39,940 nt of DNA from Bacteroidales bacterium (GTDB taxonomy: Bacteria; Bacteroidota; Bacteroidia; Bacteroidales; UBA932), in the NCBI GenBank assembly GCA_017482565.1, contig JAFUMO010000042.1:1-39940 (forward strand), written 5' to 3'. Positions 1 through 39,940 of the stretch are shown one piece after another. The notes under the pieces are model-generated. The model was not told the origin of the DNA. It searched no databases and was given only the letters and a program-made list of their open reading frames with translations. The translations under genes and the position numbers were made by a program. How positions within the stretch are numbered: position 1 is the first letter of the stretch; each line of letters begins with the position of its first letter.

Positions 1-202
1 AAGTAGGTGGAGTAAAGTAAAAGGTCTATCTTTGAAAACAAAAAAGATGGATAAGAAAAAAGTTAGTTACGAGGATTTGCTCCGATTGATTTTACCTGAA
101 GAAATATTTGATTTCTTTGAAGTCCTTAAAGTAGATGTTTAGGAGCAATTGAAAAAGTAGGACCTTCCATACACAAGGAGCAAAACTCCACAAACCCTAC
201 TT
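1..202 (+). mobile_element. Remnant of an insertion sequence (ISAon1-like)
   Basis: The stretch begins AAGTAGG and ends CCTACTT (196-202), a 7-bp inverted match that continues loosely inward (TGGAGT on the left; the complement of ACTCCA on the right). It holds a Bacteroidetes -7 element TATCTTTG at 27-34 and a 31-codon reading frame at 47-142. Nothing of a catalytic transposase domain remains. The right end overlaps the last codons of the histidine kinase gene, so that gene's C-terminus may have been set by the insertion. The window edge at base 1 prevents defining the true left end. Assignment to an IS is an inference from the small frame and the matching ends. Confidence 0.4.
47..142 (+). 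pseudogene. Transposase N-terminal fragment (31 aa)
   Basis: ATG at 47, thirteen bases after TATCTTTG, opens a 31-residue frame starting MDKKKVSYEDLLRLILPEEI and ending at TAG 140-142. The LLRLILPEEIFDFF pattern resembles the small N-terminal protein annotated in Bacteroidetes as ISAon1-family transposase N-terminal region; that family is normally longer and followed by a DDE transposase frame, both missing here. Recognition rests on memory of the family pattern, not on a search, so the identity is tentative. It may be a complete tiny remnant gene without function. Confidence 0.35.
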
Positions 203-1405
203 GAAATGGAGTACAAAGACTGTGGCAGTAGAGTCACTGCGGGAGAGTGTGAGGGTTCCGTTGTGAAGGCGCATGATTTGTCGGGAAAGGGAAAGGCCTA
301 TGCCTGTACCCTCCTGCTTGGTGGTATAGAATGGTACAAAGATCTCCTCGCGTCCCTCCCTGCTGATTGGGGTGCCGTTGTTGGATACCTCTATAACCAC
401 ATTCTCAAGGGAATCCAGATCTGCTGAGATTTCTACCCCGGTTGCCCCTGCCTGTACGGCATTCTTCACAAGATTTATGAGTATCTGGGCTATCTGGTTC
501 TCGTCCGCCCAAAGGAGGATATCGGGAGCCTTCTCCACAAAGGATGTCTTTACGGAAGCCTCTTCCGTATATGGTGCCGTGAGCTGGAATACCCTCTCAA
601 CCAGCTCGCTTACAAGGAAAGACTTTCTGATTGGCGCCGCCACGCGGGTAAGGCTGCGGTACGATTCCACAAAGCTAAGGAGCCCCTTTGAAGATGCAGA
701 AATGGTCTCCAGACCGGAAATGTAGTTGGAATCCAGCCTGTCCTCAACAGCACACTTGTTAAGTGTATCGCTCAGGGAGACAATTGGGGTAATGGTGTTC
801 ATTATCTCGTGGGTAAGGACTCTGGTGAGCTTGTTCCAGCTCTCCTCCTGGTTCTCCGAGAGCTGTGTATCAATATTGCTGAATGAGACAATCTTCACCT
901 CCCTCCCCTTGATTGTGGCATTGGATGCCTGCATCACTATATCCACCTTGGAACTCTCATTATAGTAGCTCGCCTTGAGGGAGATGCCCGGCTGCACACT
1001 TGAAAAGGCATCAAACAAAGAGACGTTCACCCTCCTAAGCTGCCTGAGATTGGAAAGGGAGCCCATCCCCAGCAGCACCTTTGCGTAGTTGTTGTAGAAA
1101 ACCACCCTGCCGCTCTCCTCAAGCACAACAATGCCGGTCTGCACATTCTCCAGCATGTGGGCAAAATACTGCTCCTGCTCCCTCAGCTCGGTACGCCTCT
1201 TCTCATAAATCTCCCTCAGGCGGTTAAGTGTCCTGTTAAGGGAAATATCAAAGAAAAGCCTCTCCCTGAACCTGAAGCTCACATCATCATTATCCAGGGA
1301 ATCAAGCATGTAAGTAAGTTTCTCGTTGGTCCTGTACCACAAATACACCGTGTATAGGAAGGCCAACACAGCAACCATCAGCAATATGAGGATCATTTTC
1401 AGCAT
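197..1405 (-). CDS. NtrB/NtrY-type sensor histidine kinase
   Basis: Membrane sensor kinase of 402 residues, expected to phosphorylate the sigma-54 regulator encoded just upstream at 1606-3048. One N-terminal membrane segment lies at residues 4-24, followed by a linker, a PAS-like domain (about 80-180), the phosphoacceptor box LTHEIMNTITP with His199, the N box around Asn311-Asn315, and the G2 region GTGIGLSLSRQ at about 367-376. The G1 box reads NNGTPI (342-347), so the usual aspartate of DNGxGI is Asn; ATP binding may still work but should be tested. Only one membrane helix is visible, so the signal may be sensed in the cytoplasm or membrane. ATG at 1405 or 1396 is possible. The 200 bp separating it from the regulator holds no clear gene; GATCTTTG (minus strand, 1533-1540) is a weak -7 candidate. 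The stop codon lies inside the IS remnant end. Confidence 0.88.
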   Translation of the reverse strand: MLKMILILLMVAVLAFLYTVYLWYRTNEKLTYMLDSLDNDDVSFRFRERLFFDISLNRTLNRLREIYEKRRTELREQEQYFAHMLENVQTGIVVLEESGRVVFYNNYAKVLLGMGSLSNLRQLRRVNVSLFDAFSSVQPGISLKASYYNESSKVDIVMQASNATIKGREVKIVSFSNIDTQLSENQEESWNKLTRVLTHEIMNTITPIVSLSDTLNKCAVEDRLDSNYISGLETISASSKGLLSFVESYRSLTRVAAPIRKSFLVSELVERVFQLTAPYTEEASVKTSFVEKAPDILLWADENQIAQILINLVKNAVQAGATGVEISADLDSLENVVIEVSNNGTPISREGREEIFVPFYTTKQEGTGIGLSLSRQIMRLHNGTLTLSRSDSTATVFVLHFK

Positions 1406-1605
1406 CCCTGCAGTTTTTTAATTGTTTTGTTTCCCCAATCACACAAGTTCCCCCCTCTGCCACATATGTTTTCCGCCGCACATACATTTCCTCAGCCTCA
1501 CAAGTTTGTGCAGGGATGGGGCGTTTTCTGCACAAAGATCATTCTGCGCTCCTGGTGAATCCGGGATATTCTGTGCACCCGGGTACCCGGAGTCAGCCAC
1601 AGGCA

Positions 1606-3048
1606 TCAGATATCGTATTTCTTCAGTTTGGCGTAGAGGGTTGGGCGGGATATGTTGAGGGTCTTGGCCACAAGGGAGAGATTGCCGCCGCATTTCTCCA
1701 TTGCTGCCCTGATGGTCCTCTCTTCCTGCATCTCAAGGGTCTCCCCGTTGTATCCGGCGGATTCCTTTTTTCCCCCTTTGCCTGAGCCGCTGCCTGCCGT
1801 TCCTTTGGTACCGGCTGCACCAGAGGCCTCAACGCCGGCAGCAAGCCCCTCCGGAAGCTGTATGCTGAACTGCAGGTCCTGCAGGGTGAGGGTATCCCCC
1901 TCACTCATGATCACCGCCTTCTCTATAGAGTTCTTGAGCTCCCTGATGTTCCCGTTCCACCGGTGCAGCTTCAGGGCCGCCAGAGCATGCAGGTCTATCT
2001 TCTCCACACTTCTGCGGTATTTAGCCGCATAGCGGTGCATGAAGTTCAGGGCCAGCTCCTTTATCTCATCTGTCCGCTCTCGCAGCGGCGGAAGGGTTAT
2101 GTGCATGGTATTTATGCGGTAATAGAGGTCTTCGCGGAACTTGCCGTCGCGGATCATCTGTTCCAGATCCATATTGGTTGCACATATCAGGCGGATGTCT
2201 ATAGGAATCTGCCTTGTATCTCCCACCTTGGTTATGCATCTGTTCTGCAGCACGCGGAGCAGCTTTCCTTGCAGATGCATGGGGATGTTGCCTATCTCAT
2301 CCAGGAAGAGCGTTCCCCCATTTGCCAGCTCAAACTTTCCGGTGTGGTCTGTATGTGCATCTGTAAAGGCCCCTTTCACATGACCAAACAGCTCGCTCTC
2401 AAAAAGTGTCTCTGTAAGGGCTCCCACATCTACGCTCACCATCGGGCCGCCGAACCTGTTGCTCATACGGTAAATCTCCCCTGCAAGGACATCCTTTCCC
2501 GTTCCGTTCTCTCCCGTAATGAGCACTGTGGCATCTGTAGGGGCAAGCTTCTCAATTGTCCTGCGGATGTTCTGCATCTGTGGGGTGTTGCCCCAGAGCA
2601 TTTTATCGGGAAGAAGGGAATTGTTCTCCTGTGACTGGGAGGTACGGCTCCCCTTCTGCTGTTTCTGCACTGCATTTGTAAGGATTTCAACGAGTTTCCC
2701 GTTATCCCACGGCTTAACTATGAAATCAAACGCACCGCGCTTCATCCCCTCAACCGCCAGCTGTATGTCTGCATACGCGGTGAAAAGGACAACCTCAACT
2801 GACGGGAAACGCTTCTTCAGCTCCGCCAGCCAGTACAGCCCCTCATTGCCGGTGTTTATGTCCGTATGGAAATTCATATCCAGGAGCACTGCATTTGGCT
2901 TGAACTCCACAACCTTGTTTACCAGCTCATTGGGGGTTGAAATCAGCTCCACCTGGGCAAAATGCATGGGAAGGAGTATCTTCAGCGCCCCCCTTATCCC
3001 TGCATTATCATCTACAACAAGTATTCTTCCTTTGTTTTTGGCTGCCAT
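1606..3048 (-). CDS. Sigma-54-dependent response regulator, NtrC family
   Basis: Activator of RNA polymerase carrying sigma-54 (RpoN), 480 residues. Receiver domain 1-120 has the acidic pair Asp13/Asp14, phosphoacceptor Asp57, Thr90 and Lys112. The AAA+ domain (about 150-385) has Walker A GENGTGKD (179-186), Walker B GGTLFLDE (244-251) and the sigma-54 contact loop GAFTDA (226-231) instead of GAFTGA. A Gly/Ser/Lys-rich linker (401-432) leads to a Fis-type helix-turn-helix at the C-terminus (about 445-480). The kinase gene follows on the same strand, so the two form a pair. Its likely targets are the two export transcription units at 13006 and 24811, whose upstream regions share a GG-N10-GT promoter and paired palindromes; that link is inference. 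Its own promoter appears to be the housekeeping type (TATCTTTG, 3072-3079). Confidence 0.93.
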   Translation of the reverse strand: MAAKNKGRILVVDDNAGIRGALKILLPMHFAQVELISTPNELVNKVVEFKPNAVLLDMNFHTDINTGNEGLYWLAELKKRFPSVEVVLFTAYADIQLAVEGMKRGAFDFIVKPWDNGKLVEILTNAVQKQQKGSRTSQSQENNSLLPDKMLWGNTPQMQNIRRTIEKLAPTDATVLITGENGTGKDVLAGEIYRMSNRFGGPMVSVDVGALTETLFESELFGHVKGAFTDAHTDHTGKFELANGGTLFLDEIGNIPMHLQGKLLRVLQNRCITKVGDTRQIPIDIRLICATNMDLEQMIRDGKFREDLYYRINTMHITLPPLRERTDEIKELALNFMHRYAAKYRRSVEKIDLHALAALKLHRWNGNIRELKNSIEKAVIMSEGDTLTLQDLQFSIQLPEGLAAGVEASGAAGTKGTAGSGSGKGGKKESAGYNGETLEMQEERTIRAAMEKCGGNLSLVAKTLNISRPTLYAKLKKYDI

Positions 3049-3071
3049 TTTCTTTGTATTTAGGGCTTGTG

Positions 3072-3079
3072 CAAAGATA
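3072..3079 (-). promoter_or_regulatory. -7 element TATCTTTG for the response regulator gene
   Basis: The minus strand reads TATCTTTG, a perfect match to the Bacteroidetes TAnnTTTG -7 element, 24 bases before the ATG at 3048. It lies just downstream of the hairpin inside the neighbouring inverted-repeat element, consistent with the regulator being transcribed separately from catalase. A clear -33 TTG was not found. Confidence 0.55.
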
Positions 3080-3098
3080 CTAAAATCCTCCCATGTTA

Positions 3099-3217
3099 CG
3101 TTGTCCTAATGTACAATTCTTTGTGTAACAATGAAATATAAAACTGGACTCTGCGAAACTCGCAGAATCCAGTTTTATATATAGCTGTTTTACAGCTAAT
3201 TGTACATTAGGACAACG
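3099..3217. repeat. 119-bp intercistronic inverted-repeat element, copy A
   Basis: First of five elements with ends CGTYGTCC and GGACAACG. Here both ends are the CGTTGTCC form and the inverted repeat is perfect over 26 bp (3093-3118 against 3198-3223). The core spans 119 bp. Its interior differs from the other copies: it contains a terminator-like hairpin at 3136-3180. The catalase stop codon (3207-3209) and last codons (VTLS) are formed by the element's right arm. It separates catalase from the response regulator. Confidence 0.8.
3136..3180 (-). terminator. Hairpin terminator between catalase and the regulator
   Basis: Arms ATATAAAACTGGA/TCCAGTTTTATAT (13 bp) plus TCTGCGA/TCGCAGA (7 bp) flank one C-A mismatch and a 3-base loop. 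It is placed right after the catalase stop and before the regulator promoter, so it should end catalase transcripts; being nearly symmetric it could act in both directions. Confidence 0.65.
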
Positions 3218-4844
3218 TAACATTCAGCAGGCCCAGTGCCTTGGCAACCCCCTCCCCGTAGGCGGGATCGGCCTTGTAGCAGTTGCGGGCATGGCGCTCC
3301 TTTATGAAGGTGGCGCAGCCGGCCATGGCACGGGCGGTGTTTTCAAAGAGGAGCTGCTGCTCTTCAGGCGGCATAAGACGGAAGAGGGCCCCAGGCTGTG
3401 AGTAGTAGTCATCATCATACTCTCTCTCAGGGTAGTTGTAGATATCCACCCCCGCCGTCACGTACATAGGATTGAAGTGAGGCCTGCCATCCGCCCCCTC
3501 AATAGGGGTTGAGTTATAGACCCTCAACGGCGGGTCCTTCACTGCAGGGTTGTCCTTCCACTCACCGTAGCTGTTGGGTTCATATCCCAAAGTCCTGCCA
3601 TAGTTGCCGTCTACACGCATTGCACCGTCCCTGTGGTAAGAGTGTACAGGGCAGCGGGGGCGGTTTACCGGTATCTGGTCATGGTTCACCCCAAGTCGGT
3701 ACCTCTGGGCATCACCGTATGAGAAGAGGCGGCCCTGGAGCATCTTGTCGGGAGAAAAACCTATGCCATCAATTATGTTCTGGGGATTGAAGGCAGACTG
3801 CTCCACCTCTGCAAAGTAATTTTCCGGGTTGCGGTTCAGTTCCAGGATTCCCACATCGTGGAGAGGGAAATCCCCATGCGGCCACACTTTTGTGATGTCG
3901 AACGGATTGATGCGGTAGGTGCGGGCCTGCTCCTGGGTCATCAGCTGCACCTGGAAGAGCCAGCGGGGATAATCCCCACGCTCAATGCTCTCAAAGAGGT
4001 CCCTCTGGTGAGATTCCCTGTCCTTGGCAATGATGGCCTCGGCCTCCGCGTCAGTAAGGTTCTTTATTCCCTGCAGGGTCCTCAGGTGGAACTTCACCCA
4101 AGTCCTCTCGTTCTCCGCATTTATAAAACTGTAGGTGTGGCTCCCGAAACCGTGCATGTGGCGGTAGGAGTACGGTATGCCGCGCGGGCTCATTGTAATG
4201 GTAACCTGATGCAGCGCCTCTGGCAGAAGTGTCCAGAAATCCCAGTTGTTGTTTGCGCTTCGCATATTTGTGCGCGGATCCCTTTTTATGGCGTGGTTCA
4301 GGTCCGGGAACTTCAGGGGATCGCGCAGGAAAAAAACCGGGGTGTTGTTCCCCACAAGGTCCCAATTGCCCGTATCGGTATAGAACTTCATGGCAAACCC
4401 GCGGATATCCCTCTCCGCATCTGCAGCACCCCTCTCCCCGGCCACAGTAGAGAACCTCACAAAGCACTCTGTCTTCTTCCCCACAGCACTGAACATTGAT
4501 GCCCTTGTATATTTTGTAATGTCGTGTGTTACGGTGAATGTCCCGTATGCACCGGACCCCTTGGCATGCATGCGGCGCTCCGGAATGACCTCCCTGTCAA
4601 AGTGGGCCAGTTTCTCAATGAACCACGGGTCCTGCAGCACCATAGGTCCCCGCAGCCCCGCCGTCTGCACATTCTGGTTATCCGCCACAGGCCTGCCGTT
4701 GGCGTTAGTGAGGTGGTGCGGAGTGGCCGGAGCGGTGTTTCCTTGCTGCTTTCCTGGGGTGCCGTTCCCCTCTCCCGTCCCCACCGGAGCCTTGGCATTC
4801 CGCCTCTGCTCCTCGGTAAGCTGTATATTCTTATCCTCTTTCAT
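3207..4844 (-). CDS. katA: Monofunctional heme catalase
   Basis: Converts hydrogen peroxide to water and oxygen. The 545-residue protein has the distal heme histidine His93 in [12 protein letters not shown], the distal asparagine in [13 protein letters not shown] (Asn166/167), and the proximal heme tyrosine Tyr376 in [14 protein letters not shown], so all key residues are present. Length and the short C-terminus fit small-subunit clade 3 catalases. The first ~60 residues form a Gly/Pro/Asn-rich tail longer than usual, without a signal peptide, so it should be cytoplasmic. The last codons and the stop are supplied by the inverted-repeat element at 3099-3217. No OxyR-type gene is present nearby; a weak CATCTTTG -7 candidate lies upstream, and a short GGTGAA/TTCACC repeat (4848-4867) overlaps the start region. 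Physical linkage to the export genes may be accidental. Confidence 0.96.
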
Positions 4845-4928
4845 AATGGTGAATTTAAGTGTTCACCTCTTAACGGAAAAAGGGTGCCAAAAGTTCAAAG
4901 ATGCGGAGGAAAGGGGGATATGACTCCC

Positions 4929-7271
4929 CTACTCCTTCTTCAGCTCCTTTATAGGGTCTGAGTTCATCAGCCTTACTGCCTGCCAGCTGATGGAGGCCAC
5001 TGCCACAATGGAGATTGCAAGGAGGGCAAGGGCGTAGAGCCACCAATGGTTGCCTATGCGGTAGGAGTAGCCGCTGAGCCATTCCCCTACAATGTGCCAT
5101 GCGAGAGGTAGGGCCACCAGGGCGGCAAGTGCGGTGACGCTGAGGAATGAGAGCACCATGTTGCGGTATACCTCTCCCCTGCTGCAGCCGAACACCTTGC
5201 GTACCGACCATCCGCGGGCCTGCTGCCTGGAATAATATGTACTCATTGCCAGCATTGCCATTGCTGAGAGCATCACCACCAGAACAGTGAAGATTGCAAT
5301 GAGCTTGAGGTTGTTCTCCTCTGTTGTAAAGTACTGGCGGTATATCCGGTTCTGGCTCCTGATGGTGAGTGACAGTTCCGGCCGGCGCTCCGCATAGAAC
5401 TCCCCAAGCCTTGCAACTGCTTCATCCTCATCCCCTGAAACCTTCACCACAATGCTCCTCAGGTATTCAAAAGTCTCCTCTGAATACTCCATGTTCTGCC
5501 ATATCAGATTTACCGAAGAGCAGTCTTCCATTGTCCTGTTCCCCTTCTGGAAATTCCTGATTACTCCGCACACCCCGTAAGGCTGGTTAGAGAAGGTGAC
5601 ACTCTCTGTGGAGTAGTCGAGCCCAAGGTTCTTCATTGTCCCCTCGGTAATCCAGATTGTATTGTCCCCCGGAACAACCGGGCCTGAGACCGACATCACC
5701 GCAAATCCCATCATATTGAAAGCGGTGGTATCTCCGTACATCATTTCAAGCTGTACTTTCTCCCCATTATAGGTCATGCCAGCTCCGGTGATGTTGTTGT
5801 CGGCCGGTGCCGCCTGCAGATGCCCTATCCGCTCCACAAACGGAAGCTGCCTAAGCTCATCTTCAAGATAATCCGCCCCTCTCTGGCCCCCGGACACCAG
5901 AATGATGTTCTCTTTCCCGTACCCGGTATCCCTTGTAAGGAGATGCCTCAGTTGTACCGACATTGCAAATGCCACGCACAGGGTAGTGATTGCCACCACA
6001 TTCTGCACCCAGATAAAGCTCTTCCCCAGAGTCATCTTTCCTGCAGCAGCAAATTCCCCCTTCACCACATCTATAGGACGGTAACGGGAAACCAGCAGCG
6101 CCGGAACCACACCCGCCACGAATGATACCACAAGAAGGGATGCCGCTATGAGCCCCGCCACAGAAGGTGTAAGGTTATCCATCAGGTCAACCTCCTTCCC
6201 CAGAAGCACCTTTGCATACGGCCCCAATACCTCAATGAGCAGCAGTGCCAGGGCAAATGAAACCACGGTAAGGAGCAGGGCCTCCTTGAAATACCGCACC
6301 ACAATCTCCCATTTCTGCTCCCCAAGGAGCCTGCGGGTAGCCATCTCCCTTGCCCTGAACCCAATCTGGGCCACAGTGAGGGAGATGTAATTGAGCAGTG
6401 CAAACACCAGTAGCAGTATGCCTGCCGCCGCAAAGAGCTTTACAAATCCCAGGTTTATCTTCCCGACAAATGGGTAATGGTTCTCACACACCCCGTAATG
6501 TATCTTCCCGAACGGCGAGAATGTGAACTGCTTGAAGAGCCCCACATTATAGAGGATGTCCGACTCCTTGAGCTTCTCCAGGGCCTTCTGCTGCAACTGC
6601 CCCAGATCTGCGCCGGGAGCCAGCCTGAAGAAGTTTACTGTTGTGCCGTTACCCTCCCTTAACAGATTGGGATACATATCCCTTATCTGCTGAACTCCGT
6701 AAATGATGTCCACCGGAGGGAAGACCGACCTCTTAATGTCCTTATAAACTCCAGTTATTTCAAGATCGCTTTTCCTCTCTCCCACAGTTATGGTGATTTT
6801 CTGCCCAAGAGGGTATCTGTCGGGAAAATGAAGCTCTGCAAAACTTTCACTCACCACCACGGCATTCCCTGGCACCAGGGCCGCCTCAGGCACCCCCTCC
6901 ACAAACGGGAAGGTGAAGAACCTGAAGAAACTGGTGTCTGCAATTATTGCATTCTGCGGAAAAGTCTCCTCCCCTGTTGAAGCCTCCATTGCCACTCCCC
7001 CCAGCACCGAGGTTGAGAGGAACCTACAAACCTCCTCAACCTCAGGGTACGACTCCTTCAGCACATCCCCAACCGTATAGCTCTGGAAAGTGAAACTCTC
7101 CGCGTGTCCCAGATAAATGTTCTCCGTACCCTTGAGCTCCTTGTCATACCCCAGCTCCCCCGCCACAAAAGTGGCAATGAAGACCACAAAAGCCAACGCT
7201 ACCCCCAGCCCCACTACCTCAATGAAAGTGTAAAGCTTGTTCCGGGAAAGGAATCTTAAAAAACTTCTCAT
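4929..7271 (-). CDS. FtsX/MacB-like ABC permease, pair member 2 (copy 1)
   Basis: Inner-membrane permease of 780 residues belonging to the large two-FtsX-domain family of Bacteroidetes. One membrane helix near residues 15-37 is followed by a periplasmic MacB-type domain, a cluster of three helices (about 285-405), another helix at about 430, a second periplasmic domain, and three C-terminal helices (from about 675). It ends DPIKELKKE, the typical tail. The start MRSFLRFLSRNKLYTF matches that of the permease at 17085-19442, so the two are paralogues. It follows the permease at 7294-9693 after 22 bases and is probably co-transcribed with it. It has no ATPase domain and would depend on the ATPase at 9836-10516. 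Substrate unknown; peptides, lipoproteins or antimicrobials are all possible for this family. Confidence 0.85.
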   Translation of the reverse strand: MRSFLRFLSRNKLYTFIEVVGLGVALAFVVFIATFVAGELGYDKELKGTENIYLGHAESFTFQSYTVGDVLKESYPEVEEVCRFLSTSVLGGVAMEASTGEETFPQNAIIADTSFFRFFTFPFVEGVPEAALVPGNAVVVSESFAELHFPDRYPLGQKITITVGERKSDLEITGVYKDIKRSVFPPVDIIYGVQQIRDMYPNLLREGNGTTVNFFRLAPGADLGQLQQKALEKLKESDILYNVGLFKQFTFSPFGKIHYGVCENHYPFVGKINLGFVKLFAAAGILLLVFALLNYISLTVAQIGFRAREMATRRLLGEQKWEIVVRYFKEALLLTVVSFALALLLIEVLGPYAKVLLGKEVDLMDNLTPSVAGLIAASLLVVSFVAGVVPALLVSRYRPIDVVKGEFAAAGKMTLGKSFIWVQNVVAITTLCVAFAMSVQLRHLLTRDTGYGKENIILVSGGQRGADYLEDELRQLPFVERIGHLQAAPADNNITGAGMTYNGEKVQLEMMYGDTTAFNMMGFAVMSVSGPVVPGDNTIWITEGTMKNLGLDYSTESVTFSNQPYGVCGVIRNFQKGNRTMEDCSSVNLIWQNMEYSEETFEYLRSIVVKVSGDEDEAVARLGEFYAERRPELSLTIRSQNRIYRQYFTTEENNLKLIAIFTVLVVMLSAMAMLAMSTYYSRQQARGWSVRKVFGCSRGEVYRNMVLSFLSVTALAALVALPLAWHIVGEWLSGYSYRIGNHWWLYALALLAISIVAVASISWQAVRLMNSDPIKELKKE

Positions 7272-7293
7272 TTATACAACGTAAAATAAATAA

Positions 7294-9693
7294 TCATTCA
7301 CTCTTGAGCGAGTTCACCGGGTTCTCGGTGGCGGCGCGGAAGCTGCCTACGGTAACTACCAGGAACACTATTGCGGCAACCATACAGAAGGCCAGCAGGA
7401 ATACCCAGATTGTTATTGGGGCACTATGGGCAAAGGTGCTGTACCAGTAGTCTATGATTCGCAAGGTGATTGGAGCGGCCACTACAAAGGCCACAAGAAG
7501 CATCTTGGCGAACTTCATGTTGAACATCCGCAAAATATCAAATACAGAAGAACCGTGTACCCTGCGGACACCTATCTCCTTGCGGCGGTACTGGGTCTCA
7601 AATACAACCAACCCGAATACCCCCATGAGGGAGATGATGATGGCCAGCAGCGTGAACAGTGTAACCATTGTGGTGAGCTGCTGCTCCTTGCGGTACTGGC
7701 GGCCAAGTTCCTCGTCAAAGAACCTTACGGTGTATTCAGAGACGTTCGCCCCCGGATTGAACTTGAGGATCACATCCTTGATGGCTGCTTCAACCTCCTT
7801 GAACGGAGCACCTGGTTCTGTCCTTACATACAGATGGGTGAGATCCCACCAAGGGTTCTTTCCAAAGACATAGAATGCAAACGGATTGAGCTCATACTGG
7901 AGCGGCCTGAACTGGAAATCCTCACAGAAGCCAGCAATCTCAGTTGCCGCACTATGCCCCTGTAACTTGTCCTCCAGTGTAAAGCCGTACTTCTCCTTGG
8001 CCACCTGGTTGAATATGAACACACCGTGCTCACTCTGCTCATCGGCCTCGGTAAAATCACGTCCCTCAACCACTTCAATACCCATGAAGCGGAGGAAATT
8101 CCATGATACCGGATAAGAGTCCATATTTATCTGCTCCCCTTTGAAGGATCTGCCCCATCCCATACGGGAAGTGTTCACAAGCGGACCTGCCGCCCAGGCA
8201 ACATCCTTTATATGAGGGCATTTCAAGAGTTCATCCGAGAAGGCGTCCCTATCTGCATCCGCCACTCCAATTGAAGCTGTAAGGAGGTACTCCTTGTTGA
8301 AGCCCATATCGTAGTTCATCATGAACGAGTGCTGCCTCTTCACAAAAATTGCACTGGTAACAAATGCTATGGAAATCACAAACTGCAATCCTATAAGGGT
8401 GTATCTGAGGGCCTTCCCCCTTGATGTCATGCCAAACCCGCCCTTAATTGCAAGAGCCGGAGGGAACGAGGTAATGTACAGCGCCGGATACACGCTGGAT
8501 GCAATTGTCATCAGAAGAGCCGCAGCAACGGTCATTGCAATTACCGGAACATTGTCTGCAAATGCCAGAGAGCAGCTGATGAGGTTCGCATGGGTGGAGC
8601 TCTTGAACAGCACCACAACAGCCACAGCAGCACACAGGGAAATGAGTACCAGCATGCCTGATTCAAGCATCATATTCCCGACAAGTGATCCCCTTGAGCT
8701 TCCCAGAATCTTTCTGGTATTCACACCCCTGATCCTCATAGGGACCTGGGCGAAGAAGAAGTTCACAAAGTTGATGAGTGTTATCACCACAATGAGGATT
8801 GCCACAACCAGCAGGGTAAGAGTGGTTGTCTTGTTTCCGCTGCGCCCTGCAGGGCTGTAGATCTGTGTATTGTAGTACATATCCTCCACCGGAAGGAGGG
8901 TTACAATACATCTGCTTATCTGTTCGTCAATTTCACTCTGGTTTACGCTGCTCCTTACGGATTCAGGGGCACTCTCCATCCTGTCCTTCCAGAATTTCTC
9001 CACAACATTTTTTGCATGGGCCTCAAAAGCTTCCTTGCTGTCGGGAGTATTAAGCTTTACAAAATGGTGGTAGCTCCACTCGCTGAAATTCTCAAGGCTC
9101 TGGGTTTCCAGCTGGTTGCAGAAAAGCACGTCAATATTGTTGAGGTCTGAGTTCATTGGCATATCCTCATACACTGCAACAATGGTTTTAGGGGTCTTGT
9201 TGCTCCCGACAAAGATTATATCACCCACTCCGGCTCCCATCAATTTTGCCCCCCTCTCACTTATGGCAACAGTCTCCTCCTTATCCATGCCGTCAAAGGA
9301 ACCTACCACCGGAGTGAACCCGAACACATCCAGGGCACCTCTGGTGAGCTGCGAGGTACCTACCTGATACACCCTTGCATCCTCTCCTTCACCCACTCTG
9401 GTCGTATTCTTGCCGTTGCCGCCAATATAGGCAACACCCCAGCTCTCCACCATACCGGCCTGCTCCAAGATAGCCTTCTGCAGCGGTCTGTTCAGGTTCA
9501 CCTGATATTGCCCCTGTGCAAACCAACTTGGAGTTGCCATAATGTACAGCCTCTCCACATCCTTGAGCCCCTTATTGTAGCCCAAATCATAATGCACCTG
9601 CACCAGCAGAATGTACAGCGCTGCAAACGCAGCAGTCATACCCAGCAGATTCAACAGGCTTGAGCCCTTGAAATATTTTGCAAAATTTCTCAT
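7294..9693 (-). CDS. FtsX/MacB-like ABC permease, pair member 1 (copy 1)
   Basis: Permease of 799 residues, same architecture as its neighbours: helix at about 14-36, MacB-like periplasmic domain, helices around 290-420, a second periplasmic domain, and C-terminal helices from about 690, ending ENPVNSLKSE. Motif TQYRRKEIGVRRVHG before the last helices is characteristic of MacB/FtsX permeases. It is most like the permease at 19482-21875 (shared starts with LLNLLGMTAAFAALYI versus VLNIVGLTLAFVAFYI and a shared order with a second permease downstream). Upstream on the same strand lies the ATPase, separated by inverted-repeat element B, so the order ATPase-element-permease-permease suggests one transcription unit. 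Confidence 0.85.
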   Translation of the reverse strand: MRNFAKYFKGSSLLNLLGMTAAFAALYILLVQVHYDLGYNKGLKDVERLYIMATPSWFAQGQYQVNLNRPLQKAILEQAGMVESWGVAYIGGNGKNTTRVGEGEDARVYQVGTSQLTRGALDVFGFTPVVGSFDGMDKEETVAISERGAKLMGAGVGDIIFVGSNKTPKTIVAVYEDMPMNSDLNNIDVLFCNQLETQSLENFSEWSYHHFVKLNTPDSKEAFEAHAKNVVEKFWKDRMESAPESVRSSVNQSEIDEQISRCIVTLLPVEDMYYNTQIYSPAGRSGNKTTTLTLLVVAILIVVITLINFVNFFFAQVPMRIRGVNTRKILGSSRGSLVGNMMLESGMLVLISLCAAVAVVVLFKSSTHANLISCSLAFADNVPVIAMTVAAALLMTIASSVYPALYITSFPPALAIKGGFGMTSRGKALRYTLIGLQFVISIAFVTSAIFVKRQHSFMMNYDMGFNKEYLLTASIGVADADRDAFSDELLKCPHIKDVAWAAGPLVNTSRMGWGRSFKGEQINMDSYPVSWNFLRFMGIEVVEGRDFTEADEQSEHGVFIFNQVAKEKYGFTLEDKLQGHSAATEIAGFCEDFQFRPLQYELNPFAFYVFGKNPWWDLTHLYVRTEPGAPFKEVEAAIKDVILKFNPGANVSEYTVRFFDEELGRQYRKEQQLTTMVTLFTLLAIIISLMGVFGLVVFETQYRRKEIGVRRVHGSSVFDILRMFNMKFAKMLLVAFVVAAPITLRIIDYWYSTFAHSAPITIWVFLLAFCMVAAIVFLVVTVGSFRAATENPVNSLKSE

Positions 9694-9708
9694 CTCAATT
9701 TAATTTAT

Positions 9709-9827
9709 CGTCGTCCTTTTGTACAATCATCTGATACTCAGTACATTTTAAATCACACAGATGATAAATACACGAAATATTCATTTGTAACCTACTGATT
9801 ATACAGCAATTGTACAAAAGGACAACG
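9709..9827. repeat. 119-bp intercistronic inverted-repeat element, copy B
   Basis: Left end CGTCGTCCTTTTGTACAAT (9709-9727) pairs with the right end ATTGTACAAAAGGACAACG (9809-9827) with one mismatch in 19. The interior is AT-rich and not alike to the other copies. It sits between the ATPase stop (9836) and the start of the permease (9693), both on the minus strand. No TAnnTTTG promoter was found inside. Confidence 0.8.
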
Positions 9828-9835
9828 TAAAAAAA

Positions 9836-10516
9836 CTACAACTCATTCTTCACGTCACCTACTATCTGCCCGTCAAACAGATTGATAACCCTCTGGGCAA
9901 CAGCAGCATCCTTCTGTGAGTGGGTTACCATTACAATTGTTGTACCCTCCTGATTAAGCTCGCTCAAGAGCTCCATAACCTCCTTGCCGTTCTTTGAATC
10001 CAGGTTACCTGTAGGCTCGTCGGCGAGGATAAGCTTAGGATTTGAAACCACTGCGCGGGCAATTGCCACCCTCTGCTGCTGACCACCGGAGAGCTGCTGA
10101 GGGAAGTGTTTTGCCCTGTGGGAAATACCCATCCTCTTGAGGATCTCATTCACCTTCTGCTTGCGCTCCCCTGCCGAAATGTTAAGATACCTGAGCGGCA
10201 ACTCCACATTCTCATACACATTCAGCTCATCAATAAGGTTAAAGCTCTGGAACACAAACCCTATGTTACCCTTGCGGAACTTGGTGCGCTCCTTCTCCTT
10301 CAGCTGCCCAACCTCACTGTCCAGCAACTTGTAGCTTCCTCCCGACGGATTGTCCAGCAATCCCAGAATATTCAGCAAAGTGGATTTTCCGCATCCCGAC
10401 GGACCCATAATTGCCACAAATTCACCATCATTAATCTCAAAAGAAACACCGTTCAACGCTGTTGTCTCAATCTCTTCGGTCCTGAAAACCTTGCTTAAAT
10501 CTGTAACTTTAATCAT
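9836..10516 (-). CDS. ABC transporter ATPase, LolD/MacB type
   Basis: Cytoplasmic ATP-hydrolysing subunit of 226 residues that powers FtsX-type permeases. Walker A GPSGCGKST (38-46), signature LSGGQQQR (142-149), Walker B LILADEP (162-168, with Asp166 and Glu167) and the H-loop His199 are all intact. It is the only ATPase of this family in the window although five permeases of compatible type are encoded around it, so it may serve all of them, or others may lie elsewhere in the genome. It is flanked on both sides by 118-119-bp inverted-repeat elements (B and C), an arrangement that sets it apart from its neighbours. MacB normally carries its ATPase fused to the permease; here the two are separate as in LolCDE. 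Confidence 0.95.
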   Translation of the reverse strand: MIKVTDLSKVFRTEEIETTALNGVSFEINDGEFVAIMGPSGCGKSTLLNILGLLDNPSGGSYKLLDSEVGQLKEKERTKFRKGNIGFVFQSFNLIDELNVYENVELPLRYLNISAGERKQKVNEILKRMGISHRAKHFPQQLSGGQQQRVAIARAVVSNPKLILADEPTGNLDSKNGKEVMELLSELNQEGTTIVMVTHSQKDAAVAQRVINLFDGQIVGDVKNEL

Positions 10517-10532
10517 AACCTTAACTTTTTTA

Positions 10533-10650
10533 CGTCGTCCTAATTTATAATAAACTTAGAATCAACGCCTTAAAATTTAACACTTATTTTAATTTATATT
10601 TTTCTATTTTACACTCTACTAATAATCAATTAATTACAAAAAGGACAACG
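10533..10650. repeat. 118-bp intercistronic inverted-repeat element, copy C
   Basis: Ends TTTTACGTCGTCCT (10528-10541) and AGGACAACGTAAAA (10641-10654) pair with one mismatch; beyond that the arms diverge, so this is the weakest inverted repeat of the five. The interior is almost pure A/T. It separates the permease at 10661-13006 from the ATPase downstream on the minus strand. Confidence 0.75.
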
Positions 10651-10660
10651 TAAAATAAAA

Positions 10661-13006
10661 TTACTCGTTCTTGAGCGATTCCACCGGATTGGCCCAGCTG
10701 ATGCGGAGGCTGTTCAACACAACAACAGCTATAGTAAGCAGCACAACTGTCAAAGAGCCGGCAATAAAGAACCACGGAACCAGGGCAACCTTCTCTGCAA
10801 ATCTCTGCAGTACCAGATCACCTACATAATATGCAGCCGCACATCCGAGAACCACGGCAACTGCAGATAATTTAAGCACGTCATAGACAAATAGCCCGAG
10901 CACCTCTGCAGAACCTGCTCCATTTATTTTACGGACAGCCATTTCTGCACTCCTGCGCTGTGTCTCATCCTTAATATATCCTACCAGACCTATCAAGGAG
11001 ATAATCAATGAGAACAGGCCGCCCAAAAGAATCGCATCGTTAATGTTCTTGATGTCAGAAAAAGCTTCCTTCATGCCGTCCGAGTATGCTGTAACCTCAA
11101 GTTCCTTGTCGGGAAACAGATCATCTACAATTTTCTGCACAGAGAGAATGGAGGCCGGGGTAAGCTCAATCATCTTTACCACAACTCCTGTTAGATACAG
11201 GTTCTTGTCCCCCCTTACTGCTGCAAAGCGGATGCTTGGCCTGTCATCAACATATACTCCACCAATCTTATAATCCTCATACACACCGCAAATTGTAAAA
11301 ATATCATCTTTGGTCTGGGAATGTTCAGTAAGGATAACCCCTTTTCCTATGGCGCCATCCTGCCAATCCGCAAACTCCTGCATCTTCTCCACAAACTTGC
11401 GGCTTACAGCCACCTCATTTGCGGCAACTGCCTCCCTTCCCTCAAGGAACTTGATGCCAAACACCTCTGCAGCCCCTTCCGAAAAATTATACTGGTCAGC
11501 CACATTGAACAGTTCCCTATCATCTCCAGGCAAATAGATGTTGTTTCCCGACGATCCGCCAACAGGCATAGTTGAAGCCACCGCACTCTTCTGCACTGCA
11601 GGCAGCACAGCAATGGCATCATTTACCTTAAAGCAATCATCCGCACTTGCACCAGGCATATTTACAACAAGCACATTGTCAAACTCGTACCCCAAATTAT
11701 CATTCATCATCATATCATACTGCCTTGCAAAAATCACCATAATTACCACAAGGAAAACAGTAAAGGTAAACTGCAGCCCCAGGAATACCAGCTTCCATTT
11801 CCTCTTGGACTCCTTGTAGCTCCTGAAAGCTGTAGAAACCGGAATCCCCATAAAGACTTTTGCAGGGATAAGCGCCGAAACCAAAAATGCAATTACACAA
11901 ACCCCAACTGCCAGCAACACAGCCTCCGGAGTAAACAACCCTTCAAGTGAAGCCCCCAGCAACCTTGTTATCCACCCCTGCATGGCAAAAATTATTGCAG
12001 CCGCCATTATTCCCGACAGCATCACATCCAGCCCTGCCTCCTTGAAGAACATCCACATGATGTTGCTGCTCTGGGCACCATAGCATTTCCTTACCCCAAC
12101 CTCCTTGGCCCTCTTCACCACAGATGAAATGGCATTCAGGACATAGTTCACCACAGATGCGGCAATAAGGATGAAGGCAACAAGAGAAAGCATTATGACC
12201 ATGTTCCTGTTGGTACTCACAGAGAGATGGTCATTGCCGGCACTCTCAAGATAATACCACAGCTTCAGGCCTCCCTTCTCCAGCTCCTCCATAGGCTGGT
12301 TCTGCTCCTGCATCTTGTGTATGGCATCTGCAAGGGATTTGGGGTCTGTCCCCTGTGCAAGTTTCACCCATCCCTTGTACCTGTCATTGCCAACCCAATT
12401 CTCAGTACTTCTCTTGTTGTATGTTGCCATAGAGAGGAGCATATCCACATCTCCAAAAGTACTGTTCTGGGGAAAATCTTCATAAACCCCCTCTACAGTA
12501 AACTTTATATGCGGCAAAGACTCATTATAAAGTATCTGCCCTACAGCCTTCTCCGCACCACCCAATTTCTGTGCAAAAGAATGGGATACCATCATCTTTC
12601 CCCACTCCCCCAAAATTCTGTGAGGGTCACCTGTATAAATCTCCCTTGTAAAAATGTCAAAGAAACTGGTATCTGCCAGCACCAGATCTGCCGAGAGCTT
12701 GTTCTTCTCCTCAGTATAATAATTACGGTTATCAAAAAGGGGTGTAATCCTTGTAGCCACCTCCACTCCCGGAACGCACTCCCTGAATCCCGGCGCAACA
12801 GCACCGCTGATCTGGTTGGCCTGCATAGGATCTTCATTATGCCTCTGATATCCTGTCATGATAGTATAAACCCTATCTCTGTCCTCATAAAATTTATCAT
12901 ACTGCAGCTCAAAGCACACCTTTGCAATCAGCACCACTCCAATTGCCAGCCCCAGTGCCAACGACAATACCTTAACAAAATTTTTCCCAAGTTTCATAAG
13001 CTTCAT
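10661..13006 (-). CDS. FtsX/MacB-like ABC permease, third type
   Basis: Permease of 781 residues with the same overall plan (N-terminal helix at about 10-30, periplasmic MacB-like domain, helices near 275-395 and 410-430, a second periplasmic domain, C-terminal helices from about 675) and the tail ANPVESLKNE. It is clearly of the family but its sequence is not close to either member of the duplicated pairs. It opens the transcription unit permease-ATPase-permease-permease and carries the full control module upstream: palindromes at 13015-13052, the sigma-54-like promoter at 13061-13077, and paired palindromes at 13133-13168. Its ATG at 13006 is only eight bases from the first palindrome, leaving no obvious Shine-Dalgarno; ATG at 12997 is an alternative start. 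Confidence 0.85.
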   Translation of the reverse strand: MKLMKLGKNFVKVLSLALGLAIGVVLIAKVCFELQYDKFYEDRDRVYTIMTGYQRHNEDPMQANQISGAVAPGFRECVPGVEVATRITPLFDNRNYYTEEKNKLSADLVLADTSFFDIFTREIYTGDPHRILGEWGKMMVSHSFAQKLGGAEKAVGQILYNESLPHIKFTVEGVYEDFPQNSTFGDVDMLLSMATYNKRSTENWVGNDRYKGWVKLAQGTDPKSLADAIHKMQEQNQPMEELEKGGLKLWYYLESAGNDHLSVSTNRNMVIMLSLVAFILIAASVVNYVLNAISSVVKRAKEVGVRKCYGAQSSNIMWMFFKEAGLDVMLSGIMAAAIIFAMQGWITRLLGASLEGLFTPEAVLLAVGVCVIAFLVSALIPAKVFMGIPVSTAFRSYKESKRKWKLVFLGLQFTFTVFLVVIMVIFARQYDMMMNDNLGYEFDNVLVVNMPGASADDCFKVNDAIAVLPAVQKSAVASTMPVGGSSGNNIYLPGDDRELFNVADQYNFSEGAAEVFGIKFLEGREAVAANEVAVSRKFVEKMQEFADWQDGAIGKGVILTEHSQTKDDIFTICGVYEDYKIGGVYVDDRPSIRFAAVRGDKNLYLTGVVVKMIELTPASILSVQKIVDDLFPDKELEVTAYSDGMKEAFSDIKNINDAILLGGLFSLIISLIGLVGYIKDETQRRSAEMAVRKINGAGSAEVLGLFVYDVLKLSAVAVVLGCAAAYYVGDLVLQRFAEKVALVPWFFIAGSLTVVLLTIAVVVLNSLRISWANPVESLKNE

Positions 13007-13014
13007 TTTTTGTA

Positions 13015-13052
13015 AGTCGTGTCACGACTGTCATTGTACCCGTGACACGACT
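13015..13052. promoter_or_regulatory. Two 15-bp palindromes, 23-bp spacing (array 1)
   Basis: AGTCGTGTCACGACT (13015-13029, perfect around its centre) and ACCCGTGACACGACT (13038-13052) have centres exactly 23 bp apart. For the minus-strand gene at 13006 they lie in the 5' leader; the outer one overlaps the transcription start expected from the sigma-54-like promoter (about 13050). They are likely protein binding sites. The binding protein is unknown. Confidence 0.7.
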
Positions 13053-13060
13053 GTAAATTG

Positions 13061-13077
13061 AACAATGCCCGTGCCAA
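13061..13077 (-). promoter_or_regulatory. Sigma-54-like promoter for the permease-ATPase unit
   Basis: The minus strand reads TTGGCACGGGCATTGTT: the -24 element TGGCACG, N4, then TTGT where the consensus is TTGC. GG (13075-13074) and GT (13063-13062) are separated by exactly 10 bases, the spacing required for sigma-54. The same element with the same flanks (TTGTTCAA) precedes the TolC gene. The T in place of C at -12 is the one departure from consensus. Confidence 0.6.
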
Positions 13078-13132
13078 AAGATTCAACTATTTGATTATAT
13101 GTATATTGAATAAAAACAGGAAAGAGAAAAAG

Positions 13133-13168
13133 TGTAAAGAAACTTTACAACTGATAAGAATCTTTACA
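13133..13168. promoter_or_regulatory. Paired upstream activator sites TGTAAAG-N3-CTTTACA
   Basis: TGTAAAGAAACTTTACA (13133-13149) is a perfect palindrome around AAA; TGATAAGAATCTTTACA (13152-13168) is a weaker second one with its centre 19 bp away. Together they also form a hairpin (GTGTAAAG...CTTTACAC, 13127-13174). They lie about 90-110 bp upstream of the predicted start, the usual place for enhancers bound by NtrC-type regulators. Because this region is between divergent genes, a terminator role is unlikely here. Confidence 0.6.
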
Positions 13169-13252
13169 CTTTTTGGTTTACACTTGAGGCATAAAGTTCC
13201 GGAAGCTGGCAAATTCATCTGTCAAATGGGAGTGTACTCCGCAAATTATCTT

Positions 13253-13260
13253 TAAATTTG
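13253..13260 (+). promoter_or_regulatory. -7 element TAAATTTG for the M28 peptidase gene
   Basis: TAAATTTG matches the Bacteroidetes TAnnTTTG element and lies 17 bases before the ATG at 13278. No convincing -33 TTG was found at the standard distance. Confidence 0.5.
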
Positions 13261-13277
13261 CGCCAAACTGATTTATC

Positions 13278-14624
13278 ATGAAAAGATTTTTCCTGACATT
13301 TGCCTTGGCGGCCGGCATACTGGGCGGCTGTACAGAAAACCACGACAAGAATCTGCAGAAGCTGGAAAGCTTCATACAGAACGATACTTCAATGACCGGC
13401 AATCTCCGGACTATATGCAAGGAATACCCTGCAAGACTGTCGGGAAGCAGGAATAATGCCGGGGCGCAGGAATTTATATACAGGGAGCTGAATGATATGG
13501 GTGCAGAGACTTCCCTCATGGAGGTGGAGGTACCGAACTGGTTTGGGGGAGAGAGTTCCGTTGAGGTGATTTTCGGGAAGCAGCGGCTCAATATTCCAAG
13601 TGTGAATCTGGGGCTCGCCGAGGGGACAGGCGGCAAGGTGATTCAGGAGCGCGTGGTGGAGATAAACACCCGCAGGGAGCTTGGGGAGAAGGATGTAAAG
13701 GGAAAAATTGTCTTTTTCAATGATCCGATGAAAGGGCACAGTGATTATGGCCGTGCGGTATGGCAGAGGAGGGACGGAATAGCTGAGGCAGCAGAAAGGG
13801 GGGCCCTGGGTGTTGTAATCCGTTCCGTTACCCAGTTCATGGACAGCCACCCTCATACCGGATCGCTCATCTACAGCCCGAACGCCCCTAAAATACCGGC
13901 TGTGGCCATTTCTACCATTGAGGCTGAAAAGCTTTCCAGGATAATTTCAGAGAACAGGAGTGTGAAGATTGCACTGAGTTCTACTGCAGGAACCAGGGAG
14001 GGGAAGGCAAAAGGGAACAATGTGATTGGAGAGATTAAGGGAAGCGCCAATCCGGAGAACATAATCCTCGTTACCGGTCATCTGGATTCGTGGCATATTG
14101 CAGAGGGGGCTCATGATGACGGCTCCGGAGTTGTTATAGCCATGAATGTCCTGCGTGCTTTCAAGGAGGCAGGCATTCAGCCGTACAACACAATAAGGGT
14201 AATGCCTTATCAGGACGAAGAGGTAGGGCTGCAGGGAATCCATACATATTCAGCCAACAAGAAGGGAAGCGGAGAAAAGCATATCTTCCACCTGGAATTT
14301 GATCTTGGAGTGGGAGCGCCCAAGGAGATAAGTTTCTACGGAGATTCTGCCTCAACCGCCAGGATCAACAACTTACTGGCACAATATCCTATAGGGTATA
14401 AATCAACCCCTGTACTGAAACATGCAGGAGTAACCAACCACTTCTCAACAACAACACAGCTTGGCTCAATGATGGGTATCTTCATCGCCGACAACGATGC
14501 GGACTATTTCCTCTACCACCACGCTTCCAACGATAATTTTGAGGTGGTGGACCAGCAGCAGCTGAAAGAGTGCTCAGCCGCCGTAACAAAACTCATCTAC
14601 CTGATGGACAGGCTGTATAAATGA
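13278..14624 (+). CDS. M28-family metallopeptidase lipoprotein
   Basis: Exported zinc aminopeptidase-like protein of 448 residues. The N-terminus is a lipoprotein signal ending LGGC (Cys18), so the protein should be anchored to a membrane facing the periplasm or surface. A PA-like region precedes the catalytic domain. Metal-binding residues of clan MH are visible: His268 and Asp270 in VTGHLDSW, Asp280 in GAHDDGSG, the Glu314/Glu315 pair in PYQDEEVG, Asp342 in LEFDLGVG and His414/415 in YHHASND. The family removes N-terminal residues from peptides. It is divergent from the export genes and shares their 271-bp upstream region, which places it next to the sigma-54 module, but its own promoter looks like the housekeeping type. 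It ends in a strong hairpin shared with the DUF2442 gene. Confidence 0.9.
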   Translation: MKRFFLTFALAAGILGGCTENHDKNLQKLESFIQNDTSMTGNLRTICKEYPARLSGSRNNAGAQEFIYRELNDMGAETSLMEVEVPNWFGGESSVEVIFGKQRLNIPSVNLGLAEGTGGKVIQERVVEINTRRELGEKDVKGKIVFFNDPMKGHSDYGRAVWQRRDGIAEAAERGALGVVIRSVTQFMDSHPHTGSLIYSPNAPKIPAVAISTIEAEKLSRIISENRSVKIALSSTAGTREGKAKGNNVIGEIKGSANPENIILVTGHLDSWHIAEGAHDDGSGVVIAMNVLRAFKEAGIQPYNTIRVMPYQDEEVGLQGIHTYSANKKGSGEKHIFHLEFDLGVGAPKEISFYGDSASTARINNLLAQYPIGYKSTPVLKHAGVTNHFSTTTQLGSMMGIFIADNDADYFLYHHASNDNFEVVDQQQLKECSAAVTKLIYLMDRLYK

Positions 14625-14632
14625 TAGAAAGA

Positions 14633-14673
14633 ACTGGCACAAAAGTCTGTTAAGAAATAACTTTTGTGCCAGT
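14633..14673. terminator. Bidirectional terminator hairpin
   Basis: ACTGGCACAAAAGT (14633-14646) and ACTTTTGTGCCAGT (14660-14673) form a perfect 14-bp stem with a 13-base loop. It lies between the convergent stops of the M28 peptidase (14624) and the DUF2442 gene (14681) and should serve both. Confidence 0.75.
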
Positions 14674-14680
14674 CTCATGT

Positions 14681-14932
14681 CTATTCTAAAATTATTCCTT
14701 GTTCATATAGGAATTCCGGAGCTACATCAATAGAACCATCCTGCCAGGTTACTGTCCAGCCGTCTAATGTAACTTTTCTGAAGACAGCCATATCTTTCAG
14801 CGGTAGATACAAAGGGTTATCACCATTCAATAACAACCGGAAGTCATACAATCTCCTGCAACCGTCATTAAATGTAAGGCACATGACATACCCATCAACA
14901 ATTTTTGCATCCACTATCCATACAAGATTCAT
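14681..14932 (-). CDS. DUF2442 domain protein
   Basis: Small protein of 83 residues with the DUF2442 pattern: a beta-rich fold with VMCLTFNDGCRRLYDFR near the front and a C-terminal stretch on assigned secondary structure ending YEQGIILE. The start ATG (14932) overlaps the stop of the DUF4160 gene as TGATG, so translation is coupled; a GTG three bases earlier is also possible. DUF4160 and DUF2442 genes are a recurrent pair in bacteria and are often suspected to form a toxin-antitoxin-like unit, but no activity is established to my knowledge. No signal peptide or membrane segment. Confidence 0.8.
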   Translation of the reverse strand: MNLVWIVDAKIVDGYVMCLTFNDGCRRLYDFRLLLNGDNPLYLPLKDMAVFRKVTLDGWTVTWQDGSIDVAPEFLYEQGIILE

Positions 14933-15189
14933 CACTCCAGAGGTTTAATTCTTTTTGACTGCTTCCCGTTCCTGAGCAGTTCCCAATTCTCAAACAATTC
15001 AGCTTTGTGCAAATTTAACCATTCGAGTACTAATCTCATAGCTCTTGGTGGTAATTGTCCAGTAATTTTACCATTTTCTATCTCAATAATAGCTCTATAA
15101 TTGTCATATCTGATATGAAAATGTGGAGGGCTGTGTTCATTGATGAACATCGTAATGACTATTCCATAGAAACGGCTTATCTCAGGCAT
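14932..15189 (-). CDS. DUF4160 domain protein
   Basis: Protein of 85 residues starting MPEISRFYGIVITMFINEHS with the family hallmark PPHFHIRYDNYRAIIEIENG. The ATG at 15189 is chosen over an upstream one at 15243 because it matches the family start and has AAAGGAGG eight bases before it, one of the best ribosome binding sites in the window. The gene comes first and the DUF2442 gene second, overlapping by one base. The pair is monocistronic with respect to its surroundings and lies between two lipoprotein genes on the other strand, so it looks like a small mobile cassette. An 11-bp inverted repeat upstream (15278-15314) could be its operator. Confidence 0.82.
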   Translation of the reverse strand: MPEISRFYGIVITMFINEHSPPHFHIRYDNYRAIIEIENGKITGQLPPRAMRLVLEWLNLHKAELFENWELLRNGKQSKRIKPLE

Positions 15190-15277
15190 TGTGATATCCT
15201 CCTTTAATAAGTGTTTCAATACTGGAATTACATGTCCTGCCAAGGAACAGGGCTTTTAAATAAGTAATCAATCGCAT

Positions 15278-15314
15278 AGTAATACAATTTAGGGTTAATA
15301 ATCATTGTATTACT
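15278..15314. promoter_or_regulatory. Inverted repeat upstream of the DUF4160/DUF2442 pair
   Basis: AGTAATACAAT (15278-15288) and ATTGTATTACT (15304-15314) are perfectly complementary, with a 15-base spacer. The site lies about 90 bp upstream of the DUF4160 start and about 120 bp upstream of the divergent 5'-nucleotidase gene. It may be an operator, for example for autoregulation of the pair; no protein is assigned. Confidence 0.45.
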
Positions 15315-15412
15315 CTCTCCTCCATCGCAAAGCTACACAAAAACATGCGTAAACAGGGTAAATTTTCACCTTACAGAAGGTAATTTTTTCTTTTGTAGAA
15401 AACAATATTTGA

Positions 15413-15420
15413 TAAATTTG
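15413..15420 (+). promoter_or_regulatory. -7 element TAAATTTG for the 5'-nucleotidase gene
   Basis: TAAATTTG lies 10 bases before the ATG at 15431, with TTTTG at 15391-15395 about 17 bases upstream as a -33 candidate. Confidence 0.6.
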
Positions 15421-15430
15421 TACCTACTCT

Positions 15431-17056
15431 ATGAGAACTACTGTTAAATTACATATCGCCCTCCTGCTGGCTGCAATAACATTGCTGCCGGGGTGCCATC
15501 AGAAGGCGGAGGGGCCGCAGCGCCCTTTGAGCCCGGTTGTCATCCTGTTTGACAATGATGTGCATTGCGGAGTGGACGGGTATGCTGCAATGGAGACGCT
15601 GCAGCAGGCAAGCAAGGGCAGAACGCCATACGTTGCAATAGTAAGCTGCGGGGATTTTGCGCAGGGGGATGTTATAGGTTCGGTTTCCAGAGGGGAGCAT
15701 ATTGTGGATATAATGAACCTTGTTGGGTATGATTTCATTACTCTGGGCAACCATGAGTTTGACTACGGCATCCAAAGGATGGCTGAACTTACGGAGAAAC
15801 TTCAGGCAAGGACACTTTGTGCAAACTTCAAGGACATACAGGCCGGGGAGCTTGTGTACAAGCCATTTGAGATTGAGAGATACGGCAATGTGGATATTGC
15901 CTTCCTTGGCATAGCAACTCCTGCCACTGCAACTTCAGTCTCCCCAAAGATATTTCTGGACGAACAAGGCAATATCAAATACAGCTTCCTCAGGCAGACA
16001 TTCTTTGAGAGCATCCAGCAGCAGGTAGATGCAGCCCGCATGCAGGGGGCAGACTATGTGGTAGCCCTTTCCCACCTGGGGGACCTGAGTGACGGAGAAA
16101 ACCCAACCTCAGTGGAACTTATCGGGAAGACAACAGGAATTGATGTGGTACTGGACGGCCATGCCCACAGTGTTATTCCCGACAGCCTTATCCTGAATGC
16201 CCAGGGAACACCGGTGCTCCTGGCATCTACAGGGACAAAATTTGAGCATATTGGGGTGCTGGAACTCTCTGTGGAGGGGAAATTCGCCTCAACCCTTGTT
16301 GCAGCTGAAGGGGTGCAGAAAGATGCTGGGGTGCAGAATTTTGTAGAGAGCATCAAAGGACAGGTCCTTGCGGAGGGTGAGCGGGTGATAGGGGAAAACA
16401 TGCAGCTCCTTGCCGCCAATGACCCGCAGGGAAACAGGCTTGTGAGGATGCAGGAGACTGCAATTGGAAATTTCTGTGCCGATGCGTTCCAGGTGATGCT
16501 TGGGACCGAAATTGCCATGATAAACGGCGGCGGCATAAGGGCAGACATACCAGCCGGAACGGTTACATTCAACACCTTATATTCAGTTTTCCCGTTCAAC
16601 AATACAGCCTGCACAGTCTCTGCAACAGGGCAGCAGCTGCTTGATATCCTGGAAGTTTCCGTAATGAGTCTTCCTGGAGAGGATGGCAGCTTCATGCAGG
16701 TGAGCGGCCTGAAGTTCGTTGTGGACCCTTCCGTTGCAACCCCGGTGGTGCTGGATGCCAACAACCTCTTCTCTCATGTTACAGAAGGGGCTCCAAGACG
16801 CGTTTCGGATGTCCAGATACTTGATGCCGCTACCGGAGAATATACCTCCCTCCTTCCCGACAAGACCTACACCATAGGCGGCATCTCATACAACCTCACA
16901 GAATACGGCAGCTGGGGAATGTTCCGCTACACCACCCTCCTCCAGAACAACCTTGGGCAGGATGTGGACATCCTTACAGGCTACCTGCAGCAAGAACTGG
17001 GCGGGGTAATAGATTCCCGCTATGCTGCACCGGAGGGGAGGATAACGATAAAATAA
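15431..17056 (+). CDS. 5'-nucleotidase/UshA-like metallophosphoesterase lipoprotein
   Basis: Exported hydrolase of nucleotides or similar phosphoesters, 541 residues. The signal ends LLPGC (Cys22), a lipobox. The N-terminal calcineurin-like domain has the two-metal site: Asp41 and His45 in LFDNDVH, Asp75 in SCGDFAQGD, Asn107-His108-Glu109 in LGNHEFD, His214 in SHLGD, and His243/His245 in DGHAHS. The C-terminal 5'-nucleotidase domain (about 330-541) has NFCADAF and INGGGIRADIPAG, which bind substrate. DNDVH in place of the usual TNDxHG is a small variation. Transcribed alone and convergent with the permease at 17085, 28 bases away, without an obvious terminator between them. Substrate specificity cannot be told from sequence. 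Confidence 0.9.
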   Translation: MRTTVKLHIALLLAAITLLPGCHQKAEGPQRPLSPVVILFDNDVHCGVDGYAAMETLQQASKGRTPYVAIVSCGDFAQGDVIGSVSRGEHIVDIMNLVGYDFITLGNHEFDYGIQRMAELTEKLQARTLCANFKDIQAGELVYKPFEIERYGNVDIAFLGIATPATATSVSPKIFLDEQGNIKYSFLRQTFFESIQQQVDAARMQGADYVVALSHLGDLSDGENPTSVELIGKTTGIDVVLDGHAHSVIPDSLILNAQGTPVLLASTGTKFEHIGVLELSVEGKFASTLVAAEGVQKDAGVQNFVESIKGQVLAEGERVIGENMQLLAANDPQGNRLVRMQETAIGNFCADAFQVMLGTEIAMINGGGIRADIPAGTVTFNTLYSVFPFNNTACTVSATGQQLLDILEVSVMSLPGEDGSFMQVSGLKFVVDPSVATPVVLDANNLFSHVTEGAPRRVSDVQILDAATGEYTSLLPDKTYTIGGISYNLTEYGSWGMFRYTTLLQNNLGQDVDILTGYLQQELGGVIDSRYAAPEGRITIK

Positions 17057-17084
17057 TCCCCCCGCCCCGGTCCAACGCTGCCCC

Positions 17085-19442
17085 CTACTCCTTCTTCAGC
17101 ACCTTGGCCGGATTGGTACGCATGAGGGTGTATGCGTGGAAGGTTATGGCGGCAAGGACTATTGCCAGCACTACAGCCACCGCGCCAATGTATATGAAAG
17201 GGGTATTGTCAATTCTCAAAGGGTACTCCTGCAGCCATCTGTAGATGTACAGATATGCCAGCGGAATGGCCACAACGGAGGCTGCAAGCACCGGTGCAAA
17301 GAAGCCCCATACCGTTCTCCAGAAAACTGTGCTCTGGGATTCCCCGCACACCTTGTAAATTGCTGTGGAGCGGGCATTAACCTGGGTGTAATAGTTACCC
17401 AAAGCTGTAATGGCAAGAGCCGTGATGATGATGCTTATAATTGCAAAGATATCCAACAGGCGCTTGAGGTTAAGCTCCTCCTTATATGCATCCTCAATAA
17501 TCCCGGTTGCAGGTTTTACACTGATGTTGTAATTGTCATACCCTCTGGCAGCATAAAACTCCTCTATCCTTTCTGCAGCTTCATTTGCATTGCCTGAGAC
17601 CTGTACTATAAGGTCCATTGAGGCCAACGATTCAGAATTTTCATCGGGAATAATCCTTAAGCCAACAATATTTTCCCCTTTGGGGGCATTCTTCAAGGTG
17701 CCTAACTTGAAATCATTTACCGTTCCGCTTATATAACAGGCATTTACGTATGTACCCCATCGGCTCCACAACGCATTCTCAAGCATTATGGAAGAGTATT
17801 TCTCCATTGAGGTTTCAGTAAGATACATATAACCTTCGGACATTCCGGTATTAAGGGTCTTGTTATGGTCTGTAAGGTTGAAGCCCATCATATCTGCGGC
17901 TGCCTTATCTGCCGCCAGATAGGTCATTTCATAATTATTCTCATTGGTGTCATTAAAGAACGTCATGATCCAGGTCACCGCCGGATAAGTTGATATATGC
18001 CCTACACTCTCCACATAGCTTTCCCCCTGCAGTTCATCTTCAAGCCTTTTATCCTCATCAGAGTTGAAACTCACATAAACCGTCCCCTCCGTTTTGTACC
18101 CTCTCGGCTCATTTATAAGAAGGGCGGTCTGCTGGAAAATTGCTATACACACTGCTATTGAGAATATACTGAGGACTCCTTCAAAGCACACAAAAGCCTT
18201 GCTCAAGAACATTTTGTCCTTAAATCTCTCCTCCCCTTTTATAACCTGGACAGGGTTATGCCTTATTGCAAACAGGGCCGGTACAATACCTGCAACCAAA
18301 CCCATCATAATTATTATTCCCGACAGCAATATATATTCATTCAGATGCTGCATAGGATCCAGTTTCACTCCCAGAATTGCCCCAACATAATTGTCCAGGC
18401 CCATTGCTATAAGAATTGCAATAAGATAAAATACCACAAGCAACACAAATGCCTCTGCAATACATCTTAAAGCAATCCCCCTCTTTTCTGTACCCAAAAG
18501 CTGGCGGGTTGCAAACTCCTTCAGCCTCAATCTGGAGAAGGCAATGGTAAGGGCTATATAGTTGAACAATGAGGCAAGTACCAGAAATGCACATATAATC
18601 ATGTAAGTATCAAGTATCTTGCCATTCTTCATGTTATCAAAGGCCCCTTGGAATGTTCTATCCTGCTGCTCCCTGATCCGGCTGAATTGTATAAGCCTCA
18701 TCTCCCGTACAGGGCGCTTTGGCCTCACCCCTTTATTGTAATCGGCCTTGAGCTTTATGGAAAGTTCAGAAATGTCCGCATTATCTGTAAGTTCCAGAAA
18801 CACAAACGCACCTGAACCCATACTACCACGAGTTGCTGTTTTCATCGTCTCATTGAATTCCTCAATATTGATGATTACATCACCTTGTTTCAATGTGGTT
18901 TTAGGGAACTCCCTATAAACACCGCCTATGACATAATCCTTATCAACAAACCCTTGTGAAAACAGCCTCACTGTCTTCCCTACGGGGTTTTCATCGGGAA
19001 AAAAGGTATTGGCCACCTTCTCTGAAATTACAATATTGTTTCTGCCTGCCAATACCTCCCCTTTTTCCCCACAGGCAAGGGGGAATGAAAAGAATTCAAA
19101 GAAATTATTGTCCGCAGGCATCACTGTAACTGCCATATCCTCCCCTTTGCACTTAAGGTGAAGTATATCTCCTATGATTTGAGTCTTGGGGAATTGTACA
19201 CGGCATCTGCCGGTTACCTCCGGATAATTGTGGTAGTTGTCATTCTTCTCAAAGCATACAGGTGAATTCTCCTCTACAACCAGATACACATTCTCCATAT
19301 CCCCCAGCACCTTGTCACAACTCATATCATCTACTATATATGAGCCCAATAATATTACAAACGCCAGCGATACGCTCAATCCCACCGCCGTGACAAAAGT
19401 ATATAGCCTGTTTCTGCCTAAAAATCTGAAATAAGTCTTCAT
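17085..19442 (-). CDS. FtsX/MacB-like ABC permease, pair member 2 (copy 2)
   Basis: Permease of 785 residues beginning MKTYFRFLGRNRLYTFVTAV, clearly paralogous to the permease at 4929-7271 over its length, and ending TNPAKVLKKE. Helices near 15-38, 280-300, 330-350, 365-395, 425-445 and three from about 670 flank two MacB-like periplasmic domains. It follows the permease at 19482-21875 after 39 bases. The two therefore repeat the order seen at 7294-9693 plus 4929-7271, which means that a permease pair was duplicated as a unit. It is the last gene of the TolC-adaptor-permease-permease unit, which encodes no ATPase. Confidence 0.85.
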   Translation of the reverse strand: MKTYFRFLGRNRLYTFVTAVGLSVSLAFVILLGSYIVDDMSCDKVLGDMENVYLVVEENSPVCFEKNDNYHNYPEVTGRCRVQFPKTQIIGDILHLKCKGEDMAVTVMPADNNFFEFFSFPLACGEKGEVLAGRNNIVISEKVANTFFPDENPVGKTVRLFSQGFVDKDYVIGGVYREFPKTTLKQGDVIINIEEFNETMKTATRGSMGSGAFVFLELTDNADISELSIKLKADYNKGVRPKRPVREMRLIQFSRIREQQDRTFQGAFDNMKNGKILDTYMIICAFLVLASLFNYIALTIAFSRLRLKEFATRQLLGTEKRGIALRCIAEAFVLLVVFYLIAILIAMGLDNYVGAILGVKLDPMQHLNEYILLSGIIIMMGLVAGIVPALFAIRHNPVQVIKGEERFKDKMFLSKAFVCFEGVLSIFSIAVCIAIFQQTALLINEPRGYKTEGTVYVSFNSDEDKRLEDELQGESYVESVGHISTYPAVTWIMTFFNDTNENNYEMTYLAADKAAADMMGFNLTDHNKTLNTGMSEGYMYLTETSMEKYSSIMLENALWSRWGTYVNACYISGTVNDFKLGTLKNAPKGENIVGLRIIPDENSESLASMDLIVQVSGNANEAAERIEEFYAARGYDNYNISVKPATGIIEDAYKEELNLKRLLDIFAIISIIITALAITALGNYYTQVNARSTAIYKVCGESQSTVFWRTVWGFFAPVLAASVVAIPLAYLYIYRWLQEYPLRIDNTPFIYIGAVAVVLAIVLAAITFHAYTLMRTNPAKVLKKE

Positions 19443-19481
19443 CTTTAAATAAATTTTACAACCTCACAATTTCAATGCCGC

Positions 19482-21875
19482 CTACTCCTTCTTCACCACT
19501 TGGGCAGGGTTCTCGCCGGCCGCTTTCCAGGAGCGGAGGGTAACGAGGGCCACAGTTACTGCAAGGACTGCCACAAGTGAGGCCGCAAATGCCCACCAAG
19601 GGACTGGGATACGGTTTGCAAACTGCTCCAGCCAGCGCTGCACAATCCACCAGGCCACCGGTGCCGCAACTGCAAAGCATACCAGAACCATTTTCACATA
19701 ACTGTTGTTGAGCATCCCCACAAGCTGCCCCCTCTCTGCTCCATACACCTTGCGGATGGCAATCTCGCTGCGGCGGTGCTGGGTCTCAAACATCACTATC
19801 CCAAAGACACCCATCAGGGCTATCACCACTGCCAGCAGGGCAAAGAGCCCAATTGTAACCGTTGCCTTCTTGGTTGAGTTGTAGAGGTTGCCTATAGCCT
19901 GATTGAAGAACATCACTTCCGGCTCGTCACTGCCAGGAGAGAACTCCTGTACAAGATCTTTTACGAATGTTGTGAACGCCTTTACATCTGCTCCAGGCTG
20001 AAGGCGGACATAATAGGTACCATATCTCTGTGAACCGCAACACAATGCAATATACGATACATTTTCAGATGCGGGGGCAAGCTTCACATCTTTCATGAAT
20101 CCTACCGCAGTAAAGCCACTCTCCACCTGCCCTAATGGGACACCCACCTCTGCATGCAATTTCTTTGTAACCAGCATATCCCTACGGCTATGCGACTGCT
20201 CGGTAAATCCCTCCCCTTCAATGACACCAATTCCAAAAAACTCCGGCAAATTCCACCTTACATTCCAAACATTCAGCATATATTCTTTCCCATCATAAGT
20301 TCTGCCCCATCTGCTCCATGTCTTTGTAATGGGACTCACACACGCGGTAACATCAACCGCATCGGGATACTGCTGCAGCTTCTCCACTACAGCCTCCCCA
20401 TTTTTGCTTATATCAAATGAGGTAAAAGTAAGGATATTCTCTCTGTCCAATCCGATATCATAATTAACAATATACCTGTATTGTATCCAGAAAGAGGCAG
20501 CCACAATAATCAGAGCCATTGCCACGGCAAACTGGAAGCCTGCAAGAATCCTTCTTATTCTCCTTCCACTCAGCGAACTTGCATATCCTGCCTTTACACC
20601 TAAAGAGGCATTGAACCTGGTGATATGCACTGCAGGGTAAAAGGCTGCCACTACTGCCAGGATGAGCATCAGTACAAGGATGACTGAAATTACCGTAAAG
20701 TTGTGGGGAAGAGCAAGGGAACAGGTCACATACTCTGTGATGAAGCTTCCCTGCAGGGCCTGGATGATTCCCATTGCCAATACAAATGCCACCAGCACCA
20801 GCCCAATTGCCTCAAAGAGAAAACCCCGCCTGAGAATCCCCTGCCCTGCGCCGAATACCTTGCAGATATTTACCGAGCGCATCCTCACCGGTACAAGGGC
20901 CATGAAGAAGTTTACAAAGTTTATGAAGGCAATTACTACTATCAGCATTGCTATGGCAGCAAGGGTTACGGTAGAGCCTACTGTACCTGCTTCATATTCC
21001 GGGCTGCTGAGATTCCCCTCATAATACATTTTGTCCAAAGGGATAAGTCTGATTGGCAGAACCTCATCACCCTCCTCAAAAATTTCTTCATCGGGATACT
21101 TGGCTTTCCACTCCTCAACCATTCCCAGCATCCATTGGGCATACTTGTCCATCCAAATCTTCTTGAACTGTTCTGTATCAGCACCTTTTTCAAGCTTCAC
21201 GTAATGATTGTAGTTCCAACTGTTGTTTCCGTTACCATCCTTGCAATTGTCATTTCTGAAAATGTGATGGTTGTACAAGAAGGTATTCTTTGGGAAATCC
21301 TTGAAAATTGCCACAACAGTCTGCGGCAGCTCCGGCTTCATATTGCTGTTCCACTCGCCTCCCTCAAACCATATCTGGTCTCCTGTTCCTACACCTATCC
21401 TCCGGGCTGCACTCTCAGAGATTACAACGGTATTGGGCTGGCCTATCTGCCTGGCATCTCCTGCAATAATCTCAAATCCAAACACATCTATTCCGTCGGG
21501 AGACATATCATAACTTCCCATATTGTATTTCTGGAAATCTCCCTGCCCGGTTTTTCCCCATACCCTGTGGGGCTGTGCATACTCCCTGAAGTGGGTAAAA
21601 GATACCGCCTGAGGGAACATCTCCACTGTCTCACGTGTTACCGGATGTGGTGAACTGGGACTCCATTCAGCATTTCCCTCTCCAATATTACCACCCCACA
21701 GCGCCGAAATCATATACACCTGGTCCGCATCCTTGAGCGGCCTGTTATAAGTAACCTGATACCACACCTGCGCCGCAATTATGTAGAACGCCACAAACGC
21801 CAGCGTAAGCCCCACTATATTCAACACCCCCGCCACCTTGTAGCGCTTGAGTGTCATAAGGAAATTCTTGATCAT
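19482..21875 (-). CDS. FtsX/MacB-like ABC permease, pair member 1 (copy 2)
   Basis: Permease of 797 residues, paralogous to 7294-9693: N-terminal helix about 15-36, first periplasmic domain, helices around 300-420, a second domain, then C-terminal helices from about 690 and the tail ENPAQVVKKE. The motif TQHRRSEIAIRKVYGAERG near residue 690 is the conserved cytoplasmic loop of MacB/FtsX proteins. It is preceded by inverted-repeat element D and, before that, the adaptor gene on the same strand. Position after TolC and adaptor genes suggests that this pair forms the inner-membrane part of a tripartite exporter. Confidence 0.85.
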   Translation of the reverse strand: MIKNFLMTLKRYKVAGVLNIVGLTLAFVAFYIIAAQVWYQVTYNRPLKDADQVYMISALWGGNIGEGNAEWSPSSPHPVTRETVEMFPQAVSFTHFREYAQPHRVWGKTGQGDFQKYNMGSYDMSPDGIDVFGFEIIAGDARQIGQPNTVVISESAARRIGVGTGDQIWFEGGEWNSNMKPELPQTVVAIFKDFPKNTFLYNHHIFRNDNCKDGNGNNSWNYNHYVKLEKGADTEQFKKIWMDKYAQWMLGMVEEWKAKYPDEEIFEEGDEVLPIRLIPLDKMYYEGNLSSPEYEAGTVGSTVTLAAIAMLIVVIAFINFVNFFMALVPVRMRSVNICKVFGAGQGILRRGFLFEAIGLVLVAFVLAMGIIQALQGSFITEYVTCSLALPHNFTVISVILVLMLILAVVAAFYPAVHITRFNASLGVKAGYASSLSGRRIRRILAGFQFAVAMALIIVAASFWIQYRYIVNYDIGLDRENILTFTSFDISKNGEAVVEKLQQYPDAVDVTACVSPITKTWSRWGRTYDGKEYMLNVWNVRWNLPEFFGIGVIEGEGFTEQSHSRRDMLVTKKLHAEVGVPLGQVESGFTAVGFMKDVKLAPASENVSYIALCCGSQRYGTYYVRLQPGADVKAFTTFVKDLVQEFSPGSDEPEVMFFNQAIGNLYNSTKKATVTIGLFALLAVVIALMGVFGIVMFETQHRRSEIAIRKVYGAERGQLVGMLNNSYVKMVLVCFAVAAPVAWWIVQRWLEQFANRIPVPWWAFAASLVAVLAVTVALVTLRSWKAAGENPAQVVKKE

Positions 21876-21888
21876 ACTCTTTTTTTTA

Positions 21889-22007
21889 CGTCGTCCTTTT
21901 GTATAGCTTCAACATTCTCAATGCTTTACAAAAACAACTGTTTAAAATTATTTAAAAAACAAAATTCTACTTTACTATTAATCAACGAGTTATACAAAAG
22001 GACAACG
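21889..22007. repeat. 119-bp intercistronic inverted-repeat element, copy D
   Basis: CGTCGTCCTTTTGTATA (21889-21905) pairs with TATACAAAAGGACAACG (21991-22007) with one mismatch in 17. The interior is AT-rich and unlike the other copies. The adaptor stop codon (22013-22015) is only five bases from the right end and the permease ATG (21875) 13 bases from the left end, so the element fills the whole gap between the two genes. Confidence 0.8.
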
Positions 22008-22012
22008 ATAAA

Positions 22013-23269
22013 TTAAAATACAAGTACTTCATTGTCACCAAAATTATCGTAGCCGCTTACAACTACCTTCTCGCCCGGCTCAAGGCCTTCAAGGACTTCG
22101 TAGTATTGTGGGTTCTGGCGGCCGATGCGGATCTCGCGTTTGGTGGCTGAAGAGCCATCCTCTGAAACTACGTAGATCCAGCGGCCTCCGGTCTTCTGGT
22201 AGAAGGTGCCGCGAGGGATGAGGACAGCCTCTTCGCTCTGTCCCAACTGGAGGTTCAGGTAGTAGGTCTGGCCTGTACGGATGTTTGAAGGCTGCTCCCC
22301 GTCAAATTTGAAGTCAGTCTTGAACTTTCCGTCACGCACCTCAGGGTATACCTTGCGGATAACGGTGCTGTAAAGTTCGTCCTGCCTCTCAAACTGTGCC
22401 TGCAGACCTGCCACAACTCTATCAATATAATGTTCATCCACCTGTGCCTCAATCTTGTATGAATCAAGGTTATTTATCTGACCAACCTTTACTCCGGCTG
22501 CTATGCTCTGTCCGAGAGCCACATCAAGCAAACCCAGCTCTCCGTCTATAGGGGCCTTGATGGTAAGGTTATCTTTCCTCTTGCGGATCATCTGCATGTT
22601 CAGGCGCATATTATTGAGGCTCTCATTCATCTGCTCAATCTCCACAGCACGGTAAAGGCTGTCCTGCTTTGCACGGGTCTCCACCAGCGCCAGCCTGTCT
22701 GCAGCCAGCATATAATCCTCTTCAGCCTTCAGCCACTCCTCCTTAGAGATAAGTTTCTCCGCGTACAGCTCACGGGCACTGTCATATGCCCTCTTGCTGC
22801 GGCGTACCTCAACCCTCAGCTGAAGCATCTCCTGATACACGCTCAGTTTCTGCTGCTCCATTGAGATCATTGTATTGCGGAGCAGATTCTCCTTCTCCGC
22901 CAGCTCAGCCTCTGAATTTAGGATCTGCAGATCCAGACTCTCATTGCTCAAGACCAGAATCACATCCCCCTTCCTCACACGCGACCCCTCCTCAATAACA
23001 ATCTCCTGCACAACTCCACCCTCCAGCGGCGAAATCTGAATGGTTGTCATAGGCTGCACCTGCCCCGTAACCCTGATGTAGTCATTGAACTCGCCGCGGA
23101 CCACCTTCCCGTAAGAAAGGGTATCCCCATTCACACGCAGGGTACTTGAATTGTCACGGAAAACCAGCCACAACACAAAAACCACCACAAAAACTCCCAA
23201 CCAATAAGGCAATGCCCTCTTAGTGAACACCGCCGCAAAACCTTTTTTCTTCTCAATAATCTTGTCCAT
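22013..23269 (-). CDS. HlyD/MacA-like periplasmic adaptor subunit
   Basis: Membrane fusion protein of 418 residues linking inner-membrane permeases to an outer-membrane channel. A single helix at about 18-37 anchors it, followed by a beta-barrel/lipoyl region (from about 65, with VTGQVQPMTTIQISPLEGG), a long alpha-helical hairpin with coiled-coil character (about 110-235), the second lipoyl half (IKAPIDGELG, about 238-247) and a C-terminal membrane-proximal domain ending NFGDNEVLVF. It follows the TolC-like gene and precedes the permease pair, the usual order of a tripartite exporter. Three 15-bp palindromes at 23-bp spacing lie upstream (23346-23406), but no sigma-54-like promoter there, so it is probably transcribed with TolC. 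Confidence 0.9.
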   Translation of the reverse strand: MDKIIEKKKGFAAVFTKRALPYWLGVFVVVFVLWLVFRDNSSTLRVNGDTLSYGKVVRGEFNDYIRVTGQVQPMTTIQISPLEGGVVQEIVIEEGSRVRKGDVILVLSNESLDLQILNSEAELAEKENLLRNTMISMEQQKLSVYQEMLQLRVEVRRSKRAYDSARELYAEKLISKEEWLKAEEDYMLAADRLALVETRAKQDSLYRAVEIEQMNESLNNMRLNMQMIRKRKDNLTIKAPIDGELGLLDVALGQSIAAGVKVGQINNLDSYKIEAQVDEHYIDRVVAGLQAQFERQDELYSTVIRKVYPEVRDGKFKTDFKFDGEQPSNIRTGQTYYLNLQLGQSEEAVLIPRGTFYQKTGGRWIYVVSEDGSSATKREIRIGRQNPQYYEVLEGLEPGEKVVVSGYDNFGDNEVLVF

Positions 23270-23345
23270 ATCCTGTTATTATTTATTTCTAATTTTCTTC
23301 CCAATAAATATCATCAAACCACTGGAAACCAAACTTTTAATTTAC

Positions 23346-23406
23346 AATCGAACCACGGGTTCAATGTAAGTCGTGACACGACTACAAGTAAAGTCGAGAC
23401 ACGGAT
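23346..23406. promoter_or_regulatory. Three 15-bp palindromes, 23-bp spacing (array 2)
   Basis: AATCGAACCACGGGT (23346-23360), AGTCGTGACACGACT (23369-23383, perfect) and AGTCGAGACACGGAT (23392-23406) have centres at 23353, 23376 and 23399, exactly 23 bp apart. The array fills the gap between the TolC-like gene stop and the adaptor gene, without an attached promoter or TGTAAAG sites. Confidence 0.65.
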
Positions 23407-23410
23407 ACTC

Positions 23411-24811
23411 CTATTGCTCTATATACGGTACCCCGTTATAATATTCCACTATACTCCTCTTGAGGTAGTACTTCAGCAGGGCATTCAGCTGTTCGGCCTT
23501 GGCGGAGAGCCAGTTGCCGGAGGCAGTCTGGTATTCTATAGGGGAGATGAGCCCCTGTTCGAATTTCCTGGTGTTGTACTTGTAGGCTTCTGTCTGGACT
23601 TCCGCCTGTCTGGAAGCCTGGAGGAATGCGGCACCGGCACCTTCCCTATCCTGAAGGGCACGTGTTACCTCTGCCTCTATCTCCCTCATCTTCTGCTCAT
23701 ATTGGGCAGTTGCCCTCACGTAAGCATTCTTCTTCTTTGTGATTGTAGCCTGCCTGTAGAGCCTTCCGTATATAGGGATGCTCATAGAGAGCTGGATATA
23801 TTCTCCCATGTTGTTTTCAAACTGGCTGCTGAAAGAGGGGGCCTTGTAGTTCTTTTCGTCTGGATAGGTAAAATAGCTTGTGCTCCACCCTCCGTTAAGG
23901 TTCAATGAGGGGAGAAGCTGCCATTTTGAGGTGTTGAAGGCCCTCTTGGCATTTAGCATCTCACCCTTTGCTATGTAGGCAGCAGGGAGGGTATTCAGGG
24001 CATTCTCTACAATTTCCTCCTTCCCATTCCCCACGGATCCCTCTGCAACAATTCTCTCCCCATTCTGCAGGGCAGCCTCATCTGCCATTGAAAAGTCAAT
24101 CTCCAACTGCTGGTCCAACGGCCAGAACATCACATCCTTAAGGGTAAGGAGGGCATCATTGTACATGTTGCGGGTGTTTACCAGCTTGTACTCCTTAGCC
24201 GCGAGGTCCGCCTCTATCTGCACCACATCCGCATACCCCTTCTGCCCCAGCTCCTCCTGCCTGCGTGCCAGCTGTACCGCCTTCTGTGCCGCTGAAACCT
24301 CATCCTCAATGGCCTTGGTCATCTGATTGTAGTAAACCACATTGTAATAGGCCTCCATTGTGGCCAGGCATATTTCATCACGGATCTGGTCCTCACGGCT
24401 CACACCCATTGCCGCAGCCGTTTTTGCAATCTTGAGGTTATTCACCGCCTCAAAGCCGTTGAATATTGCAATGCTTCCGCTTGCCTGATATCCGTTCTGG
24501 AACGATGTTGTAGACTTGTAGGTATTGGTCTCCGGATCCACCGAACGTCCGAAATTATAATACGCATAGCTTCCCGCCGAAACCGAAGGGGTGAATGCCT
24601 GCAATATTGCACTGCGCCTCTCCACCTGCGCATCCCTTGTGTCCGCCTGCTGTATCCTCATCTTTGTTGAATTTGACACCGCATACTCCATACACTCCTT
24701 CAGGGTCATTGCCTGGGTCTCCTGCTCCCCCTGAGCCCTCTCCTGGGCCATCATCCCTGTTGTTGCAAATCCGGCTACCGCCGCCGCTATAAAAAAGTTT
24801 TTCAATTTCAT
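23411..24811 (-). CDS. TolC-like outer-membrane efflux protein
   Basis: Outer-membrane channel of the exporter, 466 residues from the chosen ATG at 24811. That start gives a proper signal peptide (MKLKNFFIAAAVAGFATTGM, cleavage near MMAQ); an upstream in-frame ATG at 24925 would add 38 residues translated from the operator repeats and is rejected. The mature part begins with TLKECMEYAVSNSTKMRIQQ, the usual start of the OEP domain, followed by long helices with coiled-coil pattern in two repeats (roughly 30-230 and 270-450). It heads the unit TolC-adaptor-permease-permease and carries the complete control module upstream (24831-25007). No lipobox is visible. Confidence 0.92.
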   Translation of the reverse strand: MKLKNFFIAAAVAGFATTGMMAQERAQGEQETQAMTLKECMEYAVSNSTKMRIQQADTRDAQVERRSAILQAFTPSVSAGSYAYYNFGRSVDPETNTYKSTTSFQNGYQASGSIAIFNGFEAVNNLKIAKTAAAMGVSREDQIRDEICLATMEAYYNVVYYNQMTKAIEDEVSAAQKAVQLARRQEELGQKGYADVVQIEADLAAKEYKLVNTRNMYNDALLTLKDVMFWPLDQQLEIDFSMADEAALQNGERIVAEGSVGNGKEEIVENALNTLPAAYIAKGEMLNAKRAFNTSKWQLLPSLNLNGGWSTSYFTYPDEKNYKAPSFSSQFENNMGEYIQLSMSIPIYGRLYRQATITKKKNAYVRATAQYEQKMREIEAEVTRALQDREGAGAAFLQASRQAEVQTEAYKYNTRKFEQGLISPIEYQTASGNWLSAKAEQLNALLKYYLKRSIVEYYNGVPYIEQ

Positions 24812-24830
24812 ATTCAGATTTATTTTTTGA

Positions 24831-24891
24831 AGTCGTGACACGGGTACACTTACAATCGAGACTCGACTGTAAAGTAAGTCGTGACACGACT
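24831..24891. promoter_or_regulatory. Three 15-bp palindromes, 23-bp spacing (array 3)
   Basis: AGTCGTGACACGGGT (24831-24845), AATCGAGACTCGACT (24854-24868) and AGTCGTGACACGACT (24877-24891) have centres at 24838, 24861 and 24884, again 23 bp apart. In the TolC-like gene's frame they cover the predicted transcription start (about 24889) and the leader. Confidence 0.7.
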
Positions 24892-24899
24892 TCTCTTTG

Positions 24900-24917
24900 A
24901 ACAACGGCCGTGCCAAA
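24900..24917 (-). promoter_or_regulatory. Sigma-54-like promoter for the TolC-adaptor unit
   Basis: The minus strand reads TTTGGCACGGCCGTTGTT. GG (24914-24913) and GT (24902-24901) are 10 bases apart. Sequence and flanks match the promoter at 13061-13077, including the unusual T of TTGT, and the distances to the palindromes on both sides are identical in the two copies. Confidence 0.6.
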
Positions 24918-24964
24918 ACACACAAACATCTGTATTACTGAATTTTAAATAAAAAGCGCCAAAT

Positions 24965-25014
24965 AAAAAAGTGTAAAGAAACTTTACAAGTGGCAAGTTT
25001 CTTTACACTTTTTT
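24965..25014 (-). terminator. Terminator-like hairpin overlapping paired activator sites
   Basis: A perfect 20-bp inverted repeat (24965-24984 with 24995-25014) with a 10-base loop and T-rich tail on the minus strand lies after the deformylase stop (25041), so it can end that operon. The same bases contain TGTAAAGAAACTTTACA (24972-24988) and TGGCAAGTTTCTTTACA (24991-25007), centres 19 bp apart, placed relative to the TolC promoter exactly as the pair at 13133-13168. It may therefore have two jobs. Confidence 0.65.
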
Positions 25015-25040
25015 ATATTATATATTTTACAGAATTACAT

Positions 25041-25637
25041 CTACCAGCTGCGGTCGGTATAGAGGATTCCATCCAGATGGTCAACCTCATGCTGGAAGAT
25101 TACAGATGCATAGCTGTTTATTGTATCCCTTACCATTTTCCTCTCTGCCAGGCTATAGTATTCTATCACTATAATTACATAACGGTCTACATATCCTTTC
25201 TCACCCGGGATTGAAAGGCATCCCTCCTCAGATACAGTCATCTCTTCCGAGGTTTCAACTATTGAGATATTGGGATATACCTCATAGGGCTGGCCTTCCT
25301 TATCTACACGCTGCACCACAACTACAGCCTTGTTGACTCCTACCTGAGGGGCAGCAAGGCCCAGGCCGTCTACCTGCGGATGGGATACGGTATAAACCAT
25401 CCTGCGGGCAAGTTTCTGGAAGGCCTCGCTGTGAAGCTCTTTCTTTGTAAGGTTGTATGAAGGGGCTCTGAGCACCTCCATTTCCAGAGGATTGTCCGTT
25501 GTGTAGATCTTCAGCAGGCTGTCGGGAGTGGAATTGATGATTTCCAGGTCTTGTGCGGAAAATTTATGTTCGCTCCCTATACACGAAGCCAGGGCGAAGG
25601 CTGCAGGTAAAAACAGCAGTAATATCAGTTTTCTCAT
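25041..25637 (-). CDS. Peptide deformylase with a lipoprotein signal
   Basis: Removes the formyl group from N-formyl-methionine peptides. The 198-residue protein has all three catalytic motifs: GLGLAAPQ (91-98), EGCLS (138-142, metal ligand Cys140) and QHEVDHLDG (182-190, ligands His183 and His187, catalytic Glu184). What is odd is the front: MRKLILLLFLPAAFALASC is a lipoprotein signal with lipobox LASC (Cys19), followed by about 30 extra residues. A normal deformylase acts on nascent chains in the cytoplasm and lacks any signal. This one is predicted to be anchored outside the cytoplasmic face. It follows the M14 peptidase gene by six bases, so the two are co-transcribed. The start at 25637 is the one giving the complete signal. 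A second, cytoplasmic deformylase would be expected elsewhere in the genome. Confidence 0.88.
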   Translation of the reverse strand: MRKLILLLFLPAAFALASCIGSEHKFSAQDLEIINSTPDSLLKIYTTDNPLEMEVLRAPSYNLTKKELHSEAFQKLARRMVYTVSHPQVDGLGLAAPQVGVNKAVVVVQRVDKEGQPYEVYPNISIVETSEEMTVSEEGCLSIPGEKGYVDRYVIIVIEYYSLAERKMVRDTINSYASVIFQHEVDHLDGILYTDRSW

Positions 25638-25643
25638 ATCTTT

Positions 25644-27476
25644 TTATTTCAGTTGGTTTCTGTCCATTACCCTCCATATTGGGTGGAGCTCATTGTTCTG
25701 GTGGGCCCTCTTGCGCACTATATCATAGAAGAAGCCCAGGATGGCCTGAGGGTCAGATGCAAAGGCGGCATCCTCACGCAGTTTCTGCTCAAAACGGGCC
25801 TTCAGCTGAGGGTCTGCTGCCAGCATCTCACGCCCCTTCACTTCCATATATTGAGGCCTTATCCAGAATTCATTCCCGGCCTGGACGCACACATTAAAGA
25901 AACCCCAATAGGTAAGGGAACCAGGTGCTGCCGGCTCAAACATCCACATTGCCACGCGCGATGCCGGCTGGTCCATATCTACAAGGATGCTCCCTGCAGG
26001 GTACTCCAGGGTCTCGGTCTGGGTTGTGAATGTTGCCTGTACGGGGATGCGCCCTTCACTCTGCCTTGAGGAGAATTTTCCACCTGTGTAGCGGTAGGTC
26101 TCCACCTCAACGGTACGTGGCTGCTCCAGCACCGTATATTTCACTCCGTGGAGGTCCAGCAGCTCACGCACAGCATCCCACTGCGGCATAAGGATGTATG
26201 CCTCAGGAAGCTGTACAGAGAAAGATGGCTTGTATGATGTATATACAGGGATATGCAGGGTAATAGGGTCTGAATAGTCGTGGGTAACCCACTCGCCACC
26301 GCTCAAATCACTCACTACCGTATCCCTGCCCCAGCTCAGATAGTCCGCCATAAATGACTTCTCTTCAGTTGCCTTATACTGGAACCCGAAAGGCTCCTTG
26401 CGGGAGGCGGCAGAAGAGGTGTAGGCATCCGCAGCAGCCAATGTACTCACCAGTGACTCCTTGTTCTCCGACAAAATGCGGGCAGTGGCAATGAAAGCCT
26501 CCACAGTTGCCTCCACACGCTGCCTGTATGGCTTGTAGATGTGGTTCTCAATCAGAAGGCCCAGCCTGTTATGGGCAGCTGCATAACCCTGTGAATAGCG
26601 AGGGTCAAAGGTATCAGCCACAAAACCGGTCTCAGGGGCGTTGTATTTCTTGAAATTGCCGTAAAGGAAAATAGGGAAGCCCACCTTCTCCATCTGCTCA
26701 CACAGCTGTTTTTCATAAATATCGCGGCTCCAGGCAGTGATACCGGGCTCCATATTGTCTGTCATGTTGTCTATGGCATATGTCATCACATACTGGAAAT
26801 CAGCACCGTTGGTAACATGCACATCAATGAACAGCTCCGGTAGCCAATGATTGTACATCTTCAGCCACGCCTTCATCTCAGGTGCATCCGCCTTTAGGAA
26901 ATCCCTGTTCAAGTTAAGCTGCTGCGAGGTATTCCTGGTACCCAGCTCCACCGGTCCGTTCTGGTTGATGCGGTTCAGGGCAGTAAAGTTCTCATGCCCA
27001 TCCACATTGAAGACAGGTATGAAGAGGAAACTCACATTATCCAGCACATCAATGTTCTTCTTCCCGACAACCATATCCCTGAGGAATATCATTGAGGCAT
27101 CCTTACCGTCAGGCTCACCCGAGTGGATGCAGCTCTCTATGAGGACAATTACCCTCCCCTTCTCCCTGATGGCAGCAGGGGTTGTAAGGCCGTCCTTGTC
27201 CACAACCACCAGTGCAAGGTCCCTGCCCAGGGGGCTGGTGCCGAAAGAGGTAATGTTTACCATAGGTGAAGCCTCCGAAAGCCTCTGGAACCACTCCATG
27301 GTCTGGGCAAACTTTGGAGTCCTCACAAAATCCGACTTCTCACAATCAGTAATGAAATCCTGCACCTTCACTTTTTTTGCAGGGTGCGCAGGATGTGCAG
27401 GCTGGGCTCCCAGCTGCAATGTGGCCGCAAAAATAAGAGCTGTGCAGGCCACCAGCTTCATAATCTTGTTTTTCAT
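25644..27476 (-). CDS. M14-family zinc carboxypeptidase-like protein
   Basis: Secreted metallopeptidase of 610 residues. A signal peptide (about 1-24, ending LQLGAQ) is followed by the M14 catalytic domain with zinc ligands His118 and Glu121 in CIHSGEPDGKD, the substrate-binding Asn190-Arg191 in NLNRDF, third ligand His220 in FIDVHVTNGAD, and a candidate catalytic glutamate at 310 in LLIENHIY. The remaining ~270 residues form a C-terminal domain typical of longer Bacteroidetes M14 proteins. The family trims C-terminal residues from peptides, or amidated peptidoglycan stems in some branches. It is co-transcribed with the deformylase. The ATG at 27476 directly follows a hairpin and six T residues (27477-27502); ATG at 27461 is an alternative. 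Confidence 0.88.
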   Translation of the reverse strand: MKNKIMKLVACTALIFAATLQLGAQPAHPAHPAKKVKVQDFITDCEKSDFVRTPKFAQTMEWFQRLSEASPMVNITSFGTSPLGRDLALVVVDKDGLTTPAAIREKGRVIVLIESCIHSGEPDGKDASMIFLRDMVVGKKNIDVLDNVSFLFIPVFNVDGHENFTALNRINQNGPVELGTRNTSQQLNLNRDFLKADAPEMKAWLKMYNHWLPELFIDVHVTNGADFQYVMTYAIDNMTDNMEPGITAWSRDIYEKQLCEQMEKVGFPIFLYGNFKKYNAPETGFVADTFDPRYSQGYAAAHNRLGLLIENHIYKPYRQRVEATVEAFIATARILSENKESLVSTLAAADAYTSSAASRKEPFGFQYKATEEKSFMADYLSWGRDTVVSDLSGGEWVTHDYSDPITLHIPVYTSYKPSFSVQLPEAYILMPQWDAVRELLDLHGVKYTVLEQPRTVEVETYRYTGGKFSSRQSEGRIPVQATFTTQTETLEYPAGSILVDMDQPASRVAMWMFEPAAPGSLTYWGFFNVCVQAGNEFWIRPQYMEVKGREMLAADPQLKARFEQKLREDAAFASDPQAILGFFYDIVRKRAHQNNELHPIWRVMDRNQLK

Positions 27477-27482
27477 AAAAAA

Positions 27483-27502
27483 GGGACGTTAAAAAACGTC
27501 CC
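27483..27502 (-). terminator. Hairpin directly before the M14 start codon
   Basis: GGGACGTT and AACGTCCC form an 8-bp stem with a 4-base loop, followed on the minus strand by six T and then the ATG of the M14 gene. It has the form of an intrinsic terminator for the upstream gene (27570-28160), or an attenuator controlling read-through. Confidence 0.6.
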
Positions 27503-27569
27503 AAAATTAATGATTTTCCGGCAGTCATACAATGCTAGTAAAACGCCACGTTCCTCAAAGATGCCGTCC

Positions 27570-28160
27570 CTACTTGAGCTCAACTATTATCACACCATAG
27601 GAAATATCCCCATACTTCTTGAACTCCTGGGTATTGTTGTCCTTCCGCACTGAAATGGCCTTGATATCCTCAACCTTTATATCATCCATTGTCTTGGCCA
27701 CCTTTACATTGCCTTCATTATCCTTCACAATGATGAGCGGGTCTGACTTTACTTTCAAGTCATTTCCATCCTTATCCCTTACCCTGATATGGAGGCTGTT
27801 TGTTGAGTATATGGTTCTGGTGGCAGTTGAGTCATTCACTGTGGCCTTATCATCAGCCGCCTGTGCATCGGAGGCCTTGTCCCCAGGTGCATCAGGCAGC
27901 ACATATACACCTGTCACCACCCCTTTTGTATTCATTTTTGTATTCATTATCAGCACGCTTTCCACCCCCTTTATCACATTTATGTTCTTGATATTATCAG
28001 AAGGCATCTTTTCAAAGGCATCTTTTGGAACAACCTTGCCATCAATGATATACAATATCTTTTCCTTAGCTGTCTGCTGCCCTTCCGCCGCATCTTGCGC
28101 CACGGCCACCTGAGCAGCCATTGCCATAATGGCCAACAATAAAATCTTTTTCATAATCAT
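27570..28160 (-). CDS. Secreted protein with two TonB-plug-like repeats
   Basis: Protein of 196 residues with signal peptide (about 1-22, cleaved after VAVAQ). Two regions look like the short beta-alpha-beta plug motif of TonB-dependent receptors: ILYIIDGKVVPKDAFEKMPS with following NIKNINVIKG (about 35-64), and DPLIIVKDNEGNVKV to YGDISYGVIIVELK (about 140-196), where the ending YGxxxxGVIIV is the characteristic tail. The same motif is appended to BlaR1-type peptidases in Bacteroidetes. No barrel, no lipobox. It is divergent from the RprX/RprY-like pair and shares a control region with four GTTAAC-type repeats, so it may be one of the system's targets. Function unknown. Confidence 0.75.
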   Translation of the reverse strand: MIMKKILLLAIMAMAAQVAVAQDAAEGQQTAKEKILYIIDGKVVPKDAFEKMPSDNIKNINVIKGVESVLIMNTKMNTKGVVTGVYVLPDAPGDKASDAQAADDKATVNDSTATRTIYSTNSLHIRVRDKDGNDLKVKSDPLIIVKDNEGNVKVAKTMDDIKVEDIKAISVRKDNNTQEFKKYGDISYGVIIVELK

Positions 28161-28216
28161 TCTGTGTTTTTGAGTTTTTGAGTTAAAGTCTGCTTTTCAA
28201 ACCGGTTTTCCTGATG

Positions 28217-28224
28217 CAAATATA
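28217..28224 (-). promoter_or_regulatory. -7 element TATATTTG for the plug-domain protein
   Basis: The minus strand reads TATATTTG, a TAnnTTTG match, 57 bases before the ATG at 28160. The GTTAAC box begins about 37 bases upstream of the predicted start, a position suited to activation. Confidence 0.5.
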
Positions 28225-28246
28225 TGCACTTCCTCCCCCTCCCCAC

Positions 28247-28283
28247 GTTAACTGAACGTTAAAAAATGTTAACTAATGTTAAC
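28247..28283. promoter_or_regulatory. Four direct repeats GTTAAC at 10-11 bp steps
   Basis: GTTAAC (28247), GTTAAA (28258), GTTAAC (28268) and GTTAAC (28278) are spaced by 11, 10 and 10 bp, one helical turn each, as in boxes bound by OmpR/PhoB-type regulators. The array is midway between two divergent -7 elements (28217-28224 and 28310-28317), about 37-40 bp upstream of each predicted start. The OmpR-type regulator at 29650-30405 is the natural candidate. Confidence 0.6.
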
Positions 28284-28309
28284 TCCCCTGCCCCCGTGCC
28301 AAAAATTGC

Positions 28310-28317
28310 TATTTTTG
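28310..28317 (+). promoter_or_regulatory. -7 element TATTTTTG for the RprX-like kinase gene
   Basis: TATTTTTG matches TAnnTTTG and lies about 99 bases before the ATG at 28416. The four-copy GTTAAC box ends 26 bases before it. Confidence 0.5.
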
Positions 28318-28415
28318 TAAAGGATTTGAATCCAGGGACCGGTTTCATCTGAACCAAGGGCCCTGCATACAAAACGCAGCTTGATAATCTACATCTTAAT
28401 GGTACCGGTTTAGCT

Positions 28416-29666
28416 ATGAATCAAAAATTTTTCAGAAAAGTTTCCCTAATGGCAATTGTGGCACTGGGGCTGCTGGCGCTGGTGCAGGGGGTGTGGGCGG
28501 TGAAGATGTACAGCGACCAGGTTGCGGATTTCCAGAGGAGGGTGGAATCTGCGGCGTACAAGAGCATATACAAGGCTTTCAGGATGGATGCCATTCCGGG
28601 GCTGCAGGCAGCGGAGCAGATAAATTTGGATCTTGAGGAGTTTGCCCTCCATTTTGAGCCCAACCTGCTGGAGCTGGACATAAGAGAACCATATACCGCC
28701 CGGATTCTGGAAACAACTTCAGGGGAAGGACGCACCCTCTTGCGCCACAGCAGCGGGGAGCCCCTTGGGGAGAAGGTGCACACCTGCCTCATCCCGGTTG
28801 ATGATGACGGAATGTTTGCCCTCCACCTCACAATCCGCCTTCCATACGGGCAGTTCTGGGGAAACATGTGGGGGCTGCTGCTGTGCTCGGCACTTATAGT
28901 TGTATTGCTGTCGGGAATATTATATTGGATGGTAAGGACCATGTTCCGGCAGAGGAGCCTGGAGGAGATGCGCAGGGACTTTACAAACAACATTACCCAC
29001 GAGCTCAAGACCCCCATTTCTGTGGCAATGGCGGCAACGGATGCCCTCCAGAATTTCTCGGCAGAAGCGAACCCTGAACGCCGCAGCCGCTACATGCAGA
29101 TAGTTGCAGCACAATTGGAACAACTGGCAGCAATGGTGGAAAAGATACTTTCAGTCTCAGTAGAGGGGCGTGAAGAGAAGCTCAATATGGAGAAAATCTT
29201 CCTCTTCCCTACAATTGAAAGCATAAGGGACGATGCCCTGATGGGAATGGAAAACCCGCCAGAAATAATTGTCAGATGTCCGGCAGACCTTTCCCTTACC
29301 GCAGACAGGCTGCACCTGAAGAATGTGATTGCCACCCTGCTGGGCAATGCCGTAAAACACGGGTTCAGGGAGAATGCCCCCGGGAACACCGTCATAATCT
29401 CAGCCACAACCGGGAACGGCAGGGCAGTGATTACAGTAGCGGACAACGGGGTTGGAATTTCAAGGGAGCACCTGAAACATATATTTGAAAAATACTACAG
29501 GGTACCTCAAGGAGACCTGCAGAAGGCCAGAGGTTACGGGCTTGGCCTGTTTTATGCAAAAAGGGTGGTTGAAAGGCATGGAGGGAGCATTTCCGTAAAG
29601 AGCCATGTAGGAAAAGGGAGTGAATTTATAATTGAATTGCCGCTTGGATATGACAACTCAAATTAA
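28416..29666 (+). CDS. Sensor histidine kinase, RprX-like
   Basis: Membrane kinase of 416 residues. Helices at about 11-30 and 151-173 enclose a periplasmic sensor of some 120 residues. The HisKA box NNITHELKTPISV has His195; the N box LKNVIATLLGNAVKHG has Asn303 and Asn311; G1 is VADNGVGI (342-348) and G2 is GYGLGLFYAKRVVERHGG (373-390). It overlaps the response-regulator gene by 17 bases, so the two are translated together. Architecture and pairing agree with the Bacteroides RprX/RprY system, but orthology cannot be claimed without a search. The signal sensed is unknown. The upstream GTTAAC box suggests autoregulation. Confidence 0.92.
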   Translation: MNQKFFRKVSLMAIVALGLLALVQGVWAVKMYSDQVADFQRRVESAAYKSIYKAFRMDAIPGLQAAEQINLDLEEFALHFEPNLLELDIREPYTARILETTSGEGRTLLRHSSGEPLGEKVHTCLIPVDDDGMFALHLTIRLPYGQFWGNMWGLLLCSALIVVLLSGILYWMVRTMFRQRSLEEMRRDFTNNITHELKTPISVAMAATDALQNFSAEANPERRSRYMQIVAAQLEQLAAMVEKILSVSVEGREEKLNMEKIFLFPTIESIRDDALMGMENPPEIIVRCPADLSLTADRLHLKNVIATLLGNAVKHGFRENAPGNTVIISATTGNGRAVITVADNGVGISREHLKHIFEKYYRVPQGDLQKARGYGLGLFYAKRVVERHGGSISVKSHVGKGSEFIIELPLGYDNSN

Positions 29667-30405
29667 TGGAAAATACAGGGTACTGCTGGTAGAAGATGAA
29701 CGGATGCTGGCTGAAATTCTCTCCGACACCCTTGGAGACCGCAAGTTTGATGTTACTCTGGCTTACGACGGTGCCCAGGCACTTGAGTATTTACGGGAAC
29801 GGAGTTTTGATGTAATTGTAACGGATGTGATGATGCCCGTAATGGATGGCTTTACCCTTGTAAAGAAGCTCCGCAAGGAAGGATGCAGCACCCCTGTACT
29901 CTTCCTCACCGCCCGTTCAGCTACAGAAGATGTTGTAAAGGGGTTTGAGACAGGCGGCAATGACTACCTTAAGAAACCCTTTGCCATTGATGAACTTATT
30001 GTAAGGATAAATGCCCTGGCTGCACGGGGAGCATCCCCTGCCGAAGCCTCCCTGGCAGGTGCTGCCCTCATAGAAGGGGCCAAGGAACACAAATACACAC
30101 TTGGCCGGCTGGAATTCTCCCCCTGGAACTGCACCCTCACCTGTATGGCAGATGGCTCTGCCACAAAACTCGCTGCCCGTGAAAGCGCAGTTCTGGAACT
30201 CCTGTGCCGCAACATGGGGCAGACCGTTGAAGCCTCCTTCCTGCTTAAGGAACTATGGGGAGATGACAATTACTTCAACCTCCGGAGCCTGAACGTTTAC
30301 ATAACCCGCCTGCGCGGGCACCTGAAACAAGCCCAGGAAGTTGAAATCAAAAGCATAAGGGGAGTCGGTTATATTTTATCGTCGTCCTTTTTTACAAAAA
30401 ATTGA
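29650..30405 (+). CDS. OmpR-family response regulator, RprY-like
   Basis: DNA-binding regulator of 251 residues. Receiver domain: Glu15-Asp16, phosphoacceptor Asp59 in VTDVMMPVMDG, Thr87, Lys109 in LKKPF. A linker of about 30 residues leads to a winged-helix domain with SLNVYITRLRGHL and IRGVGYIL at the end. The ATG at 29650 is chosen over an upstream TTG at 29632; it lies inside the 3' end of the kinase gene. The final residues SSSFFTKN come from inverted-repeat element E and are not part of the normal fold, so the stop was probably supplied by the element. It likely binds direct repeats such as the GTTAAC box at 28247-28283. Confidence 0.92.
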   Translation: MTTQINGKYRVLLVEDERMLAEILSDTLGDRKFDVTLAYDGAQALEYLRERSFDVIVTDVMMPVMDGFTLVKKLRKEGCSTPVLFLTARSATEDVVKGFETGGNDYLKKPFAIDELIVRINALAARGASPAEASLAGAALIEGAKEHKYTLGRLEFSPWNCTLTCMADGSATKLAARESAVLELLCRNMGQTVEASFLLKELWGDDNYFNLRSLNVYITRLRGHLKQAQEVEIKSIRGVGYILSSSFFTKN

Positions 30406-30499
30406 TTCCCAACAATTTAAGAAACAGGAAAGACAATAAATACAATAATTACATAAAACTAACATACTTAATATCTGCAAGTTATAAAAAAGGACAACG
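30380..30499. repeat. 120-bp intercistronic inverted-repeat element, copy E
   Basis: CGTCGTCCTTTTTTA (30380-30394) pairs with TAAAAAAGGACAACG (30485-30499) with one mismatch in 15. It begins inside the last codons of the response regulator and ends six bases before the phosphatase ATG (30505), so that AAGGA in its right end stands at ribosome-binding distance from that ATG. The interior is AT-rich and not alike to the other copies. Confidence 0.8.
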
Positions 30500-30504
30500 T
30501 AAAA

Positions 30505-31038
30505 ATGAAAAAGATAACCTTCGTGTGTCATGGGAACATCTGCCGCAGCCCAATGGCCGAGTATGTGATGAAGCACCTGGTGAGGCAGGCCGGGCTGGAA
30601 AATGAGTTTGGGATTACCTCGGGGGCCGTTTCCTATGAGGAGATAGGGAATGACATCTACCCTCCTGCCCAGAGGAAACTGAGGGAGAAGGGGGTGGCCT
30701 TCACCCGCCACGCTGCACACAGAATCACTCCCGACGAATTTGCGCACAATGACCTTGTAATCCTTATGGACCGTTCCAACCAGAGGCTTCTGGGGAGAAT
30801 TGTTCCCGGATGGGAAGATGCTCCTGCCGGAAAAGGGGTGGAAGACTCAGGGATTGATGGTAAAGTACATCTGATGATGGAGTTTGCCGGTGCACCCGGG
30901 AAAGGGGGAGAACTGCCGCAAAAGAGAGGACGAGCCGCCAGTGATGTGGCCGACCCGTGGTACACCGGGGACTTTGAGCAGACCTACCGCGATGTTCTTG
31001 CCGGCTGCACCGGTCTGCTGAAACTGCTTGGCAAATGA
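30505..31038 (+). CDS. Low-molecular-weight protein tyrosine phosphatase
   Basis: Cytoplasmic phosphatase of 177 residues. The P-loop VCHGNICRSP contains nucleophile Cys8 and Arg14, and the general-acid loop VADPWYTGDF holds Asp150. About 40 extra residues (roughly 104-146, rich in Gly, Lys and Glu) lie between the usual alpha-helix and the acid loop; typical family members have about 155 residues. It follows the RprY-like regulator and is separated from it by inverted-repeat element E, whose right end provides the upstream AAGGA. It may act on phosphotyrosine proteins or on arginine phosphate; the sequence does not decide. It ends in a hairpin shared with the convergent potD gene. Confidence 0.93.
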   Translation: MKKITFVCHGNICRSPMAEYVMKHLVRQAGLENEFGITSGAVSYEEIGNDIYPPAQRKLREKGVAFTRHAAHRITPDEFAHNDLVILMDRSNQRLLGRIVPGWEDAPAGKGVEDSGIDGKVHLMMEFAGAPGKGGELPQKRGRAASDVADPWYTGDFEQTYRDVLAGCTGLLKLLGK

Positions 31039-31065
31039 AAATGTCCCGTGTTATCGGGACATTTT
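31038..31065. terminator. Bidirectional terminator between phosphatase and potD
   Basis: AAAATGTCCCG (31038-31048) and CGGGACATTTT (31055-31065) form an 11-bp stem with a 6-base loop. It overlaps the stop codon of the phosphatase and the last codons of potD, whose stop (31051-31053) lies in the loop. Confidence 0.75.
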
Positions 31066-32373
31066 CTGTTGGTTCCTTTTCCTGCGCTTCTTGGCATATC
31101 TCTGCTGTCTGATGCGGTTCTTGGTGTATTTGTAGATTACCGCAAATATGAGCCCTGAAAACACCAGGAAGATGAGTATATATGTCCAGGCGGAGGCACT
31201 GTCTCCCTTCACGCGGCTCCACATCCTGAGCAGCTTCTCGGTTCCCACATCATGCATTATGCCGCAACGTTCTATGATGGCGCCATCCGGATAGAGGACA
31301 GGGCTCACGCACGCGCTGTCTGCCTGCGGCCCGAAGAAATAGCTCACATCAATAGGCCCATACTCATCTGAATCATACATCTCCTCCAGTACCTCATCCC
31401 CACCTATCACACTCACATAACCTGTCATATCCATATTCCTTATTGCATTCTCAGGCATACACATAAAGTTGATGAAATACCTGGCAGCCTTTACATTATG
31501 TGCATATTTTGGGATAACCCACCCATCAAACCACACAGAACTGCCAGTCTCAGGGATGGCATAATCCAGCTCCAGACCTATCTCAGCAGCCTCATCCATG
31601 GCCCACTGCGCATCACCGCTCCACGAGAGATTCAGCCATGCCAGCTCCTTGGTCATCTGCTCCTTGCCGAAATCTGCCTCCCAGCCCGCAACGGACTCCC
31701 TGAAACCGTTGATATATTCCTCAACCATTTCAACGGACTCATCAGAAACATCAAATGTCAATGATTCAAGATCTTTTCTTCCCGACAATATCTCATCCTT
31801 ATTCAATGCTATCAGCAAAGAGGTATATACATCCCTGAAGGCATCCTTCACAAGCACCTTCCCCTTGTAGGCAGGGTTTGCAAGGACATCCCAGCTGCAC
31901 ACCTCCTGCGGATCTATATACTTGGGGTTATACAGGAGGCCCACTGTCCCCCACATATAGCCCACACAATAGTCATTCGCATTTTTCCCGTCACCCTCTA
32001 TCTGCTCCAGCTTCTCCTGGATATATGGGGAAACATTCCCCAAATAGTTTGGGGTAGAACCAAAATCCCTCTCTATCGGGAGGATAAGGTCACTTTTGAG
32101 CATCCTCTCAATTATGTAGTCCGAAGGGCATACCACATCATAATCCTCATGCCCGAGCTCAATCTTTGAGAGCATGGTCTCATTGATGTCAAAGGTCTGG
32201 TAGATGATTGTGACATCCTCACCGGTCTGCTCCTTGTACCACTGTTCAAACTCTCCAAGCAGCTCTTCATCTATATAGTCTGCCCAGTTATAGACCTTGA
32301 GGATATTGTCTCTCCCCTGCGAGCACCCTGCAAGCATCAATGCCGCAGCAAACATGTACAAAAGTCTCTTCAT
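31051..32373 (-). CDS. potD: Spermidine/putrescine-binding protein PotD
   Basis: Solute-binding subunit of the polyamine importer, 440 residues. The start at 32373 is chosen because it follows the potC stop by one base (TAAG-ATG) and gives a lipoprotein signal MKRLLYMFAAALMLAGC (Cys17); an upstream ATG at 32397 would overlap potC. The family core includes LKVYNWADYIDEELLGEFEQ near the front. Unusual is the C-terminus: after the binding domain come a membrane helix (about 390-413) and a strongly basic tail of about 20 residues, so the protein would be anchored at both ends. PotD of enterobacteria (about 348 residues) has neither a lipobox nor this tail. Last gene of potABCD. Confidence 0.9.
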   Translation of the reverse strand: MKRLLYMFAAALMLAGCSQGRDNILKVYNWADYIDEELLGEFEQWYKEQTGEDVTIIYQTFDINETMLSKIELGHEDYDVVCPSDYIIERMLKSDLILPIERDFGSTPNYLGNVSPYIQEKLEQIEGDGKNANDYCVGYMWGTVGLLYNPKYIDPQEVCSWDVLANPAYKGKVLVKDAFRDVYTSLLIALNKDEILSGRKDLESLTFDVSDESVEMVEEYINGFRESVAGWEADFGKEQMTKELAWLNLSWSGDAQWAMDEAAEIGLELDYAIPETGSSVWFDGWVIPKYAHNVKAARYFINFMCMPENAIRNMDMTGYVSVIGGDEVLEEMYDSDEYGPIDVSYFFGPQADSACVSPVLYPDGAIIERCGIMHDVGTEKLLRMWSRVKGDSASAWTYILIFLVFSGLIFAVIYKYTKNRIRQQRYAKKRRKRNQQKMSR

Positions 32374-32374
32374 C

Positions 32375-33178
32375 TTATTCTTCAGCTTTTCTGGCATTGC
32401 GGATATTCCTTATGTTGATAACAATAAGGAGCACCAGCACACCCACAAACATAAGTGTAATCAATGGACGGAGCTCAGGGGTAAGGCCGCCTTTACGGGC
32501 ATCTGTATAGATGTAGGTTGATAGGGTATCCAGACCTATGGTTCCCCTTGTAAAGAAGGTTACCGCAAAATCATCCAGTGACATTGTAAACGCCAGTATG
32601 AACCCGGAAATCATACCCGGCTTGAGCATAGGGACAAGCACCTTCTTGAGTGCCTGGAACGGGGTTGCACCAAGATCCAGGGCAGCCTCATATATGTTGG
32701 GATTCATCTGTGTAAGCTTAGGCAGCACACTCAGCACCACATACGGGGTACAGAATGTTATATGGGCAAGCACCACTGTGACATATCCCTGGCTCACATG
32801 CAGGAAAACAAAGAGCAGGAACAGCGAAACACCGGTAATGATATCAGGATTGAGCATAGGGATATTGTTCAGGAAAGTTATCGCCTTCTTGCCCCTGCCC
32901 CTCATGTTGTGTATTCCTATTGCAGCAACTGTTCCCAGGAAAGTTGAGACTGTTGCGGCAATGAGGGCAATCAACAGGGTATTTTCAATTGCAGACATGA
33001 GGGAACCCGTTCCCTGCATGTCTCCGGTAAAGAGGTTGGAGTAGAGCTTTGTGGAAAAGCCTGTCCAGTTTCCCAGCACCTTGCTTTCGGTGAAGGAGAA
33101 TATTCCTATGAACACTATAGGCGCATAAAGGATAACCAGAAGCAGCCAGATATAGCATTGTGCAAAAAACTTTTTCAT
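32375..33178 (-). CDS. potC: Spermidine/putrescine ABC permease PotC
   Basis: Inner-membrane permease of 267 residues with six predicted helices. The EAA loop, which docks to the ATPase, is EAALDLGATPFQALKKVLVP near residues 165-184, the classic form for this family. It follows potB by two bases and overlaps nothing; potD starts one base after its stop, which suggests coupled translation of all four genes. The order A-B-C-D is the standard one for polyamine uptake operons. Confidence 0.93.
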   Translation of the reverse strand: MKKFFAQCYIWLLLVILYAPIVFIGIFSFTESKVLGNWTGFSTKLYSNLFTGDMQGTGSLMSAIENTLLIALIAATVSTFLGTVAAIGIHNMRGRGKKAITFLNNIPMLNPDIITGVSLFLLFVFLHVSQGYVTVVLAHITFCTPYVVLSVLPKLTQMNPNIYEAALDLGATPFQALKKVLVPMLKPGMISGFILAFTMSLDDFAVTFFTRGTIGLDTLSTYIYTDARKGGLTPELRPLITLMFVGVLVLLIVINIRNIRNARKAEE

Positions 33179-33180
33179 AT

Positions 33181-33948
33181 CTATACTATCCCTCCACTTA
33201 CGTCTTTCTTATTGTCCTGCAATAAGGATGTTATACCTATGATTACCAGCATTACCAGCGAAAGAGCCGCTCCATAGTTCCACATTGAAGAGTTGATGTT
33301 CTCCTGGATGATTGTACCAAAGAGCTTTATCTTGTTGTTGGTAAGGAATTCAGATATTGCAAATGTACTCACCGTAGGCATGAACACCATCATCACGCCG
33401 CTCATTATACCCGGCATTGAGAGGGGAACCTGCACTTTCCAGAATACCTGCCATGGGGTGGCTCCCAGGTCTGAAGCAGCCTCCGCGTATGACTTGTCCA
33501 TCTTGTTGAGGATATTGTAGATAGGATAGATCATGAACGGAAGATAGTCATAGACCATACCCACAAGCAGGGTTCCCTTGCCAAGTTGTATCCCCATCAC
33601 ATGGAACAGCTCCGCTGTGGCCAGTGTCCTCATGAGGGCATTTATCCACATAGGCATTATGAATAGTACTATTGTAACTGCACTCCTGTTGAGCTTCTTG
33701 TTGGCCAGAATCCACGCTGCAGGATAGCCAAGGAGAATACAGATGATGGTATTCTCAATTGCCACCTCAAGTGAAAGGGCAAATGTGCCTATTGCATCCG
33801 GATCATTGAGGAACTTGGCAAAATTGGCCAAAGTAAAGCTGCCGGATGTATCCTGGAACGCATAAAGTATGATGATTACGAGCGGAAGGGCCACAAACAA
33901 TACCAGGAATATTGCATATGGGAGTGCCCAGGTGCTCCTTTTAGTCAT
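33181..33948 (-). CDS. potB: Spermidine/putrescine ABC permease PotB
   Basis: Inner-membrane permease of 255 residues from the chosen ATG at 33948, which overlaps the potA stop as ATGACTAA; an ATG three codons upstream (33957) is possible. Six helices are predicted, and the cytoplasmic EAA loop [21 protein letters not shown] is present. With PotC it forms the membrane channel through which the polyamine passes. The overlap with potA indicates coupled translation. Confidence 0.93.
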
Positions 33949-35338
33949 TATCCTCATTGCGCTTCACAATTTTGATGTCCGCAGGGGCTATGTTTATACC
34001 AACAAGGTCTCCCTTGTCCCAAATGTCTGTTGTATCCACCCAGATATGGTCTCCGTCATCGGTGAGGATTGTAAGGTGATAGTGGTCTCCCTTGTAGATG
34101 AGGAAGTGTACATCACCCTGCAGCTTGCCGTCCTCCTGATGGTCTATGAGGTCAACCTTTGAGAAATCAACCTTCACATCCACCTTATCCCCATGGGAGA
34201 ACCCTTCTGGGACAGTGCACTCGAATGTCTCATAAAGGAACTTCACGTGGTTCTCATCCACAACCTCACCCTCAAATGTATTGCATGTACGCTCCTTGTG
34301 CATTACCTGTATGTCTGCAGGCCTTATGATGAGCCCCACCTCCTGGTCAGGTACAAAGGCATTGTAGTCCTGGATCATCAGCTCATATCCCTTGTCTGTC
34401 TCCACGAACATCTCATAATGGACACCCTTGAAGGTACAGGACTTCACTTTAGCCATAAACTGGGCGCTCTCCAGATTCCTTACAATATAGATATCTTCCG
34501 GACGCACAACCACATCCACCTCCACATTCTCTCCGAACCCCTCATCAATGCACTCGAACTCGTGCCCCACAAACTCCACCAGCTTGTCCTTTATCATCTT
34601 TCCGTTAAGGATATTTGACTCGCCTATGAAATCTGCCACAAATGAGTTCTGCGGCTCATTGTATATGTCTGTAGGGGTACCTATCTGCTGAATCTTTCCC
34701 TCATTCATCACAATGATTGTATCTGAGAGGGTAAGGGCCTCCTCCTGGTCATGGGTAACATAGATGAAGGTGATGCCCAACTTCCTGTGCATCTCCTTAA
34801 GCTCAATCTGCATATCCTTGCGCATCTTCAGGTCAAGCGCCGCAAGCGGCTCATCCAGAAGAAGCACCTTAGGCTGGTTGGCAATTGCACGGGCAATGGC
34901 AACCCTCTGCTGCTGGCCTCCAGAAAGTGACTCCACATCCCTGTCCTCATAGTCTGTCATGCTCACCATCTTGAGCACCTTGCGCACGCACTTGTCTATC
35001 TCAGTATCCGGAACCTTCTGCAACTTGAGGCCGAATGCTATATTCTCATACACATCAAGATGAGGGAAAAGTGCATAACGCTGGAACACGGTATTCACCG
35101 GACGCAGATGAGGCGGTACATGCGTATAGTCCTGCCCGTTTATCCTGATTTCTCCCTTATCAGTCTGCCCAAAACCTGCCAAAAGCCTCAGCAAAGTGGT
35201 TTTTCCGCATCCCGACGGTCCCAGGATTGTAACAAATTCCCCTTTTTTTACCTTTATGCTCACATCATCCAGAATCACCTTGTCGCCAAAGCTTTTGGAT
35301 ATATTGTTGAGTTCAATGATGTAATCCCTGTTTTCCAT
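33941..35338 (-). CDS. potA: Spermidine/putrescine ABC ATPase PotA
   Basis: ATPase of the polyamine importer, 465 residues. Walker [10 protein letters not shown] (40-48), signature LSGGQQQR (138-145), Walker B VLLLDEP (158-164, Asp162 and Glu163) and H-loop His196 are intact. The C-terminal part (about 235-465) is some 90 residues longer than in the E. coli protein (about 378 residues) and looks like two consecutive TOBE-type regulatory modules: [20 protein letters not shown] and [10 protein letters not shown] recur. This could be a polyamine-sensing or transporter-inhibiting extension; the role is not known. First gene of the operon, preceded by a long leader. Confidence 0.94.
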
Positions 35339-35700
35339 TCCAAGTTCAAGAGTTTAGTGTTAAAAAATACGGCAACCCCGTGTCAGCTGCACCTGAGGCA
35401 ACAGACAAAAGAATTCCGTACAAAAAAGAGTGGATTTGTTCTACTGATGGCCAGGATTGTACCGCACACAAAGAAAACACCGGAAAAGGTATCCGGCATA
35501 CAATCCTTAAAAATTGTTTTTGCATCCCCCCAGGATGACTTCTGCAATGACGCGGTACTGGTTGCTTCCCACGCTCTGACCGCAGAGCCGATTGCCTTTA
35601 CGGCAACCCCCAAAAAGACAAAAAATCTCCTCATCTATTTAGCCTACAGTAAAATACATAAAGTGTACAAATAGTGTTTTGATATTTTTCTGTAAAATAC
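35339..35700 (-). ncRNA. Structured leader upstream of potABCD (candidate)
   Basis: A gap of about 360 bases precedes potA. As minus-strand RNA it can form several stable hairpins: AGGATTGTA with TACAATCCT (35453-35461 and 35499-35507, 9 bp) enclosing CCGGA/TCCGG; GGTTGC with GCAACC (35560-35565 and 35603-35608) enclosing GCTCT/AGAGC; and CATCC/GGATG (35523-35537). A 12-bp direct repeat TACGGCAACCCC occurs at 35368-35379 and 35599-35610; the downstream copy is followed by a T-run in the RNA. An 83-codon frame at 35383-35634 has no protein-like features. It may be a regulatory leader or a small mobile insertion between the direct repeats. No known riboswitch class was recognised. Confidence 0.35.
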
Positions 35701-35703
35701 AAC

Positions 35704-35711
35704 CAAAAGTA
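35704..35711 (-). promoter_or_regulatory. -7 element TACTTTTG, possible potA promoter
   Basis: The minus strand reads TACTTTTG, matching TAnnTTTG, about 366 bases before the potA ATG. If used, it would produce the long structured leader. No clear -33 element. Confidence 0.35.
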
Positions 35712-35764
35712 ACTATTTTTTCCAATAAAATCATCTATTTGTAAAATTATTTGCCCAAAGAGGG

Positions 35765-35772
35765 TAATTTTG
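35765..35772 (+). promoter_or_regulatory. -7 element TAATTTTG, possible aldehyde dehydrogenase promoter
   Basis: TAATTTTG matches TAnnTTTG. It would give a leader of about 205 bases containing the two hairpin repeats at 35825-35910. A TTTG at 35738-35741 is a loose -33 candidate. Confidence 0.35.
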
Positions 35773-35824
35773 CAGGCAGGAGGGGGCAGCGCCCGTGCCC
35801 CTTCCCAGCACTACACCGGGACAA

Positions 35825-35910
35825 GTTCGGGCACGATTGGGGACCATTTTGTGCCCGGAATTACGCTGTGAACAGGTTCGGGCACGATTGGGGACCATTT
35901 TGTGCCCGGA
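35825..35910. repeat. Two 35-bp hairpin-forming direct repeats, 51-bp period
   Basis: The same 35-bp sequence occurs at 35825-35859 and 35876-35910 without a difference. Each copy is itself an imperfect palindrome: CGGGCAC near the front and GTGCCCG near the end can pair, with ATTGGGGACCATTTT in the loop. They lie in the leader of the aldehyde dehydrogenase gene. They could be protein sites, RNA hairpins or remnants of a repeat family; nothing in the window decides. Confidence 0.7.
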
Positions 35911-35985
35911 GCCGGTTAAATGCCTGTGCAGGGAAAACAAAATGACCGGGCAGGGGTTATATAAGTATCATATAAAGGAAACATT

Positions 35986-37485
35986 ATGCAGAACACTTCT
36001 ACAGAGAAAATAAGGGAGATTGCAAAGTCCCAGAGGGAGTTTTTCGCCACCGGGGCGACACTGGACACAGATTTCAGGAAAAGGATGCTGGAAAGGCTGC
36101 TTGATGCCCTGCAGGCATGGGAGCAGAGGCTGGCACAGGCACTGTGGGAAGATATGCACAAATCATACGAGGAGGCGTACGTTACCGAGTTCAGTATCCT
36201 GAAGGGGGAGATAAAGGCTCACTTGAAGAATCTGGACAAATGGTCCCGCAGGGAGAAGGTACCCACACCAATGACACTTTTCCCTTCCCGCAGCTATATG
36301 GTGAAGGAGCCCCTCGGGTGCGCCCTCATAATCTCCCCCTGGAACTATCAGGTACAGCTGCTGTTGAATCCGCTTGTAGGTGCAATCTCTGCAGGCTGCA
36401 CTGCCCTACTGAAGCCATCTCCTTATGTTCCTAATGTGAGTGAAACTATAGGGAAGATGATTGCAGAGACCTTCAATGAGAAGTATATTGCAGTGGTACA
36501 GGGGAACAGGGAGGTGAATGCCGCCCTGCTGGAGGAGCGCTGGGACATGATTTTCTTTACCGGAAGCCCTGCCCTCGGGCGTACAGTAATGGCTGCCGCC
36601 GCCAGAAACCTTACCCCTGTAGTACTGGAGCTGGGTGGCAAGAGCCCGTGCATCATCGACCGCACTGCGGATATAAATGTTGCCGCCCGCCGAATTGCAT
36701 GGGGAAAGACCCTCAACAGCGGACAGACCTGCATAGCACCGGATTATCTGATTGTACATGAGGCCATAAAGGATGAGTTTGTGCAGGCATTTGCCCAAGA
36801 GGTGAAGGCCCTGCATGGGGATGATATTTTTGCATCTCAGCATTATGTGCATATGGTGAACGGGAAGGCCTATGAACGGGTATGCAGCTACCTGCAGCAG
36901 GGAAAGATACTCTACGGAGGACGCACAGATGCCACCACCAGATGCATTGAGCCCACAATCCTGGAATGTATGGCAGAGGATGCCCCTGTAATGCAGGAAG
37001 AGATTTTCGGCCCCATCTTCCCGATGATTACATTTAGTGAAGGTGCCGGATCCGCCTCTGCAGCAGACGGGAACCCGGCTGCCCGGGCACCTGAAGTCAT
37101 AACCCCGGCTGCCCGGGCACCTGAAGCCTCAAACCGGGCTGCCACCCGCATCGGGCAGAGCTTCACGGAGCAGGCCATCAATTTCATAGTGCAGAGGGAG
37201 AAGCCCCTGGCGCTCTATTTCTTTGGAGAAGAGAAGCAGGGATGGGAAATCATCCGCAAGACTTCATCAGGAGGAGGATGCATAAATGATGTGATAATGC
37301 ACATTGCCAACGGGAACATGCCTTTTGGAGGGGTGGGCAATTCCGGGATGGGACGCTACCACCACCGCCACAGCTTTGAGTGCTTCACCCACACCCGTTC
37401 AATACTGGTTTCCTCTACCAGTCCCGATCTCCCTTTCAGGTACATGCCCTACAGGCTGTTCAGATGGATAAAGGGGCTGATGTAG
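35986..37485 (+). CDS. Aldehyde dehydrogenase, ALDH3-like
   Basis: NAD(P)-dependent oxidation of aldehydes to acids, 499 residues. Visible landmarks: ISPWNYQ with Asn120, coenzyme loop FTGSPALGR (191-199), general base Glu215 in LELGGKSP, nucleophile Cys249 in NSGQTC, and EEIFGPIFP (338-346). Short N-terminus and overall length fit class 3 (fatty or aromatic aldehyde) enzymes. About 40 residues are inserted between FPMITF (345-350) and the next helix (AINFIVQREKPLALYFF), a low-complexity Ala/Pro stretch that includes PAARAPE twice; family members are continuous there. The insertion keeps the frame. It is convergent with rmuC and not in an operon. Confidence 0.92.
   Translation: MQNTSTEKIREIAKSQREFFATGATLDTDFRKRMLERLLDALQAWEQRLAQALWEDMHKSYEEAYVTEFSILKGEIKAHLKNLDKWSRREKVPTPMTLFPSRSYMVKEPLGCALIISPWNYQVQLLLNPLVGAISAGCTALLKPSPYVPNVSETIGKMIAETFNEKYIAVVQGNREVNAALLEERWDMIFFTGSPALGRTVMAAAARNLTPVVLELGGKSPCIIDRTADINVAARRIAWGKTLNSGQTCIAPDYLIVHEAIKDEFVQAFAQEVKALHGDDIFASQHYVHMVNGKAYERVCSYLQQGKILYGGRTDATTRCIEPTILECMAEDAPVMQEEIFGPIFPMITFSEGAGSASAADGNPAARAPEVITPAARAPEASNRAATRIGQSFTEQAINFIVQREKPLALYFFGEEKQGWEIIRKTSSGGGCINDVIMHIANGNMPFGGVGNSGMGRYHHRHSFECFTHTRSILVSSTSPDLPFRYMPYRLFRWIKGLM
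37074..37126 (+). repeat. 30-bp tandem repeat inside the aldehyde dehydrogenase gene
   Basis: A 23-bp sequence with the palindrome GCCCGGGC occurs at 37074-37096 and again at 37104-37126, period 30 bp, with a degenerate third start near 37134 (CGGGCTGCC). It encodes PAARAPE twice and lies wholly in the inserted segment. Confidence 0.8.
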
Positions 37486-37517
37486 TGCTCCCCTTGAATA
37501 GGCGGCAATCCAAACCT

Positions 37518-37539
37518 GCACCGGTGAGGGAACCGGTGC
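37518..37539. terminator. Hairpin between convergent aldehyde dehydrogenase and rmuC genes
   Basis: GCACCGGT (37518-37525) and ACCGGTGC (37532-37539) form an 8-bp GC-rich stem with a 6-base loop. No long T-run follows, so termination by this hairpin alone is uncertain. Confidence 0.45.
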
Positions 37540-37567
37540 TTACCCGGGGGAGTGAGTACCATTTTGG

Positions 37568-39121
37568 CTATTCCCTGGCCTGATCAAGGTATTTGTCGGG
37601 AATGGACTTCTTTGGCAGAATCCCCTTCTCCTTGAGCGATTCCACCCTTCTGATGAGGTTTCCTCTTCCTGAGCAAAGCTGGTTCTCCGCAGTGCTGAAT
37701 GATTTATGGAGGGATTCTATCTTGGTGCCAATATCATTGAAGGAATCCAGGAATCCCGCAAATTTCTCATAGAGGCCTGTACTCTCGGCAACTATTGTCT
37801 CCACATTGCGGGTCTGGCGCTCGCTCTGCCAAATGTTGTAGATAAGCTTGAGGCTCATCATCAGGTTTGTAGGGTTAATCAGAAGCACATTTTTTGAGAA
37901 AGCATACTGCCCTATCTTGGGATCTGTCTGCAATGCCAGGATGTAGCTACCCTCGTTAGGGATGAACATCAGAACATGTGAAATGGTATTGCCCACCAGT
38001 TTCTCATAATTCTTGGCCGAAAGCTCATCAATGTGCTTGCGGACAGAATCCATATTCTCCTTGGCTGCCTTCTTCTGCTCCTCGGCACCGTCAGCCGCCA
38101 CATACTCCAGATATGCAGTAAGTGAGACCTTGGAGTCTATCACAATGCTCTTCTCTCCCGGACATTTCACAATTACATCCGGCCTGTAGTTCTCATTCCC
38201 CTCCCCCTTCACATTCTGCTGGATAAAGTAATCCTCCCCTTTTCGCAAACCGCTCCCCTCAAGGATGTTTTCAAGCACCTGCTCTCCCCAGTCACCCTGC
38301 ACCTTGGATTTGTTCTTCAGGGCCTTTGCCAGATCTTCCGCCTGCACCCCAACCCTCACGGTCTCTTTGGCCAATGCCTCAATTGTCTGCGTAATGGAAG
38401 CTTTCCGCGCCGCCGAATCAGTATTCACCTTCTGGACACTCTCCTCCATTTTTGCCATCTGCTCCCTTATCTGTTTGAAACTGATATTCAACGGATCCAC
38501 AATCTTGCTCATCTGCTCCCTGCTTGCAGCTCCAAGCTCCTCCTGCCTGGCCTTGAGCACCTTCTCGGAAGTGGTCTGCATCTGCTCCTTGATGAGGTTC
38601 AGCTGGGTATCCAGCTGTTCACGGTTCATCTGCTTGAGGGCCTCAATCTGTTTCTCCTGAGCCTCCTTGAGAGCATCAATACGCTTCTGGCTATCATCCT
38701 TCAAGGCTGCCAGCTGTTTGTCACTGCTCTCCCTGGCATCAGCCAGCTGCTTCTCATAGGACTCCCTGGCACCTGCCATCTGCTTCTCATAGGACTCCTT
38801 TGCCTCAGAAAGCTGCCTTTGGGCCGCTTCCCTTGCCTGTGCCAGCTGCCCCTGTGCATCTGCCTTCACCTCTGCCAGCTGCCTCTCCCCATCAGCCTTC
38901 GCCTGCTCCAGCTGCCTGGCCGCATTCTCCTCATTTGCACGGCACACATCCCTCTGGGAAGTAAGTTCCATCACCTGCCCCAGAAGCTCCCCAATGCGGG
39001 CATCCTTTGCCTCAATCTCACCGGTTCTGTCGGGAATATGGACACTCTTCTTCCCTACAAAATACATTGCAACCCCCAGCACTGCTGCACCTACTGAAAA
39101 TATCAAAATATACAGTTCCAT
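37568..39121 (-). CDS. rmuC: DNA recombination protein RmuC
   Basis: RmuC limits recombination at inverted repeats and is predicted to be a nuclease-like protein; a role in restricting DNA rearrangement is known in E. coli. The protein of 517 residues has an N-terminal membrane helix (about 3-22), a long coiled coil rich in Glu, Lys, Gln and Ala with visible heptads and repeated segments such as ESYEKQ (roughly 40-240), and the conserved RmuC domain with VQGDWGEQVLENILEGSG, RPDVIV and VIDSKVSLTAY (about 275-370). The restriction-endonuclease-like core residues appear intact. Transcribed alone from a -7 element at 39141-39148. Confidence 0.93.
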   Translation of the reverse strand: MELYILIFSVGAAVLGVAMYFVGKKSVHIPDRTGEIEAKDARIGELLGQVMELTSQRDVCRANEENAARQLEQAKADGERQLAEVKADAQGQLAQAREAAQRQLSEAKESYEKQMAGARESYEKQLADARESSDKQLAALKDDSQKRIDALKEAQEKQIEALKQMNREQLDTQLNLIKEQMQTTSEKVLKARQEELGAASREQMSKIVDPLNISFKQIREQMAKMEESVQKVNTDSAARKASITQTIEALAKETVRVGVQAEDLAKALKNKSKVQGDWGEQVLENILEGSGLRKGEDYFIQQNVKGEGNENYRPDVIVKCPGEKSIVIDSKVSLTAYLEYVAADGAEEQKKAAKENMDSVRKHIDELSAKNYEKLVGNTISHVLMFIPNEGSYILALQTDPKIGQYAFSKNVLLINPTNLMMSLKLIYNIWQSERQTRNVETIVAESTGLYEKFAGFLDSFNDIGTKIESLHKSFSTAENQLCSGRGNLIRRVESLKEKGILPKKSIPDKYLDQARE

Positions 39122-39140
39122 AACCTTGTTTTTACACCCG

Positions 39141-39148
39141 CAAAATTA
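39141..39148 (-). promoter_or_regulatory. -7 element TAATTTTG for rmuC
   Basis: The minus strand reads TAATTTTG, a TAnnTTTG match, 20 bases upstream of the rmuC ATG at 39121. Confidence 0.55.
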
Positions 39149-39205
39149 AGAATAATTGCCCTCAACTGGAAAGAATTTACTATTATTGTGTTACAGATAG
39201 CCCTG

Positions 39206-39298
39206 ATGGGCAAGAACGGAAGGACACTCTTTGAAGAGGCCTGCCTGGCCTTTGAGCACCTTTTTCAGATAGAGAGGGAGATTGAGAGGAAGAGCTAA
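39206..39298 (+). pseudogene. C-terminal fragment of an unknown protein
   Basis: The frame MGKNGRTLFEEACLAFEHLF continues for ten residues to TAA at 39296-39298 (30 residues). It is amphipathic and charged, looks like the end of a helical protein, and the frame stays open upstream to about 39143 without a convincing start. I do not recognise the family. Position between rmuC and integrase debris suggests a remnant of a mobile element. Confidence 0.3.
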
Positions 39299-39311
39299 GA
39301 AAAGCAGCCTT

Positions 39312-39467
39312 TCAGCTGCCCACTTTATCTGTTTCGGTGAATGCCAATCCCATTCCTATTACTATTACGCTTAGAATTAATACAGCATACAATCCCTTGT
39401 ATAGAAGGTATCCTATCACTCCTGCCCAGAAGAGAGTAAGGAAAACTGATGAAATTTTGTTCCACAT
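39312..39467 (-). CDS. Small membrane protein, 51 aa
   Basis: ATG at 39467 opens a 51-residue frame beginning MWNKISSVFLTLFWAGVIGY with two hydrophobic stretches (about 6-22 and 26-43) and a polar end FTETDKVGS. The hydrophobic pattern makes a real protein likely; frames on the opposite strand and in the neighbouring phase lack such a pattern. No Shine-Dalgarno or promoter is clear and no family was recognised. It may be an intact small gene or part of a degraded one. Confidence 0.45.
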   Translation of the reverse strand: MWNKISSVFLTLFWAGVIGYLLYKGLYAVLILSVIVIGMGLAFTETDKVGS

Positions 39468-39579
39468 AAGCTGGTGTTTTCTTACTGAACAAAATTTGTG
39501 GGGAAAGGTTCAGCAGATGATTGAGGATTTGGCCTCCGGCATTCCTGCCGTAGCCGGGAATATAGCCCAAGCTGAGTGA

Positions 39580-39612
39580 GGAAATCCTCCGCATTTGATG
39601 CGGGGGATTTCC
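39580..39612. terminator. Strong hairpin before the integrase remnant
   Basis: GGAAATCC (39580-39587), a T-G pair and CCGCAT pair with ATGCGG and GGATTTCC (39605-39612) around a 3-base loop, 15 bp in total. It may be a terminator of a lost gene or a structure at an element end. Confidence 0.55.
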
Positions 39613-39621
39613 TGCTTGTAG

Positions 39622-39894
39622 CGTGACCCCGGCAGGACCTGTAATTATTTTGGCTTACCTTCAGAACATTTCGTCATCAACCCCAAAACCGGCGAGACAG
39701 AACAAAAATCCATAGCAGACGTCGCCAGCTCCCACATGGCCCGCAGAACATTCGTCGGCACCCTCTACAAACAAGTCAAGGACCCGAACCTCGTCGGCAA
39801 ACTCTCCGGCCACGTCGAAGGCTCCCGAGCCTTCGCCCGCTACCGCGACATTGACGACCAGATGATCAAAGGCATGACCAACCTGCTTGACTAA
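39622..39894 (+). pseudogene. Tyrosine recombinase (integrase), C-terminal remnant
   Basis: The last 77 codons (from 39664) read as the catalytic end of a phage-type integrase: the HxxR box in SSHMARRTF, the second histidine box in KLSGHVEGSRAF, and the nucleophilic tyrosine in ARYRDID, ending at TAA 39892-39894. The N-terminal arms and the first catalytic arginine are absent; the frame is open only from 39622, with no start. Codons end in C far more often than in neighbouring genes (GTC, GGC, GCC), a sign of foreign origin. The element it belonged to has been lost or lies beyond a rearrangement. Confidence 0.75.
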
Positions 39895-39907
39895 TCGAAA
39901 GAATAAC

Positions 39908-39915
39908 TAAATTTG
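39908..39915 (+). promoter_or_regulatory. -7 element TAAATTTG
   Basis: TAAATTTG, a TAnnTTTG match, seven bases before an ATG at 39922. Confidence 0.5.
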
Positions 39916-39921
39916 CGGACT

Positions 39922-39940
39922 ATGACAGAAACAGCCAAAA
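39922..39940 (+). CDS. Start of a gene cut by the window end
   Basis: ATG at 39922 follows a well-placed -7 element and opens the frame MTETAK, cut by the window end. Too short for assignment. Confidence 0.35.

Follow-up and report, generated by a model that had tools for sequence, protein, structure and literature searches.

Organism and genome context

The window, by which we mean the whole stretch of DNA analysed here (39,940 nucleotides), is contig C31 of a draft genome of a member of the Bacteroidales (2.1 Mb, 70 contigs, 89% complete). The closest named relatives of its response regulator are encoded in metagenome-assembled genomes (MAGs) labelled Bacteroidales, with at most 84% identity, and many of these come from ruminant and deer gut.

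Gene content of the two export units

Two groups of export genes are found on the minus strand. Unit A (from 10661-13006 to 4929-7271) consists of a permease, an ATPase and two permeases, and is followed by catalase, regulator and kinase genes; unit B (from 23411-24811 to 17085-19442) consists of a TolC-type channel, an adaptor and two permeases. The sole ATPase of both units is in unit A, and the sole adaptor and channel are in unit B. The genes are as follows.

197..1405, minus strand: sensor histidine kinase, 402 aa (Pfam HATPase_c, 2e-21)
1606..3048, minus strand: response regulator and sigma-54 activator, 480 aa (Pfam Sigma54_activat, Response_reg, HTH_8)
3207..4844, minus strand: catalase, between the export genes and the regulator (Pfam Catalase, 4e-190)
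4929..7271, minus strand: MacB/FtsX-type permease, unit A (Pfam MacB_PCD and FtsX)
7294..9693, minus strand: MacB/FtsX-type permease, unit A (Pfam MacB_PCD and FtsX)
9836..10516, minus strand: ABC ATPase of the MacB/LolD/DarD type, unit A (Pfam ABC_tran, 2.3e-37; NCBIfam DarD)
10661..13006, minus strand: MacB/FtsX-type permease, first gene of unit A (Pfam; solved relatives 3is6 and MacB)
17085..19442, minus strand: MacB/FtsX-type permease, unit B (Pfam)
19482..21875, minus strand: MacB/FtsX-type permease, unit B (Pfam)
22013..23269, minus strand: HlyD/MacA-type periplasmic adaptor, unit B (Pfam HlyD_3; NCBIfam DarC)
23411..24811, minus strand: TolC-type outer-membrane channel, first gene of unit B (Pfam OEP, 3.1e-41)

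The regulator is composed of a receiver, an AAA+ domain with a GAFTDA loop and a Fis-type helix-turn-helix with the helix ISRPTLYAKLKKY; its nearest solved relatives are NtrC-family regulators. The kinase has one N-terminal hydrophobic stretch (as judged by eye), a separate sensor domain was not found with Pfam, and the best NCBIfam model, AtoS, scored 123.9 bits, well below its cut-off of 646. A catalase gene also precedes the regulator gene in the near relative L021. Between catalase and regulator lies a hairpin of 20 pairs (3180-3136), terminator-like sites being at chance level overall (14 seen vs. 12.0 expected), and TATCTTTG, directly upstream of the regulator gene, resembles the Bacteroides -7 box. 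Because of this hairpin and this box, the regulator gene may have a promoter of its own.

The control module

The region upstream of each unit contains the following features.

13062..13077, minus strand: sigma-54 promoter of unit A, TTGGCACGGGCATTGT (pattern scan)
24901..24916, minus strand: sigma-54 promoter of unit B, TTGGCACGGCCGTTGT (pattern scan)
13084..13096, minus strand: IHF-like site AATCAAATAGTTG of unit A, at -21 to -9 relative to GG, exact match to WATCAANNNNTTR
24923..24935, minus strand: ATACAGATGTTTG (copy 2, unit B), at the position of the IHF-like block; a weak match with 3 mismatches
13133..13149, minus strand: proximal activator dyad TGTAAAGTTTCTTTACA of unit A, centre 66 bp before GG
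24972..24988, minus strand: proximal activator dyad TGTAAAGTTTCTTTACA of unit B, centre 66 bp before GG
13152..13168, minus strand: distal activator dyad of unit A, 2 mismatches, centre 19 bp further
24991..25007, minus strand: distal activator dyad of unit B, 2 mismatches, centre 19 bp further
24868..24874, minus strand: half-site CTTTACA in the leader of unit B, some 40 bases downstream of GG
13015..13052, no strand: palindromic repeat AGTCGTGNCACGACT, dispersed in the genome, two units; regarded as separate from the module
24831..24891, no strand: three units of the repeat AGTCGTGNCACGACT, judged to lie outside the module

A preliminary description of this DNA had reported two copies of a sigma-54-type control module; in the raw sequence its parts are all where it had placed them, with both copies in register at an offset of 11,839 bp. 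The proximal dyads of the two copies have identical letters, and TTGGCACGNNNNTTGY is present at both promoters with no mismatch (test pattern TGGCAC-N5-TTGC/T with GG-N10-GC/GT). Dyads with up to two mismatches occur five times in the window vs. 0.16 expected; one of these, at 2362 inside the regulator gene, is probably a chance match. Two promoters were seen vs. 0.25 expected, a number also reached by 2 of 100 shuffles, and an exact dyad joined to a promoter was seen twice vs. 0.00 expected. The copies agree in 32 of 37 bases of the paired sites and in 14 of 16 promoter bases. The sequence between the parts had been called largely different, which is only a fair description, as 27 of 48 spacer bases agree. 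Comparison supports the sigma-54 promoters and the paired activator sites, which are present upstream at both window copies, the distal site being poor in some relatives (up to 7 mismatches). Judged from these comparisons, both places are copies of one conserved, predicted sigma-54 control module with an enhancer-type promoter.

Spacing in related genomes

The suggestion that spacing is what was kept is borne out in related genomes. The exact pattern, with gaps of 40-70 bp allowed, gave 24 hits in 17 of 299 genomes of the family, 23 of them with a gap of 53-56 bp and one with a gap of 45 bp, ten bases less; the reversed-pattern control gave 0. Within the order, the exact module is present in 3 of 247 genomes, own genome included, and is thus rare; two genomes of other families carry three modules with gaps of 52-53 bp.

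A second set, drawn from the window, L005, L006 and 80 loci of regulator relatives, contained 48 distinct dyads, none with more than one mismatch. A -24-like element lies within 20-300 bp of 36 of these and is absent from that range in the other 12. The distances from dyad to GG were 64 bp (1 dyad), 65 bp (17), 66 bp (14), 56 bp (1), 86 bp (1), 87 bp (1) and 207 bp (1), so that 32 of the 36 dyads stand at 64-66 bp although 20-300 bp were scanned; the distances of 86 and 87 bp fit the distal member of a dyad pair. When 40-79 bp were allowed, 35 of 37 modules had a distance of 64-66 bp. As a control, 20 scrambled dyads were used, two of which happened to occur twice: 16 had no hit, 3 had one hit each, and AGTGTAA had three because it overlaps with the extended dyad. 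Two modules, those of L087 and L105, are 10 bp shorter. The two sets overlap, as loci L021-L024 and L070 and genomes G166, G202, G223, G196 and G261 are apparently the same records. To limit redundancy, a 12-difference rule brought the number of modules down from 60 to 43.

The IHF-like block

Between dyads and promoter a further block is conserved in 40 modules with a spacing of 64-66 bp, aligned on GG. Its most conserved columns are TAA at -33, CA at -18/-17 and TT at -11/-10, each well above its neighbours. (The module sets used for the conserved columns and for the block were preselected by spacing, at 55, 56 and 64-67 bp, and are uninformative on spacing itself.) The letters were compared with WATCAANNNNTTR, the IHF consensus of E. 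coli, which may not be that of the host. At -21, 7 of 43 modules match WATCAANNNNTTR exactly, 10 with one mismatch, 12 with two and 14 with three or more. Matches within two mismatches thus number 29 of 43, vs. 0.58 from shuffles, and for at most one mismatch 0.08 were expected; at other offsets at most one module came within one mismatch. In L105, with its dyad ten bases nearer, the letters AATCAAGCATGTG are found one base off the usual place. The block is a third conserved element of the module, which the preliminary description had missed. IHF dependence of sigma-54 promoters is reported elsewhere (PMC3897727).

It is conceivable, if rather less probable than bending by an IHF/HU-family protein, that the block is the site of another factor or a polymerase contact. 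Two conserved features of the block, TAA at -33 and a C at -26, are not demanded by the IHF consensus, and the E. coli consensus may differ from the specificity of IHF in Bacteroidales. This reading is opposed by the seven modules that match the consensus exactly at one fixed place, where none was expected, by the two HU/IHF-family genes of the genome, and by the absence of the block from two sigma-54-like promoters without dyads (6 and 7 mismatches; with two promoters, the control is very small).

Further sites and target genes

A genome-wide scan for TGTAAAG-N3-CTTTACA, which had been suggested as a check, found the exact dyad at five places in the 2.1-Mb draft: the two window copies, two on contig C34 and one on contig C17. 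Each of those on C34 and C17 immediately precedes the start codon of a gene for an FtsX-type permease. Each of the two units on C34 also has a one-mismatch dyad 65 bp before a TTGGCACGGTTTTGT promoter; these promoters read GG-N9-GT, with the elements one base closer together than in the test pattern. The 1.28 kb examined upstream of the permease gene on C17 contains an Abi-like fragment and yielded no TTGGCA-type element. Contigs C34 and C17 appear to carry further members of the regulon, overlooked in the preliminary description.

Three of the five exact dyads of the genome are thus located in leaders and not upstream, which a simple activator picture leaves unexplained. Exact TGTAAAG or CTTTACA is present in 13 of 43 leaders vs. 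0.26 expected from shuffles, a feature likewise overlooked in the preliminary description; many of the 13 are from near relatives, so that the number of independent events is below 13. In Desulfovibrio, sites located downstream of sigma-54 promoters have been reported for an activator other than DVU2106 (PMC4641369, in the part available). That the leader half-sites serve feedback is a guess.

The first gene behind the module could be read for 43 of 46 modules (those of L050 and L105 and the first of L087 gave no gene and were left out): 21 FtsX permeases, 18 TolC-type channels, 2 ABC ATPases, 1 regulator and 1 DUF2807 gene, so that 41 of the 43 encode exporter parts. The modules found in other families of the order precede one TolC, one permease and one DUF2807 gene. 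Several distant relatives (L058, L066 and L068) have TolC, adaptor, permeases, ATPase, regulator and kinase together, and in L066 and L068 the order TolC, adaptor, permease, ATPase, permease, regulator, kinase is consecutive behind one module; in L087 and L094 the order is another. In the window the exporter genes are divided into two parts that each have a module, vs. the one module of L066 and L068. Since the unit behind copy 1 carries the ATPase and that behind copy 2 the adaptor and TolC, units A and B are regarded as exporter halves, and shared control would unite the two halves of one MacB-type exporter.

The candidate activator

The regulator at 1606-3048 had been proposed to turn on both export units, and comparison supports this proposal. 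The genome encodes one RpoN (one Sigma54_DBD match, E 1.1e-52) and four full sigma-54 activators, one of them without the helix; ISRPTLYAKLKKY is found only in the activator of the window, the others having ISERTLYRKIKEL, ITRYALYRKLDKL or none. One helix pattern fits all 81 regulators (that of the window and 80 relatives), in keeping with the kept dyad. The loop reads GAFTDA in 80 of the 81 and GSFTDA in one, vs. the standard GAFTGA, the loop through which such activators touch sigma-54, in a set biased by search patterns that included FTDAHTDH; GAFTDA is listed among the variants thought to keep activity in a published paper, of which a part was available. A dyad with at most one mismatch is present in the loci of 37 of the 80 relatives; none was found in the other 43, many of which are short or distant. 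In 11 of the 80 loci such a dyad lies no more than 150 bp upstream of the regulator gene, which suggests self-control in those relatives; in L046 and L048, two of the 11, the module is oriented towards a divergent operon.

Of the 39 genomes compared within the genus, six have a module, and exactly these six have the regulator at 79-100% identity; they may be one clade. Co-occurrence was considered as proof of the regulator and carries less weight, as all six also encode a second activator with 44-46% identity. Because co-occurrence alone cannot choose the regulator, the contig neighbourhood was used instead: 11 of the 13 modules of these genomes are on the contig of the window-type regulator. 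In G301, a genome from another family of the order, a regulator fragment, 65% identical and incomplete at the end of the stretch compared, lies near a permease module.

The shared distribution of the paralogue would also be compatible with another activator, e.g., the regulator of 45% identity that contig C60 encodes together with a kinase of its own, binding the dyads while the window regulator has other targets. We consider this improbable, because the recognition helix of the paralogue differs (ITRYALYRKLDKL), its contig carries only 2 of the 13 modules (in G166), no dyad was seen by eye in the 801 bases around its start, and a dyad precedes window-type regulator genes in the 11 loci mentioned above. 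The response regulator of the window is therefore the best candidate for the activator.

The palindromic repeats

The preliminary description had counted two palindromes per copy among the parts of the module. Palindromes centred at 13022/13045 and 24861/24884 are present, that at 24861 with 3 and that at 13045 with 2 mismatches to AGTCGTGNCACGACT, and copy 2 has an extra unit at 24831-24845. The repeat AGTCGTGNCACGACT occurs in the genome 14 times exactly and 40 times with up to two mismatches (3 in the reversed control), grouped into 22 places, mostly as a 23-bp tandem, before, behind and inside unrelated reading frames. In the family, palindromes are absent from 20 of 24 modules, and the four that have them are both modules of this genome and both of its nearest relative, G166. 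If the palindromes at the transcription start were repressor operators, the module would combine activator and repressor, and their equal distance from the promoter in both window copies and in one of the two G166 modules speaks in favour of this. Such a role is nevertheless quite unlikely, since 19 of the 22 places are outside the window at unrelated reading frames and one of the only four family modules with the repeat has it shifted by 12 bp. The palindromes were rejected as operators of the module, being a dispersed repeat that most family modules lack.

A recent duplication of one upstream region, in which descent and not selection preserved the spacing, would agree with the 27 of 48 matching spacer bases and with the distal sequence shared by two copies in some relatives (L022), and is very improbable, given that in 40 modules most spacer columns hold less than 0.4 bits vs. 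up to 2.6 bits in the sites, the bend block and the promoter, and that the spacing is kept in other families.

Comparison with known systems

The regulator resembles the NtrC, AtoC and ZraR activators in its order of receiver, AAA+ domain and Fis-type helix, in its adjacent kinase, and in the paired dyads before a -24/-12 promoter. It differs from them in scoring below every NCBIfam equivalog cut-off shown, in its GAFTDA loop, and in its targets, which here are exporter genes and not nitrogen, acetoacetate or zinc genes. The orp operons of Desulfovibrio vulgaris, where the GAFTDA activator DVU2106 acts at IHF-requiring sigma-54 promoters, are similar to the module described here, yet belong to another phylum and to other targets, and the activator sites of that organism are at varied distances, mostly below 100 nucleotides and some above 300 bp (PMC3897727; PMC4641369; statements from the parts available).

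With the MacAB-TolC and darobactin (Dar) exporters the two units share an ATPase, an FtsX/MacB-type permease, an adaptor and TolC. Unlike in MacB, ATPase and permease are separate genes (PRK10535 scored far below its cut-off), and unlike in MacAB-TolC and the Dar exporters there are five permeases with one ATPase, and the genes are spread over two units. The Dar models remained below their NCBIfam cut-offs (DarD 289.5 of 375, DarC 194.3 of 450, DarB at most 87.9 of 700).

A computational survey of 2025 reported that COG0577 FtsX-like permeases are enriched behind sigma-54 promoters in Bacteroidia and called this first evidence; in the sections available it names no activator, activator site or spacing, and "IHF" and "bEBP" are absent from its main text (PMC12316311). 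A literature search, covering few subscription papers, yielded no paper joining Bacteroides, sigma-54, NtrC and efflux and none recognised as naming this activator or site, and TGTAAAG was not shown among the matches listed. As no such paper was recognised and the survey, in the part available, reports the link of promoter and permease only, the exporter regulon would be new; sigma-54 promoters before FtsX-type permeases had already been reported.

Proposed mechanism

We consider it probable that the window contains a pair of enhancer-type sigma-54 promoters, switched by its own kinase and regulator with the help of an IHF/HU bend and driving both export units. Genome comparison supports the sites and their spacing, the bend-like block, the target genes and the regulator neighbourhood. 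The kinase (197-1405) would phosphorylate the regulator (1606-3048), two dimers of which would occupy the paired TGTAAAG-N3-CTTTACA dyads; the centre of the proximal dyad is about 66 bp upstream of GG. An IHF/HU-family protein would bend the DNA at the block 21 to 9 bases before GG, and the AAA+ ring of the regulator could then reach the sigma-54 polymerase at TTGGCACG-N4-TTGT and open the promoter. The targets would be unit A and unit B, which are complementary and would form one MacB-type exporter, and the two permease genes on C34. In this scheme we infer the protein at each site, the phosphorylation, the DNA bending and the transcription start.

It may further be, and we put this forward only tentatively, that the activator works solely from a nearly fixed distance of 65-66 bp, folded over an obligatory fixed bend of the IHF/HU type, with a feedback site in the leader, and that the distance shifts only by whole helical turns. 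Such a rigid enhancer would differ from those of NtrC, which are freely movable. Fixed spacing together with a bend-like block offers a ready test of the freedom of sigma-54 enhancers.

As far as found, the link between sigma-54 and permeases was previously a statistical enrichment without an activator (PMC12316311, in the sections available). The present analysis provides a concrete candidate regulator, site and target set for the sigma-54 control of exporter permeases in Bacteroidales. If it is true, many unassigned FtsX-type permeases of gut bacteria would belong to one regulon that can be found by its DNA pattern.

Regulatory sites and the regulator family

Exact copies of the dyad TGTAAAG-N3-CTTTACA, the proposed site of the window regulator, and one sigma-54-like promoter were located on other contigs of the draft genome (G000):

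C34:2981-2997 and C34:5834-5850 (locus L006), exact dyads
C17:13258-13274 (locus L005), exact dyad
C28:21493-21508 (locus L167), sigma-54-like promoter TTGGCACTCAATTTGC

The dyads on C34 lie at permease genes, after the promoter and ahead of the start codon, none being promoter-upstream; the dyad on C17 is immediately 5' of a permease gene start codon and is likewise not promoter-upstream. The promoter-like site on C28 stands a short distance 5' of a reading frame whose beginning, judged by eye, is GroES-like (MNIKPLADRVLVE).

Members of the regulator family (window 1606-3048 and the relatives at L021-L100) carry a GAFTDA loop instead of the usual GAFTGA, as does the paralogue on contig C60. 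A catalase gene (window 3207-4844) is situated between the regulator and export unit A, as in the near relative L021; it is absent from that place in L022, L023, L024 and L070.

Repeats

Two kinds of repeat occur in the window:

13015-13052, 23369-23406 and 24831-24891, palindromic repeat AGTCGTGNCACGACT
9709-9827, 21889-22007 and 30380-30499, repeat with inverted ends TACAAAAGGACRACG
within 10517-10660, diverged copy of the TACAAAAGGACRACG-ended repeat

The palindromic repeat occurs at 19 further places in G000 outside the window (L125-L142), both inside and between unrelated reading frames, with copies mostly in tandem at a period of 23 bp, and is also present in the genome of the nearest relative (G166). 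The TACAAAAGGACRACG-ended repeat is placed between operon genes in the window. Its ends number 31 in the genome at no more than one mismatch (control, 3), and paired ends are separated by 104 bp (seven pairs), 105 bp (one) or 94 bp (one). This repeat resembles a short inverted-repeat element of the MITE or ERIC kind.
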